NCBI RefSeq assembly: GCF_001005215.1
Contig: NZ_LBNQ01000022.1
Span: forward strand, 1-64,000
DNA from: Lampropedia cohaerens
GTDB lineage: Bacteria > Pseudomonadota > Gammaproteobacteria > Burkholderiales > Burkholderiaceae_C
DNA length: 64,000 nucleotides
Direction of reading: 5' to 3'
Below are positions 1 to 64,000 of the stretch, piece after piece (positions within the stretch are counted from its first letter, which is position 1; every line of letters starts with the position of its first letter). Under the pieces are notes generated by a model. The model saw only the letters and a list, made by a program, of their open reading frames with translations. It was not told where the DNA came from and made no database searches. Position numbers and translations under genes: made by a program.

Positions 1-1
1 T

Positions 2-45
2 TGACCTGCCCCCTCCAGCCATACCAATCAGTTGGAGAGAGGTCC
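2..45. repeat. Left terminal inverted repeat of the IS3-family element
   Basis: It matches the reverse complement of 1201-1246 with a few mismatches and a small length difference. Shared blocks include TGACCTGCCCCCTC, TACCAATC and GAGGTCC. Confidence 0.85.
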
Positions 46-879
46 AAGGGTATGTAGGTTAACTGATCCTGCCTCGGTGGTTGATGGGTTGGGATTGCGG
101 TGTTTGGCGGCGAACTCAGCCGGAGAAATCCGGCCAATCGTTCCGTGCGGTCGGACCTCGTTGTAGTCCTGGCGCCAGATGGCGATGACCTCGCGGGCTT
201 GGGCCAGGGATTCGAACCAGTTCTCATTGAGGCATTCATCCCTGAACTTGCCGTTGAAGCTCTCGATGTAGGCGTTTTGAGTTGGCTTGCCTGGCTGAAT
301 CAGGATGTGCTGTATGCCTCGTGTCTGCATCCAGGCTATGAATGCTCGGCATGTGAACTCTGGGCCGTTGTCGGTCCTGATGGCCTCTGGGTAGCCCCTG
401 AATCTTGCAGCCCGCTCGAGGATGCGAGCGACGTATGCCCCAGGCATGGAAAGGTCCACAGCGATGTCGACGCACTCATGGGTGAAGTCATCGGCGATAG
501 TCAGGCATTTGATGCGGCGCCCGTTGGACAGCGAGTCGCTGACAAAGTCCAGGCTCCAGGTTTGATTGACCCGGGCAGCGGCCACCAAAGGCGTGCGCTC
601 ACCACGGTACTTCTTGCCCTTGTTGCGCTTACGAACGGCCAAGCCTTGCTCGCGATACAGGCGAAACACCTTCTTGTGATTGGTGCCTGGAAACTCTTTG
701 CGCAGCATGTCGTGCACACGACGATACCCAAAGCGCCGGCGCTCCATGGCCACTGCATGAATGCGTTCGTTCAGACGCATCGTGTGCTCATCGAGCTGCG
801 GTGGATGGCGCCAGGCGTCGCGCGACAGCCCCACAAGACGGCAAGCCCTGCGCTCGGAGATCTGGGTCTGCTCCAGCAT
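28..879 (-). CDS. IS3-family transposase OrfB (DDE integrase domain)
   Basis: This is the catalytic half of the transposase, 283 residues from the first ATG. The open frame continues upstream without a stop through residues reading ALAPQDKRKVIAR and overlaps the end of orfA, so the functional product is probably an OrfAB fusion made by -1 frameshifting, as is usual in the IS3 family. The DDE triad is visible: D in LDFVSD, D in RTDNGPEF, and E in NAYIESFNGKFRDECL, with the usual 35-residue spacing between the last two. An HTH_21-like region (RRFGYRRVHDML) precedes the rve domain. It looks intact, so the element may still be mobile. Confidence 0.93.
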   Translation of the reverse strand: MLEQTQISERRACRLVGLSRDAWRHPPQLDEHTMRLNERIHAVAMERRRFGYRRVHDMLRKEFPGTNHKKVFRLYREQGLAVRKRNKGKKYRGERTPLVAAARVNQTWSLDFVSDSLSNGRRIKCLTIADDFTHECVDIAVDLSMPGAYVARILERAARFRGYPEAIRTDNGPEFTCRAFIAWMQTRGIQHILIQPGKPTQNAYIESFNGKFRDECLNENWFESLAQAREVIAIWRQDYNEVRPHGTIGRISPAEFAAKHRNPNPSTTEAGSVNLHTLGPLSN

Positions 880-911
880 CCTGGCGATGACCTTGCGCTT
901 GTCTTGCGGGG

Positions 912-1187
912 CTAGCGCTTTACCCCGAAGCCGACCTTGAGCGCCTCAAGGTCGAGATGAGCTTCTGCCAGCAACTTCTTGAGCCTGGAGTTCTCGACCT
1001 CCAGGTCCTTCAGGCGCCGGGCCTCATCGGCTTCCATGCCGCCGTACTTGCTTCGCCACTTGTAGAACGTGGGCTCGCTGAACCCACCTTGACGGCAGAC
1101 CTCCTTGACCGGCAGGCCTGACTCGGCCTGCTTCAAGAACCCAATGATCTGCTGCTCGGTAAATCGACTCTTCCTCATGTCCGTCAT
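912..1187 (-). CDS. IS3-family transposase OrfA (helix-turn-helix)
   Basis: 91-residue DNA-binding half of the transposase. It starts MTDMRKSRFTEQQIIGFLKQ and carries the HTH_Tnp_1 pattern (SGLPVKEVCRQGGFSEPTFYKWRSKYGG), followed by a leucine-zipper-like segment (LKDLEVENSRLKKLLAEA) that mediates oligomerisation in this family. It ends VGFGVKR. Near the stop the -1 frame opens into orfB and a slippery AAAG run lies just upstream, consistent with programmed frameshifting. Confidence 0.92.
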   Translation of the reverse strand: MTDMRKSRFTEQQIIGFLKQAESGLPVKEVCRQGGFSEPTFYKWRSKYGGMEADEARRLKDLEVENSRLKKLLAEAHLDLEALKVGFGVKR

Positions 1188-1200
1188 TCTCCAAGTTGAC

Positions 1201-1246
1201 GGACCTCACTTCCATTCGATTGGTACGGCTGTGAGGGGGCAGGTCA
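1201..1246. repeat. Right terminal inverted repeat of the IS3-family element
   Basis: Imperfect inverted copy of 2-45, ending in GGGGGCAGGTCA. It marks the junction with the interrupted IS5 transposase. Confidence 0.85.
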
Positions 1247-1533
1247 GTCTCGCCGCAGAAGAACTGCCAGTATGGGTTCTCCACCCAGGTGTTGACCACC
1301 GCCTCGTCGGAGGCATCGAAGGTGTGCTGCAGGTACAGCAGCCCGGCGACCAGGCGCGGCGCCAAGGCGGGCCGCCCGCGCCCCGAAGTGAACGACACCG
1401 CGAACGTGCGCTCGATCTCGGCCCAGTCGATCAGCGCGCCCAGCCTGACCAGCGGATGCTTCATGTTGATCTGCTCGTCCAGTCGGGGGCGGAACAGTTC
1501 GCCCGTTTGCGGCTGCGAAGGCTTCGGACCCAT
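1247..1533 (-). pseudogene. IS5-type transposase, N-terminal fragment interrupted by the IS3 element
   Basis: The reading frame begins MGPKPSQPQTGELFRPR and runs through IERTFAVSFTSGRGRPALAPRLVAGLLYLQ to NPYWQFFCGET, a typical N-terminal region of IS5-family transposases (DUF772-like domain). It is cut at 1246 by the right end of the IS3 element; downstream codons in the same frame are IS3 DNA and read nonsense. A good ribosome-binding site (GGGGAG) lies 4 bases before the ATG at 1533. The remaining catalytic part should lie left of the window. Confidence 0.85.
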
Positions 1534-1673
1534 CGGACTCCCCGGAGAAATTTGCAAGAAAACAGGCACTGGCAAGACCATACCTTGCAAGTCCCGCGCC
1601 CATCAACTCGAAGAACAGCCAATCAGATCAAGGGCTTGCGAGTTGTTCAGGGCGGACTGAGTAGTTCGCCAGC

Positions 1674-1713
1674 CGTAATGAAAAAGACCGCCTCGGCGGT
1701 CTTTTTCATTACG
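1674..1713. terminator. Perfect bidirectional rho-independent terminator downstream of cydX
   Basis: Inverted repeat with 19-bp perfect arms (CGTAATGAAAAAGACCGCC and its complement) around the two bases TC. The GC core GACCGCC/GGCGGTC is flanked by A5 and T5, so it works in both directions. It closes the cyd operon on the minus strand and separates it from the IS region. Confidence 0.92.
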
Positions 1714-1737
1714 GTCATGCGCACAGGTCCACCGCAT

Positions 1738-1848
1738 TTAGCGGCTGGCGTGCTTGTCGTCGTCTTCCATCATTTCAAACCACATTGCGTTGAGCACAGC
1801 AAAAAATGCTGCAACGGGAAGACCCAGTATCCAGGCGAAGTACCACAT
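1738..1848 (-). CDS. cydX: Cytochrome bd accessory small subunit CydX
   Basis: 36 residues: a single membrane helix that starts MWYFAWILGLPVAAFFAVLN and ends with an acidic tail (MEDDDKHASR). CydX/YbgT proteins stabilise the haem groups of CydAB and are this size. I chose the ATG at 1848 because the family begins MWYF and AAGGAA lies 7 bases upstream; a longer in-frame start at 1965 would overlap cydB and add a charged, non-homologous extension. It is the last gene of the cyd operon, 76 bases after cydB, before a strong terminator. Confidence 0.93.
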   Translation of the reverse strand: MWYFAWILGLPVAAFFAVLNAMWFEMMEDDDKHASR

Positions 1849-1924
1849 TCTCAGATTCCTTTCATGAAGTCCCCGCGCAGCCCGGTCAGGCCGCGCGGCA
1901 GGAGGGGTGTGCGGCTCCTGCGCC

Positions 1925-3082
1925 CTAGTAGGCGTGGCCGCGCTCTTCTTTGATGTCCTTTTCATCGACCTTGCCGCGCATCACCGAGTACACCCAGCTG
2001 GTGTAGGCGAGGATGATGGGCAGGAAGATGATGGTGCACACCAGCATGATGAACAGGATCATGTGGCTGGAGGATGCATCCCACACCGTCAGGCTGGCCT
2101 GCGGCTGGATCGACGAGGGCAGAATGAATGGGAACATCGACACGCCCACGCTGAGGATGATGCCTGCGATGCCCACGCCGTTAGCCAGCAGCGTAAAGAG
2201 CTCCTTGCGCTTGGCAAAGCCCCAGGCCGCGGCCAGCGATCCGAGCACGCCAATGGCCGGCACCAGCCAGAGGATGGGGGCCGCGGCGTAGTTGGCAAAC
2301 CACATCTGCGCGATGCCGCCTTCGGCGGTCTTCATCATCGGGTTGGAGGGACCGGTGGTGATGACTTCGCTGGTAATGCGGTAGCCGTCGACGAACAGCC
2401 ACATCAGAATGCCGGCGAGTACATACAGCACTGGGGTGACCAAGGCGGCAATCATGCCGAAACGTCTGCTGCGCGCCTGCACCTGGCCGGATGTTTTCAT
2501 TTGCAGCCAGGCAGCGCCATGCGCTGTCAGCATGGCAACCGACACCAATCCGCAGAGGATGGCAAACGGATTGAGCAGGCCGAAGAAGGTGCCGTCGTAA
2601 TAGATCTGCATGTCCGGTTCAAGCCGGAAAGGCACACCCTGCAGCACGTTACCGATGGCCACACCGAAGATCAGAGAAGGCACGAAGCCACCGATGAACA
2701 GGCACCAGTCCCAGGTGCTGCGCCAGGTCGGGTTCTCGATCTTGCTGCGGTACTTAAAGCCCACGGGCCGCAGAATCAGCGCAAACAGGATGGCGAACAT
2801 CGCCAGGTAGAACCCCGAGAAGGACACCGCGTACAGCTGTGGCCAGGCGGCGAAGATGGCACCGCCGCCCAGGATCAGCCAGACCTGGTTGCCTTCCCAC
2901 ACTGGCCCCGTGGTGTTGAGCACCACGCGCCGCTCGACGTCGGTTCGTGCAACAAAAGGCCCGAGCGTGCCCACGCCCAGGTCAAAGCCATCGGTACAGG
3001 CAAAGCCGACAAGCAGAATGCCTAGCAGCAGCCACCAGATGACGCGCAATACGTCGTAACTGATCAGTTCGTGAAGAATCAT
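1925..3082 (-). CDS. cydB: Cytochrome bd ubiquinol oxidase subunit II
   Basis: 385 residues, the normal length. It is an integral inner-membrane protein with repeated hydrophobic helices. The N-terminal region (WWLLLGILLVGFACTDGFDLG) and the block GPVWEGNQVWLILGGGAIFAAWP are hallmarks of CydB. With CydA it forms the quinol-oxidising, oxygen-reducing terminal oxidase used under low oxygen and under nitrosative or sulfide stress. It lies 20 bases downstream of cydA, so the two are co-transcribed. Confidence 0.97.
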   Translation of the reverse strand: MILHELISYDVLRVIWWLLLGILLVGFACTDGFDLGVGTLGPFVARTDVERRVVLNTTGPVWEGNQVWLILGGGAIFAAWPQLYAVSFSGFYLAMFAILFALILRPVGFKYRSKIENPTWRSTWDWCLFIGGFVPSLIFGVAIGNVLQGVPFRLEPDMQIYYDGTFFGLLNPFAILCGLVSVAMLTAHGAAWLQMKTSGQVQARSRRFGMIAALVTPVLYVLAGILMWLFVDGYRITSEVITTGPSNPMMKTAEGGIAQMWFANYAAAPILWLVPAIGVLGSLAAAWGFAKRKELFTLLANGVGIAGIILSVGVSMFPFILPSSIQPQASLTVWDASSSHMILFIMLVCTIIFLPIILAYTSWVYSVMRGKVDEKDIKEERGHAY

Positions 3083-3102
3083 AGTGTGTCTCTCCGTAAT
3101 GC

Positions 3103-4701
3103 TCAGGAGGCCGAAGCCGGGGTGTGTTGTGGCAAGGCGTAGGGGGAAGTCTGCACTTCCTCACGATCCTGTGCATCCAGATGCGGGCCGTTGCGCACGG
3201 CCTTGAACATCAGTTTCATTTCGACCACGATCAGCACCGTGTAGATCGCCACGAATCCCAGCAAGGTCAGCAGCACGGTGCTGGCGCTCAGGTTGGAGAC
3301 TGCCACGGCCACCGGCAGAATGCCTTCGATGGCCCAGGGCTGGCGCCCGAACTCGGCGACGAACCAACCGCATTCAGCCGCAATCCACGGCAGCGGGATG
3401 GTCCAGACAGCGACGTGCAGCAGCCAGCGTGGTACGTTGTGGAGGCGGTGGCGGGCCGAGTACCAGAAGAACACGGCCGTCAGCAGGATGAAGAAGAAAC
3501 CCAGCCCAACCATGATGCGGAAGGTCCAGAACAGCGGTGCCACTTGCGGTACGGTGTCCCAGGCTGCCTTCTCAATGTGTTCGGCCGTAGCCTGGCGGGG
3601 GTCGTCGACATAACGCTTGAGCAGCAGCGCATGGCCCAGGTCACCGCTGTGGGCTTCAAAGCGTGCGCGCAGTTCGTCCGGAATGGGCTGGTGGCCCAAG
3701 GCCCGGATATCCTCCAGCACGTCATAGGCGATGATGCCGTTGGCAATGCGCCCCTTGGCCTGTTCGACCAGATTGTTGATGCCCGGGATCTCGGTGGTCA
3801 GGGAGCGTGTGCCGATCAGGCCCATGACCCAGGGAATGTGCACTGCGTAGTGGGTTTCGCGCGCTTCCTGGTCAGGAAAACCGATGGCCGTGAACGACGC
3901 GGGTGCGGGCTGCGTGTCCCACATGGCTTCAATGGCGGCCAGCTTCATGCTCTGGTGCTCGCCCGAGAGGTAGCCGCTCTCGTCGCCCAGCACCACAACC
4001 GACAGCGAGGCGGCCAGTCCGAAGGAGGCGGCCACCGTCATCGAACGCCGGGCCAGGTCGATGTGCCGACCCTTGAGCAGATACCACGCCGACACGCCGA
4101 GCACGAAGATTGCCGCAACCGTATAGCCGGCCGAGACGGTGTGCACGAACTTGGCCTGCGCCACCGGATTGAACAGCACATCGGCGAAACTCGTCACCTC
4201 CATGCGCATGGTCTGAGGATTCAGCGCCGCACCGGTGGGATTTTGCATCCAGCCGTTGGCAATCAGAATCCACAACGCCGAGAAGTTGGTGCCCAACGCC
4301 ATGAACCAGGTCACCAGCAAATGCTTGACCTTGGACAGGCGCTCCCAGCCGAAGAAGAACAGGCCGACCAGCGTGGCTTCCAGGAAGAAGGCCATCAGCC
4401 CTTCAATAGCCAGCGGCGCACCGAAGATGTCGCCAACATAGTGGCTATAGTAGCTCCAATTCATGCCGAACTGGAACTCCATGACGATGCCAGTGGCCAC
4501 GCCGATGGCGAAGTTAATGCCAAACAGCGTGCCCCAGAACTTGGTCATCTGTCGCCAGACAGGACGCTTGGTCATGACGTAAACCGTTTCCATGATCGCT
4601 AGCATGATGGACAGGCCAAGCGTCAACGGCACGAATAAAAAGTGGTACATCGCAGTCGCTGCAAATTGCAGCCGCGATAGGCCAACGATGTCGAGATCCA
4701 T
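3103..4701 (-). CDS. cydA: Cytochrome bd ubiquinol oxidase subunit I
   Basis: 532 residues. It carries the haem and quinol sites of the bd oxidase. Visible landmarks are H20 (haem b595 ligand, equivalent to E. coli H19, in TAMYHFLFVP), FVHTVSAGY (haem b558 histidine), FRIMVGLG (the Met ligand), and the Q-loop start GEHQSMKLAAIEAMW with the conserved Lys and Glu. The insert after the Q-loop start is long, as in the E. coli L-type enzyme. The start ATG at 4701 has AAAGGT upstream. The 184-base gap to cydC could hold its own promoter, but I see no clear FNR-type box there. Confidence 0.97.
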   Translation of the reverse strand: MDLDIVGLSRLQFAATAMYHFLFVPLTLGLSIMLAIMETVYVMTKRPVWRQMTKFWGTLFGINFAIGVATGIVMEFQFGMNWSYYSHYVGDIFGAPLAIEGLMAFFLEATLVGLFFFGWERLSKVKHLLVTWFMALGTNFSALWILIANGWMQNPTGAALNPQTMRMEVTSFADVLFNPVAQAKFVHTVSAGYTVAAIFVLGVSAWYLLKGRHIDLARRSMTVAASFGLAASLSVVVLGDESGYLSGEHQSMKLAAIEAMWDTQPAPASFTAIGFPDQEARETHYAVHIPWVMGLIGTRSLTTEIPGINNLVEQAKGRIANGIIAYDVLEDIRALGHQPIPDELRARFEAHSGDLGHALLLKRYVDDPRQATAEHIEKAAWDTVPQVAPLFWTFRIMVGLGFFFILLTAVFFWYSARHRLHNVPRWLLHVAVWTIPLPWIAAECGWFVAEFGRQPWAIEGILPVAVAVSNLSASTVLLTLLGFVAIYTVLIVVEMKLMFKAVRNGPHLDAQDREEVQTSPYALPQHTPASAS

Positions 4702-4885
4702 GGGGGAGACCTTTCAATGAAAAGAATGGAGCGATGAAAGCCGGGACAGACGCATCCGGTCGCAGCCTAGTGCCGGTGCGTGATTCAGGGCTTGAAAAGT
4801 TGGTGTGGCGGGCATGTCATGGCATTCACCTCTTCAATGACGTAGTGGGGTTGGGAAATGTGGGGCAGGAAAATCGGGTCATCGT

Positions 4886-6673
4886 TCAGTCCCCGCGCAG
4901 ACCCTGCAGCACCTGATCGAACGCGGCGGTGCCGCGCACCACGTGCCGTGCAATGCGCCCGTGGTGCAGTACCACCAGCCGTGTGGCCAGCGCTGCCTCG
5001 CGGCGCAGATGGGTGGCAAGGATGCAGGTCCTGCCTTCCAGCGCCTGCGCCAGGCGAGCGAGTACATCGGCAGCGGTGTCCGCATCCAGTCCATCGGTGG
5101 GCTCGTCAAGCAGCCAGAAGCTGCAATCGGTCAGAAACAGGCGTGCCAGGGCAAGTCGGCGCGCCTGTCCCTTGGACAGGCCCAGACCGGCCTCGCCCAG
5201 GATTTCGTCCAGCCCCCGACTGCGCGCAGCAATCGCATCGCGCAGGCCGGCTTGCTGCAATGCGGCCCACAGGGTGGCGTCATCGGGCTGGCGCTGCTGC
5301 AGATCAAGATTGGCGCGGACGCTGTCGCTAAAGAGCACAGTCTGTTGCGGCAGGGCCACGCAGGGCAGGGCGCGCACGATGCCCTGCGCGGCGGCAAGCT
5401 CTCCAGCAATCAATCCGAGCAGCGTAGACTTGCCGCTGCCGCTGGCGCCGACAATGGCAACGGTCTCGCCGCAGGCAACGTCCAGGCTGAGCTCGGCCAA
5501 ACGCAAGCTGCCGTCGCTGCCAGGTACGCTGGCAGCGCGCATTTGCACCGCCAGCCCGGGTGCGGGGCGGGGCAGCTGCAACAGCCCATTGATGTCGGTG
5601 GTGCCGATGGCCGTTTCGGCTGCGGTGGTGGGGGCATCGGCCAGCGGTTGGTGCAGCCGGCGCGCGGCCAGTAGCGTGGTCGCCCATTCCATCGCGCCGC
5701 GGCGCATGGCGGCAAATGGCTCCATCGCTGCCAGCGCCATCAGCACGAAGAACGCGGCGGTGGCAACGGGCACTTGCTGCACCAGCACCAGCCAAGCAGC
5801 GACTGCCACGGCTGCGGCCATGGTCAGCCCGTGCATGGCCTGCCAGGCTGCAGCGGCGATGGCGTCACATCGCTGCAGGCGCGCATCCAGATCGGCCAGA
5901 TGCGCCTCCTTACCGGTCAGGCGCTCCAGCCAGAGACCCAAGCGCCCCGCCATGGTCAGCTCGGCCTGCCCGGTGGTGATGTCCAGCGCGTGGCGGCGCA
6001 GCTGTTCGGCGTGCCGCGACTGATGCAGCGTCAGTTTCGTGGTGGCGCGCAGCAGCCACCACGTGATGCCGGTACCTGCCGCCAGCAGCCAGAGCAGGCA
6101 GGCCAGGCCCAGCCACGGGTTGTGGTAGGCCAGCCATGCGCTGATGCCCAACGAGGCCACCAGCGCCGCACAGCTGGGCACAAGCAGACGCAGATACAGC
6201 GACTCGGCCGCATTCAGATCGCGCGTAAGGCGCAGCAGCAAGCGTGAAGGCTGCAGCTGCCACAGAGGACGCTGGTCAATGCCCGCTCTGCCAAAGCTGC
6301 GAAACAGCCTCTCGCGCACGCCAACCAGCGCATTGAGGGTGGCCGAATGCGTCACAACCCGCTCGGCATAGCGCGAGCCCGTGCGTCCTAGCGCCAGCAG
6401 CCGAATGCTTGCCGAAGGGGCAAAAATGTCGAATGCCAGCGCGGTACTGACGCTCAGCCCCGCAATCGCCGTGCCGGTGATGAACCAGCCGGACACGCCC
6501 AGCAGCAAGGCGCCGGCCAGCGCCGTGCAGCAAGCCATGACTAAGCCCATCAGCATGCGTGGCGTGCGTTTCTCAAACAGGGCGCGCAGCAGTTGCGCCA
6601 TGGCGCGGCGCTTGTGGCCTCTGTCGCGTGGGGACGCCAGCGTGGCGTGAGCATTGACATGGGTGGGTTTCAT
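4886..6673 (-). CDS. cydC: Cysteine/glutathione ABC exporter subunit CydC
   Basis: 595 residues: transmembrane domain (about 25-320) and ATPase domain (about 370-590). Walker A is GASGSGKSTLLGLIAG and Walker B region WLLDEPTDGLD. The signature motif reads LSKGQ instead of the usual LSGGQ or LSGGE. CydDC exports cysteine and glutathione to the periplasm and is required for assembly of cytochrome bd. The start codon overlaps the end of cydD by 4 bases, giving tight translational coupling. Confidence 0.93.
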   Translation of the reverse strand: MKPTHVNAHATLASPRDRGHKRRAMAQLLRALFEKRTPRMLMGLVMACCTALAGALLLGVSGWFITGTAIAGLSVSTALAFDIFAPSASIRLLALGRTGSRYAERVVTHSATLNALVGVRERLFRSFGRAGIDQRPLWQLQPSRLLLRLTRDLNAAESLYLRLLVPSCAALVASLGISAWLAYHNPWLGLACLLWLLAAGTGITWWLLRATTKLTLHQSRHAEQLRRHALDITTGQAELTMAGRLGLWLERLTGKEAHLADLDARLQRCDAIAAAAWQAMHGLTMAAAVAVAAWLVLVQQVPVATAAFFVLMALAAMEPFAAMRRGAMEWATTLLAARRLHQPLADAPTTAAETAIGTTDINGLLQLPRPAPGLAVQMRAASVPGSDGSLRLAELSLDVACGETVAIVGASGSGKSTLLGLIAGELAAAQGIVRALPCVALPQQTVLFSDSVRANLDLQQRQPDDATLWAALQQAGLRDAIAARSRGLDEILGEAGLGLSKGQARRLALARLFLTDCSFWLLDEPTDGLDADTAADVLARLAQALEGRTCILATHLRREAALATRLVVLHHGRIARHVVRGTAAFDQVLQGLRGD

Positions 6674-8418
6674 GCTTGCACCTCCGGACTTTGCGCAGCA
6701 TGGCCGTGCGCCGGGCCGAGCAACTGGGCGTGCCCATGCCCGTCGAGTGTGAGCGTGTAAGGCAGCGCCGCCATCAGCAGGGGATCGTGCGTGGCGACCA
6801 GCAGGGTCTTGCCGATCGCCAGTCGCATGATGGTGGCGCGCACCAATGCGGCGGTTTCGCCGTCCAGATGTGCGGTGGGCTCGTCGAGCAGGAGCAGATC
6901 GCAGCCGGCATGCAGCTGCAGGCGAGCCAGTGCCAGTCGAAGCGCCTCGCCCCCCGACAGTCCGCTGCCAGCCTCGCCAAGCCTGCGACCGGCGAGATGC
7001 TCCAGTCCCACTGCCTGCAGCGTGCGCGCGTCGGCAGCAGGGTCGGCACTGTCACCCCAATGCAGATTGCGCTGCAGAGAGCCGCTGACGAAGTGGGGCT
7101 GTGCACCCAGCCACCCCATGCGCTGGCGCAGCACGGGCGCACTGTGCGCAGTCAGAGGAATTCCGCCGATGCGCACCTCGCCACGCTCAGCCGCCACCAG
7201 ACCTGCCACCAGGGCCAGCAACATGCTTTTGCCACTGCCGCTTGGGCCGGTGACGGCGACGTGCGCGCCAGCAGGAATGCTGACCGTGAGGCTGTGACGG
7301 TGCGCCAGCGCGTTGTGCTGTTCTGCGGCTGGCGCCAGCGCCGGGCGCACGCCTTGCAGCTCGACCTGGGGAGCGTTGCGGGGATCGGTCACGGCGGGCA
7401 CAGTGACTTCGGCGCCGGCTGCGGGAGGGCCGTTGTCGACCATCGGTGCCAGCCCGTCAAGCAGTGTCTGCATGGTCTGCACGGCGGCCTTGCCGTTGGC
7501 ACGGTCATGCCAGACCGCAGAGAGTTCGCGCAATGGTTCGAAGAATGCCGGCGCCAGCATCAGCACGAACAGGCCGGCATGCAGACTCAGTCGGCCGTTC
7601 CAGGCACCAAATGGCAACTGCCCCAAAAGGTGAAAGCCGACGTAGACCGCAACCAGTGCCACTCCCAACGCGGAGAAAAGCTCCAGCACCGCGGACGAGA
7701 GCATGGCTACGCGCAGCACGCGCATGGTCTTGCGGGCCACGCGCTGGCCCAGCGCGGTCAGGCGAGCGGCTGTGGCATCCACGGCACGCATGGCGCGCAG
7801 TGTGGGCAACCCGCGCAGCCGCTCCAGCAGGTGACCGTGCAGTTGGCCGAGCACTTCCAGCTGCTCTTCGCTGATGGCCTGGGCGCGCCAGCCAATGATC
7901 GCCATGAACAGCGGAATCAGGGGCGCGGCCAGCAGCAGCAACAGCGCAGCGACCCAGCTATGCCAGGCCACGAACAGCAAAATCACTGGCGTGGCAATCA
8001 TCACGCGCCACTGCGCTGCCTGGTAGCGTGCCAGCCAGGGCACCACTGCCTCGGCCTGTTCCATCCAGGCGCTGGTGATCTGTCCGGAGGGTGGGCGCCG
8101 CGCGTCCAGCGGGGATGTGTTGCGAAGGCGCTCCCCCAACGCCTTGCGCAAGGCCGTCAGGGTGCGACGCGCGTGCCCATAAGTGGCGCGCACCCCCCAG
8201 TACTCCAGGGCGGCGCGCAGTAAGCCCAGCAAGGCCACCGCGAGGGCAGCCTGCCAGATCGGCGTCAGCACATCGGCAGCCGCCAGTGCGCCACCGACTT
8301 CGTAATCCATCAAGTCGGCAATGGTGCCGGCGATCAGCCAGGCCTGTGCGATCCACACGAGCGCAGCCACGCCTTGCAGGGCGTAATGCCACGATGCGCG
8401 GGGGGAACTGCTGTTCAT
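6670..8418 (-). CDS. cydD: Cysteine/glutathione ABC exporter subunit CydD
   Basis: 582 residues from the ATG at 8418 (a TTG at 8433 would add five residues). It has an ABC transmembrane domain followed by an ATPase: Walker A GPSGSGKSMLLALVAG, signature LSGGEALRLALAR, Walker B LLLLDEPTAHLD. It forms a heterodimer with CydC. It is the first gene of the cydDCABX operon. Neither start has a strong Shine-Dalgarno sequence. A 24-bp palindrome lies 13-36 bases upstream of the ATG. Confidence 0.92.
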   Translation of the reverse strand: MNSSSPRASWHYALQGVAALVWIAQAWLIAGTIADLMDYEVGGALAAADVLTPIWQAALAVALLGLLRAALEYWGVRATYGHARRTLTALRKALGERLRNTSPLDARRPPSGQITSAWMEQAEAVVPWLARYQAAQWRVMIATPVILLFVAWHSWVAALLLLLAAPLIPLFMAIIGWRAQAISEEQLEVLGQLHGHLLERLRGLPTLRAMRAVDATAARLTALGQRVARKTMRVLRVAMLSSAVLELFSALGVALVAVYVGFHLLGQLPFGAWNGRLSLHAGLFVLMLAPAFFEPLRELSAVWHDRANGKAAVQTMQTLLDGLAPMVDNGPPAAGAEVTVPAVTDPRNAPQVELQGVRPALAPAAEQHNALAHRHSLTVSIPAGAHVAVTGPSGSGKSMLLALVAGLVAAERGEVRIGGIPLTAHSAPVLRQRMGWLGAQPHFVSGSLQRNLHWGDSADPAADARTLQAVGLEHLAGRRLGEAGSGLSGGEALRLALARLQLHAGCDLLLLDEPTAHLDGETAALVRATIMRLAIGKTLLVATHDPLLMAALPYTLTLDGHGHAQLLGPAHGHAAQSPEVQA

Positions 8419-8430
8419 GATGAATTGGTG

Positions 8431-8459
8431 CAATTTCAGGAATTACTGAAATTGTAGCA
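8431..8459 (-). promoter_or_regulatory. Palindromic operator overlapping the putative cydD -10 box
   Basis: CAATTTCAG and CTGAAATTG (9-bp perfect arms, 6-base spacer) occupy 8431-8454. On the minus strand TGCTACAAT at 8451-8459 looks like an extended -10 element; its last four bases are inside the palindrome. A dimeric repressor bound here would block the cyd promoter. It does not match an FNR box (TTGAT-N4-ATCAA), so the regulator is unknown. A weaker dyad, CAATG-N4-CATTG, lies at 8468-8481. Confidence 0.5.
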
Positions 8460-8654
8460 ATACACACAATGTTTACATTGGCTTCGCCCAGTGGATCGCT
8501 CGGGATCCTCGCTGAACAGCGACGTGGCGACGGCGCTGCTGTCACCTGCGTGTCACGCATGCGCAGAGAGACCACCCTGAGACAGGGCGTGAGCGTCAGC
8601 GCGTGGAATGTGTCCGCCTCGCGGCGCTGGAGGCAGCAAGGCAACGCTGGCTGG

Positions 8655-10379
8655 TCAGGGCGCTGGCTCTATGAACGCAGCCGAGTGCCCGCGCACAGCC
8701 GCGTAGCTGCGCGATTTGACCGTATCCACGAAGATCCAGTGTCCGGTCGCCGTGCGATGGGTGAAGTCCATCAGCAGCAGGCCCCGCTGGTGGGCATTGA
8801 GATATTGCAGGTCGTCAATGAGGTCCACGAACAGCGCTTGGAGTTGCGCAGGGGCAAACATGTGCAGGTACTCCTCGAAACCGGGCGAGCTGACGCTGGA
8901 CGTGGCAAATTCCTCACCGACTTTGGTGCCATCCATTAGCGTCAGGTCACTGTGCCACGCGTTGTGGGTATCGCCTGCGAGCACCAGCAGTGGCTTGCCC
9001 AGCTGGTGCGCCGTCTGCAGCACAGCCTCGCGTGCGGCCGGATAGCCGTCCCATGCGTCGAGGTTGTAACCAAGCTTCGGGTTGGTAGTCGGATCAAGCA
9101 GAGCGCGCTGCTCGTCGGTCAGCATCTGCGGCGCTTGCGCGGCGATGGCGCGGGCGCGCAGATAGGCTTCGATGGCCTGCATCGCTGCCGGCAATGCGGC
9201 GGGATCAAGCGACTCCGGATTGAGATGCCGCAAGATGGAGACGGGCACCTGCATCCGTGCCATCAGCACCTGCTGGCCCAGTACCTGCCATCTCGCCTGG
9301 GAAGCCGCCAGCTGCTGTGCCAGCCATTGCTGCTGGACGTGTCCAAGCAGCGTGCGTTGCGGCGAGGCCAGCCGCGCCAGCGCCTGGGTGGCCGTTTGCG
9401 GACTGGCAAGTTCGGCCAAGCTGATCTGCTTCTCGCGCGCGGCGATGCGCGTGTCGAGCATGTGCAGCGAAAGCAGGTTGCCAAAGTCGAAGCTGCGCCA
9501 GATCTCTTTGTGGTCCCCGGAAGCGGCGGTGCGTATCGGCAGCCATTCGTGGTAGGCCTGCAGCGCCGCAGCCAGCCGGTCGACAAAGCGGCTCTCTGCA
9601 CCTTCGGTATGGTTTTCCGCACCTTCACGCCAGGTGTTGTTGCTGATTTCGTGGTCATCCCAGACGGCGATCATCGGCATACTGGCGTGCAGCTGCTTCA
9701 GGTCCGGGTCTGATCGGTACTGCGCGTAACGGCGGCGGTAGTCGTCGAGCGTGAGGATCTCATGTGTGGGCTGTACCACGCGGCCCAGCGCCTGCGCATC
9801 GCCTGAAGCGTAGCCGTCCGCGGCGTACTCGTAGATATAGTCGCCCAGATGTATCGCGTATTGCGCGCCCTGGCGCACCGCCTCGGTGTAGACGTGGAAG
9901 TAACCCGCAGGATAGTTGGCGCAGCTGAAGACCGCCAGTTTGACGTTCTCCACGTCGGCCGCAGGCAGCGTGCGGGTGCGGCCGACCGGGGAAATGCTGG
10001 TTCCGGCAACGAAGCGATAGTAGTAGTCGGTGCCCGCTCGCAGGCCGGTGGCATCCACCTTGGCAGTGTGGCCGGCAGCGGGCTCGGCGGTGACCTGCCC
10101 GCGGGCGACCACTTGGCTGAAGGCTGCGTCCTCGGCGACTTCCCAATCCAGAAGGATGGCCTGCGACGGTGCGTCGAAGTCACCATGCTTGGCATGTGTC
10201 CACAGGATCACACGGTCGGCCAGCGGGTCACCGCTGGCAACGCCATAGTCGAACCGCACGGGCAGTGTGTCGGATTCATCGGAGCCACCTCCGCAGGCAG
10301 AAAGCAGCGGGCCGCTGGCCAGCGCGGCGGAGGCAGAGCCGATCCGGATGATGAATTCCCGGCGTGAGGTGATGGTCAT
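8655..10379 (-). CDS. phoD: PhoD-family alkaline phosphatase/phosphodiesterase, Tat-exported
   Basis: 574 residues. The N-terminus carries a twin-arginine signal (TSRREFIIR) followed by a hydrophobic stretch and LLSACGGG, a possible lipobox with Cys near residue 29, so it could be a Tat-exported lipoprotein. Next come the PhoD N-terminal domain (RFDYGVASGDPLADRVILWT) and the metallophosphatase core with metal-binding motifs HLGDYIYEY, WDDHEISNN and LAGDTHNAWHSD. The family releases phosphate from phosphomono- and diesters with Fe3+/Ca2+. It stands alone, 221 bases upstream of cydD, with no Pho box that I can identify. Confidence 0.88.
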   Translation of the reverse strand: MTITSRREFIIRIGSASAALASGPLLSACGGGSDESDTLPVRFDYGVASGDPLADRVILWTHAKHGDFDAPSQAILLDWEVAEDAAFSQVVARGQVTAEPAAGHTAKVDATGLRAGTDYYYRFVAGTSISPVGRTRTLPAADVENVKLAVFSCANYPAGYFHVYTEAVRQGAQYAIHLGDYIYEYAADGYASGDAQALGRVVQPTHEILTLDDYRRRYAQYRSDPDLKQLHASMPMIAVWDDHEISNNTWREGAENHTEGAESRFVDRLAAALQAYHEWLPIRTAASGDHKEIWRSFDFGNLLSLHMLDTRIAAREKQISLAELASPQTATQALARLASPQRTLLGHVQQQWLAQQLAASQARWQVLGQQVLMARMQVPVSILRHLNPESLDPAALPAAMQAIEAYLRARAIAAQAPQMLTDEQRALLDPTTNPKLGYNLDAWDGYPAAREAVLQTAHQLGKPLLVLAGDTHNAWHSDLTLMDGTKVGEEFATSSVSSPGFEEYLHMFAPAQLQALFVDLIDDLQYLNAHQRGLLLMDFTHRTATGHWIFVDTVKSRSYAAVRGHSAAFIEPAP

Positions 10380-10542
10380 GGCGGTCGATCGTGGGGTGGG
10401 CAGCGGCGCACCAACGGGACTGGGCGCTTCCGCTTGTCACTCTAGAGGCCATGTATGTCAGTCTCTTGACGCCGCAACGCTTGTCGCCTGAAGGGCGCCG
10501 CGCAGGGGAATGGGCGGCGCCTGGCGCGCGCCGGGGCAGTCG

Positions 10543-11808
10543 CTAGTGCGCAGCGCCGTGGTCCGAGGCGGTCTGGCGTGGCTTGGGCAGCAGGATGTAG
10601 CCGCACGATCCGGCCGCGAGCAGGGCGGCAATGGTGCCGAATACCGCCATGTACTTGTCGAGGCCCTGTGCCAGTGACCAGCCGGCGGCTGCGCCTGTGA
10701 CTGACTGCATCACCGCAATTCCCAGGAACATCGACATCGTGAACAGGGCCATGGCGCGGCCCACCATGTGGGAGGGATAGCTGATGCGCACATCGGCGTA
10801 CTGCCACACCGTCGCCCCCATGCACACCGCTATCGCGAGGATGGTGCCAACGGCCACTGTCAGATGCTGCGTGAATGCCAGCAGGGCGAACAGCGCTACC
10901 AGCGCCCAGGGAAAACCCGCCAGCCACTTGCGGCGCTGGTCGTCGCCGGGATCAAGCCGCCCGAACAAGCTGGGCGCAAACAGTGCGATGACCGATAAGG
11001 TCAGCGCCACATTGCCACTGAAGATCAGCGACTGGCCGAACCGATCGCTCAAGTAAGGCGCAAGCCACAGTCCGCGCAGGGTAATGAATGCCGCATAGCC
11101 AACGAATACCAGCGACAAAATGCCCGCAGTGTGGGGCATGCGTAGCAGCACCCCATAGCTTTGGAGTGCGTCCCACAGCGACGTTGGGCGCGCCGCCTGC
11201 GTGTCTGCCGCGGTTTCGGCGGGCAGGCGCACGCGGGTGAAGATCAACAGCCACACCAGCACGCTGGTGGCACACAACACCCAGTAAGCCATGCGCCAGC
11301 CGTAGTGCTGAACCAGCCACGCCAGGGGCGTGCCGGTAGCGATCAGTCCCAGGCCGCCCAGGCCCAGCGCAACACCCTGCATGGCGGCGAAGCGTTGCGG
11401 CGGGAAATGGCGTGCCACGAATACCGTGCAGACCAGGAAGGCGGGCGCACATCCCACGCCGATCAGTGCCTGGCCGGCTATCAACGTGAGGAACGACGGC
11501 GCCAGCGCCGACAGCGCAGCCCCGAGGATCGCCAGCGGGAAGGCAGCCAGAATCGTGCGCCGAATGCCAAACATGTCGATGCCGATGCCCATGACTAGCT
11601 GCAGGCCACCGAACGCGAAATGGAACGCGGCGGCCACCATGCCCATTTGTTGGGCACTCAGGCCGAAATCGGCGATCAGCGGCACGGACAGGATGCCTGC
11701 CACCGTGCGGTAGGCCTGACTGAGCGCAAAGGCGCTGACCAGGGTCAGCAACAGGAGCCAGGCCAGTCTGGGCGACATGACGGTGGTGCAGGGGGAGGTT
11801 GCGGACAT
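10543..11808 (-). CDS. MFS transporter, 12 transmembrane segments
   Basis: 421 residues with twelve predicted hydrophobic helices and the MFS loop motif between helices 2 and 3 (GIGIDMFGIRRTILAAF). It is an inner-membrane secondary transporter. The substrate is not evident; it resembles generic CynX/NarK-like or drug-type MFS proteins. An ATG ten codons further in (11778) is an alternative start. It is monocistronic between phoD and the aminotransferase. Confidence 0.8.
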   Translation of the reverse strand: MSATSPCTTVMSPRLAWLLLLTLVSAFALSQAYRTVAGILSVPLIADFGLSAQQMGMVAAAFHFAFGGLQLVMGIGIDMFGIRRTILAAFPLAILGAALSALAPSFLTLIAGQALIGVGCAPAFLVCTVFVARHFPPQRFAAMQGVALGLGGLGLIATGTPLAWLVQHYGWRMAYWVLCATSVLVWLLIFTRVRLPAETAADTQAARPTSLWDALQSYGVLLRMPHTAGILSLVFVGYAAFITLRGLWLAPYLSDRFGQSLIFSGNVALTLSVIALFAPSLFGRLDPGDDQRRKWLAGFPWALVALFALLAFTQHLTVAVGTILAIAVCMGATVWQYADVRISYPSHMVGRAMALFTMSMFLGIAVMQSVTGAAAGWSLAQGLDKYMAVFGTIAALLAAGSCGYILLPKPRQTASDHGAAH

Positions 11809-12041
11809 GGCGTGGCGCTGCTCAAATGGAATAGGTGTTGTGAAGCGACCGTCTCGTCACGTGGCGCACGCATTCGCTGCATTGCCCCGTCAGGCGATAG
11901 CGACGCAAGGCGCAGACCGCAAGCGGGCATTGCGGGGTATGTGATGGTCGTCAACAGGTTCCGGGTGCCACAGCTTACGCGCGGTGGTGCGTGCGCGCCT
12001 GTCGCCTGCGCAACGCAGCAGGCCTGCCTTCGCCGGCGGCG

Positions 12042-13256
12042 TTACTCCATGACCTTGGCGATGGCATCGGCGACGTAGGCGACATTGCCCTCGGTCAGCC
12101 CGCACATGCACATGCGGCCCGATCCCACGAGGTACACGGCATACTCCTGGCGCAGGCGCTCGACTTGCGCCGGCGACAGGCCGGTGTAGCTGAACATGCC
12201 GCGCTGCGTGAGGAAATAATCGACGTTGCGCTGTCCGCCGAAATGCTGCGTCAGCGCGGCGTGCAGCTGTGCACGCATGGCCTTGATGCGCTGGCGCATC
12301 GTGGCCAGATCCTGCTCCCACAGCTGCCGCAATGGCGCGTTCTGCAGCACGTGCGTGACGATGCGCGCGCCATGCAGGGGCGGCGATGAGTAGTTGCGGC
12401 GCACGGCAGCCTTGAGCTGGCCGAGTACGGTCTGTGCCGTGGCAGCGTCGTTGCAGACAACGCTGAGGCCGCCGCAGCGTTCGCCGTAGAGCGAGAAGCT
12501 CTTGGAAAAGGAGTTTGCCACGAAGCACTGCGCGCCCGCTTCGGTCAGGGCTCGCACAATCCAGGCATCCTCGTCCAGTCCGTCGCCAAAACCCTGGTAG
12601 GCCATGTCGATGAAGGGGATCAAGCCCCCCTCCAGCAGTACCGGGATGATTTGTTGCCACTGCGCACGCGTCAGATCCACACCCGTCGGGTTATGGCAGC
12701 TGGCATGCAGCACGACAATGCTGCCTCGCGGCAGCGCGCGCAGGGCTGCGAGCATGGCTGGCAGCGCGAGCGCACCGGTGGCGGCGTCATAGTAGGGATA
12801 GGTCGCAACGGAGAACCCGGCACCCTCGAAGATCGCCACGTGGTTCTCCCACGTCGGGTCGCTGACCCACACGCCACTTTCCGGAAAGTAGCGCTGAAGG
12901 AAATCGGCCCCCACCTTGAGGGCGCCGGAGCCGCCCAGCGTCTGAATGGTGGCAATGCGCTGCGCGGCAATGGCCGGGCTGCCCGTGCCGAACACCAGCT
13001 CCTGCACGGCAGCGCGGAAATCGGCGGCGCCTTCCATTGGAAGATAGACCCGCGGCGTTGCCTCCTGCACGACGGCCGCTTCGGCGCGCCGCACCGCCTC
13101 CAGCACGGGCACGCGCCCCTGCTCGTCGAAATACAGGCCAATGCTGAGGCTGACCTTTTCCGGCCGCGGATCGTGCTGGAACGCTTCCATCAGCGAAAGA
13201 ATGGGGTCTCCGCCATAGGCTGGAACGTGGGCGAAGATGGACGAGGCGGCGGACAT
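12042..13256 (-). CDS. tyrB: Aromatic/aspartate amino acid aminotransferase (class I)
   Basis: 404 residues, beginning MSAASSIFAHVPAYGGDPILSL, as in the AspC/TyrB family. The PLP lysine lies in FVANSFSKSFSLYGER; the substrate-binding region SCHNPTGVDLT and the C-terminal GRMCMCGL block are present. It transfers amino groups between aspartate, tyrosine or phenylalanine and 2-oxoglutarate. I chose 13256 rather than the earlier in-frame codon at 13307 because AGGAG lies 8 bases upstream and the family starts here. Whether it is mainly AspC or TyrB cannot be decided by eye. Confidence 0.88.
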   Translation of the reverse strand: MSAASSIFAHVPAYGGDPILSLMEAFQHDPRPEKVSLSIGLYFDEQGRVPVLEAVRRAEAAVVQEATPRVYLPMEGAADFRAAVQELVFGTGSPAIAAQRIATIQTLGGSGALKVGADFLQRYFPESGVWVSDPTWENHVAIFEGAGFSVATYPYYDAATGALALPAMLAALRALPRGSIVVLHASCHNPTGVDLTRAQWQQIIPVLLEGGLIPFIDMAYQGFGDGLDEDAWIVRALTEAGAQCFVANSFSKSFSLYGERCGGLSVVCNDAATAQTVLGQLKAAVRRNYSSPPLHGARIVTHVLQNAPLRQLWEQDLATMRQRIKAMRAQLHAALTQHFGGQRNVDYFLTQRGMFSYTGLSPAQVERLRQEYAVYLVGSGRMCMCGLTEGNVAYVADAIAKVME

Positions 13257-13352
13257 GCGATCTCCTGAAACGCGCAAATTGCCAATTGTAGGCAGCCAGC
13301 GGCACAAATGCTGGTGGGATAACGCAACGCCTGAAGGAATCGTGAATGGGGG

Positions 13353-14687
13353 CTAAACGGGCGGCCCGCCTTTCGGCTGGTGCGGGCCAAAGCGCAGCGT
13401 AAAGCGCGTACCTCGGCCGTTTTCTACGGGCGACTGCACGCCCAGCTGCCAGCCTTGCGTGGCGCAGACGCGGCTGGCGATGGCCAGGCCCAGGCCGGTA
13501 CGGTCCAAGCCAGGCGAGGCGGAGCCACGCGCATCGCTGCGGCGCTTGCTGAAGTAGCGCTCGAAGATATGGGGCAGTTCTTCGGCATCGATGCCGGGGC
13601 CGCTGTCGGTGAACTGCAGACCCTGCGGAATCGACACGATCACGAGCCGGGCAGGCGCGGCATGCAGGATGGCGTTGCGCAGAATGTTGCGCGTGACCGT
13701 CATCAGGGCGTGGCGCGCCAGTGTCTGGACATGCCTTGCATCGACCGCATTGACGATGGCAAGCTCCGCGGCGTCGGCCTGCGCCTGCAGGCTCTGCACC
13801 GCATCGTTGACGCATTCATGCAGCGACAGCAGTTCTGGCGGCGTCGTCTCCGCATGGGTCAGGCTGTAGGTCGCTTCGAGCGCCTGCGTGATGTCCTTGA
13901 CCGAGGCGGAAATGCGCCGCAGGCGCTCGGCTGCGGCGGTGTCGGCGGCACCAATGCGGCGCAGCAGCAGTTCGGCGTCGCTCTGGATGATGGTCAGCGG
14001 TGTGCGGATTTCATGGTGCAGGTTGGCGGAAAACTCGCGCTGATCGGCGATTGCTGCATCCACCTGGTCCTGCACGCGACTGAAGGCATCCATCAAACGG
14101 TCCGCCTCGTTGCGAATCGTGGTGTCCGAGGGCTTGCCTGGTGCCCAGCGGTCCAGCCGCTCGCTGAGCAGCTTCAGCGGATTGACCAGCCAGCGTGCCA
14201 CGATGGCGCTGGCCACAATTGCCAGGCAGGAGAACACCAGCACGATCGCCAGCAGTGCCATCGCAAAGTGATGGGTCTGCTGCTTGAGTACACCCGAGTC
14301 GTAGACCACGTAGAGCCGCCCGTCCATGACGTCGCCGGCCTGCACGAACCATGTGCTGCCCTCATAGGGAATGCGGTGCAGGCCGTTGGGCAGGATGCGC
14401 ACTTCATCGGGCACTGAAGGCACGGGATAGCGCGCGGATTCGCCCCATGCGAACATTGAGGGCCCCATGTTGCGCTCCAGCGGCTGCTGCCAGCCCTTGC
14501 CGAAGCGGGAAAAGCGCGAGGCGATGCGGTCGAATTCGCTCTGGATGAGCCGCACGATCATGGCCTCCTCCACGTTGCGATAGACCTGAAAGCTCACGGC
14601 TGCGGTCAGCGACACCGCTGCGCACATCAGCACAGCCAGCGTCCACGTGATGCGCGAGCCGATCGAGCGGCGGGAGCGGCGTTTCAT
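13353..14687 (-). CDS. Two-component sensor histidine kinase
   Basis: 444 residues: helix 1 (about 13-35), a periplasmic sensor domain of about 100 residues, helix 2 (about 141-167), HAMP, and a dimerisation domain with the phospho-acceptor H225 in LHHEIRTP. The ATPase domain shows the N box (TRNILRNAILHA), G1 (FTDSGPGID) and G2 (TGLGLAIAS). The start at 14687 overlaps the response regulator stop (ATGA), so the pair is translationally coupled. The periplasmic domain gives no hint of the ligand. Confidence 0.9.
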   Translation of the reverse strand: MKRRSRRSIGSRITWTLAVLMCAAVSLTAAVSFQVYRNVEEAMIVRLIQSEFDRIASRFSRFGKGWQQPLERNMGPSMFAWGESARYPVPSVPDEVRILPNGLHRIPYEGSTWFVQAGDVMDGRLYVVYDSGVLKQQTHHFAMALLAIVLVFSCLAIVASAIVARWLVNPLKLLSERLDRWAPGKPSDTTIRNEADRLMDAFSRVQDQVDAAIADQREFSANLHHEIRTPLTIIQSDAELLLRRIGAADTAAAERLRRISASVKDITQALEATYSLTHAETTPPELLSLHECVNDAVQSLQAQADAAELAIVNAVDARHVQTLARHALMTVTRNILRNAILHAAPARLVIVSIPQGLQFTDSGPGIDAEELPHIFERYFSKRRSDARGSASPGLDRTGLGLAIASRVCATQGWQLGVQSPVENGRGTRFTLRFGPHQPKGGPPV

Positions 14688-15406
14688 GGCAGCGGGGCAG
14701 CTTGCGTGTCGGCCTCGGCCAGTCGCCAGCCGACGCCATGCACGGTCTCGATGCCGTCGTAGCCATGCACGTGCAGCGCCTTGCGAAGCAGGTGCACCTG
14801 ACTGCGCAGGGCTTCTTCGGATGGCACTTCGCCGTGCCAGAGGACCGCGTGGAGCTTCTCGCGCGGCACGACGCGGCCAGCGTAGCGCATCAGCCATTCG
14901 AGCAGCAGCAGGCTTTTGCGCGTCAGCCGCACTTCCTGGCCGTAGGCGGTGACGCGGCGGTGGCCCGGTGCCATCTCCAGCGGGCCGTGGCGCAACACGA
15001 ATGCATCTTCCGATAGCTGCAGGGAGCGACGCATCAGGGCCTGTGCACGCAACAGCAGCTCTTCGAGCGCAAATGGCTTGGTCAGATAGTCATCCGCTCC
15101 GGTGGTGAAGCTGGCGATCTTGTCTTCGAGGGCCGTGCGCGCGGTCAACACCAGCACCGGCGTGGCAAGCTGCAGCTGCTCACGCAGCAGGCGCAGAAGC
15201 TGATGGCCGTCCATGTCCGGCAGGCCGATGTCAAGAACAATCAGGTCGTAGGTGTTTTGTGCCAACAGGCGCAGCGCCGCCGCCGCGCTGTGGGCCGTAT
15301 CGCCCGCCATGCCTTCGGACGCGAAGGTCGCGCGCAGATTCTCGGCAATGGCGCGTTCGTCTTCGACGATCAGAATGGGGCGGAGCAGCGGGCAAGCGGT
15401 GACCAT
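14684..15406 (-). CDS. OmpR/PhoB-family response regulator
   Basis: 240 residues. The receiver domain has an acidic pocket (IVEDE), phospho-acceptor D59 in LIVLDIGLPDMDG and the conserved Lys in LTKPF. The C-terminal winged helix shows VRLTRKSLLLLEWLM and SQVHLLRKALHVHG. It works with the histidine kinase encoded directly downstream. Target genes are not evident. Confidence 0.93.
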   Translation of the reverse strand: MVTACPLLRPILIVEDERAIAENLRATFASEGMAGDTAHSAAAALRLLAQNTYDLIVLDIGLPDMDGHQLLRLLREQLQLATPVLVLTARTALEDKIASFTTGADDYLTKPFALEELLLRAQALMRRSLQLSEDAFVLRHGPLEMAPGHRRVTAYGQEVRLTRKSLLLLEWLMRYAGRVVPREKLHAVLWHGEVPSEEALRSQVHLLRKALHVHGYDGIETVHGVGWRLAEADTQAAPLP

Positions 15407-15597
15407 GGCGCAATCAGAAGGAAGGTGGGCGGGGGAGTGGCGCTGTCAATGCCCTGGTGTAGCGGCGAACCGCAACGGCCTGCAATGCATCAGCCCGCCA
15501 TCCATCGGGATGCCGTTGCGCACATGCGGGCACGGGTTCCAAGGCGCGCTTGCGTCGCGTTCTCATTCTATGCTTCGTTGGCACTGGACCGGTTGCA

Positions 15598-18500
15598 TCA
15601 CTCCACGGCAGCAGCCTCGGTGCGCGGCTGCCCCAGGTTGCGCAGCACATCGCGCACCATCTGCACGCGGTCCTTCATGGCCGGCAGTTCCCGCTCGATG
15701 CGCAGCTTGTCGTTGCCGGCCAGCTTGATGTGGCGGTTCTTCTGGATCATCTCGATGATGCGCAGCGGTTCCACCGGCGGATTGGGACGAAACGCGATCG
15801 TGATGGCGCCGGGCGCGGCATCGACCTTCTGCACGCCGTAGGGCTCGCAGAGAATGCGCAGGCGGTGCGTGTCGATCAGCGCCTGCACCGGCTCGGGCGG
15901 CTTGCCGAAACGGTCGACAATTTCCTCCAGCAGCAGATCGACCTGCTCGATGCTGTCGGCCGTTGCCAGCCGCTTGTAGAACGACAGGCGCAGATGCACG
16001 TCGCCGCAGTAGTCGTTGGGCAGCAGCGCGGGCGTGTGCAGGTTGATCTCGGTGACCGCCTGCATCGGGCTGAGCAGGTCCGGCTCCTTGCCGGCCTTGA
16101 GCGCCTTGACGGCATCGGCCAGCATCTCGTTGTAGAGCTGAAAGCCGATTTCCATCATGTTGCCGCTCTGGTTTTCACCCAGCACCTCACCGGCGCCGCG
16201 GATTTCCAGATCGTGCATGGCCAGGTAAAAGCCCGAGCCCAGCTCCTCCATGTCCTGAATTGCATCCAGGCGCTGCTGGGCCTGGCGGCTGAGGCTTTCC
16301 ACGTCCGGCACCAGCAGGTAGGCATAGGCCTGGTGGTGGCTGCGGCCGACGCGCCCGCGCAGCTGGTGCAGCTGTGCAAGGCCAAACTTGTCGGCGCGGC
16401 TGATGACGATGGTGTTGGCCGTCGGCACATCGATGCCGGTCTCGATGATGGTCGAGCACAGCAGCAGGTTGTAGCGCTGCGCCACGAAGTCGCGCATGAC
16501 GCGCTCGAGCTCGCGCTCGGGCATCTGCCCGTGGGCCACGGCAATGCGCGCCTCGGGCAGGATTTCCTGCAGTTTCTCGCGCCGGTTCTCGATGGTCTCG
16601 ACCTCGTTGTGCAGGAAGTACACCTGCCCGCCGCGCTTGAGCTCACGCAGCACCGCCTCGCGGATCACGCCCTGGCTTTCGCTGCGCACAAAGGTCTTGA
16701 TGGCCAGGCGCTTTTGCGGCGCGGTGGCGATGACCGACAGGTCGCGCAGGCCTTCGAGCGCCATGCCCAGCGTGCGCGGGATTGGCGTGGCAGTCAGTGT
16801 CAGCACGTCCACCTCGGCGCGCAGGGCCTTCATCGCCTCCTTGTGGCGCACGCCGAAGCGATGCTCCTCGTCGATGATGAGCAGGCCCAGGTTCTTGAAG
16901 TCGATCGACGAGGACAGCAGCTTGTGCGTGCCCACGACGATGTCCACTGAGCCGTCGGCCAAGCCCTTGATGGCTGCGTTGATCTCCTTGGTGGTGCGAA
17001 AGCGGCTCATCTGCTCGACCTTCACGGGCCACTTCGAGAAACGGTCGGTCAGTGTCAGGTAGTGTTGCTCGGCCAGCAGCGTGGTGGGCGCAAGAAAGGC
17101 CACCTGCTTGCCTGCCAGCACGGCCACGAATGCCGCGCGCAGCGCGACCTCCGTCTTGCCGAAGCCCACATCGCCGCAGACCAGGCGGTCCATCGGCTGC
17201 GGACTGATCATGTCCTGAATCACAGCGTGAATGGCCGCGCGCTGGTCGGGTGTCTCCTCAAAACCAAAGTCCTTGGCAAAGGCTTCGTACTCGGCGGCGT
17301 TGAAGCGGAATGCGTGGCCCTGACGCGCAGCGCGGCGTGCGTAGATGTTGAGCAGTTCGGCTGCCGTATCGCGCACCTGCTCGGCGGCCTTGCGCTTGGC
17401 CTTTTCCCACTGGCCGGAGCCGAGCCGGTGCAGCGGCGCCTCGTCGGCGGCCACGCCGCTGTAGCGGCTGATCTGCTGCAATTGGCTGACCGGCACGTAC
17501 AGCACGGCTTCGCCCGCATACTCAAGGTGCAGGAATTCCTGCAGGGCGGGGCTGCCATCCGGGTTTTTCTGGCCCATGTCCATGTGCACCAGCCCGCGAT
17601 AGCGGCCAATGCCGTGCTGGGCATGCACCACCGGATCGCCCACTTTGAGCTCGGCCAGATCGCGCACCATGTGCTCGACGTTGCTGGCATGCTCGTGGCG
17701 GCGGCGCTTGCGCGCGGTCGGCTCGGTGTTGAACAGCTCCGTCTCGGTGACGAAATCAATGCCGCCTTCCAGCCAGCCAAAGCCGCGCTGCAGGGCGCTG
17801 GTGGCGATGCCGATCTTCTCGGGACTGGCCTGGAACTCGGCCAGGGAATCGAAGCCGGGCGTGCTCAGGCTGCTGGCGCGCAGGAAGTCTCCCAGGCTCT
17901 CGCGCCGGCCTTCGCTCTCGGCCAGTATCAGTACGCGCTGAGGGGTGTTGCGCAGGTAGGCCTGCAGGCGCGAGAGCGGGTCGTCGCTGCCGCGTACGGC
18001 GGAGATGTCGGGCAGGGCGGCGAATTCCGCACTGCTGTGGCGTGCCTCGCTGCGTGCGGCTTCCTCGCTGGCAGCCGGGCGCAGCGAAAGCTGGGCCAGC
18101 GGCTTGCACAGGGCAAAGAACTGTTCGCTGCTGAGAAACAGCGCCGGTGGCGGCAGTGCCGGGCGCTCCTCATCGCCAGCGATGAGGCGGTAACGCTCCT
18201 GCGTGTCGTCCCAGAAGCGTTGCAGCGCGGCATCCAGCGGGCCATGCAGCACCAGCGTGGTGGCCTCGCCCAGGTAGTCGAATACGGTGGCCGTTTCCTC
18301 GAAGAACAGGGGCAGGTAGTACTCGATGCCGGCGGTTGCCACGCCGTTGCCAATGTCCTTGTAGATGCGGCTCTTGGTCGGGTCGCCCTCCAGCAGCTCG
18401 CGCCAGCGGCTGCGAAAGCGCTTGCGGGCTGGCTCGTCCATCGGAAATTCGCGTCCGGGCAGCAGGCGGACTTCCGGCACCGGATACTGGCTGCGCTGGC

Positions 18501-19092
18501 TGTCCGGATCGAAGGTACGGATGGAGTCGATCTCGTCATCGAACAGGTCGATGCGGTAGGGCAGGGCCGCTCCGCTGGGAAACAGATCGATCAGGCTGCC
18601 GCGCACGGCGTACTCGCCCGGGCTGACGACCTGGCCGACATGCTGGTAGCCGGCCATGGTCAGCTGCGCTTTCAGGCGGGCCTCGTCGAGCTTCTGGCCC
18701 GTCTTGAAATGGAAGGTGTAGGCTGCAAGAAAAGACGGCGGAGCCAGCCGGTACAGCGCCGTCGTCGCGGGGATGAGCAGCACATCGGCCTCGCCCTGCA
18801 GAATGCTCCAGAGCGTGGCCAGCCGCTCGCTGATGAGATCCTGGTGCGGCGAAAAGCTGTCGTAGGGCAACGTTTCCCAGTCGGGAAACAGCACGGCTTT
18901 CAAAGCCGGTTCGAAGAACACCATCTCCCGCAACAGGCGCAGCGCATCGCGCGCATCGGCTGTGACGACGGCCAAGCGTTTGCCGGCCGCTTTCTCGCGT
19001 GTGGCCATCTGCGCCAGCAGCAATGCATCGGCTGAGCCCACCGGCATGGGCATGGTATAGCGCTGGCCAGGGGTGAGTTTGGGCAGGTTCAT
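15598..19092 (-). CDS. mfd: Transcription-repair coupling factor Mfd
   Basis: 1164 residues, full length. The UvrB-like N-terminal domains are followed by the RNA-polymerase interaction domain (around GDPVVHAQHGIGRYRGL), then the RecG-like translocase with Walker A GDVGFGKTEVALRA, the DEEH box IIDEEHRFG, motif III TLTATPIPRTLGM, motif VI QLRGRVGRS, and a C-terminal TRCF domain. It removes stalled RNA polymerase at lesions and recruits UvrA for strand-specific repair. It is monocistronic, on the same strand as the downstream regulator pair. Confidence 0.98.
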   Translation of the reverse strand: MNLPKLTPGQRYTMPMPVGSADALLLAQMATREKAAGKRLAVVTADARDALRLLREMVFFEPALKAVLFPDWETLPYDSFSPHQDLISERLATLWSILQGEADVLLIPATTALYRLAPPSFLAAYTFHFKTGQKLDEARLKAQLTMAGYQHVGQVVSPGEYAVRGSLIDLFPSGAALPYRIDLFDDEIDSIRTFDPDSQRSQYPVPEVRLLPGREFPMDEPARKRFRSRWRELLEGDPTKSRIYKDIGNGVATAGIEYYLPLFFEETATVFDYLGEATTLVLHGPLDAALQRFWDDTQERYRLIAGDEERPALPPPALFLSSEQFFALCKPLAQLSLRPAASEEAARSEARHSSAEFAALPDISAVRGSDDPLSRLQAYLRNTPQRVLILAESEGRRESLGDFLRASSLSTPGFDSLAEFQASPEKIGIATSALQRGFGWLEGGIDFVTETELFNTEPTARKRRRHEHASNVEHMVRDLAELKVGDPVVHAQHGIGRYRGLVHMDMGQKNPDGSPALQEFLHLEYAGEAVLYVPVSQLQQISRYSGVAADEAPLHRLGSGQWEKAKRKAAEQVRDTAAELLNIYARRAARQGHAFRFNAAEYEAFAKDFGFEETPDQRAAIHAVIQDMISPQPMDRLVCGDVGFGKTEVALRAAFVAVLAGKQVAFLAPTTLLAEQHYLTLTDRFSKWPVKVEQMSRFRTTKEINAAIKGLADGSVDIVVGTHKLLSSSIDFKNLGLLIIDEEHRFGVRHKEAMKALRAEVDVLTLTATPIPRTLGMALEGLRDLSVIATAPQKRLAIKTFVRSESQGVIREAVLRELKRGGQVYFLHNEVETIENRREKLQEILPEARIAVAHGQMPERELERVMRDFVAQRYNLLLCSTIIETGIDVPTANTIVISRADKFGLAQLHQLRGRVGRSHHQAYAYLLVPDVESLSRQAQQRLDAIQDMEELGSGFYLAMHDLEIRGAGEVLGENQSGNMMEIGFQLYNEMLADAVKALKAGKEPDLLSPMQAVTEINLHTPALLPNDYCGDVHLRLSFYKRLATADSIEQVDLLLEEIVDRFGKPPEPVQALIDTHRLRILCEPYGVQKVDAAPGAITIAFRPNPPVEPLRIIEMIQKNRHIKLAGNDKLRIERELPAMKDRVQMVRDVLRNLGQPRTEAAAVE

Positions 19093-19174
19093 ACAGGGCG
19101 CACGTCCATCGCGGAACGTGAGAGAGCTTTACAGCAGACCGCAGCGGCGCCGTCTGCCAGCGCACGGCACGAAC

Positions 19175-19201
19175 AAAAACGCCATCTTGAAAAAGATGGC
19201 G
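19175..19201 (-). terminator. Rho-independent terminator after tRNA-Thr
   Basis: On the minus strand CGCCATCTT and AAGATGGCG form a 9-bp perfect stem with a 4-base loop (19180-19201), followed by T5 (A5 at 19175-19179). It ends the tRNA transcript 37 bases after the CCA and before mfd. Confidence 0.9.
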
Positions 19202-19237
19202 TCTTCAAAAGGGGCGCTGCTAGGCGCCGCACAAAAC

Positions 19238-19313
19238 TGGTGCCGCTTGCCGGATTCGAACTGGCGACCTTTTCATTACGAATGAACTGCTCTACCAACT
19301 GAGCTAAAGCGGC
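19238..19313 (-). tRNA. tRNA-Thr (anticodon CGT)
   Basis: 76 nt with encoded CCA. The acceptor stem is GCCGCTT/AAGCGGC, the D-loop region is AGCTCAGTTGGTAGAGC, the anticodon loop TTCGTAA gives CGT and reads ACG, and the T arm contains GTTCGAATC. The anticodon stem closes with a weak G-A pair at its outer end. Confidence 0.96.
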
Positions 19314-19327
19314 GATGAAAGCCAGCC

Positions 19328-19333
19328 ATTATA
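19328..19333 (-). promoter_or_regulatory. -10 box for tRNA-Thr
   Basis: TATAAT on the minus strand, 15 bases before the mature tRNA 5' end, followed by a G/C-rich discriminator. It lies in the 52-base gap after fbp. The -35 is weak: TTGCAT is present but with a long 20-base spacer. Confidence 0.6.
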
Positions 19334-19365
19334 GCGTGGCAAAACCGCTGCCGATGCAAGTCTGC

Positions 19366-20391
19366 CTAATTATTGCCACTCGCCTCAAGCTCCTGGTAAT
19401 AGCGGTCAATGCGCTCGACCTCATTCTTGGCACCCATGATGACGGAGACGCGTTGATGCAGCTGCGAAGGCTGCACTTCCAGGATGCGCTGGTGCCCGGT
19501 GCTCGCTGCACCGCCGGCCTGCTCGATCAGCCAGCCCATCGGGTTGGCCTCGTACATCAGGCGTAGCTTGCCCGGCTTTTGCGGCTCGCGCTTGTCCCAC
19601 GGATACATGAAGATGCCGCCACGGCAGAGAATGCGATGGATGTCGGCCACCATCGAGGCAATCCAGCGCATGTTGAAATTCTTGCCGCGCGGGCCATCGG
19701 CGCCCTCTAGGCACTCGTCGATATAGCGCCTGATGGCCGGATCCCAGTGCCGCATGTTGCTCATGTTGATGGAAAACTCCTGCGTGTCTTCGGGAATCCT
19801 GATGTTTTCCTCAACGAGGATAAACGAGCCTTGCTCGCGGTCCAGCGTGAACATGGCCACGCCGTCACCGACGGTCAGTACCAGCGTGGTCTGTGGGCCG
19901 AAGATGCAGTAGCCGGCGGCGACCTGCTTGCTGCCTGGCTGCAGAAAGTCGTCCACCGTCACGCCAGGATGATCCTGAGGCTTTTCCAGGACACTGAAGA
20001 TGGTGCCGATGCTGACGTTCACGTCGATATTGGAGGAGCCATCGAGCGGATCGAACAGCAGCAGATATTCGCCTTGCGGATAGCGGTTGGGCACGACGTA
20101 GATGCCCTCCATTTCCTCGCTGGCCATGGCCGCCAGGTGGCCGCCCCATTCGTTGGCCTCGATCAGCACCTCGTTGGCGATGATGTCGAGCTTCTTCTGG
20201 ACCTCGCCTTGCACGTTCTCGCTGCCAGCCGAGCCCATGACGTGGCCCAGGGCGCCTTTGTTGATCTCAAAGCTGATGCGCTTGCAGGCGCGCGCGACCA
20301 CCTCGATCAGCAGGCGCAGCTGGCCGGGGATCAGGCCGTCGACACGCTGCTGCTCGACAAGATAGCGGGTGAGGGAGACTTTCTTGGACAT
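19366..20391 (-). CDS. fbp: Fructose-1,6-bisphosphatase class I
   Basis: 341 residues from [16 protein letters not shown]. The metal-binding core [22 protein letters not shown] and the substrate region ([16 protein letters not shown]) identify the class I enzyme. It hydrolyses fructose-1,6-bisphosphate to fructose-6-phosphate in gluconeogenesis. I chose the ATG at 20391 on family similarity; a TTG at 20409 is possible, and neither has a good ribosome-binding site. Confidence 0.95.
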
Positions 20392-20712
20392 ACTAAAAAT
20401 TTGATCCAAAACAATGACTTTGTATTCATGCTCTTCGCCTTAGCGTTCTTGAGCAAAGGCATGCGGAATCTTGGTAAAGAGGACGAATCATCGCGCGTGA
20501 TGTGCAGCCGGTGAAGCTTGCTCTATACGGGTAATGGTTCACGAAAACGCCACAACTCATAAAGGCTGAAGGCCGACAGCGCGGAATGCGTAGAGGCTTG
20601 CAATGAAGGTCCCTGCACCAAACAGTGCTCGTATTGTGAACCAACATTGCCCACCGTCGCATGAACGTTGCGAGGGGGCCGGCTAATGTCACTCTCTAAC
20701 AAGAGTGCGATG

Positions 20713-20742
20713 GTGCATGCCTGCACCAATTTTCGTGCATGC
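20713..20742 (+). promoter_or_regulatory. Direct repeat GTGCATGC, 22-bp period: candidate AraC-type site
   Basis: GTGCATGC occurs at 20713-20720 and 20735-20742, centre spacing 22 bp, two helical turns. This is the layout typical of AraC/XylS-family operators. An AraC-family gene lies 2.3 kb downstream at 23036-24001. Confidence 0.45.
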
Positions 20743-20760
20743 GTCGCCAAGACCTCTTGG
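20728..20760 (+). promoter_or_regulatory. Shared cis motif, copy A (oxygenase promoter)
   Basis: TTTTCGT at 20730-20736, CAAGACC at 20748-20754 and TGG at 20758-20760. The same arrangement with identical spacing occurs at 27138-27170; 23 of 33 positions are identical without gaps. Both copies are noncoding and point toward the downstream plus-strand gene. Confidence 0.6.
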
Positions 20761-20864
20761 TGGGCTTTACCTACCATCAACCACATCCATTCACATAGCC
20801 AGAGGCGCTTCCTCTCAGGCTATGTCCTCAACCAATACTGGATGACATCAATAGAAGGTGGTTT

Positions 20865-22082
20865 ATGGTGAATTTTTACAACGATGCTTTTTTTGACGGG
20901 CTGAGCAGCTCTGCTGAGGCGCTGGCGGATGCCAATACGCTGCCACCACTTTGCTATACGGACGCGGAATTCTATGAGTTCGAGAAGGAAGCCCTATTCA
21001 ATCACGAGTGGCTGTGCCTGGGGCGCGAGGACTGGGTGCCCAACGCGGGGGACTACTTCACCACCAAGATCATTGGTGAGCCGTTGATCGTGGCGCGTAA
21101 CCGCGCCGGCGAGATTAAGGCCATGTCCGCGGTATGCCAGCACCGCGCCATGCTCGTGGCCGAGGGTTCGGGCAACACGCGTGCCTTTCTGTGTCCCTAC
21201 CACCATTGGGCCTATAGCCTTGATGGCGAGCTGATCGGCGCGCCGGAGATGGACAGGACTGCCAACTTTAATAAGAAGGACTTTTGTCTGCCGACGTTGA
21301 AGGTTGAAATCTGGCAAGGCTTCGTATTCGTTAACTTTGATCAAGAGGCGCCGCCGCTCGCCCCGCGCCTGAGGGCCATCGACAAAGTACTGGAGAACTA
21401 CGAGCTGTCTGCGGCGCAAGGCCCAAGGCCTATGCCGGCCCCGCGCTACGCGTGGAACTGGAAGGTGATGATGGAGAACAACAATGACGGCTATCACGCC
21501 AACCGCCTTCACCATGGCCCTCTACACGATTTTGCCCCCAGCGCGCTGGCGAAGTTCCCGACGGACCTGCCTGCGGATACGGCCGGGTACTACCGCACTA
21601 ACGGAACGTTGCACGCAGACGCAAGCTTTAACCCTACGCAGAAAGCCGTGTTGCCCGTGTTTCCCAAGCTCACCACCGAAGAGCGTAACCGGTTTCTGTT
21701 CGTCAATGTGCCGCCATCGTTGTCGCTAGTGCTCACCAGTGACATGGTGATGTACCTGATCTTGCGTGCTGATGGCCCTGAACACCATTTCAATGACACA
21801 GGCATTCTGTGCGCTCCAGGAGCCATGAAGGATCCGGCTTTCCAGTACAAGCTGGATATGGTGATCAACGCCACCAACGACATCGTTGCGCAGGATCTGC
21901 ATGTGGACGAACTGGTGCAGGAAGGCCTGCGCTCGCGCTACGCGGTGCGCGGGCGCTATTCGTGGCAGGAGCAGGCCCAGAGCGACTTCAACCAGTGGGC
22001 GGTCAAGCGCTATCAGGATACGTGGTCACGCATCGGCTCTTCGCGCAAGACGATTCCGATTCAAGTTGCAAAGGTGGCTTGA
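20865..22082 (+). CDS. Rieske [2Fe-2S] aromatic-ring/N- or O-demethylating oxygenase, alpha subunit
   Basis: 405 residues. The Rieske cluster ligands are C91, H93, C110 and H113 (CQH...CPYHHW). The mononuclear iron site follows D208-x2-H211-x4-H216 in NNNDGYHANRLHH, with the bridging Asp that carries electrons between subunits. Such oxygenases insert oxygen into aromatic rings or oxidatively demethylate, using electrons from a reductase; the VanB-type reductase at 25943-26995 is the probable partner. No beta subunit is encoded nearby, so it would be an alpha-only enzyme. The ATG at 20865 is preceded by AGAAGGTGG. The substrate is unknown. Confidence 0.88.
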   Translation: MVNFYNDAFFDGLSSSAEALADANTLPPLCYTDAEFYEFEKEALFNHEWLCLGREDWVPNAGDYFTTKIIGEPLIVARNRAGEIKAMSAVCQHRAMLVAEGSGNTRAFLCPYHHWAYSLDGELIGAPEMDRTANFNKKDFCLPTLKVEIWQGFVFVNFDQEAPPLAPRLRAIDKVLENYELSAAQGPRPMPAPRYAWNWKVMMENNNDGYHANRLHHGPLHDFAPSALAKFPTDLPADTAGYYRTNGTLHADASFNPTQKAVLPVFPKLTTEERNRFLFVNVPPSLSLVLTSDMVMYLILRADGPEHHFNDTGILCAPGAMKDPAFQYKLDMVINATNDIVAQDLHVDELVQEGLRSRYAVRGRYSWQEQAQSDFNQWAVKRYQDTWSRIGSSRKTIPIQVAKVA

Positions 22083-22117
22083 GTGTCGGCTTTACTTGTT
22101 GCGCAAGGAGAGCGGTG

Positions 22118-22942
22118 ATGATGCAGAGAATGCCGGTGTTGTTCATCGGCCACGGCAATCCCATGAATGCGCTGGATGACAACGTCTTTACGCGAAGCTG
22201 GGCAACGCTCGTGGACGAAGTCCCCATTCCGAGGGCGATCCTGGTGATTTCTGGACATTGGCTGACGCGCGGGGTGGCGGTCACAGCAATGGAGCAGCCA
22301 CGGACAATCCACGATTTCGGCGCCTTTCCACGCGCACTGTTTGAGGTCCAGTATCCGGCGCCAGGCAGCCCTGAAATTGCCCGTGAGATTGCACAAGCCT
22401 TAGCGCCAGCGTCCGTGAAGATGGACCTGACCTGGGGGCTGGACCATGGTGCCTGGTCAGTGCTGGTGCATGCCTATCCCAACGCACAGATTCCAGTACT
22501 GCAGCTCAGCATCGATGTGACACAGCCGCTTGCCTATCACTACGAGATGGGGCAAAGACTGCGCGCATTGCGTGACTGTGGAATTCTGATCATTGGCTCA
22601 GGCAACGTCGTGCACAACCTCGGTGCAATGGATTGGTCGCGGCCCGAGCGCGTCTTTGACTGGGCTGAACGTTTCCAGTCGCTGGTGCGGCAGTCGATCG
22701 AAGACGGGGCCGAACAACGCAAGCTGGTTGACTTTCCCAAGCTTGGGCTGGATGCACAGCGGTCTATTCCCAGCGCCGATCACTACCTGCCGTTGCTGTA
22801 TGTGTTGGGCAGCCGAGATGCCAGTGATACGGTAGCGTTCTCAACCCCGGTCTGCATCCACGGATCGCTGAGTATGCTAAGTTTCTCATTCACGCCGACC
22901 AAGCAAAGGGCGGTGGCAGAATCTGACGCCATAATGGCCTGA
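22118..22942 (+). CDS. LigB/DODA-type extradiol ring-cleavage dioxygenase
   Basis: 274 residues, similar to 4,5-DOPA-extradiol dioxygenases (YgiD). It begins MMQRMPVLFIGHGNPMNAL with the metal-binding HGNPM motif, followed by ISGHWLTRGV, TWGLDHGAWSVL and GSGNVVHNL, which carry the other conserved histidines. Class III extradiol enzymes open catechol rings next to the hydroxyls. The start at 22118 has AAGGAG 7 bases upstream; the gene follows the oxygenase by 35 bases and is probably co-transcribed, giving an oxygenate-then-cleave pair. A housekeeping YgiD role is the alternative. Confidence 0.85.
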   Translation: MMQRMPVLFIGHGNPMNALDDNVFTRSWATLVDEVPIPRAILVISGHWLTRGVAVTAMEQPRTIHDFGAFPRALFEVQYPAPGSPEIAREIAQALAPASVKMDLTWGLDHGAWSVLVHAYPNAQIPVLQLSIDVTQPLAYHYEMGQRLRALRDCGILIIGSGNVVHNLGAMDWSRPERVFDWAERFQSLVRQSIEDGAEQRKLVDFPKLGLDAQRSIPSADHYLPLLYVLGSRDASDTVAFSTPVCIHGSLSMLSFSFTPTKQRAVAESDAIMA

Positions 22943-23035
22943 AGCGCCATAACGACCGTGATGATGCAGCCTGGATGAACTTCCTGCCAGGCACGCTGTG
23001 TCTGGCAGGAGTTTTGTGTCCCAGTGCGGTGATGT

Positions 23036-24001
23036 CTACGCCGCTTGCGGGAATACCGCCTGGCGGCAGGCGCGCGGCGATTCGTTGTACTGGATGCGGA
23101 ATGAGCGGCTGAAGTGCGCCGCGTCATTGAAGCCCCAGCGAAAGCAGATGTCGGAGATGGACAGATGTCTGTGCTCCTTACTGAGCAGTTCACTGCGGCA
23201 GTGTTCCAGTCGGCGTTCACGCACGTACTGGCTGAAGCTGGTGCCCGCCATTTCGAAGAGCTTCTGAATGTATCGCGGTGACACGCCCTCCTGTTGCGCG
23301 ATGGTGCCAAGGTTCAGATTAGGCTCCTTGAGCTGGTTCTCTATGGAATCACAAATCTGCTGGTAGTGCATCAGCTTGCCGCTGCTGCCAAACGCCTCGA
23401 TCATGGTGTGCGGCGCGATGCTCGAGACAAGAAACTCCAGCACCGTGACCTCGATGGGCCGCATGGAGTGCGCCGTGATGCCTTCGAGATTTTTCGACAC
23501 GCAGGTCAGAAAGCGAGCGAACACGTCGTTGAGCGCCTCGCTGGCCGACAGGTGACCAACCCCCAGCAGGGTAGGGTTGAGCAGCCGGTGGTGCAGCAAA
23601 GTGCGTGGCACCTTGATGTACAGCATCTCGAAGTCAGAGTCGATGGAGAGGCTGGCATCCGTTCCGGTAGACCCGAACATGATGTCGCCCCGGTGGATCC
23701 GAATAGTGCGGCCCTTGTGCCGCAAGGCCACGGAATCGGCATCGACAATGCTGATCCACAGCGAATATGGCTGCGGCGAGAGCTTGCCGGCCATGGTCTG
23801 GGGCGATGCGTGGATGCGGGTGAACTCCAGTCCCTGCGGCGATGTTACCGTGATCAGGTCGGCTGTAACGCCACGTGCCTGCGTGTCACGGGCCTGGGCG
23901 GGAGGCAGGTGGACGCGGTGCAGGGTTTCGTTCCACTTCTCTGCGCAGTTGATTGCGCCAAATTGGGTGGTGGATACTTTCCAAACGTGGGGATCTTGCA
24001 T
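23036..24001 (-). CDS. AraC-family transcriptional regulator
   Basis: 321 residues. An N-terminal AraC_binding_2-like cupin region (about 30-190) is followed by the double helix-turn-helix domain (about 215-315) with LGTIAQQEGVSPRYIQKLFEMAGTSF-type first HTH and ISDICFRWGFNDAAHFSRSFR-type second HTH. It has its own leader after the terminator at 24095-24129, with GAGGAG before the ATG. It is the only dedicated regulator in the island and so the best candidate for controlling the shared motif and the GTGCATGC repeats. Confidence 0.9.
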   Translation of the reverse strand: MQDPHVWKVSTTQFGAINCAEKWNETLHRVHLPPAQARDTQARGVTADLITVTSPQGLEFTRIHASPQTMAGKLSPQPYSLWISIVDADSVALRHKGRTIRIHRGDIMFGSTGTDASLSIDSDFEMLYIKVPRTLLHHRLLNPTLLGVGHLSASEALNDVFARFLTCVSKNLEGITAHSMRPIEVTVLEFLVSSIAPHTMIEAFGSSGKLMHYQQICDSIENQLKEPNLNLGTIAQQEGVSPRYIQKLFEMAGTSFSQYVRERRLEHCRSELLSKEHRHLSISDICFRWGFNDAAHFSRSFRIQYNESPRACRQAVFPQAA

Positions 24002-24094
24002 CGTGACTCCTCTCGCCCCAGGGGCATCGAGTGGTAATTTTTATAAGTAGCATCCACGCAATAATCGGGCCAGTTCGAACGCATCGGCGCGGGC

Positions 24095-24129
24095 AAAAAG
24101 AAACCTCGCTACCGGACTAGGTGCGAGGT
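24095..24129 (-). terminator. Rho-independent terminator after the nitroreductase-family gene
   Basis: On the minus strand ACCTCGC and GCGAGGT form a 7-bp stem (24103-24129, 13-base loop), followed by TTTCTTTTTG. It separates the reductase-amidase-nitroreductase operon from the AraC gene. Confidence 0.75.
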
Positions 24130-24163
24130 GTTCGTGGCCCCCGTCAAGGGGATTTCCTGGCGT

Positions 24164-24760
24164 TCAGGCAAATACTTTGAAACGCGCGTCACGCGGCATG
24201 ACGGCCTTGTCGCCAAATGGTGCAGCGTTGGCACCAAAAGGCATCTGCGCCCGCAGCGTCCACTCCGCGGGAATGCCCCATTCCGCAGCGATGACTGCAT
24301 CGATAAGCGGGTTGTAGTGCTGTAAGCTCGCGCCGATGCCGGCTTCGGCCAGGGCCGTCCAAACCGCCAGTTGTGCCATGCCGCTGGACTGCTCGGACCA
24401 GACTGGGAAGTTGTCGGCATAGGCCGCAAACTGCTCTTGCAAACCAGCGATCACGCCCTGGTCCTCGAAGAACAGAATGGTCCCTGCGCCTGCGGCAAAG
24501 CCGTCTAGCTTCGCTTGCGTGTCGGCAAATTCATCGGCAGGGATCAGTGGCCGTAGTGCATCCTTGGCAAAAGTCCACACCTTGTCACTGGCACCGCCAA
24601 AGAGAATGACAACGCGTGAGCTTTGAGAATTGAAGGCCGACGGAGCAGCCTCGACGGCTTGCTGGATCAGCTCGGTGGTGGCTTCCCGGCTGATCGGTAA
24701 TGTCTTGTCAAGCGCGTACTGGGTACGGCGCTGTCTGAGCAGGTCGATGGTGGTTGACAT
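24164..24760 (-). CDS. Nitroreductase-family protein (Frm2-like FMN oxidoreductase)
   Basis: 198 residues. It starts MSTTIDLLRQRRTQYALDK and contains APSAFNSQSSRVVILFG, the FMN-binding N-terminal pattern of nitroreductases, and WSEQSSGMAQLAVWTALAEAGIGASLQHYNP. Family members reduce nitro groups, quinones or other acceptors with NAD(P)H. It is the last gene of a three-gene operon, 27 bases after the amidase. AAGGAA precedes the ATG. It may be a detoxification step rather than part of the main pathway. Confidence 0.85.
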   Translation of the reverse strand: MSTTIDLLRQRRTQYALDKTLPISREATTELIQQAVEAAPSAFNSQSSRVVILFGGASDKVWTFAKDALRPLIPADEFADTQAKLDGFAAGAGTILFFEDQGVIAGLQEQFAAYADNFPVWSEQSSGMAQLAVWTALAEAGIGASLQHYNPLIDAVIAAEWGIPAEWTLRAQMPFGANAAPFGDKAVMPRDARFKVFA

Positions 24761-24787
24761 GGAGTGGGTTCCTTTCAGGTAATGAAC

Positions 24788-25858
24788 TTACAGTTTTGGA
24801 AAAATGTTGCGCGGGATGCGCAGATGTGCGCCTTGGCGTGAATCGACGACCTGCGTAATGCCCAGATCGCCGGCTACGCTCAGGAGGGAGTACGCATCAT
24901 TGCGACTCAGGCGCAATTGCTCGGTCAGCAGCTTGATGGCGTCGACACTGGCGTTGCGCACGGCCTGGTTCATGTCTTCGTCGAAGCCATGCACGATCCA
25001 GAATTCCGGTGTTTCGAGCAATGGCGACGGGAAGTGGAAGTCCTTGCGCAGGATGATTTGCATCGTCACGTTCAGCGACGATTCGATGGCCGTTCCACTG
25101 ACTTCGCCGTCGCCCTGAGAAACGTGCGGGTCGCCGATGGAAAACAGGGCGCCCTCAACGGCCACGGGGTAGTACATCGTCGCACCCGCGCCGATGCGCC
25201 AGTTGTCGATGTTGCCACCGTGCAGGCCGGGGGGAATGGTGCTGGTGCGGCCATTGACAGCCGGTGCCACGCCAGCGGTGCCAAGATGGGGGCGTACCGG
25301 CACGCGCACGCCGTTCAGGGCAGTCTGGCGGTCACACTCCGGGCAGCGGGTGATGCGGCCGGGCGTCATGTACTTTTCCTTGACGTCGTAGGCATATATC
25401 GCGCTGGCATTGTTGGAGTTGGGATCGAGCTCATAGATGGTGATGCGCTCGGTCTCGTCAAATTCCTGGTAAAGATGGCCCCAGTTGGCCGCCAGGTTGG
25501 AGCCATAGTGGTTGCGCGGCGTCATGGAGAGATAGCGCACCTCCAGCATGTCGCCTGGTTTGGCATCCTGGATGAAGATCGGTCCCGTCATGATGTGCAC
25601 ACCGGGGTTGCGGTCTTCCTCCGGGATCTCCTTGAAAACGCGCCAGCTGCGCGCATCAAGCATCAAGTCTGGGTCGTCGCCAGCGTGATGGGTCAGGGCT
25701 TCGGCGTATACCAAGTCCCCACTCTGAATGGTGAGCACTGGCGCCTGCGCCGGGTCGAAGTATCCCCAATGCACCGTCTCCGGCGTGGCATAGAGCTGAT
25801 GGTAGGCGTTCGGTACCGGATGGTTGCGGGTTTCAGGGGCGGAGGGATTGAGGGCCAT
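24788..25858 (-). CDS. Acetamidase/formamidase family protein
   Basis: 356 residues with the FmdA_AmdA fold signature: GDLVYAEALTHHAGDD, TGPIFIQDAKPGDMLEVRYL, PPGLHGGNIDNWRIGAGATMYYPV, and SIGDPHVSQGDGEVSGTAIE. The family hydrolyses small amides such as formamide and acetamide to ammonia and the acid. A CPEC pair near residue 170 could bind metal. It lies between the reductase and the nitroreductase genes, so it probably releases an amide nitrogen in the same pathway. Confidence 0.9.
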   Translation of the reverse strand: MALNPSAPETRNHPVPNAYHQLYATPETVHWGYFDPAQAPVLTIQSGDLVYAEALTHHAGDDPDLMLDARSWRVFKEIPEEDRNPGVHIMTGPIFIQDAKPGDMLEVRYLSMTPRNHYGSNLAANWGHLYQEFDETERITIYELDPNSNNASAIYAYDVKEKYMTPGRITRCPECDRQTALNGVRVPVRPHLGTAGVAPAVNGRTSTIPPGLHGGNIDNWRIGAGATMYYPVAVEGALFSIGDPHVSQGDGEVSGTAIESSLNVTMQIILRKDFHFPSPLLETPEFWIVHGFDEDMNQAVRNASVDAIKLLTEQLRLSRNDAYSLLSVAGDLGITQVVDSRQGAHLRIPRNIFPKL

Positions 25859-25942
25859 GTGGAGAGCCTTTTGCGTCGAGTTGCCCGTGCGGGCGGAAAG
25901 AAAACCTGGCGTGTTGGCGGTATCGCTGTGGTGCGTTGGTGC

Positions 25943-26995
25943 TTACAAGTCCAGCACCAGCAGTGGGCTGTGAGCGCGTGAGCAGCAGGGCGTGAATTCG
26001 GTCTGCCCGGCCTGCTCTTCAGGGCTGTAGAAAAGATCGCGGTGATCGGCCTCGCCGGAGAGGAGCCTGGTTCGGCAGGAGCCGCAGACGCCTGCGGCGC
26101 AGGAGATGGGGATGACCACCCCTGAGCGTGCCAGCGCGTCGGCCACCGTTTCTTCAGCACCCACGGTAATGCGCTGTCCGGTGGACGCGATCTCGACCTG
26201 GAACTCCGCGTCGCCAGCCTGGGGCTTGGGCAGTTCTGCACTGAAGCGCTCGAAGTGAATGGCCTCCTCCGGCCAGCCCAGGGCGAATGCAGCGTCCTGC
26301 ACCGCGTCAAGCAGTCGGCCAGACCCGCACAGAAACACCTCCGTGCGCGCGTCATACATGCCCAGTGACTCGGCCAGGTCGGCGCGGCGCCCGCCAGCGT
26401 CCCGCGTGCAGTAGAGGTGGATGCTGGCCAGATCAGGGCGCAGTGCCGCCATGGCTTTGAGTTCGCTGACAAATGCCATGTCGCGGGCATGGCGGCCGCT
26501 GTAGTGCAGCGTGAACGGGAGCCCGGCATCGAACCGCGCGTACGCCATGGCCAGGATGGGCGTGATGCCAATGCCACCTGCGATCAACAGCGCGTGCTCC
26601 GTGCGCATCAGCGAACTGGCGGCGAACACATTGTTGGGCCCACGCACCCATAAGGCTTCGCCGCGTTGCACGCGCTCGAACACCTCGATGGAACCACCGC
26701 GACCATGCGCCTCACGCTGGACGGCCAGGCGAAAGCATCGACCCGGTCGGTTGCACAGCGAGTATTGCCTGGGCCCGGCCTCCAGCAGGAGTTCCAGGTG
26801 CGCGCCGGGCGCATAGGTCTGTCCGGCTGCAGCGCCGTCCAGTTCGAAGACGATTGTTACGTCGCCCACCAGTTCCCAGTGCGTGACCCGGCAGGCGAAG
26901 GCATCGCGGGGCAATTGCATGGGTGTATAGCCAGGCGTACTGGCTACCGGCATGTTTGCTCGCACTGTTGCGGGCTCGGCCATGGCAGTAAACAT
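25943..26995 (-). CDS. VanB/phthalate-dioxygenase-reductase type oxidoreductase
   Basis: 350 residues in three modules: flavin-binding barrel (RQYSLCN), NAD-binding domain (IAGGIGITPILAMA) and a C-terminal plant-type ferredoxin (CAAGVCGSCRTRLLSG and a final Cys in FTPCCSRAH). It passes electrons from NADH through FMN and a 2Fe-2S cluster to a Rieske oxygenase. The likely partner is at 20865-22082, about 4 kb away on the opposite strand. It is the first gene of the minus-strand operon, divergent from the TauD gene. Confidence 0.92.
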   Translation of the reverse strand: MFTAMAEPATVRANMPVASTPGYTPMQLPRDAFACRVTHWELVGDVTIVFELDGAAAGQTYAPGAHLELLLEAGPRQYSLCNRPGRCFRLAVQREAHGRGGSIEVFERVQRGEALWVRGPNNVFAASSLMRTEHALLIAGGIGITPILAMAYARFDAGLPFTLHYSGRHARDMAFVSELKAMAALRPDLASIHLYCTRDAGGRRADLAESLGMYDARTEVFLCGSGRLLDAVQDAAFALGWPEEAIHFERFSAELPKPQAGDAEFQVEIASTGQRITVGAEETVADALARSGVVIPISCAAGVCGSCRTRLLSGEADHRDLFYSPEEQAGQTEFTPCCSRAHSPLLVLDL

Positions 26996-27137
26996 AAGGA
27001 TGGGCCCTCACGGTTGATGGTTGCGGTGCACGTGAAAGCAATGCGCACCCTAGTTCCCAGTCAGTGTAGGCACGGGGTTTGCACGCGTCTTGCTCCCATG
27101 CGTATCAGCACTTGTCCATGGGATGGCTGCTGCTGCA

Positions 27138-27170
27138 ATTTTTCGTTCGCGCTGCAACAAGACCGCCTGG
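27138..27170 (+). promoter_or_regulatory. Shared cis motif, copy B (TauD/porin/binding-protein operon)
   Basis: TTTTCGT at 27140-27146, CAAGACC at 27158-27164 and TGG at 27168-27170, the same arrangement and spacing as copy A at 20728-20760. It lies in the 255-base divergent region between the reductase (minus) and TauD (plus) genes, so it may serve both. An inverted repeat GGTGC/GCACC (27029-27033 and about 27049) lies upstream. Confidence 0.6.
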
Positions 27171-27250
27171 CACGTTGAGATGACACTTGCAAGTAACGAG
27201 GTGGCGTGTGGCCGACCTTGCAACGACCTGATGGAAACAGGAGAAAACTC

Positions 27251-28330
27251 ATGCAAGCCGTAATCGATTTGGAGCCCGTACGCACTGCCGCGGCATGGCG
27301 CGGTGATGTGCTGGTGCAGCAATCCGACTGGATCTATATGCTCAGCGATGCACAGGTGCAGGAGCTGGAATCGCTGGGCGAGCGGTTTGTGGAGGACGAT
27401 CCTGATCTGCGCTTCGTAAGCCCGCAGGACTACCCATTGGTAGTGTGCCGGGACGCAGTAACGGAGTGGCTTGAGGATCTGAATACAGGGCGTGGCTTTC
27501 GCCTTGTGCGAGGCCTGAAGACGCACCTTTATTCGGATGCATTGTCGGCCGCCATTTACTACATCCTTGGTGTGCACATGGGCGAGCCGATGCGGCAGAA
27601 CGAAAAGGGCGATCTGATCGGCCACGTGTATGCCACCTCGGACAAGAAACTCGAAGATCCGGGGGCGCTGTCCGCCAAGATCCGCGACAAGTTGCCGTTC
27701 CATTCGGACAGCTCCGACGTGGTGGCGTTGATGTGCCTGCGGCCAGCCAGGGAGGGTGGTGCGTCGCGGCTGGTCTCCGGTGCGCAGATCTACAACGAGA
27801 TCCTCGAGCGCCGTCCGGACCTGGCACCGTTGCTGCTTGAGCCGTTCCACTGGGACTGGCGCCGCCAAGATCACGAGGCACCCGCCAACACCTATGTGTC
27901 GCCGGTGGTGAGCATGGTTGATGACGTCTTCAGCATCTATGCCGGCTCTGCCTACGTATTTACGGCCCAGGAGTATCCGGAGGTGCCGCGTCTGACGCCT
28001 GAGCAGATCGAGGTGCTCAAGCTGTTCGATGACATTACCTATGAAGAGGGTATGGCTATCGACATGGATTTCCGTCCTGGCGACATCCAGTGGCTCTCGA
28101 ACTATGCCGCGCTGCACTCGCGCACGGTGTTTTTCGACCATCCGGAGCCGCAGCGCCGTCGCCACCTGATGCGCCTGTGGTTGCATACCCGCGAGCCGCG
28201 CAAGCTGGTCAAGCCATTCGGACGTTCGGTCGTGCAGGGCCGGCAGGCGCACCGTGACGCCAGCGCCAGCGATGACCAAGGGCGCTTTCACATCGTTGAG
28301 GCAGCCGTGCCGCGCCTGGCCGACGAGTAA
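27251..28330 (+). CDS. TauD/TfdA-family Fe(II)/2-oxoglutarate dioxygenase, long form
   Basis: 359 residues. The iron facial-triad start H151-x-D153 is in LPFHSDSSD; the distal His is in ALHSRTVFFDH and the 2-oxoglutarate-binding Arg in the RRRHLMRLWLH region. It is longer than classical TauD (about 280) because of an N-terminal extension of about 80 residues. The ATG at 27251 has ACAGGAG upstream, which rules out the in-frame earlier start at 27206. It heads the operon TauD-porin-binding protein. Substrate unknown. Confidence 0.85.
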   Translation: MQAVIDLEPVRTAAAWRGDVLVQQSDWIYMLSDAQVQELESLGERFVEDDPDLRFVSPQDYPLVVCRDAVTEWLEDLNTGRGFRLVRGLKTHLYSDALSAAIYYILGVHMGEPMRQNEKGDLIGHVYATSDKKLEDPGALSAKIRDKLPFHSDSSDVVALMCLRPAREGGASRLVSGAQIYNEILERRPDLAPLLLEPFHWDWRRQDHEAPANTYVSPVVSMVDDVFSIYAGSAYVFTAQEYPEVPRLTPEQIEVLKLFDDITYEEGMAIDMDFRPGDIQWLSNYAALHSRTVFFDHPEPQRRRHLMRLWLHTREPRKLVKPFGRSVVQGRQAHRDASASDDQGRFHIVEAAVPRLADE

Positions 28331-28344
28331 ACGCAACGCGTATC

Positions 28345-28385
28345 GCGCCGGTTCGGTCTGAACGGCGCTGTCATGCGGCCGCATG
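28345..28385 (+). other. Hairpin plus perfect palindrome between TauD and porin genes
   Basis: GCGCC-G-GTTC (28345-28354) pairs with GAAC-GGCGC (28360-28368) with one bulged base. It is followed immediately by the 14-base palindrome CATGCGGCCGCATG (28372-28385). There is no T run, so it is more likely a mRNA-processing or attenuation structure than a full terminator. Confidence 0.45.
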
Positions 28386-28481
28386 CTGGGCGGCCCACTC
28401 TTTCCCCACGTTCCTAGCGCTGCTTATCTGGCAGGTGCAATGGATTTCCTTGTCCCTTCAATTCTGAAATGGCCCACGACA

Positions 28482-29561
28482 ATGTCTAGATATCCTTTGC
28501 TTGCGACACTCACGGCGGCATCCTGCCTGAGTTCCCTGGCCCATGCGCAATCGTCCGTCACGGTCTACGGTGTGGCTGACGTGGGCATGACCTACATCAG
28601 CAATGAGGGCGGGAGCAGTACGACGGCGCTCAAGGATGGCGTGTTGTTCGGCAACCGCCTTGGCTTCAGGGGCCAGGAGGATCTGGGCGGGGGCTACGCT
28701 GCGCACTTCACCCTGGAGCAGGGCTTGAACCTCGGCACGGGCCAGTTCGGGCAGGGGGGGCGCGCCTTTGGCCGGCAATCCTTCGTCGGTCTGAAAACCC
28801 CTTATGGCAACTTCAGCGCCGGGCGCCAATACGACGCGATCAAGGACTACCTCAATCCGCTGAATATCGGAGGCTGGGCCACCACCTACGCAGGCCACCA
28901 TGGCGATTTCGACCGCATCAGCGGGGGCCGCGTGGATGGCTCGGTGCGTTACGCCTCGCCCGATCTCGGTGGTTTGACCTTCACGGCCCTGTATGCCGCC
29001 AAAACGTCCAACAGCTTGCAAACCGTGAGCGCGGGTGCGGGATACAAGACCGACAAGCTGAGCCTGGGAGCGGCGTACTTTCGCCAGAAAGGGGGCACGG
29101 TCTACCCCGATCTGCAAATGGGCTTCAGCGACTTCCTCGGCGTGGCCATGTCTGGTACCGGCACGCCGGTCACGCTGGATACGCAGGAGACGATAGGTCT
29201 GGGTGGTTCCTACGATTTTGGCGCTTTCAACATCGTCGCAAACGCAACGACCACCAAGATGGAACTGGGCACCAACAGTGAGCGGCAGAAGGTGTTCGAA
29301 GTAGGCAGCAAGATCAAGGCGTCGGACAAGGTCACCGCATTTGTCGCATGGCAGCATTCGCGTATGGCAGGCGCCAAATGGAACCAGCCCACGATGGGCG
29401 CGTGGTATAGCCTGTCGCGCAGAAGCTGGTTCTATACCGCCGTTTCCTACATGAAGGCGTCCAGCGGCATCCAGGCCAACCAGGGTGCCGGTTTTTACTT
29501 CGGCAATTCCAGTAACAGCGAGCAAACCTCGGTGCGTCTGGGTATGGTGCACATGTTCTGA
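28482..29561 (+). CDS. Gram-negative trimeric porin (OmpC/Omp32-like)
   Basis: 359 residues. The signal peptide ends in SSLAHA before QSSVTVYGVADVGM, the standard N-terminus of beta-proteobacterial porins. The body has NRLGFRGQEDLGGGYAAHFTLE, the FGRQSFVGLKTPYGNFSAGRQYD block that folds into loop L3, and a C-terminal Phe (LGMVHMF) for Bam-dependent assembly. I chose 28482 because the signal peptide starts there; 28440 is an in-frame alternative with a better ribosome-binding site. It is placed between TauD and the binding protein and probably admits the pathway substrate. Confidence 0.93.
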   Translation: MSRYPLLATLTAASCLSSLAHAQSSVTVYGVADVGMTYISNEGGSSTTALKDGVLFGNRLGFRGQEDLGGGYAAHFTLEQGLNLGTGQFGQGGRAFGRQSFVGLKTPYGNFSAGRQYDAIKDYLNPLNIGGWATTYAGHHGDFDRISGGRVDGSVRYASPDLGGLTFTALYAAKTSNSLQTVSAGAGYKTDKLSLGAAYFRQKGGTVYPDLQMGFSDFLGVAMSGTGTPVTLDTQETIGLGGSYDFGAFNIVANATTTKMELGTNSERQKVFEVGSKIKASDKVTAFVAWQHSRMAGAKWNQPTMGAWYSLSRRSWFYTAVSYMKASSGIQANQGAGFYFGNSSNSEQTSVRLGMVHMF

Positions 29562-29575
29562 AGGAGTATGGCTAT

Positions 29576-31105
29576 ATGCGACGCAGAGATTTTGTAAGGA
29601 TTGCTCCCGCTGGCGCTCTTGCTGGCCTGCTTGCCCAGGCGGGCGTGCGGGTGGTGCAGGCGCAGGGCATGCAGGCGTTGACCATTGCGTTTCCCCACGA
29701 TGTTCCCACCTGGGATCCCATCGCGTTTGTGCGCCCCCACGTCACCTCGCTGTTCAAGTGTGTGTTCGACCAGCCGCTGGAGTACAACGCCGATTCGGTG
29801 CTGAGCCCCGGTGTCATCACGGCGTATCGCTGGACCGACGACAGTGGATTGATACTGGAGCTGGACTTCCGCGATGATGTCTACTTTCACAATGGTGACA
29901 AGTTCACTTCGGAGGACTTCAAGTTCACCTTCCTGGACCGACCAAGAGCCGACAAGAGCCTCCAGCTGGGCTATGTCTGGGGTGTCATCACGGATATCGA
30001 GACGCCAACGCCTACCAAGGCCATCGTGCACTTCTCCGCACCGATGGTCACGGCGCCGCAATACCTTGGCTTTGCGGGCTCATTCCTGGTACCCAAGAAG
30101 TATTTTGAGGAGGTGGGCAAGGAAGCGTTCATTGCCAGGCCGGTGGGTACCGGCCCCTATCGCCTGATCGCGTACGAGGCGGACAGCCGCATGGTGCTGG
30201 AGGCCTTCGAGGGCTACTGGGGTGGTGTGCCGTCGTACAAGCGCGTCATCATACAGATCGTGAAGGATTCCACCGCCCGCGTGTCTGCCGTGCAAGCCGG
30301 TCAGGTCGATTTGACCTACGGTGTGCCGATGCGCGAAGCAGTGCGTCTGGGCGGGTTGCCCAATCTCACGGCCGAACTGAGCGCCACAGTTGATACCTAT
30401 ATCGTCCACATGGCCAACCATGGTGTGCTGCAAGACAGAAATGTGCGCCTTGCCATGCACCACGCGATTGACAAGCAGGCCTTGAGCAAGGCGTTGTTCA
30501 ACAACGTCGCCAAGCCCGTGCATGCGCCGTCGCCGCCGGGAACACCCTCTTACGACGACACCTTCACGTTTGCCTACGACCCGGCCAGGGCCGCTGAATT
30601 GCTGCAGGCTTCGGGCTACAGCACCGAGAAGCCAGTGGCCTTCACCTTCTATACCACCAACGGCGCGCAACCTTCGGACTTCGACCTCGCGCGAGCGCTG
30701 GTGCAGATGTGGAAGCGGGTAGGCATTGAGGCCAACCTGGAGGTGATCGACGGCCCGCAATTCCAGATGCGTGCGGCGGCCGGCGAAATGGATGGCCCCA
30801 TGCTATGGTGCTGGACCAACTCCAGCGCCGATCCGGAGCTGTATTCCGGTTCGTATCTCAATCCGAGCACCATCTTCTCGGTCTGGCGCAGCAACGATAT
30901 CAAGGAGAAGCTCGATCCCTTGCTGGTGGAGGTGGATTACGAAAAGCGTATTGCCCAGTACAAGGACTTCGAGGCCTGGGTGGTGGGGGAGGGGTACTCG
31001 CTGCCGCTGCTGCAAGGCGTCGCCACCGTGGTGCGTTCCAACGCGGTTCGCGGTTATGTCCCGTTTAGCAATGGCTGGGTGCTGCCGGCGTACTGGAAGG
31101 CATGA
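29576..31105 (+). CDS. ABC transporter substrate-binding protein, peptide/opine/nickel type (SBP_bac_5), copy 1
   Basis: 509 residues. The N-terminus MRRRDFVRIAPAGALAGLLAQAG has a twin-arginine-like signal. The SBP_bac_5 core is visible: LDFRDDVYFHNGDKFTSEDFKFTF, PVGTGPYRLIAYEADSRMVLEAF, NVRLAMHHAIDKQALSKALF. It is a clear paralog of the protein at 36576-38120. No permease gene lies in its own operon, so it probably delivers ligand to the transporter at 32236-36226. It starts 14 bases after the porin stop and ends before a terminator. Confidence 0.92.
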   Translation: MRRRDFVRIAPAGALAGLLAQAGVRVVQAQGMQALTIAFPHDVPTWDPIAFVRPHVTSLFKCVFDQPLEYNADSVLSPGVITAYRWTDDSGLILELDFRDDVYFHNGDKFTSEDFKFTFLDRPRADKSLQLGYVWGVITDIETPTPTKAIVHFSAPMVTAPQYLGFAGSFLVPKKYFEEVGKEAFIARPVGTGPYRLIAYEADSRMVLEAFEGYWGGVPSYKRVIIQIVKDSTARVSAVQAGQVDLTYGVPMREAVRLGGLPNLTAELSATVDTYIVHMANHGVLQDRNVRLAMHHAIDKQALSKALFNNVAKPVHAPSPPGTPSYDDTFTFAYDPARAAELLQASGYSTEKPVAFTFYTTNGAQPSDFDLARALVQMWKRVGIEANLEVIDGPQFQMRAAAGEMDGPMLWCWTNSSADPELYSGSYLNPSTIFSVWRSNDIKEKLDPLLVEVDYEKRIAQYKDFEAWVVGEGYSLPLLQGVATVVRSNAVRGYVPFSNGWVLPAYWKA

Positions 31106-31148
31106 ACAACGGACTCGTGTATCCATTTTTTAGCTCTTCAGTTCTTGA

Positions 31149-31176
31149 CCGCGCCATTTGGCGCGGTTTTCTTTTC
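31149..31176 (+). terminator. Terminator after binding protein copy 1
   Basis: CCGCGCC-ATTT-GGCGCGG stem-loop at 31149-31166 followed by TTTTCTTTTC. It ends the TauD-porin-binding-protein operon. Confidence 0.9.
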
Positions 31177-31184
31177 GAGATGCC

Positions 31185-31208
31185 AAAAAAAACTGCCCGG
31201 AAGGGCAG
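31185..31208 (-). terminator. Terminator of the TauD2 operon
   Basis: On the minus strand CTGCCC-TTCC-GGGCAG (31193-31208) is followed by T8. Together with the previous terminator it isolates the two converging operons. Confidence 0.88.
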
Positions 31209-31316
31209 CGGAAATACCTCGAGGTCCATGCATCAAAATAAGGGGTCGTGCGCGGCGCGTGCGCTGATGCCTGATCGCCACGCCCGCTCTCTGCATCCTG
31301 TTCAGAGTTCGTTTCT

Positions 31317-32186
31317 TTACGCGACCGGGCGTTCTCCCTTGATGGTCACGCGGTAGCCGGAGCGAACATGGGGAAAGTAATCCCACACCGCATGGTGCTG
31401 GGCGTAGCGGTTGTCCCAGAAGGCGATGGAGTGAGGCTGCCAGCGAAAGCGCACCTGGAACTCCGGGTCCTGGCAGTGCTCGGCCAGGAAGTTCAATATG
31501 CCCTTGGACTCGCAGCGCGGCAGGCCGACGATTTCGGTGGTGTATTGCGCGTCGGCGAACAAGGCTTTGCGTCCGGTCACGGGGTTGCGCCGCACAATGG
31601 GGTGCGCATGGGAGGGGAAGCGCCTGGTCACGTCCGTGGTGTACTTGCGGTAGACGTGTTCGCCATCGTGTATGGCATACAGGCCATCAAGGTACTGTTT
31701 CATCTTGTCGGTCAGTGCCTCATAGGCGGCGTACATGCTGGCAAACAGTGTGTCCCCGCCGAACCTCGGTACGGTATGCAGGTACAGGATGCTGCCCATG
31801 GGCGGCTCCTCGTTGCAGCTGAGGTCGGAGTGCCACGATTCCCCGGCAATGCCGGTGGAATGCTCGTCCGCGTGGATTTGCACGACGTATGGCTGGTTTT
31901 CCACCCCGCCGACGCCGCCGGAATGGGTAATCAGCTCACCGAAGTAGCGGCCAAAGCGCTGGTGGCTTTCGAAGTCGAGCGGCTGGTCACGGAAGAAGAT
32001 CACCAGGTGGTCCTGAATGGCCTGCTGCAGCTCGCGCACCTGCAGCGCGCTCAATGGCATTGTCAGATCCACTCCGGAAATCTCTGCGCCCAGGTGCGGG
32101 CCATAGGGCTCGACTTGAATGCTTTGGTAGTGGTATGGCGTTGTCATGGGGATGTGAATGCTTTGGTAGTGGTATGGCGTTGTCAT
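31317..32186 (-). CDS. TauD/TfdA-family 2-oxoglutarate-dependent dioxygenase
   Basis: 289 residues from the first start, 276 from the second. It shows the classic TauD layout: VEPYGPHLGAEISGVDL, iron ligands in ESWHSDLSC, FGGDTLFASMYAAYEAL, and the distal His/Arg region FWDNRYAQHHAVWDY. Members hydroxylate sulfonates, phenoxyacetates, sulfate esters or similar small acids. The first 13 codons are a perfect duplicate of the next 13, so the protein has two possible starts (32186 and 32147). It lies 49 bases downstream of the ABC ATPase gene and is the last gene of that operon. Confidence 0.9.
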   Translation of the reverse strand: MTTPYHYQSIHIPMTTPYHYQSIQVEPYGPHLGAEISGVDLTMPLSALQVRELQQAIQDHLVIFFRDQPLDFESHQRFGRYFGELITHSGGVGGVENQPYVVQIHADEHSTGIAGESWHSDLSCNEEPPMGSILYLHTVPRFGGDTLFASMYAAYEALTDKMKQYLDGLYAIHDGEHVYRKYTTDVTRRFPSHAHPIVRRNPVTGRKALFADAQYTTEIVGLPRCESKGILNFLAEHCQDPEFQVRFRWQPHSIAFWDNRYAQHHAVWDYFPHVRSGYRVTIKGERPVA

Positions 32187-32193
32187 GGGGATG
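32116..32193. repeat. Perfect 39-bp tandem duplication over the TauD2 start codon
   Basis: 32116-32154 and 32155-32193 are identical. The unit is 13 codons, so the frame is kept and the protein begins MTTPYHYQSIHIPMTTPYHYQ. Each unit contains a start codon and the same upstream sequence, which duplicates the translation-initiation region. Confidence 0.95.
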
Positions 32194-32235
32194 CGTGCTG
32201 TGTTGATTGGAAAGGTCGGAACGTCGCGGGGATCG

Positions 32236-34227
32236 TCAGGCGGCTTCTTCCTGCGGCCATGGCATGGCGGTATCGGCTGGCGGAACCGCCCGGATCAGAC
32301 TGCGGGTGTAGGGGTGCTGCGGGTGGGCCAGCACCTGCTCGGTCGGGCCTTGCTCCACCACCTGGCCGCGGTGCATGACCAGCATGCGTGAGCACAGGTA
32401 GCGCACCACGGCCAGATCGTGCGAGATCAGCAACAGCGAGATCTTGTGCTCCTTGCGCAGCGCGAGCAGCAGGTTGAGGATTTGCGCCTGCACAGAAACG
32501 TCGAGCCCTGAGACGATTTCATCGGCAACCAACAGCTGTGGCAGCTCACACAAGGCGCGGCCGATGTTGACGCGCTGACGTTGCCCTCCGGACATTTGCG
32601 GCGGGTAGGCATCGAGCATGTCGGCGGCCAGGCCAACATCGGCGGCCAGTTGCCGAGCCCGCGCTTCAATAGCGCTGTGCAGGTTGGGGTGTACCTCCAT
32701 GGACTGGGTGAGCAGGCTGCGCACCTTGCGTCGCGGGTTGAGCGCCGAGCGCGAATCCTGAAAGATCATCTGAATCGACTCAATGCGGCGGCGCTGTTGC
32801 TCGGCATCCATCGTCAGCGGCTGGCCATTGAGGAAGATCTGGCCGCCACTGGGGCTCTCCAGGCCCATGATGAGTTTGGCCAGCGTGGACTTGCCACTGC
32901 CGCTTTCCCCGACGATTCCGATGAACTCGCCTGGTGCGATGTCCAGGGAGACATTGCTGACGGCGTGGGTGCCTGCGCTCCCGCGCGTCTTGCCAGGGTA
33001 TGTCTTCTCGAGGTGCCGTATCTGCAGGAACGGCGTGGGTGATGGCGCCAGCGCGCCCGTGGCCGCCACTTGCGTGGGCTCGCCTTCCTCGCCGGGACTG
33101 TTGATGGGGTAGGGCGCTGCATGGCCGTGTACGCAGCGCACCATGTGCTGGCCGCCCTGCGCGCCACTGGTCACCATCGCCGGCACGGCCTGTGCACAGC
33201 GGGCGTCCGAGACGGCGCAGCGCGGTGCAAAACGGCAGCCTTGCAAATGCGGGAACTCGGACAGCCCGGGCATGCTGCCAGGCAGGGAAAACAGACGCCG
33301 CCGGGGGCCGCTGAGTTCGGGGTTGGCGCGCTGCAGCGCTAGGGTGTAGGGATGCAGTGCCCGCTTGAAGATGGCTTTGGCGGGGCCGGTCTCCATGGTC
33401 TCGCCGGCGTAGAGCACGACCAGGTCCCTGGCCACATGGGCGGCAAGGCCCAGGTCATGCGTGACGAAGATCACGCCCGTGCCCCGGCGCGCCTGCAGCT
33501 TGCGAATCAGCGTAATGATGTGCGCCTGCGTGCTCGCATCCAGTGCCGTGGTGGCTTCGTCCGAGATGACCAGATCGGGATTGCTGGCAAATGCCATGGC
33601 GATCATCACACGCTGACACTGCCCGCCGGAGATCTGGAAGGCGTAGCGGTTCAGCATGGCTTCCGGCTGCGGCAATCTGACTTCGTCCAGCATTTCGATG
33701 GCGCGCGTGCGCGCCTCCTGCGTGCCCATGCCGAGACGCTGCAGGTGTTCCATGAATTGCTGCCCGATGGTCAGCACCGGATTGAGAGCCGTCATGGGCT
33801 CCTGCGGTATGAAGGCAATGCGCCGGCCCAGCAGACGCCGGTGATCCTGGCTGCTGATGCGCAGCAGATCCTGATCGCCGAAGTGGATGCTGCCTTCAGT
33901 CACCTCGAAACCACTCGGAAGCTGGCGTGCGATCACCTTGCCGATCATGCTTTTGCCTGCGCCCGACTCACCCACCAGCGCCAGCGTGGTGCCGCGACGC
34001 ACATTGAAGGAGATCTTGCGCAGTACTTCCATACCGGCGGAAGGTTGTCCCTGATGGGTGTCGCGGTTGCGCGCGATCAGGGTGACACCTTCCACTGCCA
34101 GCACGACCGGCTCCGTGGCGGGCTGGCTGGCGGTGTGCTGGCCGGTCCACGCCGGAGACAACGCCGGCGGCAGGGGCTGCTCCGGCAAGGGGCGAACGGG
34201 TATGCGAGTTTGGGGAACGGCTGACAT
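32236..34227 (-). CDS. Fused double ATPase of a peptide/opine-type ABC importer (DppD-DppF fusion)
   Basis: 663 residues containing two complete ATPase domains. Domain 1 (about 40-360): Walker A GESGAGKSMIGKVIA, signature ISGGQCQRV, Walker B LVISDEATTALD, and the oligopeptide-transporter C-terminal cysteine region CRFAPRCAVSDARCAQA. Domain 2 (about 395-660): Walker A GESGSGKSTLAKLIMG, signature MSGGQRQRV, Walker B LLVADEIVSGLD. In most systems these are two genes. It lies 2 bases after the permease gene in an operon with both permeases and TauD2. Confidence 0.93.
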   Translation of the reverse strand: MSAVPQTRIPVRPLPEQPLPPALSPAWTGQHTASQPATEPVVLAVEGVTLIARNRDTHQGQPSAGMEVLRKISFNVRRGTTLALVGESGAGKSMIGKVIARQLPSGFEVTEGSIHFGDQDLLRISSQDHRRLLGRRIAFIPQEPMTALNPVLTIGQQFMEHLQRLGMGTQEARTRAIEMLDEVRLPQPEAMLNRYAFQISGGQCQRVMIAMAFASNPDLVISDEATTALDASTQAHIITLIRKLQARRGTGVIFVTHDLGLAAHVARDLVVLYAGETMETGPAKAIFKRALHPYTLALQRANPELSGPRRRLFSLPGSMPGLSEFPHLQGCRFAPRCAVSDARCAQAVPAMVTSGAQGGQHMVRCVHGHAAPYPINSPGEEGEPTQVAATGALAPSPTPFLQIRHLEKTYPGKTRGSAGTHAVSNVSLDIAPGEFIGIVGESGSGKSTLAKLIMGLESPSGGQIFLNGQPLTMDAEQQRRRIESIQMIFQDSRSALNPRRKVRSLLTQSMEVHPNLHSAIEARARQLAADVGLAADMLDAYPPQMSGGQRQRVNIGRALCELPQLLVADEIVSGLDVSVQAQILNLLLALRKEHKISLLLISHDLAVVRYLCSRMLVMHRGQVVEQGPTEQVLAHPQHPYTRSLIRAVPPADTAMPWPQEEAA

Positions 34228-34229
34228 GG

Positions 34230-35159
34230 TTAACCTCTGACTCTCTCAAGCAGGCGGGGATCGAGCTTCTTGCGCAAGCCGTCGCCCAGCAGGGTGCAGG
34301 CCAGGACGGTCACGATCATGCAGACCACGGGGGCGATCAGCCCATAGGGTGCGCTGAAAACGCTTTTGAGCCCGTCGCTGATCATCATTCCCCAGGTGGG
34401 TGTGGACGGCGCCATCGAGACACCGACGAACGAGAGCACCGCTTCGGCGATGATGGCGATACCCATTTCTATGCTCAGCAATGCCAGCAGTGTTGGCATC
34501 AGGCCGGGCATGATGTCCTTGCGAATGACCTGCAACGGCGTCGCTCCGGTCAGCCGGGCTGCGGCGATGTAGTCGCGCCGGCGCAGTACCAGGACTTCGC
34601 TGCGCAGTACGCGGCAAAAGCGGGTCCAGTCCACTGCGACGATGGCGATGATCACATTGGTCAGTCCGGGCGAAAGCGCCACCATGAACACCATCGCCAG
34701 CACCACGGCGGGAAAGGACATCCAAACGTCCACCATGCGCATGATCAGCCAGTCGACCTTGCCGCCCCAGTAGCCGGCCATGATGGCCAGGGGCACTCCC
34801 ACCAGCGCGGCCCCCAGCGGGGCGAGCACGGCGACTAGGGCGACCACGCGGGTGGAATAGATCAGGCGCGACAGAATGCATTGCCCCAGCGAATCAGTGC
34901 CGAGCGGAAACGCACGCAGGCCGTCGGCTGCCCACATTGGCGGCAACAATGTGTTGAGCAAGTCCTGCTCATTGGGGTCGTGCGGGGCAAGCCAAGGGGC
35001 AAAGATGGCGGTGAGAAACAGCAGCGCCAGACCAGCAGTGCCGAGCATGACGCGGGTATCCGAGAACACGCGTAGCCAGGCAGCAGCCTTGCTCATGCGC
35101 GGCCGAGGCCGCGGGGCGGTGGAGGAGGCCGGGGGGTGAGGATAGGTCGTGGTGTTCAT
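34230..35159 (-). CDS. ABC transporter permease, DppC type
   Basis: 309 residues with six membrane helices. The DppC N-terminal domain (VMLGTAGLALLFLTAIFAPWLAPHDPNEQ) is followed by GTDSLGQCILSRLIYSTR and the EAA loop DYIAAARLTGATPLQVIRKDI. The ATG at 35159 overlaps the stop of the DppB-type gene by 4 bases; the longer open frame upstream is not part of the gene. Confidence 0.93.
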   Translation of the reverse strand: MNTTTYPHPPASSTAPRPRPRMSKAAAWLRVFSDTRVMLGTAGLALLFLTAIFAPWLAPHDPNEQDLLNTLLPPMWAADGLRAFPLGTDSLGQCILSRLIYSTRVVALVAVLAPLGAALVGVPLAIMAGYWGGKVDWLIMRMVDVWMSFPAVVLAMVFMVALSPGLTNVIIAIVAVDWTRFCRVLRSEVLVLRRRDYIAAARLTGATPLQVIRKDIMPGLMPTLLALLSIEMGIAIIAEAVLSFVGVSMAPSTPTWGMMISDGLKSVFSAPYGLIAPVVCMIVTVLACTLLGDGLRKKLDPRLLERVRG

Positions 35160-36226
35160 CGCAGACGCAGCCTTGGATTGAGCATGTACAAAGCGATATC
35201 GGAGAGGGTGTTCATGGCCTGCACCGCCACGGCGTACGTCAGCGCAAGGCCCTGGATCATGAACATGTCGGCGACGGCCAGCGACTGCAGCATCAGGCCG
35301 CCTATGCCAGGAAAGCCAAATATGGTTTCGATGAGGACGGTGCCACCCATCAAGGTGCCGGCCTGCAGGCCCAGCAGGGCCACGGTGGGCAGCGCTGCGT
35401 TCTTGAGCGCATGGCGCACCAGAATGCGGTTCTCGTCCAGGCCACGTAGCCGGGCTGCGGCCACGTAGTCCTCGGCATACGCGTCGATCAGGCTCGAGTG
35501 CATGATGCGCATCAACGGCGGCGCAATGCTGAGCGACAGCGCGATCACCGGCATGGCCATGTGCTTGAGTGCGGAGCCGAACGCGCTCAGGTCGCCTGCC
35601 AGCAGCGTGTCGATCAACAGGAATCCAGTTTGGCGAGGAACCGAATGGTTGGCATCGATCGGTCCCAGAAAAGGCAGCCATTGCAAGCCAATACCCAGCG
35701 ATAGGATGAGCAGGATGGCCCAGAGAAACTCGGGAATCGAGATGGCTATGCTGTTGGCAACCTGAACGCCGCGCTCAATGGGCGTCTGGCGAAAGCGAAA
35801 GGCAATCAGGCCGCCCGCCACGCCGAGCAAGGCGCCGAACAGCAGGCTCAGGACCACCAGTTGCAGTGTTGTCGGCAAGGCCTGCAGAATCAGGCCGACG
35901 ACGGGTTGGCCAGAGTTGATGGCATTGCCCAGATCACCTTGCACGGCGTTGCCGAGCCAGATACCGAACTGCACCAGCAGCGGTTTGTCCAGCCCTAGGT
36001 CCTGCGTGAGCGCGATGCGATCCTGCTCGCTGGCACCGGGTGGAAGCATCATGGCGACCGGGTCGGATGGCAGCATGCGCAGCACTACGAATACCACCAG
36101 CGCAATGAACAGCAGCAGGCCAATGCGCCAAAGGCTTTTGACGGCTCCTAGCAAGGCTCGCGCCCAGTCCAGGTGGCCTGGCATCGGTTCTGCCGCGGCC
36201 TGTGGTTGCGATGAGGGAGTGTCCAT
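35156..36226 (-). CDS. ABC transporter permease, DppB type
   Basis: 356 residues. It has an N-terminal helix (IGLLLFIALVVFVVLRMLPSDP), the DppB family block LGLDKPLLVQFGIWLGNAVQGDLG and the EAA loop DYVAAARLRGLDENRILVRHALKN. The start at 36226 is chosen on family length; an open frame continues upstream (including MMNRARRLLG) and the ribosome-binding site is weak, so the exact start is uncertain. It is the first gene of the permease-permease-ATPase-TauD2 operon. Confidence 0.9.
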   Translation of the reverse strand: MDTPSSQPQAAAEPMPGHLDWARALLGAVKSLWRIGLLLFIALVVFVVLRMLPSDPVAMMLPPGASEQDRIALTQDLGLDKPLLVQFGIWLGNAVQGDLGNAINSGQPVVGLILQALPTTLQLVVLSLLFGALLGVAGGLIAFRFRQTPIERGVQVANSIAISIPEFLWAILLILSLGIGLQWLPFLGPIDANHSVPRQTGFLLIDTLLAGDLSAFGSALKHMAMPVIALSLSIAPPLMRIMHSSLIDAYAEDYVAAARLRGLDENRILVRHALKNAALPTVALLGLQAGTLMGGTVLIETIFGFPGIGGLMLQSLAVADMFMIQGLALTYAVAVQAMNTLSDIALYMLNPRLRLR

Positions 36227-36443
36227 AACCAGTTTTCCGTGGGTTAGAGCGCTGCGTTCTACTGCGCGGGGTTGCGATGCATGGATACCAAGCAATCGGC
36301 GTGCCCTGTTCATCATCGTGCTCTGGCTATTGCAAGGCACGGTTTCATGGTAGTGACAGTGCCATGCAGATTCTTGCCATGTAGCGCACCGCAACTTGTC
36401 CGCAGGGGGCCCCGCGCGAAGGCACGACAAGTGCGCAGGCATG

Positions 36444-36469
36444 AAAAAACGCCTTGCGCAGAAGGCGTT
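36444..36469 (-). terminator. Terminator after binding protein copy 2
   Basis: On the minus strand AACGCCTT and AAGGCGTT (36448-36469, 6-base loop) are followed by a T run (A6 at 36444-36449 on the plus strand). It separates the abundant binding-protein transcript from the permease operon. The 349-base gap here also holds the permease promoter, which I cannot pinpoint. Confidence 0.85.
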
Positions 36470-36575
36470 GGGATACCGCATCATGGATAACTGGCGGGGC
36501 AGTGCCGCAGGTTCGCGGACGGCACCGGAGGGTGCAGCAGCACACGATCTGCGTCGATCCGCAACGGAGGGAGAC

Positions 36576-38120
36576 TTACGCCTGGTTCGGGCGCCACTGG
36601 TAGGGCAGTACCCAGCCGCTGGCGTAGGGGGTGTAGCCGGGGGGGCTTGCGGTGTGCACGATGCTGACCACCCCTTGCATGAGTGGCAGGCTGTAGCCCT
36701 GCTGCACGGCCCAGATGTTGAAGGCCTTGTAGCCTTCGATGCGCTTGTCGTAGTCGGCTTCCTTGAACAGGGGATCGAGCTTTTCGGCGCAGTCCTCGCT
36801 GCGCCACACGGCAAATGGCTTGCGTGGATTGAGTGCGTAGCCCGAGGTCAGTTCAGGATCGCCCGTGGCGTTGCCACCCAGCCAGAGCATGCAGCCTTCC
36901 AGCTCACCGGCAGCGGCTTTGGCCTGGTAGACCGGCGGATCGATGACCTGCAGGTCTGCGGCAATCCCCACCTTGGACCACATCTGCGTGATCGCGCGTG
37001 CCATCTCGAAGTCGTTGGGATTGACGCCCCGTGTGGTGAAGAACTTGATGGCAATGGGTTTGTCCGGCCCGAAGCCTGATGCGGCCAGATACTCAATGGC
37101 CTTGGCAGGGTCATAAGGGAACACGAAGTCCGGATCGTAAGCAGGCGTGCCGGGTGGCGCCAGCGTGTAGGTGGCCTGTGGGATGTCGTTGAAGAATGCC
37201 TTGGTCAACGCCTTCTTGTCGATGGCGTGGTGCATGGCCAGACGCAGGTTCTTGTCCGAGAACGGCTCACGGTTGACCAGACTGATGAGATAGTTGTCGA
37301 TGGTCGGGGTGATGGCCGTTCTCAATCGTGGGTTGCGGCCCAGACGTTCGGCCTCGCGCAGCGGCAAGTTGGTCGCGAGGTTGACCTGTCCCGCCTCCAG
37401 CGCCGAGACACGGGCGGTGGGATCCTTGACGATCAACACCACGACGCGTTTGATCTGCGCGGCACCGCCAAAGTAGTCTTCGAATGCTTCGAACACCAGA
37501 CGGCTGTCGCGCTGGTACTCCACCAGTCTGTAGGGGCCGGCCCCCACGGGCTTGCGTACGAACTCGTCCAGCCCTACCTTCTGGAAGTAAGCCTTTGGAA
37601 CCACGAAGGCGCCGGTGAACCCTAGGAATTCCGGTGCGGTCACCATGGGGCTGTTGAAGCGCATGACGGCCTGCGTGGGCGAGACGATCTCGATGTCATC
37701 GAGCGTGTTCCAGATGAAGCGCAGCTGTACGTCGGGTTCGCTCCTTGGACGCTCGAAGAAGGAGAACCTGAAGTCTTCGGCGGTGAACCTGTCGCCGTTG
37801 TGGAACAGTACATCGTCACGGAAATGCAGCCCCAAGGTGGTGCCGGTATCGTCCAGCCACTCCCACTTGCTGATCAGACTCGGCTGCAGCTTGCTGTCCT
37901 TGTCATATTCGAGCGGTTGGGCGAACACGGCCTTGAGCAATTCGATCTGGTTGGGGCGCACGCGCGCATTGGGATCCCAGGTCACGACATCGTTGGGCAG
38001 TGCGAGGGTGAGCGTATCGCCACCGGCCTGCTGGGCAACGGCGCGCTGAACGACTGGGTTGCCCATCAATAGCGCCATCACCCCGGCGGGAGCGAGTTGG
38101 TTGAAAGCTCGGCGTTTCAT
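36576..38120 (-). CDS. ABC transporter substrate-binding protein, peptide/opine/nickel type (SBP_bac_5), copy 2
   Basis: 514 residues. The signal region MKRRAFNQLAPAGVMALLMGNP is twin-arginine-like. Its sequence runs in parallel with copy 1 (29576-31105), for example WDPNARVRPNQIELLKAVFAQPLEY, RDDVLFHNGDRFTAEDFRFSF, PVGAGPYRLVEYQRDSRLVFEAF and LRLAMHHAIDKKALTKAFF, so the two are paralogs. It lies upstream of the permease genes on the same strand, with a terminator between, the usual arrangement for making excess binding protein. Confidence 0.93.
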   Translation of the reverse strand: MKRRAFNQLAPAGVMALLMGNPVVQRAVAQQAGGDTLTLALPNDVVTWDPNARVRPNQIELLKAVFAQPLEYDKDSKLQPSLISKWEWLDDTGTTLGLHFRDDVLFHNGDRFTAEDFRFSFFERPRSEPDVQLRFIWNTLDDIEIVSPTQAVMRFNSPMVTAPEFLGFTGAFVVPKAYFQKVGLDEFVRKPVGAGPYRLVEYQRDSRLVFEAFEDYFGGAAQIKRVVVLIVKDPTARVSALEAGQVNLATNLPLREAERLGRNPRLRTAITPTIDNYLISLVNREPFSDKNLRLAMHHAIDKKALTKAFFNDIPQATYTLAPPGTPAYDPDFVFPYDPAKAIEYLAASGFGPDKPIAIKFFTTRGVNPNDFEMARAITQMWSKVGIAADLQVIDPPVYQAKAAAGELEGCMLWLGGNATGDPELTSGYALNPRKPFAVWRSEDCAEKLDPLFKEADYDKRIEGYKAFNIWAVQQGYSLPLMQGVVSIVHTASPPGYTPYASGWVLPYQWRPNQA

Positions 38121-38545
38121 CGGATTCCTTACATCGGTGGAGGGTAGATAAGCGGAGCGGTGTAGCGGCCCTGCACGACTTCGATCGTCCGCAAGGCGTA
38201 CACCTGTTTTCAGCTTAAGAATTTTTCGGTGCCGCGTTTGGTATGGCGCTGCCCGGATACTTGTCTATCGGCGAATCGCGCTGCGACGGTTGTAGTGCCG
38301 ATGAAAGCCGTGCCAGCCCCATTGTGTGCGGCGGGCGAACGGGTTCTGGCCTGCGTGTGCACGGCACTTTTGTCTGGCCGCCTCGCAGGTGGCTTCGGTG
38401 CTATCTTGCTGCCGCGCAAAGCGCTGCAATGCTGGTGGACCCAAGCTACCTTGGTGGCCTATTCATGTTTTGCAAGCCAGAGTCTGTACGCATGGGGCCT
38501 GAAAGCCCGCCCTTGTCGATGCCTCGTCTTCCTGAAAGACCTGTG
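38121..38545. other. Divergent intergenic region (binding protein 2 / alcohol dehydrogenase)
   Basis: 425 bases with no gene I can support. AATTTTTCGGTGCCGCG at 38220-38236 resembles the first half of the shared island motif, but the CAAGACC half is absent. Confidence 0.4.
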
Positions 38546-39649
38546 ATGAATACCTACGGTTATGCCGCCTACAGCTGTGATACTTCGCTGGCACCGTTTC
38601 GCTTCAAGCGACGTGCGCTGCGCCGGGAGGATGTGGCCATGGAAGTGCTGTACTGCGGCGTGTGCCACTCCGATCTGCATACGGCGCGCAACGACTGGAA
38701 GTGGAGTGTGTATCCGGTGGTGCCCGGCCATGAAATCATCGGCCGCGTCACTGCGGTGGGTGAGGCGGTCAGTGCGTTCAAAGTGGGCGAGCTGGTGGCC
38801 GTGGGCTGCATGGTAGACAGCTGTTTGCAGTGCCGCTATTGCACCGCCGGCGAGGAGCAGATGTGCGTGGAAAAGAGTGTGGGTACCTACAACGGTGTCG
38901 ATCGCATCACCGGAGAGCGCACTATGGGCGGCTACGCCAAGACCATGGTGGTGCGAGAGGAGTTCTGTCTGCACCTGCCGCCATCGCTGGACGTCACCCG
39001 TGCGGCTCCATTGCTGTGTGCCGGCATTACCACCTATTCCCCATTGCGCGCCTGGAACGTGGGCGCCGGCACCCGGTTGGCCGTGGTGGGCCTGGGTGGC
39101 CTGGGTCACATGGCGGTGAAACTGGGCGTCGCGATGGGGGCACACGTCACCGTCATCAGCCGCAGCCCCGACAAGGAGGCCGATGCGCTGGCGCTGGGCG
39201 CACACCGCGTGTTGGTTTCGGGCGATGTGGCTGCGATGGAAGGTGCGGCGGATGCGTTCGATGTCATCCTGGATACGGTGCCGGTCGCGCACAGCATGGA
39301 TCCATACCTGCCCTTGCTCAAGGCCGACGGCACCCTGGTGCTGGTGGGGCAGATCGGCCCGATGCCCGGCTTCAGCTCGTTGCCGGTGCTGGGATGGCGC
39401 AGGCGCATCTCGGGCTCGCACATTGGTGGCATTCGCGAGACCCAGGAAATGCTGGACTTCTGCGCGCAGCACAATGTGCTGCCAGATGTCGAGATGATCC
39501 GGATGGACCAGATCAATGAGGCGTTCGAACGCATGGAGCGCGCCGACGTGCGCTATCGGTTCGTCATCGATATGGCTACGCTGACCGATGAGCAGGCACC
39601 TGCTGCAGCGCAGGTCCAGGAACCGGCGCGGGCGTTGCATGTGCGCTGA
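38546..39649 (+). CDS. Zinc-dependent NAD(P)H alcohol dehydrogenase (YahK/CAD type)
   Basis: 367 residues. Catalytic zinc ligands lie in CGVCHSDLH and PGHEIIG; the structural zinc cysteines are in CLQCRYCTAGEEQMC; the Rossmann motif is VVGLGGLGHMAVKLG. The family reduces aromatic and aliphatic aldehydes or oxidises the matching alcohols. The ATG at 38546 fits the family N-terminus; ribosome binding is weak. The C-terminus has an Ala/Gln-rich extension (APAAAQVQEPARALHVR) beyond the usual end. It starts a two-gene operon with the exporter. Confidence 0.88.
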   Translation: MNTYGYAAYSCDTSLAPFRFKRRALRREDVAMEVLYCGVCHSDLHTARNDWKWSVYPVVPGHEIIGRVTAVGEAVSAFKVGELVAVGCMVDSCLQCRYCTAGEEQMCVEKSVGTYNGVDRITGERTMGGYAKTMVVREEFCLHLPPSLDVTRAAPLLCAGITTYSPLRAWNVGAGTRLAVVGLGGLGHMAVKLGVAMGAHVTVISRSPDKEADALALGAHRVLVSGDVAAMEGAADAFDVILDTVPVAHSMDPYLPLLKADGTLVLVGQIGPMPGFSSLPVLGWRRRISGSHIGGIRETQEMLDFCAQHNVLPDVEMIRMDQINEAFERMERADVRYRFVIDMATLTDEQAPAAAQVQEPARALHVR

Positions 39650-39682
39650 GCAGGCGCCAGGGCCTCGGGTGGAGCGCAGGCC

Positions 39683-40924
39683 ATGAACCTCAAGGTGACC
39701 GACTCTCTCGTCGTTGACGCGCCTCGGCCCGCGTTTACCGTGCTGCAGGTGGTGTTGCTGGCGCTGCTGACCGCGTTGAACGCGTTCTCTATCGACATGT
39801 ATTTGCCCGGGATGCCGGAGATCGCGCGCGAAATGGCGGCGTCGCCATCTGCCGTGCAGAACACCGTGGTGGTGTTTCTGATCGGCATGGGGATCGGTCA
39901 GGCGCTATACGGCCCGTTGCTGGACCGCTTCGGGCGGCGTGTTCCGCTGCTTCTGGGGGTGAGCTTGTTCGTGCTCGGCTCGTTGATGTGTGCACTCGCG
40001 CCCGACGTGCAGTGGTTGCTGGCGGCCCGGTTCGTACAGGCATTGGGCGCCGCGGCCGGCATGGTCACACCCCGTGCGGTGATTGCCGATCGCAGCGTGC
40101 TGCCGGAATCTGCGCGGGTTTTCTCGCTGCTCATGCAGGTCATGATGGTCGTGCCCATTCTTGCGCCGCTCATCGGTGGCGTGATTGTCGGACATGCGAG
40201 CTGGCGTTGGATATTTGTCGTGCTGGCCGCTACCGGAATGCTGGCGCTGGTGTGGAGCGCGATGCAACTGCCGGAGACGCTGCCCCCCGGAAAAAGGGTG
40301 AGGCACTCATGGACGCGCATTCTCGGCGTCTACGCCCGCCAATGTACCCGAGCTTCGTTCATGGTGTACACGCTGGCCAGCGGCATACTTTTTGGCTCCT
40401 TCATCGTCTTCATCAGTTCGTCGGCGTTTGTGTATACCGGCCATTTCGGCTTGACCCCCAGTGAATTCAGTTATGTCTTCGCGGCCAATGCGGCCTGCGT
40501 AATAGCTGGAGGATTCGTCTCCCGGGATCTGCTGCGCAGACAGTGGCCAGTTGCGCGTATCGCGCTGCTGGGCATCGCCGTGCACGCGCTGGCAGGGCTG
40601 GTCCTGTCCGTCCTGATACATCAGACAGATGTCACGATGGTCCTGTACGCGGGCCTGCTGGTTCTCAGCACCGGTGCCTTGGGCCTGGTGATCGGCAATC
40701 TCACGGCGCTGACCATGAGCCACGCAGGCACGCATGCAGGCACCGCCTCAGCGCTGACCGGCATGATGCAGTTCTTGCTGTCGGCAGCCATTGGCTATAT
40801 CGCAAGTGCGATGGGCCCGAGTGCCGAGATGCTGCCCACCGTGATTGGCGTGGGCGGCGTCGCAGGGGGCCTGTTGACGTGGCTGGCGCGGCACCCCCTG
40901 ATCGCAGCGATGGAAAAAGGTTGA
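39683..40924 (+). CDS. Bcr/CflA-family multidrug exporter (MFS)
   Basis: 413 residues, twelve membrane helices. The N-terminal pattern NAFSIDMYLPGMPEIAREM and QALYGPLLDRFGRRVPLL are typical of Bcr/CflA drug/proton antiporters. It follows the dehydrogenase by 33 bases and probably exports a toxic intermediate or an unrelated drug. Confidence 0.88.
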   Translation: MNLKVTDSLVVDAPRPAFTVLQVVLLALLTALNAFSIDMYLPGMPEIAREMAASPSAVQNTVVVFLIGMGIGQALYGPLLDRFGRRVPLLLGVSLFVLGSLMCALAPDVQWLLAARFVQALGAAAGMVTPRAVIADRSVLPESARVFSLLMQVMMVVPILAPLIGGVIVGHASWRWIFVVLAATGMLALVWSAMQLPETLPPGKRVRHSWTRILGVYARQCTRASFMVYTLASGILFGSFIVFISSSAFVYTGHFGLTPSEFSYVFAANAACVIAGGFVSRDLLRRQWPVARIALLGIAVHALAGLVLSVLIHQTDVTMVLYAGLLVLSTGALGLVIGNLTALTMSHAGTHAGTASALTGMMQFLLSAAIGYIASAMGPSAEMLPTVIGVGGVAGGLLTWLARHPLIAAMEKG

Positions 40925-40975
40925 CTTTTCCGCCTGTGTGCTCGCGGCTGGCGTAACTTCCCTCGGGCGGCAAAA

Positions 40976-41017
40976 GCACTTGGTTCCCGGGCCTGTTGCC
41001 CGGGACACTGCAAGTGC
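40976..41017. terminator. Nested hairpin between converging genes
   Basis: The inner stem CCCGGGC-CTGTT-GCCCGGG (40986-41004) sits inside an outer pair GCACTTG (40976-40982) and CAAGTGC (41011-41017). It lies between the converging exporter and pepN genes. There is no long T run, so it is an atypical bidirectional terminator. Confidence 0.6.
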
Positions 41018-41070
41018 CGCCGTGCGTGGCATGCGATCCGGAATGAATTGCGCGACGCCACGTGGCGCCT

Positions 41071-43773
41071 TTAAGCCAGCGCTTTTTCGATGATTTCGCG
41101 CACATCCTTGCTGAGTTTGTCCTGTGCGGCAACGCGTTGCAGGGCCGCCTCGGCGTGGGCCTTGTAGGGCTCGGCGAGCTTGCGCCAGGCATCAAGTGCG
41201 CGGGCCAGGCGCGCGGCGACCTGGGGATTGAGCGCATCAAGGGCCATGACCTGGTCGGCCCAGAACTGGTAGCCTGCGCCGTCTGTGCGATGGAATGCGG
41301 CCGGATTGGCGTTGGTGTAGCCGAAGATCAGGCTGCGGGCCCGGTTAGGGTTTTTCAGCGTGAAGTCAGGGTGCTGCATCAGCTGCCGCACCTTGGGCAG
41401 AATGTCGCCGTCCAAGTCGGGCGCTGTGGCTTGCAACTGGAACCATTTGTCCAGCACCAGCGCCTCGCCTTTGAACATCTGGTGAAAGCGCGCCAGCGCC
41501 TGCTCGGCCAGAGGATGCCGCGCTTGCACCAGTGCGCTCAGGGCGTTGAAGCGATCGGTCATATTGCTTGCATCCTTGCAGCGCTGGTACGCCTTGCCGG
41601 GCCAAATGGCATCGCCCGTGCGGGTGGCCTCCAGCGTGAGCATCGCCAGCGCCTTGCCGGCAAGTGCGCGTCGGCCACTGGAGAAGGCATCGGGCTGGTA
41701 GGCGCCGGTATCACTGTGCTCTTGCCAGATCAATTGCCAGATATCCTGCAATGCCTGTGCGAGTTGTGCCTGCAGATTCTGGCGGATGGCGTGGATGCGC
41801 TGTGGGTCGACGCACTCCAACTGCTCGGCCAGGTAGCTCTCGCTGGGCAGCGTCAGCACGAGGTTCTTGAAGGCGGCATCGAGCGTGGGGTCCTGCAGCA
41901 CCTTGCGCAGCGCAGCAATGAAGCGCTCGGGCACAGGCGTCGCGTCGGTGGTATCGGCTTGCAGGGTCTGCAGCAGGATGCGCTGCGCCCACTGCTGGCT
42001 GGCCTCCCAGCGGTTGAAGGGGTCACTGTCGTGTTCGAGCAGCACTTCCAGCGCGGTGCCATCGAGCTGCTGGTCGAGCACCACGGGGGCGCTGAAGCCG
42101 CGCAGCAGCGAGGGCACGGGTGGCTGGGCCAGGTTGACGAAGGTGAAGGTCTGCTCGGCTTGCGTCAGCACCAGCGTGCGCTCCAGTGCTGCGGCCTCGG
42201 TTTCGCCTTGCAGTTGCAACGGCAGGGCCTGGCCGCCCGGCGCCAGCAGGCCCAGCTTGATGGGGATGACCATGGGTTGCTTGTCCGCCTGGCCGGGCGT
42301 GGGCGGAATGGTCTGTGTCAGGCGCAGCGTCCAAGTCTGGGCCGTTTCATCGTACAGACCGGTGGCTTGCACGCGCGGTGTGCCGGCCTGGCTGTACCAG
42401 CGCTTGAACTGCGGCAGCAGGCGCGCCAGCTCGCTGTCAGGATTGGCGTCGGCGATGGCCTGGGCGAAGTCATCGCAGGTCACGGCCTGGCCGTCATGGC
42501 GTTCGAAATACAGGTCCATGCCCTTGCGAAAGCCGGCCTCGCCCACCAGCGTGTGCATCATGCGCACGACTTCCGCGCCTTTTTCGTAAATCGTGACGGT
42601 GTAGAAGTTGTTGATTTCCTTGTAGCTGTCCGGGCGTACCGGGTGGGCCATGGGGCCGGCATCCTCGGCAAACTGCACGGTGCGCAGCAGCCGCACGTCC
42701 TCGATGCGCTTGACGGCGCGGGCGCTGTCGCTGCCGGCCATGTCCATCGAGAATTCCTGGTCGCGAAACACCGTCAGCCCTTCCTTGAGGGAGAGCTGGA
42801 ACCAGTCGCGGCAGGTGATGCGGTTGCCCGTCCAGTTGTGGAAGTATTCGTGGCCGACCACGCTCTCGACGTTGGCAAAGTCCTGATCGGTGGCGGTAGC
42901 CTGGCTAGCCAGCACGAACTTGGTATTGAAGATGTTCAGACCCTTGTTCTCCATCGCGCCCATGTTGAAGTCGCTGGTGGCAACGATCATGAAGCGTTCG
43001 AGGTCCAGGTGCAGACCAAAGCGCGTCTCATCCCATGCGATGGCGGCGATCAGCGACTGCAGCGCGTGCTCGGTCTTTTCCAGATCTCCCGGACGCACAT
43101 AGATCTGCAGCAGGTGCTCCTTGCCATCGCGCGCGATGATCTTCTGCGAGCGCGCCACCAGCTTGCCTGCCACCAGCGCAAACAGGTAGCTGGGCTTGCG
43201 AAACGGGTCGTGCCACTTGGCATAGTGGCGACCATCTTCCAGATCCCCCTGTTCGATCAGGTTGCCGTTGGAAAGCAACACCGGGTATGCGGCCTTGTCG
43301 GCACGCAACGTGACGGTGTAGACGCTCATCACGTCCGGGCGGTCAAGAAAGTAGGTGATGCGGCGAAAGCCCTCGGCTTCGCACTGCGTAAAGAAGGTGC
43401 CCTGGCTGGTGTACAGGCCGGAGAGAAGGGTGTTCTTGTCAGGCTGGCAGGTGGTGAAGATTTCCAGCTCGAAAGGCTCCTGGCCTTCCGGCAGGTTGGA
43501 GAGAACCAGCTTACCGTCTTCGAGCTTGAAGCTGGCACCCTGCCCGTTGACCAGCACGCGGGCCAGGTTCAGATCCTCGCCGTCCAGGCGCAACGGCTGC
43601 TCAGGCGCAGCCGGATTGCGACGCACACGCATGCGATTGAGCACGCGCGTCTTGGCGGGATCCAGATCAAAGGTCAGCGCGACGTCGTCGATCCAGAACG
43701 GTGGCGGGGCGTAATCTTCACGGCGCACGGTCGCATCCGCAGTTTCAGGAGCAAGCAGCGTGTTGTCGGTCAT
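41071..43773 (-). CDS. pepN: Aminopeptidase N
   Basis: 900 residues from MTDNTLLAPETADATVRRED. The substrate-recognition motif GAMEN (MGAMENKGLNIF) and the zinc motif HEYFH plus downstream Glu (VGHEYFHNWTGNRI ... LKEGLTVF) define an M1 aminopeptidase of the alpha-proteobacterial/E. coli PepN type. It removes N-terminal residues from peptides in the cytoplasm. I chose 43773 because the protein family begins here; a longer in-frame start at 43863 lacks support. Confidence 0.96.
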   Translation of the reverse strand: MTDNTLLAPETADATVRREDYAPPPFWIDDVALTFDLDPAKTRVLNRMRVRRNPAAPEQPLRLDGEDLNLARVLVNGQGASFKLEDGKLVLSNLPEGQEPFELEIFTTCQPDKNTLLSGLYTSQGTFFTQCEAEGFRRITYFLDRPDVMSVYTVTLRADKAAYPVLLSNGNLIEQGDLEDGRHYAKWHDPFRKPSYLFALVAGKLVARSQKIIARDGKEHLLQIYVRPGDLEKTEHALQSLIAAIAWDETRFGLHLDLERFMIVATSDFNMGAMENKGLNIFNTKFVLASQATATDQDFANVESVVGHEYFHNWTGNRITCRDWFQLSLKEGLTVFRDQEFSMDMAGSDSARAVKRIEDVRLLRTVQFAEDAGPMAHPVRPDSYKEINNFYTVTIYEKGAEVVRMMHTLVGEAGFRKGMDLYFERHDGQAVTCDDFAQAIADANPDSELARLLPQFKRWYSQAGTPRVQATGLYDETAQTWTLRLTQTIPPTPGQADKQPMVIPIKLGLLAPGGQALPLQLQGETEAAALERTLVLTQAEQTFTFVNLAQPPVPSLLRGFSAPVVLDQQLDGTALEVLLEHDSDPFNRWEASQQWAQRILLQTLQADTTDATPVPERFIAALRKVLQDPTLDAAFKNLVLTLPSESYLAEQLECVDPQRIHAIRQNLQAQLAQALQDIWQLIWQEHSDTGAYQPDAFSSGRRALAGKALAMLTLEATRTGDAIWPGKAYQRCKDASNMTDRFNALSALVQARHPLAEQALARFHQMFKGEALVLDKWFQLQATAPDLDGDILPKVRQLMQHPDFTLKNPNRARSLIFGYTNANPAAFHRTDGAGYQFWADQVMALDALNPQVAARLARALDAWRKLAEPYKAHAEAALQRVAAQDKLSKDVREIIEKALA

Positions 43774-43986
43774 GACGGATTCAATCCTTGAGGCAGGCGT
43801 GGTCTGCCTGTGATGGTGCCGGGGCGCGCAACGGCTCCCGGCAGAAGAAATAAGGCCGCACAAGCGGCAGACGTGGGGATTATCCCAGATGGCATCGCCC
43901 GCGCAGGGGCCACAACGGTTCAGCCGGTGCCACGCTGGTAGCGTGCGTGCTCAAGGAGCGGCAAGCCGCCCAACAACTGCGGGAAT

Positions 43987-44232
43987 TCAGGGCTTCTTGC
44001 GGTCCACTTTCAGGCCCAGCCGCGCTCGATCACGCTGGATGCGTTGCTGCTTGCGCCTGTTCTCGCGCTCGACGACTTTGCGCTTGGTGTAGCCGGACCA
44101 ATCCGCCCATGCCCACCAGCCGGCAGTGAGTGCAAATGGCACGGCAATCCACCACCACGACCACTGCGCGATCGGCCCAATGGCGAAATACTTCAACGCG
44201 AGAAAAAGCAATGACAGGCCGAGCAGATACAT
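43987..44232 (-). CDS. Small Trp-rich membrane protein (TIGR04438-like)
   Basis: 81 residues with two hydrophobic helices rich in Trp (WSWWWIAVPFALTAGWWAWADW), followed by a basic tail (KRKVVERENRRKQQRIQRDRARLGLKVDRKKP). It matches the pattern of the Burkholderiales Trp-rich small protein family; no function is known. Confidence 0.8.
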   Translation of the reverse strand: MYLLGLSLLFLALKYFAIGPIAQWSWWWIAVPFALTAGWWAWADWSGYTKRKVVERENRRKQQRIQRDRARLGLKVDRKKP

Positions 44233-44680
44233 GGGCAGAGTCTCCGGAATCCATCGAAGGGCGGGGGCTGTAGCATCGTTGCCGATGCCCGAGCCAGAGC
44301 GCTTGCGCGGCTCCAGCGGCCAAGCGTTGTTTCATTATTTTACATATTTACACTGATCCAGTGCGGGGCAAATGCATGCTGCGTCATACGCCCGGCGCAT
44401 TGCTGACCCTGGCGCTCCCCCTGAACACCGTGCCGCGCGCGTCGGCGCACGCGTGCGCGGCCGGACGATGGCCGCGGTAGCGAGCAGTCGGCGTGCACAT
44501 GTTCTCAGCGCTCGCGCAAATGCGAGACGTCGCAGGCATGTTCCATTGGCGCGGGAAAACGCCAACCACAGGCGCGCTGCGCACCAGAGGGTGCATGCAT
44601 TGTCGGCTATATTCAGGAGCGCCCGCGTTGGCTGTGTGATGGCGCATGCGGCGCGTGATTTCAGACCAAGGAGACCTGCC
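44233..44680. other. Intergenic region, no gene supported
   Basis: 448 bases. An A/T-rich stretch at 44328-44353 could be promoter DNA. A frame open from 44372 joins the CBS gene but its residues look random. AAGGAGA before 44681 marks the true start of the next gene. Confidence 0.5.
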
Positions 44681-45136
44681 ATGAAAGTCGCCGACATCCT
44701 CAGAGTTAAAGGCAACACGCTCTATACCATCCGTGCGGATGAGCCGCTGATGCGTGCCATTGAAACCATGGCCGAGCGTGACATCGGCTCTCTCGTGGTT
44801 GTCGAACATGGCGAGGTCGTGGGCATTCTGACGTTTCGCGAAGTCATTCTGGCCGTGGTCAAGCACCGCTCGCAGCTGGAGAATGTGACCGTGCGCGCCC
44901 ACATGGATGACGCGCCGATGAGCTGCACGCGCGAGACTTCGTTGGATGAGGTGCGCCGCATGATGCTCGATCGCCATGCCCGCTACATGCCGGTGATCGA
45001 TAACCGGGTATTGATGGGTGTCATCAGCTTCTACGACGTTGCCAAGGCGGTGGTCGATAGTCAGAACCTGGAAAACAAGCTGCTCAAAGCCTATATCCGC
45101 GACTGGCCCGATGACGCAACCGAGAGCAATGGCTGA
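44681..45136 (+). CDS. CBS-domain pair protein
   Basis: 151 residues with two CBS domains: MKVADILRVKG...ITMAERDIGSLVVVE-type first copy (1-60) and MDDAPMSCTRETSLDEVRRMMLDRHARYMPVID second copy (about 76-130). CBS pairs bind adenine nucleotides and act as energy sensors; no enzyme domain is attached. AAGGAG is 9 bases upstream of the ATG. Partner unknown. Confidence 0.9.
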   Translation: MKVADILRVKGNTLYTIRADEPLMRAIETMAERDIGSLVVVEHGEVVGILTFREVILAVVKHRSQLENVTVRAHMDDAPMSCTRETSLDEVRRMMLDRHARYMPVIDNRVLMGVISFYDVAKAVVDSQNLENKLLKAYIRDWPDDATESNG

Positions 45137-45232
45137 GGCGGCGAACCTGCCGCTGGCGCTGGTGCGTCAGCGGGCTGGTTGATACGGGAAGGCAGGCGTT
45201 TGCCTTGCCCCATTGCGAGCGGAGGTGGACCG

Positions 45233-45796
45233 TCAGCGATCCGGAGCGGGGTATTCGACGCTGGTAATCAGCAGATGCTGAGGCCCCGCTGGCGTGTGCA
45301 GCGTGACTTCATCATCCACCCTGGCCTTGAGCAGGGCGCGCGCTACAGGGGCAATCCAGCTGATGCGGTGGTTGAGACTGTCCGCCTCGTCGATGCCGAC
45401 AATGGTGATGCGGTGGGGCGTGCCATCATCGGTTTCGTACGCTACCGTTGCGCCGAAGAACACCTGGTCGCTGCCGTAATGCACGGAGGCGTCGACGACC
45501 TCGGCGATTTCGAGCCGCTTGGTGAGAAAGCGCACGCGCCGATCGATCTCGCGCAGACGCTTCTTGCCGTAGAGGTAGTCGCCGTTTTCCGAGCGGTCCC
45601 CGTTCTTGGCAGCCCAATGCACGGTCTCGACGATCTTCGGACGTTCGACCTCCAGCAACTGTTTGAGCTCAGCCTGTAACTGCGCATAGCCAGCCGGCGT
45701 GATGTAGTTCTTGCTGCCCTTGGGGATGGCCGCGGCAGCAGGCTCCAGATCATCGTCGGCATCACCGGCATCTTCCTTGACAAACGCTTTGTTCAT
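45233..45796 (-). CDS. greB: Transcript-cleavage factor GreB/GreA family
   Basis: 187 residues. After an acidic N-terminal extension (VKEDAGDADDDLEPAA) comes the Gre coiled coil (NYITPAGYAQLQAELKQLLEVERPKIVETVHWAAKNGDRSENGDYLYGK) with the Asp/Glu catalytic tip, then the FKBP-like domain. It rescues backtracked RNA polymerase. The RRVRFLTKRLE segment favours GreB. The start at 45796 fits the family; 45841 is in frame but unsupported. Confidence 0.92.
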   Translation of the reverse strand: MNKAFVKEDAGDADDDLEPAAAAIPKGSKNYITPAGYAQLQAELKQLLEVERPKIVETVHWAAKNGDRSENGDYLYGKKRLREIDRRVRFLTKRLEIAEVVDASVHYGSDQVFFGATVAYETDDGTPHRITIVGIDEADSLNHRISWIAPVARALLKARVDDEVTLHTPAGPQHLLITSVEYPAPDR

Positions 45797-45837
45797 GGCC
45801 CCGATCATACAAAGAGGCAAACGTCTTGACGCGGGCG

Positions 45838-46440
45838 TCATCCGCCCGTGATGTGCTCACAAAGAATGATTGCGCCGATGCCCATCAGCACGACACCACC
45901 CAGCATCTCGGCCTTGCGGCCAAACCGTGCGCCTACGCGATGCCCGGCGAGAATGCCCAGCGTCACCATGGCACCGGTGCACAGGCCAATGACGATACAG
46001 ACCTGCAGGATCGAGACATCGACAAATGCCAGGCCCACGCCCACTGCCAGTGCGTCAATGCTGGTTGCCAGCCCCGTCAGCGCCACGGCCAGCCAGGTGC
46101 GTAGGGTATTGTCGGACTGAAGCACAGGCAAGGCGTCATCTCCCGCCGTCTCGGCTTTCGGCGCGTCATCGCTGCGCGCCTGCATGATGCTGTGCATGCC
46201 CAGGCCAACCAGCATGGCAAACGCGACCCAATGGTCGTAACGCGCAATGGCCGCAGCGGCAAAAGAGCCCAGCCACCAGCCGATGGCGGGCGTGAGCGCT
46301 TCGATCGTACCGAACATTAGTCCGATGGCCAGTGCCTGAGACAGACGAGGCTTGACGAGTGCCGTACCCTTGGCGATGGCCGCGGCAAACGCATCGGTGG
46401 ACATGGCCATGCCCAACAGGAAAACCGAAAAAGGATTCAT
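45838..46440 (-). CDS. mntP: Manganese efflux pump MntP
   Basis: 200 residues, six helices built from two DUF204 repeats. The conserved Asp motifs STDAFAAAIAKG and SIDALAVGVGLA line the transport path. It exports Mn2+ and protects against manganese toxicity. The ATG at 46440 fits the MNPFSVFLLG start of the family; the long open frame upstream is the riboswitch leader. It is regulated by the Mn2+ riboswitch at 46568-46682. Confidence 0.95.
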   Translation of the reverse strand: MNPFSVFLLGMAMSTDAFAAAIAKGTALVKPRLSQALAIGLMFGTIEALTPAIGWWLGSFAAAAIARYDHWVAFAMLVGLGMHSIMQARSDDAPKAETAGDDALPVLQSDNTLRTWLAVALTGLATSIDALAVGVGLAFVDVSILQVCIVIGLCTGAMVTLGILAGHRVGARFGRKAEMLGGVVLMGIGAIILCEHITGG

Positions 46441-46567
46441 TGCAACCAAGATCCATGCTGGCGGAACAACACACGCATTTGCGGCCAGCCGTGGAACGCC
46501 CGGCATGCAGTTCGTTGCCGGTTGAATCCGGCAGCCTGCACAGGGGCACTCCGTTGCGCAAAAGCGT

Positions 46568-46682
46568 GCATTGGTCTCGCCGACCGCATGGCGGTTGCCT
46601 GTACCATGGCCTAGGGCCAAGCATGTTGATGCAGGCGCCTTGCACCGCTGATCACAGGGCAAGGCAGGCTACTCCCCAATGG
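46568..46682 (-). ncRNA. yybP-ykoY Mn2+ riboswitch in the mntP leader
   Basis: On the minus strand the conserved L1 sequence GGGGAGTAGCC, the L3-region GGCAACCGCC (46590-46599) and the closing GCGAGACC appear in the order of the family. Helix P1 closes with CATTGG (46681-46676) and CCAATG (46574-46569). The leader continues for about 127 bases to the mntP ATG, including a small hairpin TGCCGG/CCGGCA. The motif turns on Mn2+ exporters when Mn2+ binds. The expression-platform mechanism is not resolved by eye. Confidence 0.9.
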
Positions 46683-46878
46683 AGAAGCCGCGATTCTAAG
46701 GACATGCCGCCTATGTCCAAGGTGCAGACCATGGTATTGCTGCGTGAATACTTTGCGGTAGAAAGTATGCATGCATTAGTAACCTGTTTACGATCTACTT
46801 GTAACGCAGGCCATTTGCCTGACTGCGCGTTGCATGGGAAGATCATCCACGGGGTGTTTAGCAAGGAGACCGTTTACT

Positions 46879-47616
46879 ATGTCCGTAATCGAATCGCTCA
46901 AGCGCACCTTTGCGCCTACGGGGACTCTGCGTGCGTCCATCAACCTGGGCAACGCGGTTCTTGCGGGGCGCGATCCGATCACCGGGGCAGCGGTGGGAGT
47001 GTCGGTGGATCTCGCGAATGCGCTGGCGGAGCGTCTGGGGCTACCCCTGGACCTGGTGACCTGGGAGACCGCCGCGCAGTCCGTCGAGGCAGTGGTTGCC
47101 GGGCAGGCCGATTTCGGCTTTTTTGCCATCGATCCCAAGCGCGGTGAGCAGATCGCATTCACCCCGCCCTATGTCCTGATCGAGGGCAGCTACCTGGTAC
47201 GCGAGAATGCACCGCTGCATAGCAATGACGAGGTGGATCGCGCCGGCATCACAATCACGGTCGGGCAGGGTAGCGCCTATGACCTGTATCTAAGTCGCAC
47301 GCTCAAGCAGGCAACCATTGCCCGCGCACCTAGTTCACCGGCCGTGGTTGAATACTTCCTGCAGCATGGTCACGATGCGGCTGCCGGCGTGCGACCTCAG
47401 ATTGCGGCGGAAGCTGCGCGATTGGGCGGGCTGCGCCTGCTGCCCGGGCGTTTCATGGTCATCCGGCAGGCCATGGGATTGCGGCGCGACCGTGGCATGG
47501 AGGCTGCGGCATTCTTGTCGCAATTCGTCGAGGACATGAAGGCCTGCGGCATGGTGGACGCTGCCCTGCAGCGCCACCGCATCACAGGCGCGGAAGTGGC
47601 TCCGGCTGGCGAGTAA
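46879..47616 (+). CDS. Solute-binding protein of the amino-acid ABC type (SBP_bac_3), no signal peptide
   Basis: 245 residues. The SBP_bac_3 pattern is clear: GTLRASINLGNAVLAGRDPITGAAVGVSVDLANALAERLGL, ADFGFFAIDPKRGEQIAFTPPYVLIEGSYLV. The N-terminus (MSVIESLKRTFAPTG) has no hydrophobic signal and no lipobox, so the protein probably stays in the cytoplasm. There is no permease or ATPase gene nearby. AAGGAG is 9 bases upstream. A cytoplasmic enzyme or sensor of this fold is possible. Confidence 0.85.
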   Translation: MSVIESLKRTFAPTGTLRASINLGNAVLAGRDPITGAAVGVSVDLANALAERLGLPLDLVTWETAAQSVEAVVAGQADFGFFAIDPKRGEQIAFTPPYVLIEGSYLVRENAPLHSNDEVDRAGITITVGQGSAYDLYLSRTLKQATIARAPSSPAVVEYFLQHGHDAAAGVRPQIAAEAARLGGLRLLPGRFMVIRQAMGLRRDRGMEAAAFLSQFVEDMKACGMVDAALQRHRITGAEVAPAGE

Positions 47617-47644
47617 AGCCAGGGAGCTGGTCCGCGCGGTAGCG

Positions 47645-49141
47645 TCACTGCGCGCAGGCCTGCCGCACCGCATGTTCCCAAGCCTGCATCAGCTCTGCTG
47701 CGCGCTGTGATGGCATGGTGGGAAGATACTGGCGGCCCGCCTGCCACAGACTGGTCAGCTCATCCGTGCCGCTGTAGAGCCCGCAGCCCAGACCTGCTAG
47801 CCAGGCTGCACCCGCGGCGGTGGTTTCAACGATCTTCGGACGCAACACGGGAACTCCCAGCAGATCGGCCTGGAACTGCATCAGCAGGTCATTGACGCTG
47901 GCGCCGCCATCGACACGCAGCTGTGATACGGGCACGGCACCAGCAGCTGACGCATCGCGGCGCATCGCCTGCAAAAGGGCTGCGCTCTGGTAGGCAATGC
48001 TCTCCAGCGCAGCACGGGCAATGTGGGCAACGCTGGTGCCGCGCGTGATGCCGGTAATGGTGCCGCGCGCATCCGGTTGCCAGTACGGTGCGCCAAGGCC
48101 GGTGAAGGCGGGCACGAACTGCACGCCACCGCTGTCCGGCACGGTCTCGGCAAGGTGCTGGACCTCGCTGCTGCTGCTGATAGCGTTGAGCCCATCGCGC
48201 AGCCACTGCACTACGGCGCCGGCAACGAAGACGCTGCCCTCCAGCGCAAACTGCGGTTGTTCGTTCGGCTGGGCGGCACTTGTGGTCACCAGCCCGTTGC
48301 CAGAGACCTGGAAGTCACCACCGGTGTGCATCAGCATGAAGCACCCTGTGCCATAAGTGTTCTTGGTCATGCCGCCTTCAAAGCACGCCTGCCCGAACAA
48401 GGCGGCCTGCTGATCCCCTGCGACACCGGTAATGGGCAGCGCCTCACCCAGCCATTGCGCGTCAACCTGACCGAATTGCGCAGCCGAGGGTAGCACCTGG
48501 GGAAGCACCGATGCGGGAATGCAAAACAGCGCCAGAAGCTCCTCATCCCAGGCATTGCGCCGCACGTCAAACAGCATGGTACGGGCGGCATTGCTGACGT
48601 CGGTGACGTGTGCGGCACCACGCGTGAGATTCCAGATCAGCCATGAATCCACCGTACCAAATGCCAGTTCGCCACGTTCAGCCTGCGCGCGCGCACCGGG
48701 AATGTTGTCCAGCAGCCATTGCAGCTTGGTGGCGGAAAAGTATGCATCCACACGCAACCCCGTCTTCTGCTGAATCAACGATTCCGCAGGGGTGTCGCGC
48801 AGTGCTGCACACGCGGGCTCAGCGCGTCTGTCTTGCCAGACGAGGGCGTGGTGCAGCGGTTTGCCAGTCCTGCGATGCCACAGCACCGTGGTCTCGCGTT
48901 GGTTGGTGATACCCACGGCGCGAATCTGCGAGGCCGAGATTCCGGCCTTCTTGAGTGCCTGCCGCGCGGTAGCCAGCTGCGATCGCCAGATCAGCAGGGG
49001 ATCATGCTCAATCCATCCCGGGCGGGGATAGATCTGCGGCAACTCCTGCTGCGCCATGGCGCAAATGCGGCTTTTGGCGTCGAACACGATGCTGCGGGAG
49101 CTGGACGTGCCTTGATCGAGGGCGAGAAGGTAGGTATTCAT
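47645..49141 (-). CDS. glpK: Glycerol kinase
   Basis: 498 residues, full length. It begins [21 protein letters not shown] with the ATP phosphate loop; [46 protein letters not shown] and [22 protein letters not shown] are FGGY-kinase signatures. It phosphorylates glycerol to glycerol-3-phosphate. No glpF or glpD lies beside it. The start at 49141 is chosen on family alignment. Confidence 0.96.
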
Positions 49142-49332
49142 GGGCAGACCTGAACGTATCGAGACAAGGATTAGATGCGTCGGAGGCCGGGCCAAATGGC
49201 GGAACTACAACACAACAATGTTCCTCGCACGTGCTGCGCAGACACCACTTCGCCTAGACCGCCTCCTCCTGGCAGTGCGGATCGCCGCCGAATGCGACTC
49301 CCAAATTGTGAGGACATGGTGAATAGATAAAT

Positions 49333-49352
49333 CACATTATTTAAATAATGTG
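49333..49352. promoter_or_regulatory. Perfect 20-bp palindrome upstream of glpK and the adhesin
   Basis: CACATTATTTAAATAATGTG reads the same on both strands. It is the right size for a dimeric regulator operator, 191 bases before glpK and about 408 bases before the adhesin start. Confidence 0.55.
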
Positions 49353-49370
49353 CGGGAATATATATGGTAA

Positions 49371-49390
49371 CCGCGTAAATAACTACGCGG
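49371..49390. promoter_or_regulatory. Stem-loop CCGCGTA/TACGCGG in the adhesin leader
   Basis: 7-bp perfect stem with loop AATAAC. It lies 18 bases after the palindrome. It could be an RNA hairpin or a second operator. Confidence 0.45.
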
Positions 49391-49760
49391 CCCTTTCAGG
49401 CAGGCATAGGGAAATTTTTTGAGGCGGAACGATCGCTTTGCTGCTTTGGCTGGCAATGGTGATGGGTGCCACTTTAGAAGTCCATGAAGCCATGCGTAGA
49501 AGGCTTGGAGTGCGAATGCATGGGCGTAGCTTGCGTCAGCCGGGATTCCCCTCTCCGAGAAGACAGGTAAGCGGTCACTTGCACTGCTGCGCTTCTGGAG
49601 GTGACGGGGTCACTGGGGCCATCGAACACCGAATCCCGAATCCCGAAGTTAAAAATTGTCTCCAAGGCAAGAGGTCGCCGCGCAAGACTGTTTCGTATGC
49701 GCTAGAATCAAATGATTTGTTGCAAAATATTGCAAATTTTCATACGTGGGGCTCCGTTAA

Positions 49761-52700
49761 ATGTCAATGGCACAAGTAATACGCAAGTCTGACCGTTCTA
49801 TCGCTGAGTTGGCGACAGAAAATATTGGACTTGATGCGGCTTCGGTGGTTAAGCTCGCCGTCGGCCCTGAGCTCGTCGAGCGCTTCGAGCGATCTGGTGA
49901 CAACCTTGTTGTGGTTCTCAAAAGTGGCGATCGCATAGTCATTCGCAACTTCTTCGTTCTCAATGATGACGGGGAACGTAGCGAGATCGTCCTGGAGGAT
50001 CAGGATGGCGTGTTGTGGTGGGGCCAGTACACCAGCCCTTGGTCGGAGTTCCATTTTGCTGAAATCCAGCTGGCGGAGCCATGGGTGGTGGTGCCTCCTC
50101 CCGACTCCCATTGGGCGGGGTGGTTGTTGCCAGTGCTGGGGTTGATCGGGGCAGGAGCAGCCGTTGCCTCAGGCGGAGGCGGGGATCGCAACAGTGCTCC
50201 CCTCGCGCCGGACTACAGGCATGTCATTGAGGAGGATACCTTTGTCTCGGGCAGGGTTGTAGGCAGTGATGCGGATGGCGATGCTTTGACCTATCGGAAA
50301 GGCAGTGACCCTGCGCATGGCACGTTGGTGGTCAATCCGGATGGCAGCTATACCTACACGCCAGATCCCGACTACAACGGGCCCGACAGTTTCACGGTCA
50401 TTGCCGATGACGGCAACGGCGGCACAGCCACAAGTACAGTGACCATTGACGTGACGCCCGTCAACGATGCGCCGGAGGCGGTCGGCACGCTTGATGATCT
50501 GAATGGCGAAGATGCCCAGAGTGGCATCAGCGTAGACGTGTCAAGTGGCTTCCGCGACGTGGACGGCGATGCATTGCGCTACACCGCCACCGGCCTGCCG
50601 CCGGGGTTGAGCATCGACCCGGAGACGGGCGTGATCAGCGGCACGATCGACAACTCGGCCAGCGTGGATGGCCCATACGCCGTGGTGGTGACGGCCACCG
50701 ATCCGAGCGGCGAGAGCGCCACGCAGACCTTTGAATGGGTAGTGACCAACCCGGCGCCGGTGGGGGCGGATGACGCGATCAGCGGCTTGGAAGACAGCGT
50801 CATCACCGGCAACGTGCTGACCAATGACACCGACCCGGATGGCGACACCATGACGGTGACGCAGTTCGTGGTGGGCGGCACGACCTATACCGTGCCAGCG
50901 GGCGGCAGTGCCACCGCGTCCTTGGCGGAAGGTGTGCTGGAGATGGGCAGCGACGGCGGCTACACCTTCACCCCGGCAGTGAACTGGAACGGCACCGTGC
51001 CAACAGTCAGCTACACCGTCAGCGATGGTGAAGGTGGCAGCGACAGCGCCAATCTTGTGATTACCGTGACTCCGGATGCGCCTCCGAGCATTGTTTCGAA
51101 CGACGCCAATGGCGGTACCGATAGCCCCAGCGACCCGCTGATCGAGCAGGGCGACATCACCGTTCACGAAAAAGGCCTGAAGGATACCAGCGGCACGCAC
51201 AGCGCGACCGGCACCCTCACCCTCACTGCCGGGGACGGCGTGGAATCCGTCACCATCGGCAATAGGCTCATTTCCCTGGCTGAACTGGAGAATGCAAGCA
51301 CCACGCCGGTGGACATCTTCACGCCAAATGGCAAGTTGACCATCACCGGCTACACGCCCAATGGGACCGACTTCAATGGCGTTTCCACCGGTGGCACCAT
51401 CAACTACACCTACACCCTGACCAGTGCCCCCCAGAACACGGCCGCCAATCCTGACAACCTGATAGAGGAAGTCGCGATTGCGATCAAGGATGCAGGCGGA
51501 TCCACAGTCAGCGGCGGCCCGATCCAGATCAACATCATTGACGACGTGCCAGTGGCGACCAATCTGAACGGCGGCACGCTGACCGAGGATGACGTCGAGA
51601 CCACGCTGAACGGCAACGTTGCCACTGCCACCGGCAACAGCTTCGGGGCCGATGACCAAGCCAGCAGCAACTATGTGAGCTGGGGCACGGTTGTGGCCAA
51701 AAAGGGCAGTAGCGCGGTTGATCTGTCCGACTATGGCGTGCTGAGCCAGAATGCGGACGGTAGCTGGTCGTTCGTGCTGGATAACAGCAAGGCCGCCACC
51801 CAGGCGCTGACGGCGACGGACACGATCACCGTAACGCTGCCGTACACCTTGACGGACAAGGACGGCGACCCGGCCACGGCCAATGTCAGCTTCACGATCA
51901 AGGGTGCGGATGATGCGGCTTCGGTGGTGGTGCCGAGCAACAACGTCAATGTGTACGAGTCTGGCTTGGACTCCGGTGGCTCGGAGGCAGCTACCGACAA
52001 GGAAACGGCCACGGGCAGCTTCAATGTGACGGCCAGTGATGGTGTTGCAAGCGTGACCATCGGTACGCAAACCCATACCCAAACCTATGCCTTGGCGGAC
52101 TGGCTGAACAAGACCATCGAGACCGACAAGGGTGTCTTTACGATCAAGGACGTTACCCCGGCGTCTGACGGAAAGAGCGCCAGCTTCACCTACAGCTATA
52201 CGCTGTCAGAAAAGCAGAAGCACCCGGTCGGCGACGGCAACAACACGCTGACGGACTCGGTCACCGTGAAGGTTGACGGCATTGGCGGCAGCTCAAACAG
52301 TGCCGACCTGACAGTCACCATCGTTGACGATGTGCCTGTGACAGCTAACGACGCGGGCAACGTGACGGAGGGCGCGACCCTGAACGTGACTGCCGCCGAA
52401 GGCGTACTCAAGAACGACCTATCCGGTGCCGACGGCTGGGCCAGCGGTGGTGGTGTCGTCGGAGCAGTGAAGGGCAGCGGTGGAACGACAAACGAGAACC
52501 TGACATCGGGCCAGGTCGTCGTCACGGGCGACTATGGCATTCTGACATTGAATGCCGACGGCAGCTACACCTACAAATCTACAGCGAACGCGATAACGGC
52601 GGATGCACAAGATGTGTTCACCTACACGGTGAAGGATGGCGACGGGGACCTGAAGACCGCGACGCTGACGATCAACGTGGCTAATGTGGCTGGACAAGGG

Positions 52701-55700
52701 TTGAGCTTGACCGGCTCGGTTGACGAAGCCGGATTGCCAGCGGGCACGGACCCCGGCAATGGTCACACCATCACGGCAGAGCTGACCGGCCTGAGTGCAG
52801 GTTGGGTGCCAACGGGAACGCTGAGTGGCAACACGACCAATGGGGCTTGGAGCGTTTTCGAAGAGGCCGGCACCTGGAAATACAGGTTCACCTTGACGTC
52901 CCCGACCAAGGATGTGGATGGCGTGGACGAAACCAATACCTTCAGTTTTGAAACTGTCGATGACAATGGCAACAAGGTGACCAACACCGTGACCATCACC
53001 ATCATCGATGACGAACCGGAGATTACCGTCACGGCAGACGCCTCCAACATTGGCGCGCTGACAGTCAAAGATGCCGAAACCATTGGTAGTGCCACCAGTA
53101 CCGCTGAAGCGAACTTCGCCGGGGCATTTACGCGGACGATTGATTATGGGGCGGACGGCGTTGGCACAGAGCCACGCTGGACTTACGGACTCGTCGTAGA
53201 AGATACTGCTTCCGGCCTCAAGAGTGGTGGCGTGAATATCGAGCTGTCCTTGGAAAGCAACGGTCAGGTAGTTGGTAAGGCGGGCACCGCTACAGTTTTC
53301 ACGCTGAGTGTGGATGGCGATGGCAAGGTTACCCTTGTGCAGTCCTTGCCGATCGACCATCCCACCACCGATCCGTCTGAGACGCTGCAGCTGCCGACAG
53401 GCAAAGTGTTCCTGTCCGGTACTGCCAGCATGACCGACGGGGATGGCGATCAGGCCAGCGACACCAAGACCATTGATCTGGGTAGCAAGATTGTCTTTAC
53501 TGATGCGGGTCCAAGCATTGATTCCCCCGCAGATGCGGAGGTGGAGGAAAAAAACCTGAGCAATGGTACCGATCCAGACAGCGATGCCTTGACCAAGACC
53601 GGCTCACTTGCAATCAATTTTGGCGCTGACGGAGCCGGAGACGTCCGATTCACCGAGGGTGGTAGCGGTACGGAAACCACCATCGGCAAGCTGCTGGCTA
53701 AGGAACTGACCTCGGGTGGTACTGCCTTGCAGTATGCATTGAGCGACAACGGCCATACCTTGACCGCCTACAAGGGCACGGGCCGGGCTGACGCCGACAA
53801 GGTCTTCACTGTCTCCATCACCAACCCATCTGCAGCCAATGCCGGTTATCGCTTCACCTTGCACAAGGCACTGGATAATCCGCAGGGCGCTGATCTGACT
53901 CCCGACTTCTTGTTCCGAGTGGTCGACCGCGATGGTGATTGGACGGAGAGCGACTTCACCGTCACGGTCAAGGACGATTCGCCCTCTACCACACTCACCA
54001 AGGAGGTGAACGAGGACAGCTCGGTCAGTTTCTACACTTCGGCCGATGGCACCAATGCAAACATCAAGATAAATGGTGACGATGGCACTACTGCGCCCGC
54101 TTACGGCACGGTCAGCGTAGATTCCAACGGCCAGATTACCTACACGCCAAAGCCCAACTACAGTGGGGCGGACAGCTTTACCTACAAGACGGTGGCTGAC
54201 GATGGCTCTGAGGTCACCACGACTGTCAACATCACAGTGCACCCGGTGGCGGATGCGCCAGACATGGATGGTGACGGTGCGAGCACGGGGGGCAACGTCA
54301 CGTTGACAGCGGTCTCGGTCAATGAAGACGAGATCGTTTCCTTGGGCTTAAAGGCACCACGGGTGACGGACGCAATCGATCAGAATGACGCCAGTAGCAC
54401 TGCGGGTGGAAGCAATTTGCCCGGAGACGCACCTGAGCGTCTGGGGCTGATCACACTGAAACTCACCGGTGACAGCGTAAACGGCGCCAAACTGACCGCT
54501 GCTGTCGATGGGACCAGCCCCGCGGTTGACCTCACTTATGGCGCCGACCCGATCAAGATCTGGCTGTCCGATGTGGATCGTCCGATTGATCTGGATACGA
54601 CTGGTGCCGTGTCCATGACCAAAGCGCAGTTCGAGGCCTTGCAATTGCAGGCGCCAGCGAACAGCCACTACAACATCACGGTGACGGCGACGGCCACCAG
54701 CTACGAAGTGGACGATGATGGCAAGATTGCCGTAGTGGACGGTGTGGCTGTCCCGCCGGCCACCGCTACAGCAACAGTTGTCGTGGACGTGCGTGCGGTG
54801 ACTGACAAGCCGACGTTGACGCTGGAAGCCCCGGCTGACGCGACCACGATAGGGGCGGTCACGCTGACCGTTACCGATGCCGTCAGCGGTGGGGCCAACG
54901 CCAAGATCACCGCAGCAATCAACGAAGATGCAACGCTGAATCTGCGGCAGGTGCTCAAGGAAGCATTTGTCGATGCCGATGGCAGTGAGCAGTTCTGGTA
55001 CACCATCAGCGGCCTGCCGCAGGGTACCGAAGTGCATATCAATGGCAACAGTTATACGGCTGATGCATCTGGCAAAGTAGAGATGCCTACCGTTCGCTAC
55101 ATGACCGTGAATGCGCCCGACCTCAACCCGGCGTTCACCATCAAGCCGCCCGCGAACTATTCCAACAGCGCCCCGATCAACGCGACCATTACTTTGCACG
55201 TCAAGGATCGCGACAGCGATTCCACCGCTGCGAATCCGGCCACTGAATCGGTCAGTGTGGATCTGGAGCTGCGCGTGTACGCGATTCCGGATGATGTCAA
55301 TCTGCCTAATCCAGCGGCGACACCGGAAGACAGTACCGTCGCCTTCCTTGCCGGCCTGTCCTTGAAGGACACCGATGGTAGCGAAAGCATCACTCAGATC
55401 CGCATTCCTAGCCTGCCAACGGAAGGCGGCACATGGGTGCTGCGTGACCACGATGGAAATTCGATCTCCATCCCTGAGGGCGGCAGGACTTTTATCATCG
55501 GCGATGGAAGTGCTGAAACGTATACGCTCGATCAGGTGAGGGCATTCACCTTGCAGCCACCCGCACACAGCTCGCTGGATGGCAACCTCAAGGTCGTCGT
55601 CACCACCACGGAAACGGCAGCGGATACCCAGTCAGGTAGCGCCTTGTCAGCAGATTTCGAGCATGACATCAAGATCACCGTCACCCCGGTGGCCGAGAAG

Positions 55701-58700
55701 ATTGGCGATATTCCAGGCGATGGCGATACGGATGGTGATGGCACTGCCGACCTTGCCATGCACGGCAATGAAACTTATGCCGGAATAGCAGGCAAGGAAG
55801 ACGAATGGTTCGCTCTGGGGACCCGTTACGACGATGCCGCCAACACAAGTGGTGGCAAGAACCTGGCGGATGGCTGGAGCAATGAGGATGCTGACGAATT
55901 CATTTTCGCCGCGCTAACGCCGAAGTTCGCGGATCGCTACCAGCCGCCGCACGGCGACACCTTGGATGGATCCTTGTTCCGCTACCACAACGGAAACGAC
56001 TGGATCACACAAGAGTACAAGGGAACCGCTGTATGGGTACCCTATATGTATCTGGATACACTGCAGTTCAAGCCAGCACCTGACGTGTCCGGTGAGTTCG
56101 AGATCGAAATGCAGGCGGTGACTGTCGATTACGACGATGACTCGCCGGATCAAAACGATCCGAATATTCCAGCGCAGTGGCCGAATGAGCCGACGGTGCC
56201 GATTGCCAATAACCCGGCGGCGGGTGTCAGTGTTGAAGTATCTGGCATGTCAAAGCTGACCGGCATCGTCATCGATGGCGTCCCGGACGAGACGACCATG
56301 CACGTCAGGGGCAAGGTCCACGGTAAGGAAGATGAATCCATTCCTCTGTCGATTACCGCGACAAGTTCGGATCCGTCCGAGACGGTCACAGTGGTGATCA
56401 AGGATATCCCGGTGGGGGCGACGATCCATTACGGAAATGGCAAGACCTTCGAGGCAGAGAGCGGCAAGACCACATTGACCATCGAAGATTTCAATGGTCT
56501 GATCAATGCCGAAAACAAGGGGCCGGTCAGTATCACGCCACCGTCGCAGTGGAGTGGAACCTTCGATCTAGAAATTGAAGCGAAGTCCGTCGACGGCGGT
56601 GTTGTGGCCACGGATCCGAAAGACATTGCCATACGTACCGTCACCGTGGATGTGGTGGCCGTGGCCGACGAGGTGACGTTCGATGTCTATCCGGTGAGTA
56701 CGGATGACAATCAGACGCCCAACGTGGTCATCCCCGAAAACTATCTGGACGCCAATCCCGGTGTTGCGTTTAGCCAGCTCGTGGATGTGGCTTCCATCAA
56801 GACTGACGATACGGCCAATCCTGACGGTAATGACGGATCCGAAGTGCTGAGTTTGCGTGTGACTGGTCTGGGCGAAGGATTTGCGCTGGTGGGTGGCACG
56901 CTGATCAGTGGCGATGCGACCGGTACGGACCGAATCTGGTCGCTGTCCAGCAGTCAGTGGGGCACTGCCAAGATTCTCACGCCTGCGCATTTCAGCGGTG
57001 AAGTGACCTTCCAGGTCAGTGGCGTCAGCACCGAGCAGGGTGATCTGGGCGGTGACTCGAAAACATGGCCGTCTCAGGATGTCAGTTTCAAGGTCAGCCC
57101 TTCGGTTGACGCGACTGCCACGACCAATAATTCCGAGCTGGTGGAAGATGTTCGCAGTGCGCTGGGTCTGCAGATCCAGCACCATGGCGATACGGACGAG
57201 CGTCTGGGCACGGTCTGGATCCGCGCCGATCAGATCAGCGTGACTGGCAAGTACACGCTGTACTTGAATGACGAAACGCTCGACAGCTTGCCGAAAGAAA
57301 CGATTGACGGTGTCGAATATGTCAGGATTGAGGAAAATCAGGTTGCTGATTTGCAGGTCCAAGGTTATGAGAATCTGAGCGGTGATTTGGGGAAATTCAA
57401 TTTCCTCTATCAAGTGATTGACGATCACTTTGGTCAACAGGATGTCTCCTCCGTGGTGGGAGCCGATATCCAGCGAAAGGCGGGGGAGTTTTCCCTGCGT
57501 GCGGCTGCTGTGACCGATGACATCGCGCTGGAAATTGGTGCAATCAATCCCGAGAATGCCCAGGGGGTGACCAACGACAATGGCGTCGTTACAGTGAGCG
57601 AATTCGATCAGTCCTTCACGGTCAACCTGCAGGTGGATTCGCAGGACCAGGATGGCAGCGAGCACGTCGTGCGCGTGATCATTGAAGGTGTTCCTGCTGG
57701 CGTGATCGTGGAAGGGGCGGAGCGAATTGGCTCCGAGTCATGGTTGCTCATTCGCGACGATGCGATTGGTGAAAGCGGGGCAGGTATTCCGGTGAAGTTC
57801 CTGGTTTCCGGTGATGCTCACGGGGTGGAGCAGCAGATCACCATGAAGGTGCAGGTCAAGGATTACGGTGATCTTGACAACGTGCCTTACGAGCTGAACG
57901 ACCCCGACCGCAAGGAAAAGCAAGTCACCTGGACATTGAAGACGACCTTTGATGAGCCATCGGGATATCTGCCTGCATCGATTGAGGAATGGAGCTACAA
58001 CGGCGAATCCATCAGCGAGGATGCACCGTTCACGTTGGACCATATCATTGATGCGCAGGTCGAGATTGTCACGCCGGACCAGCCCAACACCTTCACGGTT
58101 ACGCTGACTGACCTGCCTGAGGGCGCCGTGGTGACAGGCATGACCCTGACCAATGTGGATGGCAAGCCGACCTGGAGTAGGGTGGTTACGGTGGCTGCGG
58201 GTACAGACAGCGCTGCCGCCAATGCGGCGTTGGAGAATGTCCTCAAAGGCATCACCATAACCCCTCCGCCCAACAGCAACGACAACAATGCGCCTGGTGG
58301 GCTTAACTTCAACGCTACGCTGAGCGCCTCGGCCGGCGGGACTAGCGCTTCTGAAACCATTCCGAAAACGGAGCTGGTGGTGCCGGTGACTCCGGTGACC
58401 GACCCGGCAGTGGTTACCGTGGCGGCCGGCGAAATCGACGAGAATCCAACGGCCGGTGCCACGATCCCGGTAACTATCACTGTGACCAACCCGGCCGATG
58501 GCGAACATGCCACGCTGGTGGACGATATTCTGTACGTCAAGGTCAATGCCTCGGGTGACAATGCTGGCGGGACATTGACGTTGGTCGGTAGCAGCGATCC
58601 CCTGACCTTAATTGAAACGGGACCGCACGCCGGCTATTACGCTGTCTCTCCAGTATCGGTCGGCTCGCCCATAGAGCTGGAGTACACGTTGCCAAATGGT

Positions 58701-60056
58701 GCTCACCCTGGCAGCGTCAGTTTCGAGGCCTATGTCGAAACTGTGGAGGCCAATGCGCCTGATTCCACTCCCATCAAGGGGACGGGCAATGGCACCGCCA
58801 CCATCGAAGTCGTCAACAATGGTGTTACTGTCGATCCAGCATTGCCCGTAGCGGGCAGCGAGTTGGCAACAGGCTATGAACCGGACAGCCGTGCGCTCGT
58901 TAATGCCATTGAATTGCCTGCTTTCGGTACGGCATTGGTAGACAACGATGGCTCGGAAGCCATTAATGCCGTCATGCTGGCAGGGGTGCCAGAAGGCTTT
59001 CTTGTGTATGTCAACGGCACATTGGCGCTGAACGCTGGCGGGGCTGGTGGCCTCAATACCTGGGTACTCGCCGATGGTCCCTTGGAATCGACAGACAAAG
59101 TCGCAATACTGCCGCCCACCTATTGGAGTGGTGAGGTGACAGGGCTGAAATTGCTGGTGGAATCGGGCGAGAGTTCACTGAGCGACAAGCGTACGGATTC
59201 GTTCGAATTGGGAGAGTTGGTGGTGAATCCTGTGGCCAATGGACTGCGCATTGCGCCAACGCCATCGCTGGGCACCGAGGGACAGATCATCGCATTGAAC
59301 CTCAATGCCGCCATGGACGACCCGGCGCAAGTCTCTGCCGGTGTTGAAGACGCCAGCCAGGAAACCACCACGGTGCAGCTGACCGGGCTGGGCAAGCATG
59401 CGTCGTTCTACGTGGGAAGCACGTTGGTGGAGGCGTCCTATGATGCTGATACCGACACCTACACCATTGCCGGCCTGACCCAGGACCAGTTGGGCGACCT
59501 GGGCTTCAAGCAGGCCAAGTCCGCATTGGTGGATCAGGATGGCAATGCCAACGGCATTCAGATCGGCGTGGAAGCCTGGACGGTGGAAAGCGGTGCGCCG
59601 ACCGCGCAATCGGCGCATGTCAGCGACACCATCACCCTGAACATTTCCAACCAGGTAGCTACCAGTGGCAACGATACGCTGCTGTGGACTGGCGAGGCCA
59701 TTGATGGTGGTGCCGGCACGGACGTGGTGCAGTTGCGTTATGGCGAGAGCCTGACGGGTGATGAACTGGCTGCCAAGCTGGACAACATCGAGGTGCTGGA
59801 TCTGTCGGTGGACGGTGAGAACAGCATCACTGATCTAACCCCGGAGCAGGTCAAGGCTATCCTCGGAGACAGTTCGGACACCACCTTGGTCATCCAAGGT
59901 ACCGACGAGGATGAGGTGACGCTGGCAGGCGGCTGGACCGCGGAAGGGTCTACGAGCGACGGTTACATCGTCTATGCAGCGACCATCGAGTCTACGGAGT
60001 ACCTGCTGCACGTCCACTCGGACATCAAGAATGCAGATGACCTGCTGCAACCTTAA
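49761..60056 (+). CDS. Giant BapA-type biofilm adhesin secreted by type I secretion
   Basis: 3431 residues, no cysteine seen. Residues 1-115 form a BapA-type prefix domain, followed by WLLPVLGLIGAGAAVASGGGG (121-141), the hydrophobic hinge typical of this family. Residues 150-235 are a cadherin-like/VCBS module, 240-330 an Ig-like module (LPPGLSIDPETGVISGTI), then further VCBS/T1SS-143-like modules to about 1600. A second half (about 1700-3200) contains degenerate modules starting with D(G)SE. The C-terminus has one RTX-like turn (SGNDTLLWTGEAIDGGAGTDVVQL) and ends in DDLLQP, the usual type I export signal region. It is secreted by the exporter encoded downstream and should mediate cell-cell adhesion. 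No LapG-type retention module is evident. Confidence 0.92.
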   Translation: MSMAQVIRKSDRSIAELATENIGLDAASVVKLAVGPELVERFERSGDNLVVVLKSGDRIVIRNFFVLNDDGERSEIVLEDQDGVLWWGQYTSPWSEFHFAEIQLAEPWVVVPPPDSHWAGWLLPVLGLIGAGAAVASGGGGDRNSAPLAPDYRHVIEEDTFVSGRVVGSDADGDALTYRKGSDPAHGTLVVNPDGSYTYTPDPDYNGPDSFTVIADDGNGGTATSTVTIDVTPVNDAPEAVGTLDDLNGEDAQSGISVDVSSGFRDVDGDALRYTATGLPPGLSIDPETGVISGTIDNSASVDGPYAVVVTATDPSGESATQTFEWVVTNPAPVGADDAISGLEDSVITGNVLTNDTDPDGDTMTVTQFVVGGTTYTVPAGGSATASLAEGVLEMGSDGGYTFTPAVNWNGTVPTVSYTVSDGEGGSDSANLVITVTPDAPPSIVSNDANGGTDSPSDPLIEQGDITVHEKGLKDTSGTHSATGTLTLTAGDGVESVTIGNRLISLAELENASTTPVDIFTPNGKLTITGYTPNGTDFNGVSTGGTINYTYTLTSAPQNTAANPDNLIEEVAIAIKDAGGSTVSGGPIQINIIDDVPVATNLNGGTLTEDDVETTLNGNVATATGNSFGADDQASSNYVSWGTVVAKKGSSAVDLSDYGVLSQNADGSWSFVLDNSKAATQALTATDTITVTLPYTLTDKDGDPATANVSFTIKGADDAASVVVPSNNVNVYESGLDSGGSEAATDKETATGSFNVTASDGVASVTIGTQTHTQTYALADWLNKTIETDKGVFTIKDVTPASDGKSASFTYSYTLSEKQKHPVGDGNNTLTDSVTVKVDGIGGSSNSADLTVTIVDDVPVTANDAGNVTEGATLNVTAAEGVLKNDLSGADGWASGGGVVGAVKGSGGTTNENLTSGQVVVTGDYGILTLNADGSYTYKSTANAITADAQDVFTYTVKDGDGDLKTATLTINVANVAGQGLSLTGSVDEAGLPAGTDPGNGHTITAELTGLSAGWVPTGTLSGNTTNGAWSVFEEAGTWKYRFTLTSPTKDVDGVDETNTFSFETVDDNGNKVTNTVTITIIDDEPEITVTADASNIGALTVKDAETIGSATSTAEANFAGAFTRTIDYGADGVGTEPRWTYGLVVEDTASGLKSGGVNIELSLESNGQVVGKAGTATVFTLSVDGDGKVTLVQSLPIDHPTTDPSETLQLPTGKVFLSGTASMTDGDGDQASDTKTIDLGSKIVFTDAGPSIDSPADAEVEEKNLSNGTDPDSDALTKTGSLAINFGADGAGDVRFTEGGSGTETTIGKLLAKELTSGGTALQYALSDNGHTLTAYKGTGRADADKVFTVSITNPSAANAGYRFTLHKALDNPQGADLTPDFLFRVVDRDGDWTESDFTVTVKDDSPSTTLTKEVNEDSSVSFYTSADGTNANIKINGDDGTTAPAYGTVSVDSNGQITYTPKPNYSGADSFTYKTVADDGSEVTTTVNITVHPVADAPDMDGDGASTGGNVTLTAVSVNEDEIVSLGLKAPRVTDAIDQNDASSTAGGSNLPGDAPERLGLITLKLTGDSVNGAKLTAAVDGTSPAVDLTYGADPIKIWLSDVDRPIDLDTTGAVSMTKAQFEALQLQAPANSHYNITVTATATSYEVDDDGKIAVVDGVAVPPATATATVVVDVRAVTDKPTLTLEAPADATTIGAVTLTVTDAVSGGANAKITAAINEDATLNLRQVLKEAFVDADGSEQFWYTISGLPQGTEVHINGNSYTADASGKVEMPTVRYMTVNAPDLNPAFTIKPPANYSNSAPINATITLHVKDRDSDSTAANPATESVSVDLELRVYAIPDDVNLPNPAATPEDSTVAFLAGLSLKDTDGSESITQIRIPSLPTEGGTWVLRDHDGNSISIPEGGRTFIIGDGSAETYTLDQVRAFTLQPPAHSSLDGNLKVVVTTTETAADTQSGSALSADFEHDIKITVTPVAEKIGDIPGDGDTDGDGTADLAMHGNETYAGIAGKEDEWFALGTRYDDAANTSGGKNLADGWSNEDADEFIFAALTPKFADRYQPPHGDTLDGSLFRYHNGNDWITQEYKGTAVWVPYMYLDTLQFKPAPDVSGEFEIEMQAVTVDYDDDSPDQNDPNIPAQWPNEPTVPIANNPAAGVSVEVSGMSKLTGIVIDGVPDETTMHVRGKVHGKEDESIPLSITATSSDPSETVTVVIKDIPVGATIHYGNGKTFEAESGKTTLTIEDFNGLINAENKGPVSITPPSQWSGTFDLEIEAKSVDGGVVATDPKDIAIRTVTVDVVAVADEVTFDVYPVSTDDNQTPNVVIPENYLDANPGVAFSQLVDVASIKTDDTANPDGNDGSEVLSLRVTGLGEGFALVGGTLISGDATGTDRIWSLSSSQWGTAKILTPAHFSGEVTFQVSGVSTEQGDLGGDSKTWPSQDVSFKVSPSVDATATTNNSELVEDVRSALGLQIQHHGDTDERLGTVWIRADQISVTGKYTLYLNDETLDSLPKETIDGVEYVRIEENQVADLQVQGYENLSGDLGKFNFLYQVIDDHFGQQDVSSVVGADIQRKAGEFSLRAAAVTDDIALEIGAINPENAQGVTNDNGVVTVSEFDQSFTVNLQVDSQDQDGSEHVVRVIIEGVPAGVIVEGAERIGSESWLLIRDDAIGESGAGIPVKFLVSGDAHGVEQQITMKVQVKDYGDLDNVPYELNDPDRKEKQVTWTLKTTFDEPSGYLPASIEEWSYNGESISEDAPFTLDHIIDAQVEIVTPDQPNTFTVTLTDLPEGAVVTGMTLTNVDGKPTWSRVVTVAAGTDSAAANAALENVLKGITITPPPNSNDNNAPGGLNFNATLSASAGGTSASETIPKTELVVPVTPVTDPAVVTVAAGEIDENPTAGATIPVTITVTNPADGEHATLVDDILYVKVNASGDNAGGTLTLVGSSDPLTLIETGPHAGYYAVSPVSVGSPIELEYTLPNGAHPGSVSFEAYVETVEANAPDSTPIKGTGNGTATIEVVNNGVTVDPALPVAGSELATGYEPDSRALVNAIELPAFGTALVDNDGSEAINAVMLAGVPEGFLVYVNGTLALNAGGAGGLNTWVLADGPLESTDKVAILPPTYWSGEVTGLKLLVESGESSLSDKRTDSFELGELVVNPVANGLRIAPTPSLGTEGQIIALNLNAAMDDPAQVSAGVEDASQETTTVQLTGLGKHASFYVGSTLVEASYDADTDTYTIAGLTQDQLGDLGFKQAKSALVDQDGNANGIQIGVEAWTVESGAPTAQSAHVSDTITLNISNQVATSGNDTLLWTGEAIDGGAGTDVVQLRYGESLTGDELAAKLDNIEVLDLSVDGENSITDLTPEQVKAILGDSSDTTLVIQGTDEDEVTLAGGWTAEGSTSDGYIVYAATIESTEYLLHVHSDIKNADDLLQP

Positions 60057-60073
60057 ACGACCGTTATGAAAAC

Positions 60074-60108
60074 CACGATGCCCTCGCGCGCAAGCGCGGG
60101 GCATCGTG
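60074..60108 (+). terminator. Very stable hairpin between adhesin and exporter genes
   Basis: CACGATGCCC-T-CGCGC (60074-60089) pairs with GCGCG-GGGCATCGTG (60094-60108): 15 base pairs with one bulged T and a GCAA tetraloop. No T run follows. It probably attenuates read-through or protects the adhesin mRNA 3' end, so that exporter genes are expressed less than the adhesin. Confidence 0.7.
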
Positions 60109-60196
60109 AGGGTCCGTATGGGGTTTGTATCGGAATTGCGCCATGGGTTGCAGACACCTGATTCAGGGTTGTGTTTATTAAAGAGGATGAGTGTCG

Positions 60197-60307
60197 ATGA
60201 GAATGCTGCTGGCCGGTAGTGCGCGGTGGTCGAACTCGCCACAGTGCCGTCATGCGCGCTGTGGAGCAACGATGGGGGCTGACGCAGGCGCAGGGATGTT
60301 GCAATGA
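60197..60307 (+). CDS. Possible 36-residue leader peptide overlapping the exporter start
   Basis: MRMLLAGSARWSNSPQ... ends at a TGA that overlaps the exporter ATG (ATGA). AAAGAGG lies 10 bases upstream of its ATG. No homology is recognised; it may only serve translational coupling, or it may be chance. Confidence 0.25.
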   Translation: MRMLLAGSARWSNSPQCRHARCGATMGADAGAGMLQ

Positions 60308-62544
60308 GCGGTACTGCCGCTGAACCAACACCAGCGCCTGCCCAACCGCGTGCCGCGGATGACTTGACGGGGTGGGTGGATGCGCTGGTGCGCGTGGCCA
60401 ATCACTATCGGTTGGACTGCTCGCCTGAATCCATCCGTGTCGCTGCGGCATGGGGCAGCACAAACGGGCGGGGCCAGGCTGCACTGGAGGCGATGGTCTC
60501 GCAACTTGCGCGCCAGGTTGGCCTTGCAGTGCGTTGGGTCAAGCCTGATGTTGCGCGCATATCCGCCTGGCGTTTGCCGCTGGTCGTCCAACTCGATGAT
60601 GGTCAGGTCGGCGTCATCACGGCCGTGACGGCCGAAGGCCTTACGGTTGAGCTGGGTGGCGACGCCGGTTTGCCGACAAGCCTGAGCGCGGGCAGCCTGC
60701 AGGGGCGGCTGTCGCGCATGGCGGTCCTGCGTCCGGCTCGCGCGCAGCCTGACAGTCGGGTCGATGACTACATTCGTCCGTTCGAGGCGGGATGGATGAA
60801 GCGTCTGGTCCTGGCCGACTGGCGACCGTACTGGCACATTCTGCTGGCATCGCTGGTCTACAACGTGCTGGGCCTGGCGGGCATTCTGTTTTCCATGCAG
60901 GTCTATGACAGGGTGGTCCCGGCGCAATCGATGCCCACGCTGTATGTGCTGTTCGGCGGGGTCATGCTGGCGATGGTCTTTGCCTTCATCATGCGTCAGG
61001 CACGCACGCAGATTACCGATGTACTGGGTAAACGCGCCGACCTGCGCATTTCCGACAGGGTATTCGGTCATGCGTTGCGGGTGCGCAATACGGCGCGGCC
61101 ACGGGCGACGGGAACCTTCATCTCCCAGTTGCGCGAACTGGAGTCTGTGCGCGACATGCTGACATCGACCACCATCGCGGCGATTGCGGACGTTCCGTTC
61201 TTTCTGTTGTTCTGCGTGTTGTTTGCCTACGTGGCAGGTCCGCTGGTGTGGATTCCCATCGTGGCGGTCGTGGTCATGCTGATACCGGGGCTGCTGGCGC
61301 AGCGAAAGCTGCGCGCGCTTGCCCAGGAGGGGATGCGCGAATCGTCGCTGCGCAATGCCATGCTGGTGGAGGCGGTGCAGGGATTAGAAGATATCAAGCT
61401 GCTACAGGCTGAACCGCGGTTTCAGAATCACTGGAACCATTGCAACGAAGTCAATGCCGACATCGGCATGAAGTTGCGCGAGTTGGTCGGCTGGCTCAAC
61501 AACTGGACGCAGACGGTGCAGACTGCGGTGTTCGCGGTGGTGATCTTCTTTGGCGCCCCCCTTGTCATGCAGGCGGAAATGACCACGGGCGTGCTCGTGG
61601 CGGCATCCATGCTTTCTTCGCGGATGCTGGCGCCTCTGGCAAGCCTTACCCAGCTGCTGGGACGCTGGCAGCAGGCCCGGGTGGGCAAGGAGGCGCTGGA
61701 TAATCTGCTGAAGTTGCCGGTGGACAATCCCGAGCATGAGCGGCGCATTCATCGCCCTGTGCTGCATGGCGCGTATGAATTTCGCAAGGCCGTGTTCGGT
61801 CACGACGGTCAGAATCCGGTGCTGCAGGTTCATGCCTTGAAGATCACCCCCGGAGAGCGAATCGCCATTCTGGGACGCAATGGTGCGGGCAAGTCGACCT
61901 TGCTGAAGGCGCTTTCCGGCCTGCTGGAGCCGCTATCCGGCGAGGTGCTGCTTGACGATGTTGCGCTGCGCCACATCGATCCCGCCGATGTGCGTCGGGA
62001 CATGGGGCTGCTTTCGCAGGAAGCGCGGCTGTTTCATGGCACGCTGAGAGAAAACCTGATGCTGGGGGCGCCAACAGCCACCGATGAGGCGCTCATCGCT
62101 GCGCTGAAAGCAACCGGTGCCTGGAGTTTCGTGCAACGCTCCCCGGAGGGGCTCAACCGGATGGTGCAGGAAGGTGGCCTTGGCCTGTCCGGAGGGCAGC
62201 GGCAAAGCCTGTTGCTGGCGCGCGCGTTGGTGCGCCAACCACGCATTCTGCTGCTCGATGAGCCAAGCGCTGCACTCGATGATTCTGCCGAACAACATCT
62301 GATTGAGACGCTGGCCGCACTGCCGCAGCACACCACCATGGTTATTGCCACCCACCGCATGGCAATGCTGCAGTTGGTGCAGCGCGCGATCGTGGTGGAC
62401 AATGGCCGGGTGCTGTTGGACGGCCCTCGCGAAGAGGTATTGCAACGGTTGCGTCAGGTTGCGACCCAGGGAGCAGACAAGTCTTCCCAGGATAAGTCGG
62501 TAGTTAATGTGAAGGCGAAAACGGCAGGTGAGGTGCGGACATGA
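60304..62544 (+). CDS. Type I secretion ABC transporter (LapB type)
   Basis: 746 residues. The N-terminal C39-like domain (about 25-150) lacks the catalytic cysteine motif of bacteriocin peptidases and should only bind the substrate. Six helices follow (WHILLASLVYNVLGLAGILFSMQVYDRVVP onward). The ATPase has Walker A GRNGAGKSTLLKALSG, signature LSGGQRQSLLLARA and Walker B ILLLDEPSAALDD. The C-terminus ends in a Lys/Ser-rich tail. It exports the adhesin in one step across both membranes with the adaptor and an outer-membrane channel. The stop overlaps the adaptor start by 4 bases. Confidence 0.95.
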   Translation: MSGTAAEPTPAPAQPRAADDLTGWVDALVRVANHYRLDCSPESIRVAAAWGSTNGRGQAALEAMVSQLARQVGLAVRWVKPDVARISAWRLPLVVQLDDGQVGVITAVTAEGLTVELGGDAGLPTSLSAGSLQGRLSRMAVLRPARAQPDSRVDDYIRPFEAGWMKRLVLADWRPYWHILLASLVYNVLGLAGILFSMQVYDRVVPAQSMPTLYVLFGGVMLAMVFAFIMRQARTQITDVLGKRADLRISDRVFGHALRVRNTARPRATGTFISQLRELESVRDMLTSTTIAAIADVPFFLLFCVLFAYVAGPLVWIPIVAVVVMLIPGLLAQRKLRALAQEGMRESSLRNAMLVEAVQGLEDIKLLQAEPRFQNHWNHCNEVNADIGMKLRELVGWLNNWTQTVQTAVFAVVIFFGAPLVMQAEMTTGVLVAASMLSSRMLAPLASLTQLLGRWQQARVGKEALDNLLKLPVDNPEHERRIHRPVLHGAYEFRKAVFGHDGQNPVLQVHALKITPGERIAILGRNGAGKSTLLKALSGLLEPLSGEVLLDDVALRHIDPADVRRDMGLLSQEARLFHGTLRENLMLGAPTATDEALIAALKATGAWSFVQRSPEGLNRMVQEGGLGLSGGQRQSLLLARALVRQPRILLLDEPSAALDDSAEQHLIETLAALPQHTTMVIATHRMAMLQLVQRAIVVDNGRVLLDGPREEVLQRLRQVATQGADKSSQDKSVVNVKAKTAGEVRT

Positions 62545-63719
62545 CCAGGCGCACTGACGATGTTTTTGACCTGGATGAGGTAAGCGCCAGCGGTTCATCG
62601 AAGGTGGTTGTCTGGATCAGCGTTTTCCTTCTGGCATTCCTGATCTGGGCCATTACGTTTGAGGTGGATGAGGTCTCCAGCGGCAGCGGACAAGTGATTC
62701 CCACATCGCGTGAACAAGTCATCCAGTCGCTGGAAGGCGGCATATTGGCCGAGCTTCATGTGGCAGAGGGAGACATCGTCGAGAAAGACCAGGTGCTCGC
62801 TCAGCTGGATCCGACCAGAAGTGAATCCAGCGTCGAGGAGACGGCGGCGAAATACCGCGCGGCGCTGGCCAGTGCCGCCAGGCTGCAGGCGGAAGTGGAG
62901 GGGCGCGATCAGTTGGAATTTCCGCAGGAGTTGGCTAGCCATCCTGACCTGATTGATGCGGAACGGGCGCTGTTCGAGTCCCGAAGGGCTAGTCTGGCCG
63001 AATCGCTCAACGGCCTGCAACGTTCGCTGGCATTGGTCAATCGTGAGTTGACGATAACGGAGTCCTTGGTGACGTCGGGTGCAGCCAGCAATGTGGAGTT
63101 GTTGCGCCTTCAGCGGCAGCGTTCAGAGTTGCAGCTCAAGATTGCCGAGGTCCGGTCGGAATACATGGTACGCAGCCGTGAGGAGCTGGCCAAGGCCAAT
63201 GCGGAGGTGGAGTCCCTGTCTTCAGTAATGCGAGGGCGCGCCGATTCGCTGACACGGATGACTTTGCGTTCACCGGTGCGAGGGGTGGTCAAGGACATTG
63301 AGGTGACGACCATTGGTGGTGTCGTGCCACCCAACGGAAATCTAATGGTGATTGTTCCCCTGGAAGATCAATTGTTGATTGAGGCGAGAATTTCTCCAAG
63401 AGATATTGCATTCATTCATCCAGGTCAGGATGCGGTGATAAAGGTGACGGCATACGATTATGCAATTTATGGGGGATTGCAGGGAAAGGTGGTGACGATT
63501 TCTCCGGATACAATTCGCGATGAGGTGGACCCAAAGATTGTGTACTATCGAATTTACATTCGCACGGACAAGGATGTCCTGGTAAATAAAGAGGGTGCTG
63601 AATTTCCCATTGTTCCTGGAATGGTTGCGACTGCAGAGATAAAGACCGGAAGCAAGACTATATGGCAGTATCTGGTCAAGCCGATGAATCGTGCGCAGGA
63701 GGCGCTTCGAGAGCGCTGA
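62541..63719 (+). CDS. HlyD/LapC-family membrane fusion protein
   Basis: 392 residues. It has an N-terminal cytoplasmic tail, a membrane helix (about 24-42, VVVWISVFLLAFLIWAITFE), a lipoyl half-motif (GGILAELHVAEGDIVEKDQVLAQLD), a long coiled coil (about 90-225) and the second lipoyl/barrel half (TLRSPVRGVVKDIEVTTIGGVVPPNG). It bridges the exporter and the outer-membrane channel. From about 63,330 the DNA becomes A/T-rich: 22 of 60 bases at 63361-63420 are G or C, against 38 of 60 at 62881-62940. Confidence 0.94.
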   Translation: MTRRTDDVFDLDEVSASGSSKVVVWISVFLLAFLIWAITFEVDEVSSGSGQVIPTSREQVIQSLEGGILAELHVAEGDIVEKDQVLAQLDPTRSESSVEETAAKYRAALASAARLQAEVEGRDQLEFPQELASHPDLIDAERALFESRRASLAESLNGLQRSLALVNRELTITESLVTSGAASNVELLRLQRQRSELQLKIAEVRSEYMVRSREELAKANAEVESLSSVMRGRADSLTRMTLRSPVRGVVKDIEVTTIGGVVPPNGNLMVIVPLEDQLLIEARISPRDIAFIHPGQDAVIKVTAYDYAIYGGLQGKVVTISPDTIRDEVDPKIVYYRIYIRTDKDVLVNKEGAEFPIVPGMVATAEIKTGSKTIWQYLVKPMNRAQEALRER

Positions 63720-63762
63720 ATCAAGGTAATACGTTCATTTTTTTTGAGAGATTGAGGTTGAA

Positions 63763-64000
63763 ATGATGAAAAATAAATTTTTAGCAGGTCTTGTGACAGT
63801 TGCACTGTGGAGCTCCTGCTTGGCGAATGGTGCGGAAAATCAGTCTGCGAGTCAGGTCAATCCGCATGGCCTTGTCTATAGTGACGTTGTTATGACATGG
63901 CCTGATTTTTCAGAGCCGTTTCAGCGCGATGGCGTGGTCTTGCCACCGGAGCAGATTCTTCAGGTCAAGCGCGGGGTTCATGCGCAGGATGTGCGTGCGC
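63763..64000 (+). CDS. Exported protein, possibly OmpA/BamE-like partner of the adhesin system (partial)
   Basis: 79 codons before the window ends. MMKNKFLAGLVTVALWSSCLANGAENQ is a signal peptide; a Cys at residue 19 lies in a poor lipobox. The mature part ends LPPEQILQVKRGVHAQDVRA, which resembles the start of the SmpA/BamE fold found in front of OmpA domains in proteins encoded beside Bap-type adhesins. GAGGTTGAA precedes the first ATG. The assignment is tentative because the rest is missing. Confidence 0.55.
   Translation, partial: MMKNKFLAGLVTVALWSSCLANGAENQSASQVNPHGLVYSDVVMTWPDFSEPFQRDGVVLPPEQILQVKRGVHAQDVRA

Follow-up and report, generated by a model that had tools for sequence, protein, structure and literature searches.

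A conserved promoter element probably unites four uptake and breakdown operons of Lampropedia cohaerens under an AraC-type regulator

On the TOL plasmid of Pseudomonas putida, the AraC-family activator XylS controls an aromatic-breakdown operon from the Pm promoter, through two TGCA-N6-GGTA half-sites in direct repeat, the nearer of which lies by RNA polymerase (PMC5481539). GliR (PA3027) of Pseudomonas aeruginosa uses one motif upstream of the -35 sequence and one overlapping it, both needed for full activation (PMC8151288). The gene cluster described here lies in a 64,000-nucleotide stretch of Lampropedia cohaerens (contig NZ_LBNQ01000022.1, positions 1 to 64,000; hereafter the window). It resembles XylS/Pm in its apparent control of aromatic breakdown and in two direct-repeat half-sites with the nearer one by RNA polymerase, and GliR in having one motif upstream and one overlapping the -35 sequence. 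However, the operator of the cluster reads CAA-N6-GTGCGC and CAAGAC, 22 bp apart, and a single operator type serves four operons, uptake included, unlike XylS/Pm; GliR also differs in its target genes and in its motifs (YYGGCGHTDTYSGMC and GGAYAWCGCCG). Among NCBIfam models the best match to the AraC protein of the cluster was FeaR (105.8 bits, equivalog cut-off 199), with AndR (44.6 bits, cut-off 350) and GbdR (30.5 bits, cut-off 480) below it; FeaR and AndR, both AraC-family regulators, thus match far below their cut-offs, and our literature search returned no operator for either.

The first-pass annotation had noticed by eye the pattern TTTTCGT-N11-CAAGACC-N3-TGG before two operons. It matches exactly at 20730-20760 and 27140-27170, both on the plus strand, and these are the only window matches at up to three mismatches; two or more matches arose in 2 of 100 shuffles of the window. 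Across the whole genome (3.16 Mb) the same two were the only exact matches, and at up to three mismatches the pattern had four matches vs. five for the reversed control. The 33-mers at 20728-20760 and 27138-27170 are indeed identical at 23 of 33 positions without gaps. When the best ungapped 33-mer was sought between dinucleotide-shuffled copies of both intergenic regions (300 trials), 23 identities were reached in two trials in one orientation and in four in either orientation. By itself such a pair is therefore only modestly improbable, and it is the evidence from other bacteria that makes it convincing. Both sites are noncoding and face their genes, site 1 lying between a fructose-bisphosphatase gene (minus, 19366-20409) and the oxygenase gene, and site 2 between the reductase gene and the TauD gene (ATG at 27251). 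The second region, described as the promoter of the TauD, porin and binding-protein genes, does face TauD, but is divergent and also faces the reductase.

An unguided motif search of 244 upstream regions from 57 relatives' loci, with the window excluded, recovered the element CAA-N6-GTGCGC-N7-CAAGAC. In the window, the two best matches to the resulting matrix were the first-noticed sites, and two more came to light at 27080-27117 and 36364-36401 (both minus). Sites of at least 16 bits numbered 194 in the 57 loci, training regions included, vs. one with the reversed matrix, and none was counted in 400 kb of the L. cohaerens genome. Of the 22 distant control loci (L063-L084), 21 had no site of at least 15 bits; L066, within this range, carries the cluster. 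The element precedes homologous genes in other genera, and many gene clusters related to this one share the signal. Its CAAG is nearly invariant, and its two parts each begin with CAA, although the second repeat holds only a faint echo of the GTGCGC half. The 33 bp first marked out start inside the element, whose first CAA mostly precedes them; in relatives the closing TGG is nearly uninformative, whereas part of N11 (GCGC) is conserved. Among 160 relatives' sites, TAnnnT stands at +49 in 54 and at +50 in 24 (78 together), and no other offset between 38 and 99 has more than six. This fixed distance to the -10 box places CAAGAC on the -35 element, and the whole has the two-part direct-repeat form, with the nearer half at -35, of AraC/XylS-type operators and typical of activators.

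With the two further operators, the proposed regulon comprises four operons; the first-pass view of one regulon is supported in joining the oxygenase and uptake operons, but not in their number. Operator 1 (20723..20760, plus, 19.9 bits) has a poor upstream half, with CCA at 20726-20728 and GTGCAT at 20735-20740, followed by CAAGAC at 20748-20753; a predicted -10 box, TACCAT (20772..20777, plus), lies at +49 as in relatives, 17 bp after AAGACC (20749-20754). It would drive operon 1, a Rieske-type oxygenase (20865..22082, plus; Rieske, Ring_hydroxyl_A) and a LigB-type extradiol dioxygenase of the 4,5-DOPA dioxygenase family (22118..22942, plus; LigB), which scores 344.7 bits against NCBIfam PRK10628 (cut-off 233) and has homologues in 34 of the 57 loci. 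Operator 2 (27133..27170, plus), the best in the window at 29.2 bits, has CAA at 27136-27138 and CAAGAC at 27158-27163, and a predicted weak -10 box without TA, GACACT, at +49 (27182..27187, plus); in one relative (L058) GACACT stands at the same offset before its own TauD. It would serve operon 3: a TauD-like dioxygenase (27251..28330, plus; Pfam), a porin (28383..29561, plus; Porin_4) and a family-5 solute-binding protein (29576..31105, plus; SBP_bac_5). Operator 3 (27080..27117, minus, 19.5 bits), with the predicted -10 box TACACT at +49 (27063..27068, minus), stands 15 bp from operator 2 in a back-to-back arrangement also found between TauD and reductase genes in three Pseudomonas loci (14 or 15 bp). 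It would drive operon 2, a ferredoxin-type reductase (25943..26995, minus; Fer2, NAD_binding_1), an acetamidase/formamidase-family protein (24788..25858, minus; Pfam) and a nitroreductase-family protein (24164..24760, minus; Pfam), presumably with read-through to the AraC gene (23036..24001, minus; HTH_18, HTH_AraC, AraC_binding_2). Operator 4 (36364..36401, minus, 16.9 bits; predicted -10 box TACCAT at +49, 36347..36352, minus) faces operon 4 and would drive an OppB-kind permease (35156..36226, minus, start as chosen by us; BPD_transp_1), a second permease (34230-35681, minus, start uncertain; Pfam), a double ABC ATPase (32236-34227, minus; Pfam) and a second TauD-family dioxygenase (31317..32186, minus; Pfam).

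In this genome the element with its -10 box is nearly restricted to the cluster. The operator pattern by itself has 45 matches at up to three mismatches, vs. 43 for the control: its best match, with one mismatch, is operator 2, three of the six two-mismatch matches lie in the cluster (operators 3 and 4 and a match within TauD coding sequence), and operator 1 has three mismatches. Joined to the -10 box, the pattern has two exact matches in the genome (operators 3 and 4) and one with a single mismatch (operator 2), all in this cluster; operator 1 has two mismatches and is among 31 such. Profile R1, derived from promoters of other bacteria, likewise places its top three genome matches in the cluster, in the order operators 3, 2 and 4, the third at 13.4 bits vs. 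13.2 for the next; operator 1 is fourth best in the window at 11.3 bits and absent from the genome-wide match list. Two other matrix matches were discarded: one of 18.5 bits within the second TauD gene (31535-31572, minus), with no TAnnnT after it and absent from the profile matches in the window, is taken as coding noise, and a weak one of 10.8 bits ahead of the fructose-bisphosphatase gene (20439, minus) falls within the shuffled range (maximum 12.6, three shuffles).

We consider it likely that an activator of the AraC/XylS type uses the shared motif as its operator and that the four operons are co-induced by the AraC protein of the cluster. This protein (23036-24001), the regulator suggested in the first-pass annotation, is the most likely binder of all four operators, its binding being inferred. 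It carries the double helix-turn-helix (HTH_18, residues 234-314; HTH_AraC, residues 274-313; both above cut-off), and across relatives its DNA-binding domain is conserved (57%) whereas its sensor part is not (30%). AraC is present in 48 of the 57 loci, 45 of which have at least one operator site; no site turned up in three loci whose AraC is a fusion. In the L. cohaerens genome this AraC has only one other, distant hit. It is unlikely that the operator, though real and common to the four promoters, is bound by some other regulator: seven of the nine loci with no AraC in view still have a site, and the one other AraC match lies elsewhere in the genome (34% over the DNA-binding part), yet the co-occurrence, the better conserved DNA-binding domain, an operator that forms a direct repeat and overlaps the -35 element like those of XylS and GliR, and two sites with a -10 box adjoining AraC genes in other genomes of the family all favour the AraC of the cluster.

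Far less probable, and already disfavoured, is general promoter likeness, in which CAAGACC and TAnnnT would simply be the -35 and -10 boxes and no specific regulator would be involved. The exact 17-bp spacing of AAGACC from the -10 box and the GAC that it shares with TTGACA suit this reading, but the nearly invariant CAAG begins with CAA where a -35 box has TTG, conservation extends to a further part upstream (CAA-N6-GTGCGC), and ordinary promoters are common, yet the three best operator plus -10 matches are all in the cluster. Chance, to which the shuffle counts and a pattern picked after the sites had been seen lend something, and recent duplication of a promoter segment are rejected as contradicted by the comparative data, since other genera carry the element ahead of homologous genes, the window played no part in finding it there, relatives keep its -10 distance fixed, and the likeness between sites 1 and 2 ends outside it.

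Some observations fit the four-operon AraC regulon less well. A codirectional site of at least 14 bits lies directly upstream of one of 12 reductase genes and none of 11 OppB genes in relatives, and the cluster on a Kozakia plasmid has one weak site only. In the R1 scan of 39 other genomes, three had a match at E ≤ 0.05, about two being expected (E-values are rough), and genome G680 holds a 23.4-bit match, stronger than any in L. cohaerens, with no cluster gene or AraC within its 3-kb locus. In the regulon as we picture it, AraC bound at the operator half CAAGAC, which lies on the -35 position 17 bp from the -10 box, would offset the poor -35 element and recruit RNA polymerase (class II activation), so that AraC with its inducer would turn on uptake and breakdown of one substrate together. 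As the final gene of the operon that operator 3 would drive, AraC could also boost its own production.

The substrate is perhaps an aromatic compound that contains nitrogen. Only distant relatives turned up when solved structures were searched with the oxygenase, TauD, formamidase, AraC and binding protein, and the uptake and breakdown pathway matched no described one. Fusion of the AraC regulator to an acetamidase/formamidase domain occurs in 26 of the 57 loci; the free enzyme has 74 nearly invariant polar or aromatic residues, and the fused domain retains 43 of them. A literature search for the operator, the gene set and this fusion, partial in coverage and so weak evidence of absence, found no description. 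It is possible, though doubtful, that one AraC subfamily, stand-alone or fused, recognises a single operator in Alpha-, Beta- and Gammaproteobacteria alike and runs an undescribed catabolic pathway, the enzyme domain of the fusions sensing or consuming a pathway intermediate and so coupling enzyme state to transcription.

A pattern noticed by eye has thus become a defined regulon that comes with a matrix for the binding site, a candidate regulator and predicted start regions at four promoters. The uptake and breakdown pathway recurs in several proteobacterial groups, and the operator can be used to find further genes of it, whilst the inducer of AraC would give a lead to the substrate. Whether transcription can be controlled by an enzyme domain is a question that the fused regulators allow to be tested directly.

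The cluster genes, named from Pfam assignments, lie behind a fructose-bisphosphatase gene (minus strand) and open with a Rieske-type oxygenase and then a LigB-type extradiol dioxygenase (plus). There follow an all-minus operon with the reductase as first gene, an acetamidase/formamidase, a nitroreductase and an AraC regulator (23036-24001), then TauD, porin and binding protein genes (plus), and finally two permeases, a double ABC ATPase and a second TauD (minus). The first-pass annotation had read the motif TTTTCGT-N11-CAAGACC-N3-TGG before the oxygenase (20728-20760) and before the first TauD (27138-27170) as the mark of a single regulon; the latter site lies in a divergent promoter region, since the TauD-porin-binding protein genes run divergent from the reductase. 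Its pattern matches both places without mismatch, finds nothing further in the window at up to three mismatches, and has these two exact matches only in the 3,158,922 bases of the genome. The two 33-mers do agree at 23 positions, as counted there, and since 23 identities also arose in 2 of 300 trials with shuffled copies of both intergenic regions in one orientation (4 of 300 in either) this agreement by itself is not overwhelming.

We rest the case on an operator matrix built without the window. An oxygenase scan over genomes of many species gave 79 loci, of which 57 (L006 to L062) formed the comparative set; among 299 genomes of its own family, a match to the oxygenase at E 1e-100 or better came from the window's genome alone. 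Clustering of open frames placed formamidase in 44 of the 57 loci, extradiol dioxygenase in 34, stand-alone AraC in 28, reductase in 12, porin in 10, and TauD, binding protein, OppB and ATPase in 11 each. Kozakia baliensis plasmid pKB16680_1 (L196), typed as mobilizable, has a gene set similar to the window's, with oxygenase, extradiol dioxygenase, formamidase, reductase, nitroreductase, flavin reductase and AraC.

The training set comprised 244 regions from the 57 loci, each reaching no more than 350 bp upstream of a gene from one of seven homologous families; the window was excluded, and the motif search started from 25 random seeds. The top run gave T..TCGTGCGC-N7-CAAGAC, which after widening to 38 columns became CAA-N6-GTGCGC-N7-CAAGAC. 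In the window the resulting matrix ranks the two annotated sites first and second (operator 2, 27133-27170 plus, 29.2 bits; operator 1, 20723-20760 plus, 19.9), followed by operator 3 before the reductase (27080-27117 minus, 19.5) and, in fifth place, operator 4 before the permease operon (36364-36401 minus, 16.9). The fourth-ranking match (31535-31572 minus, 18.5 bits) lies within the second TauD gene and was taken as noise, being coding and devoid of a TAnnnT -10 box. Three letter-shuffled windows reached at most 12.6, and 400 kb of this genome yielded no counted match of at least 16 bits (the highest is displayed as 16.0). Third-order random sequence (10 Mb, one strand) gave 16 matches that reach 16 bits, 9 that reach 16.9 and 1 that reaches 19.5. 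The 57 loci, training regions included, hold 194 sites of at least 16 bits vs. 1 with the reversed matrix. A perfect palindrome, CCAAGA-CC-TCTTGG, lies inside operator 1 (20747-20760) and is absent from operators 2, 3 and 4.

The predicted -10 box, whose columns lay outside the matrix, keeps a fixed spacing: of 160 non-redundant relatives' sites, 54 have TAnnnT 49 bases past the operator start and 24 have it 50 bases past, and at any other offset from 38 to 99 it occurs in at most 6. The box at +49 therefore makes AAGACC, 17 bp before it, the -35 hexamer. Operators 1, 3 and 4 have TAnnnT at +49, and operator 2 has GACACT in its place. Weak boxes of this kind may be typical of TauD promoters (four cases only), as the TauD genes of three Pseudomonas loci have similar ones: GACACT at the same offset in L058, GACAGT (+50) in L006 and GAGAGT (+49) in L007. 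In these loci two operators point apart between TauD and reductase, 14 bp from each other (L006 5505-5594, 30.6/20.3 bits; L007 20068-20157, 30.3/11.8; L058 5570-5659, 24.5/24.0); operators 2 and 3 are separated by 15 bp within 26996-27250, and thus the arrangement is conserved, beyond the sites alone.

Across the whole genome, a combined operator and -10 pattern matches operators 3 and 4 exactly, operator 2 alone at one mismatch, and 31 places, operator 1 included, at two, a total of 34 vs. 22 for the reversed control. A profile of 49 relatives' promoters, selected for TAnnnT at +49, ranks operators 3, 2 and 4 on top (20.1, 18.1 and 13.4 bits; E-values 0.002, 0.009 and 0.28), the next match having 13.2 bits (150 of 816 candidates scored). 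Operator 1 is not among the six genome-wide matches listed and comes fourth within the window (11.3 bits). Matches at E 0.05 or better occur in 3 of 39 other genomes of the genus, family and order, about the chance expectation; the highest (23.4 bits, genome G680) exceeds any in this genome, and its 3-kb locus holds no AraC and no cluster gene.

Codirectional sites of at least 14 bits, counted near the first possible start codon, precede the oxygenase in 25/57 cases, formamidase in 20/42, porin in 8/10, the TauD family of the porin operon in 5/9, two further TauD families in 11/15 and 9/16, short-chain dehydrogenase in 7/17, a 163-residue family (at a guess, flavin reductases) in 7/25 and binding protein in 4/14. 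They are rare before extradiol dioxygenase (2/35), reductase (1/12) and isochorismatase (1/11), and were found before no OppB (0/11), OppC (0/7), ABC ATPase (0/11), luciferase-like (0/18), MFS transporter (two families, 0/11 and 0/10), TonB receptor (0/9), F420 oxidoreductase (0/6), stand-alone AraC (0/28) or fused AraC (0/24) gene. These are probably undercounts, because first codons are often too early. At 12 bits on either strand of the training regions, the counts are oxygenase 38/60, TauD 12/14, porin 8/10, reductase 7/18, binding protein 6/14, formamidase 25/73 and AraC 8/55, none of these forward. The relatives' OppB may lack its own operator because in several of them (L006 to L013, L019, L058 and L060) the transport genes are placed behind the oxygenase in the same orientation; in the window these genes lie apart from it, with an operator of their own.

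An AraC of either cluster, stand-alone or fused, occurs in 48 of the 57 loci, and 45 of the 48 have a site; L048, L049 and L050, all with fused AraC, have none, and of the 9 loci where no AraC was seen, 7 have sites. In the fused form, the AraC part runs in one open frame into an acetamidase/formamidase domain (26 of 57 loci, 770 to 817 residues; L035:11882-14335 plus and 25 others between L021 and L061, with Pfam run on one of the 26), often with a separate free formamidase nearby. By our count, 43 of 74 near-invariant polar or aromatic residues of 45 free enzymes are retained by 20 or more of the 26 fusions, and among the papers listed by literature searches none was recognised as a description of such a fusion. 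The window's AraC shares a mean 57% identity with the stand-alone set in the DNA-binding domain and 30% in the sensor part (for the fused set, 56% and 24%), both helix-turn-helix stretches being much alike; its genome holds one other match to it (34% over residues 220-313).

Among 22 loci of other family genomes, picked with an off-register pattern and re-scored by the matrix, 5 have a site of at least 15 bits: L118 and L129, with a -10 box, adjoin an AraC gene, and L111, L116 and L127, without one, do not. In two genomes of the family other than the window's (L184, 5722 minus; L185, 5529 minus) an operator with a -10 box adjoins an AraC gene, so this operator may serve additional AraC proteins. 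Plasmid clusters outside the training set were mixed: four sites scoring 14.7 to 20.5 bits lie in that of Novosphingobium resinovorum, a -10 box accompanying one of them, and that of K. baliensis has one site (14.8 bits, TAnnnT at +50) and no promoter-profile match.

Our best inference is that AraC would be the operator's binder. XylS at Pm is described with two 15-bp direct repeats (PMC5481539) and GliR with one motif upstream of the -35 sequence and one overlapping it (PMC8151288); by likeness to these, an AraC dimer would occupy both operator halves, the nearer at -35, and contact RNA polymerase from there. Positive feedback on AraC is possible, as it is the last gene behind operator 3, although its own promoter may lie within the 162-bp gap ahead of it. 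The proposed regulon is supported and widens to four operons, those behind operators 1-4; it is a new case of a known type of regulation.
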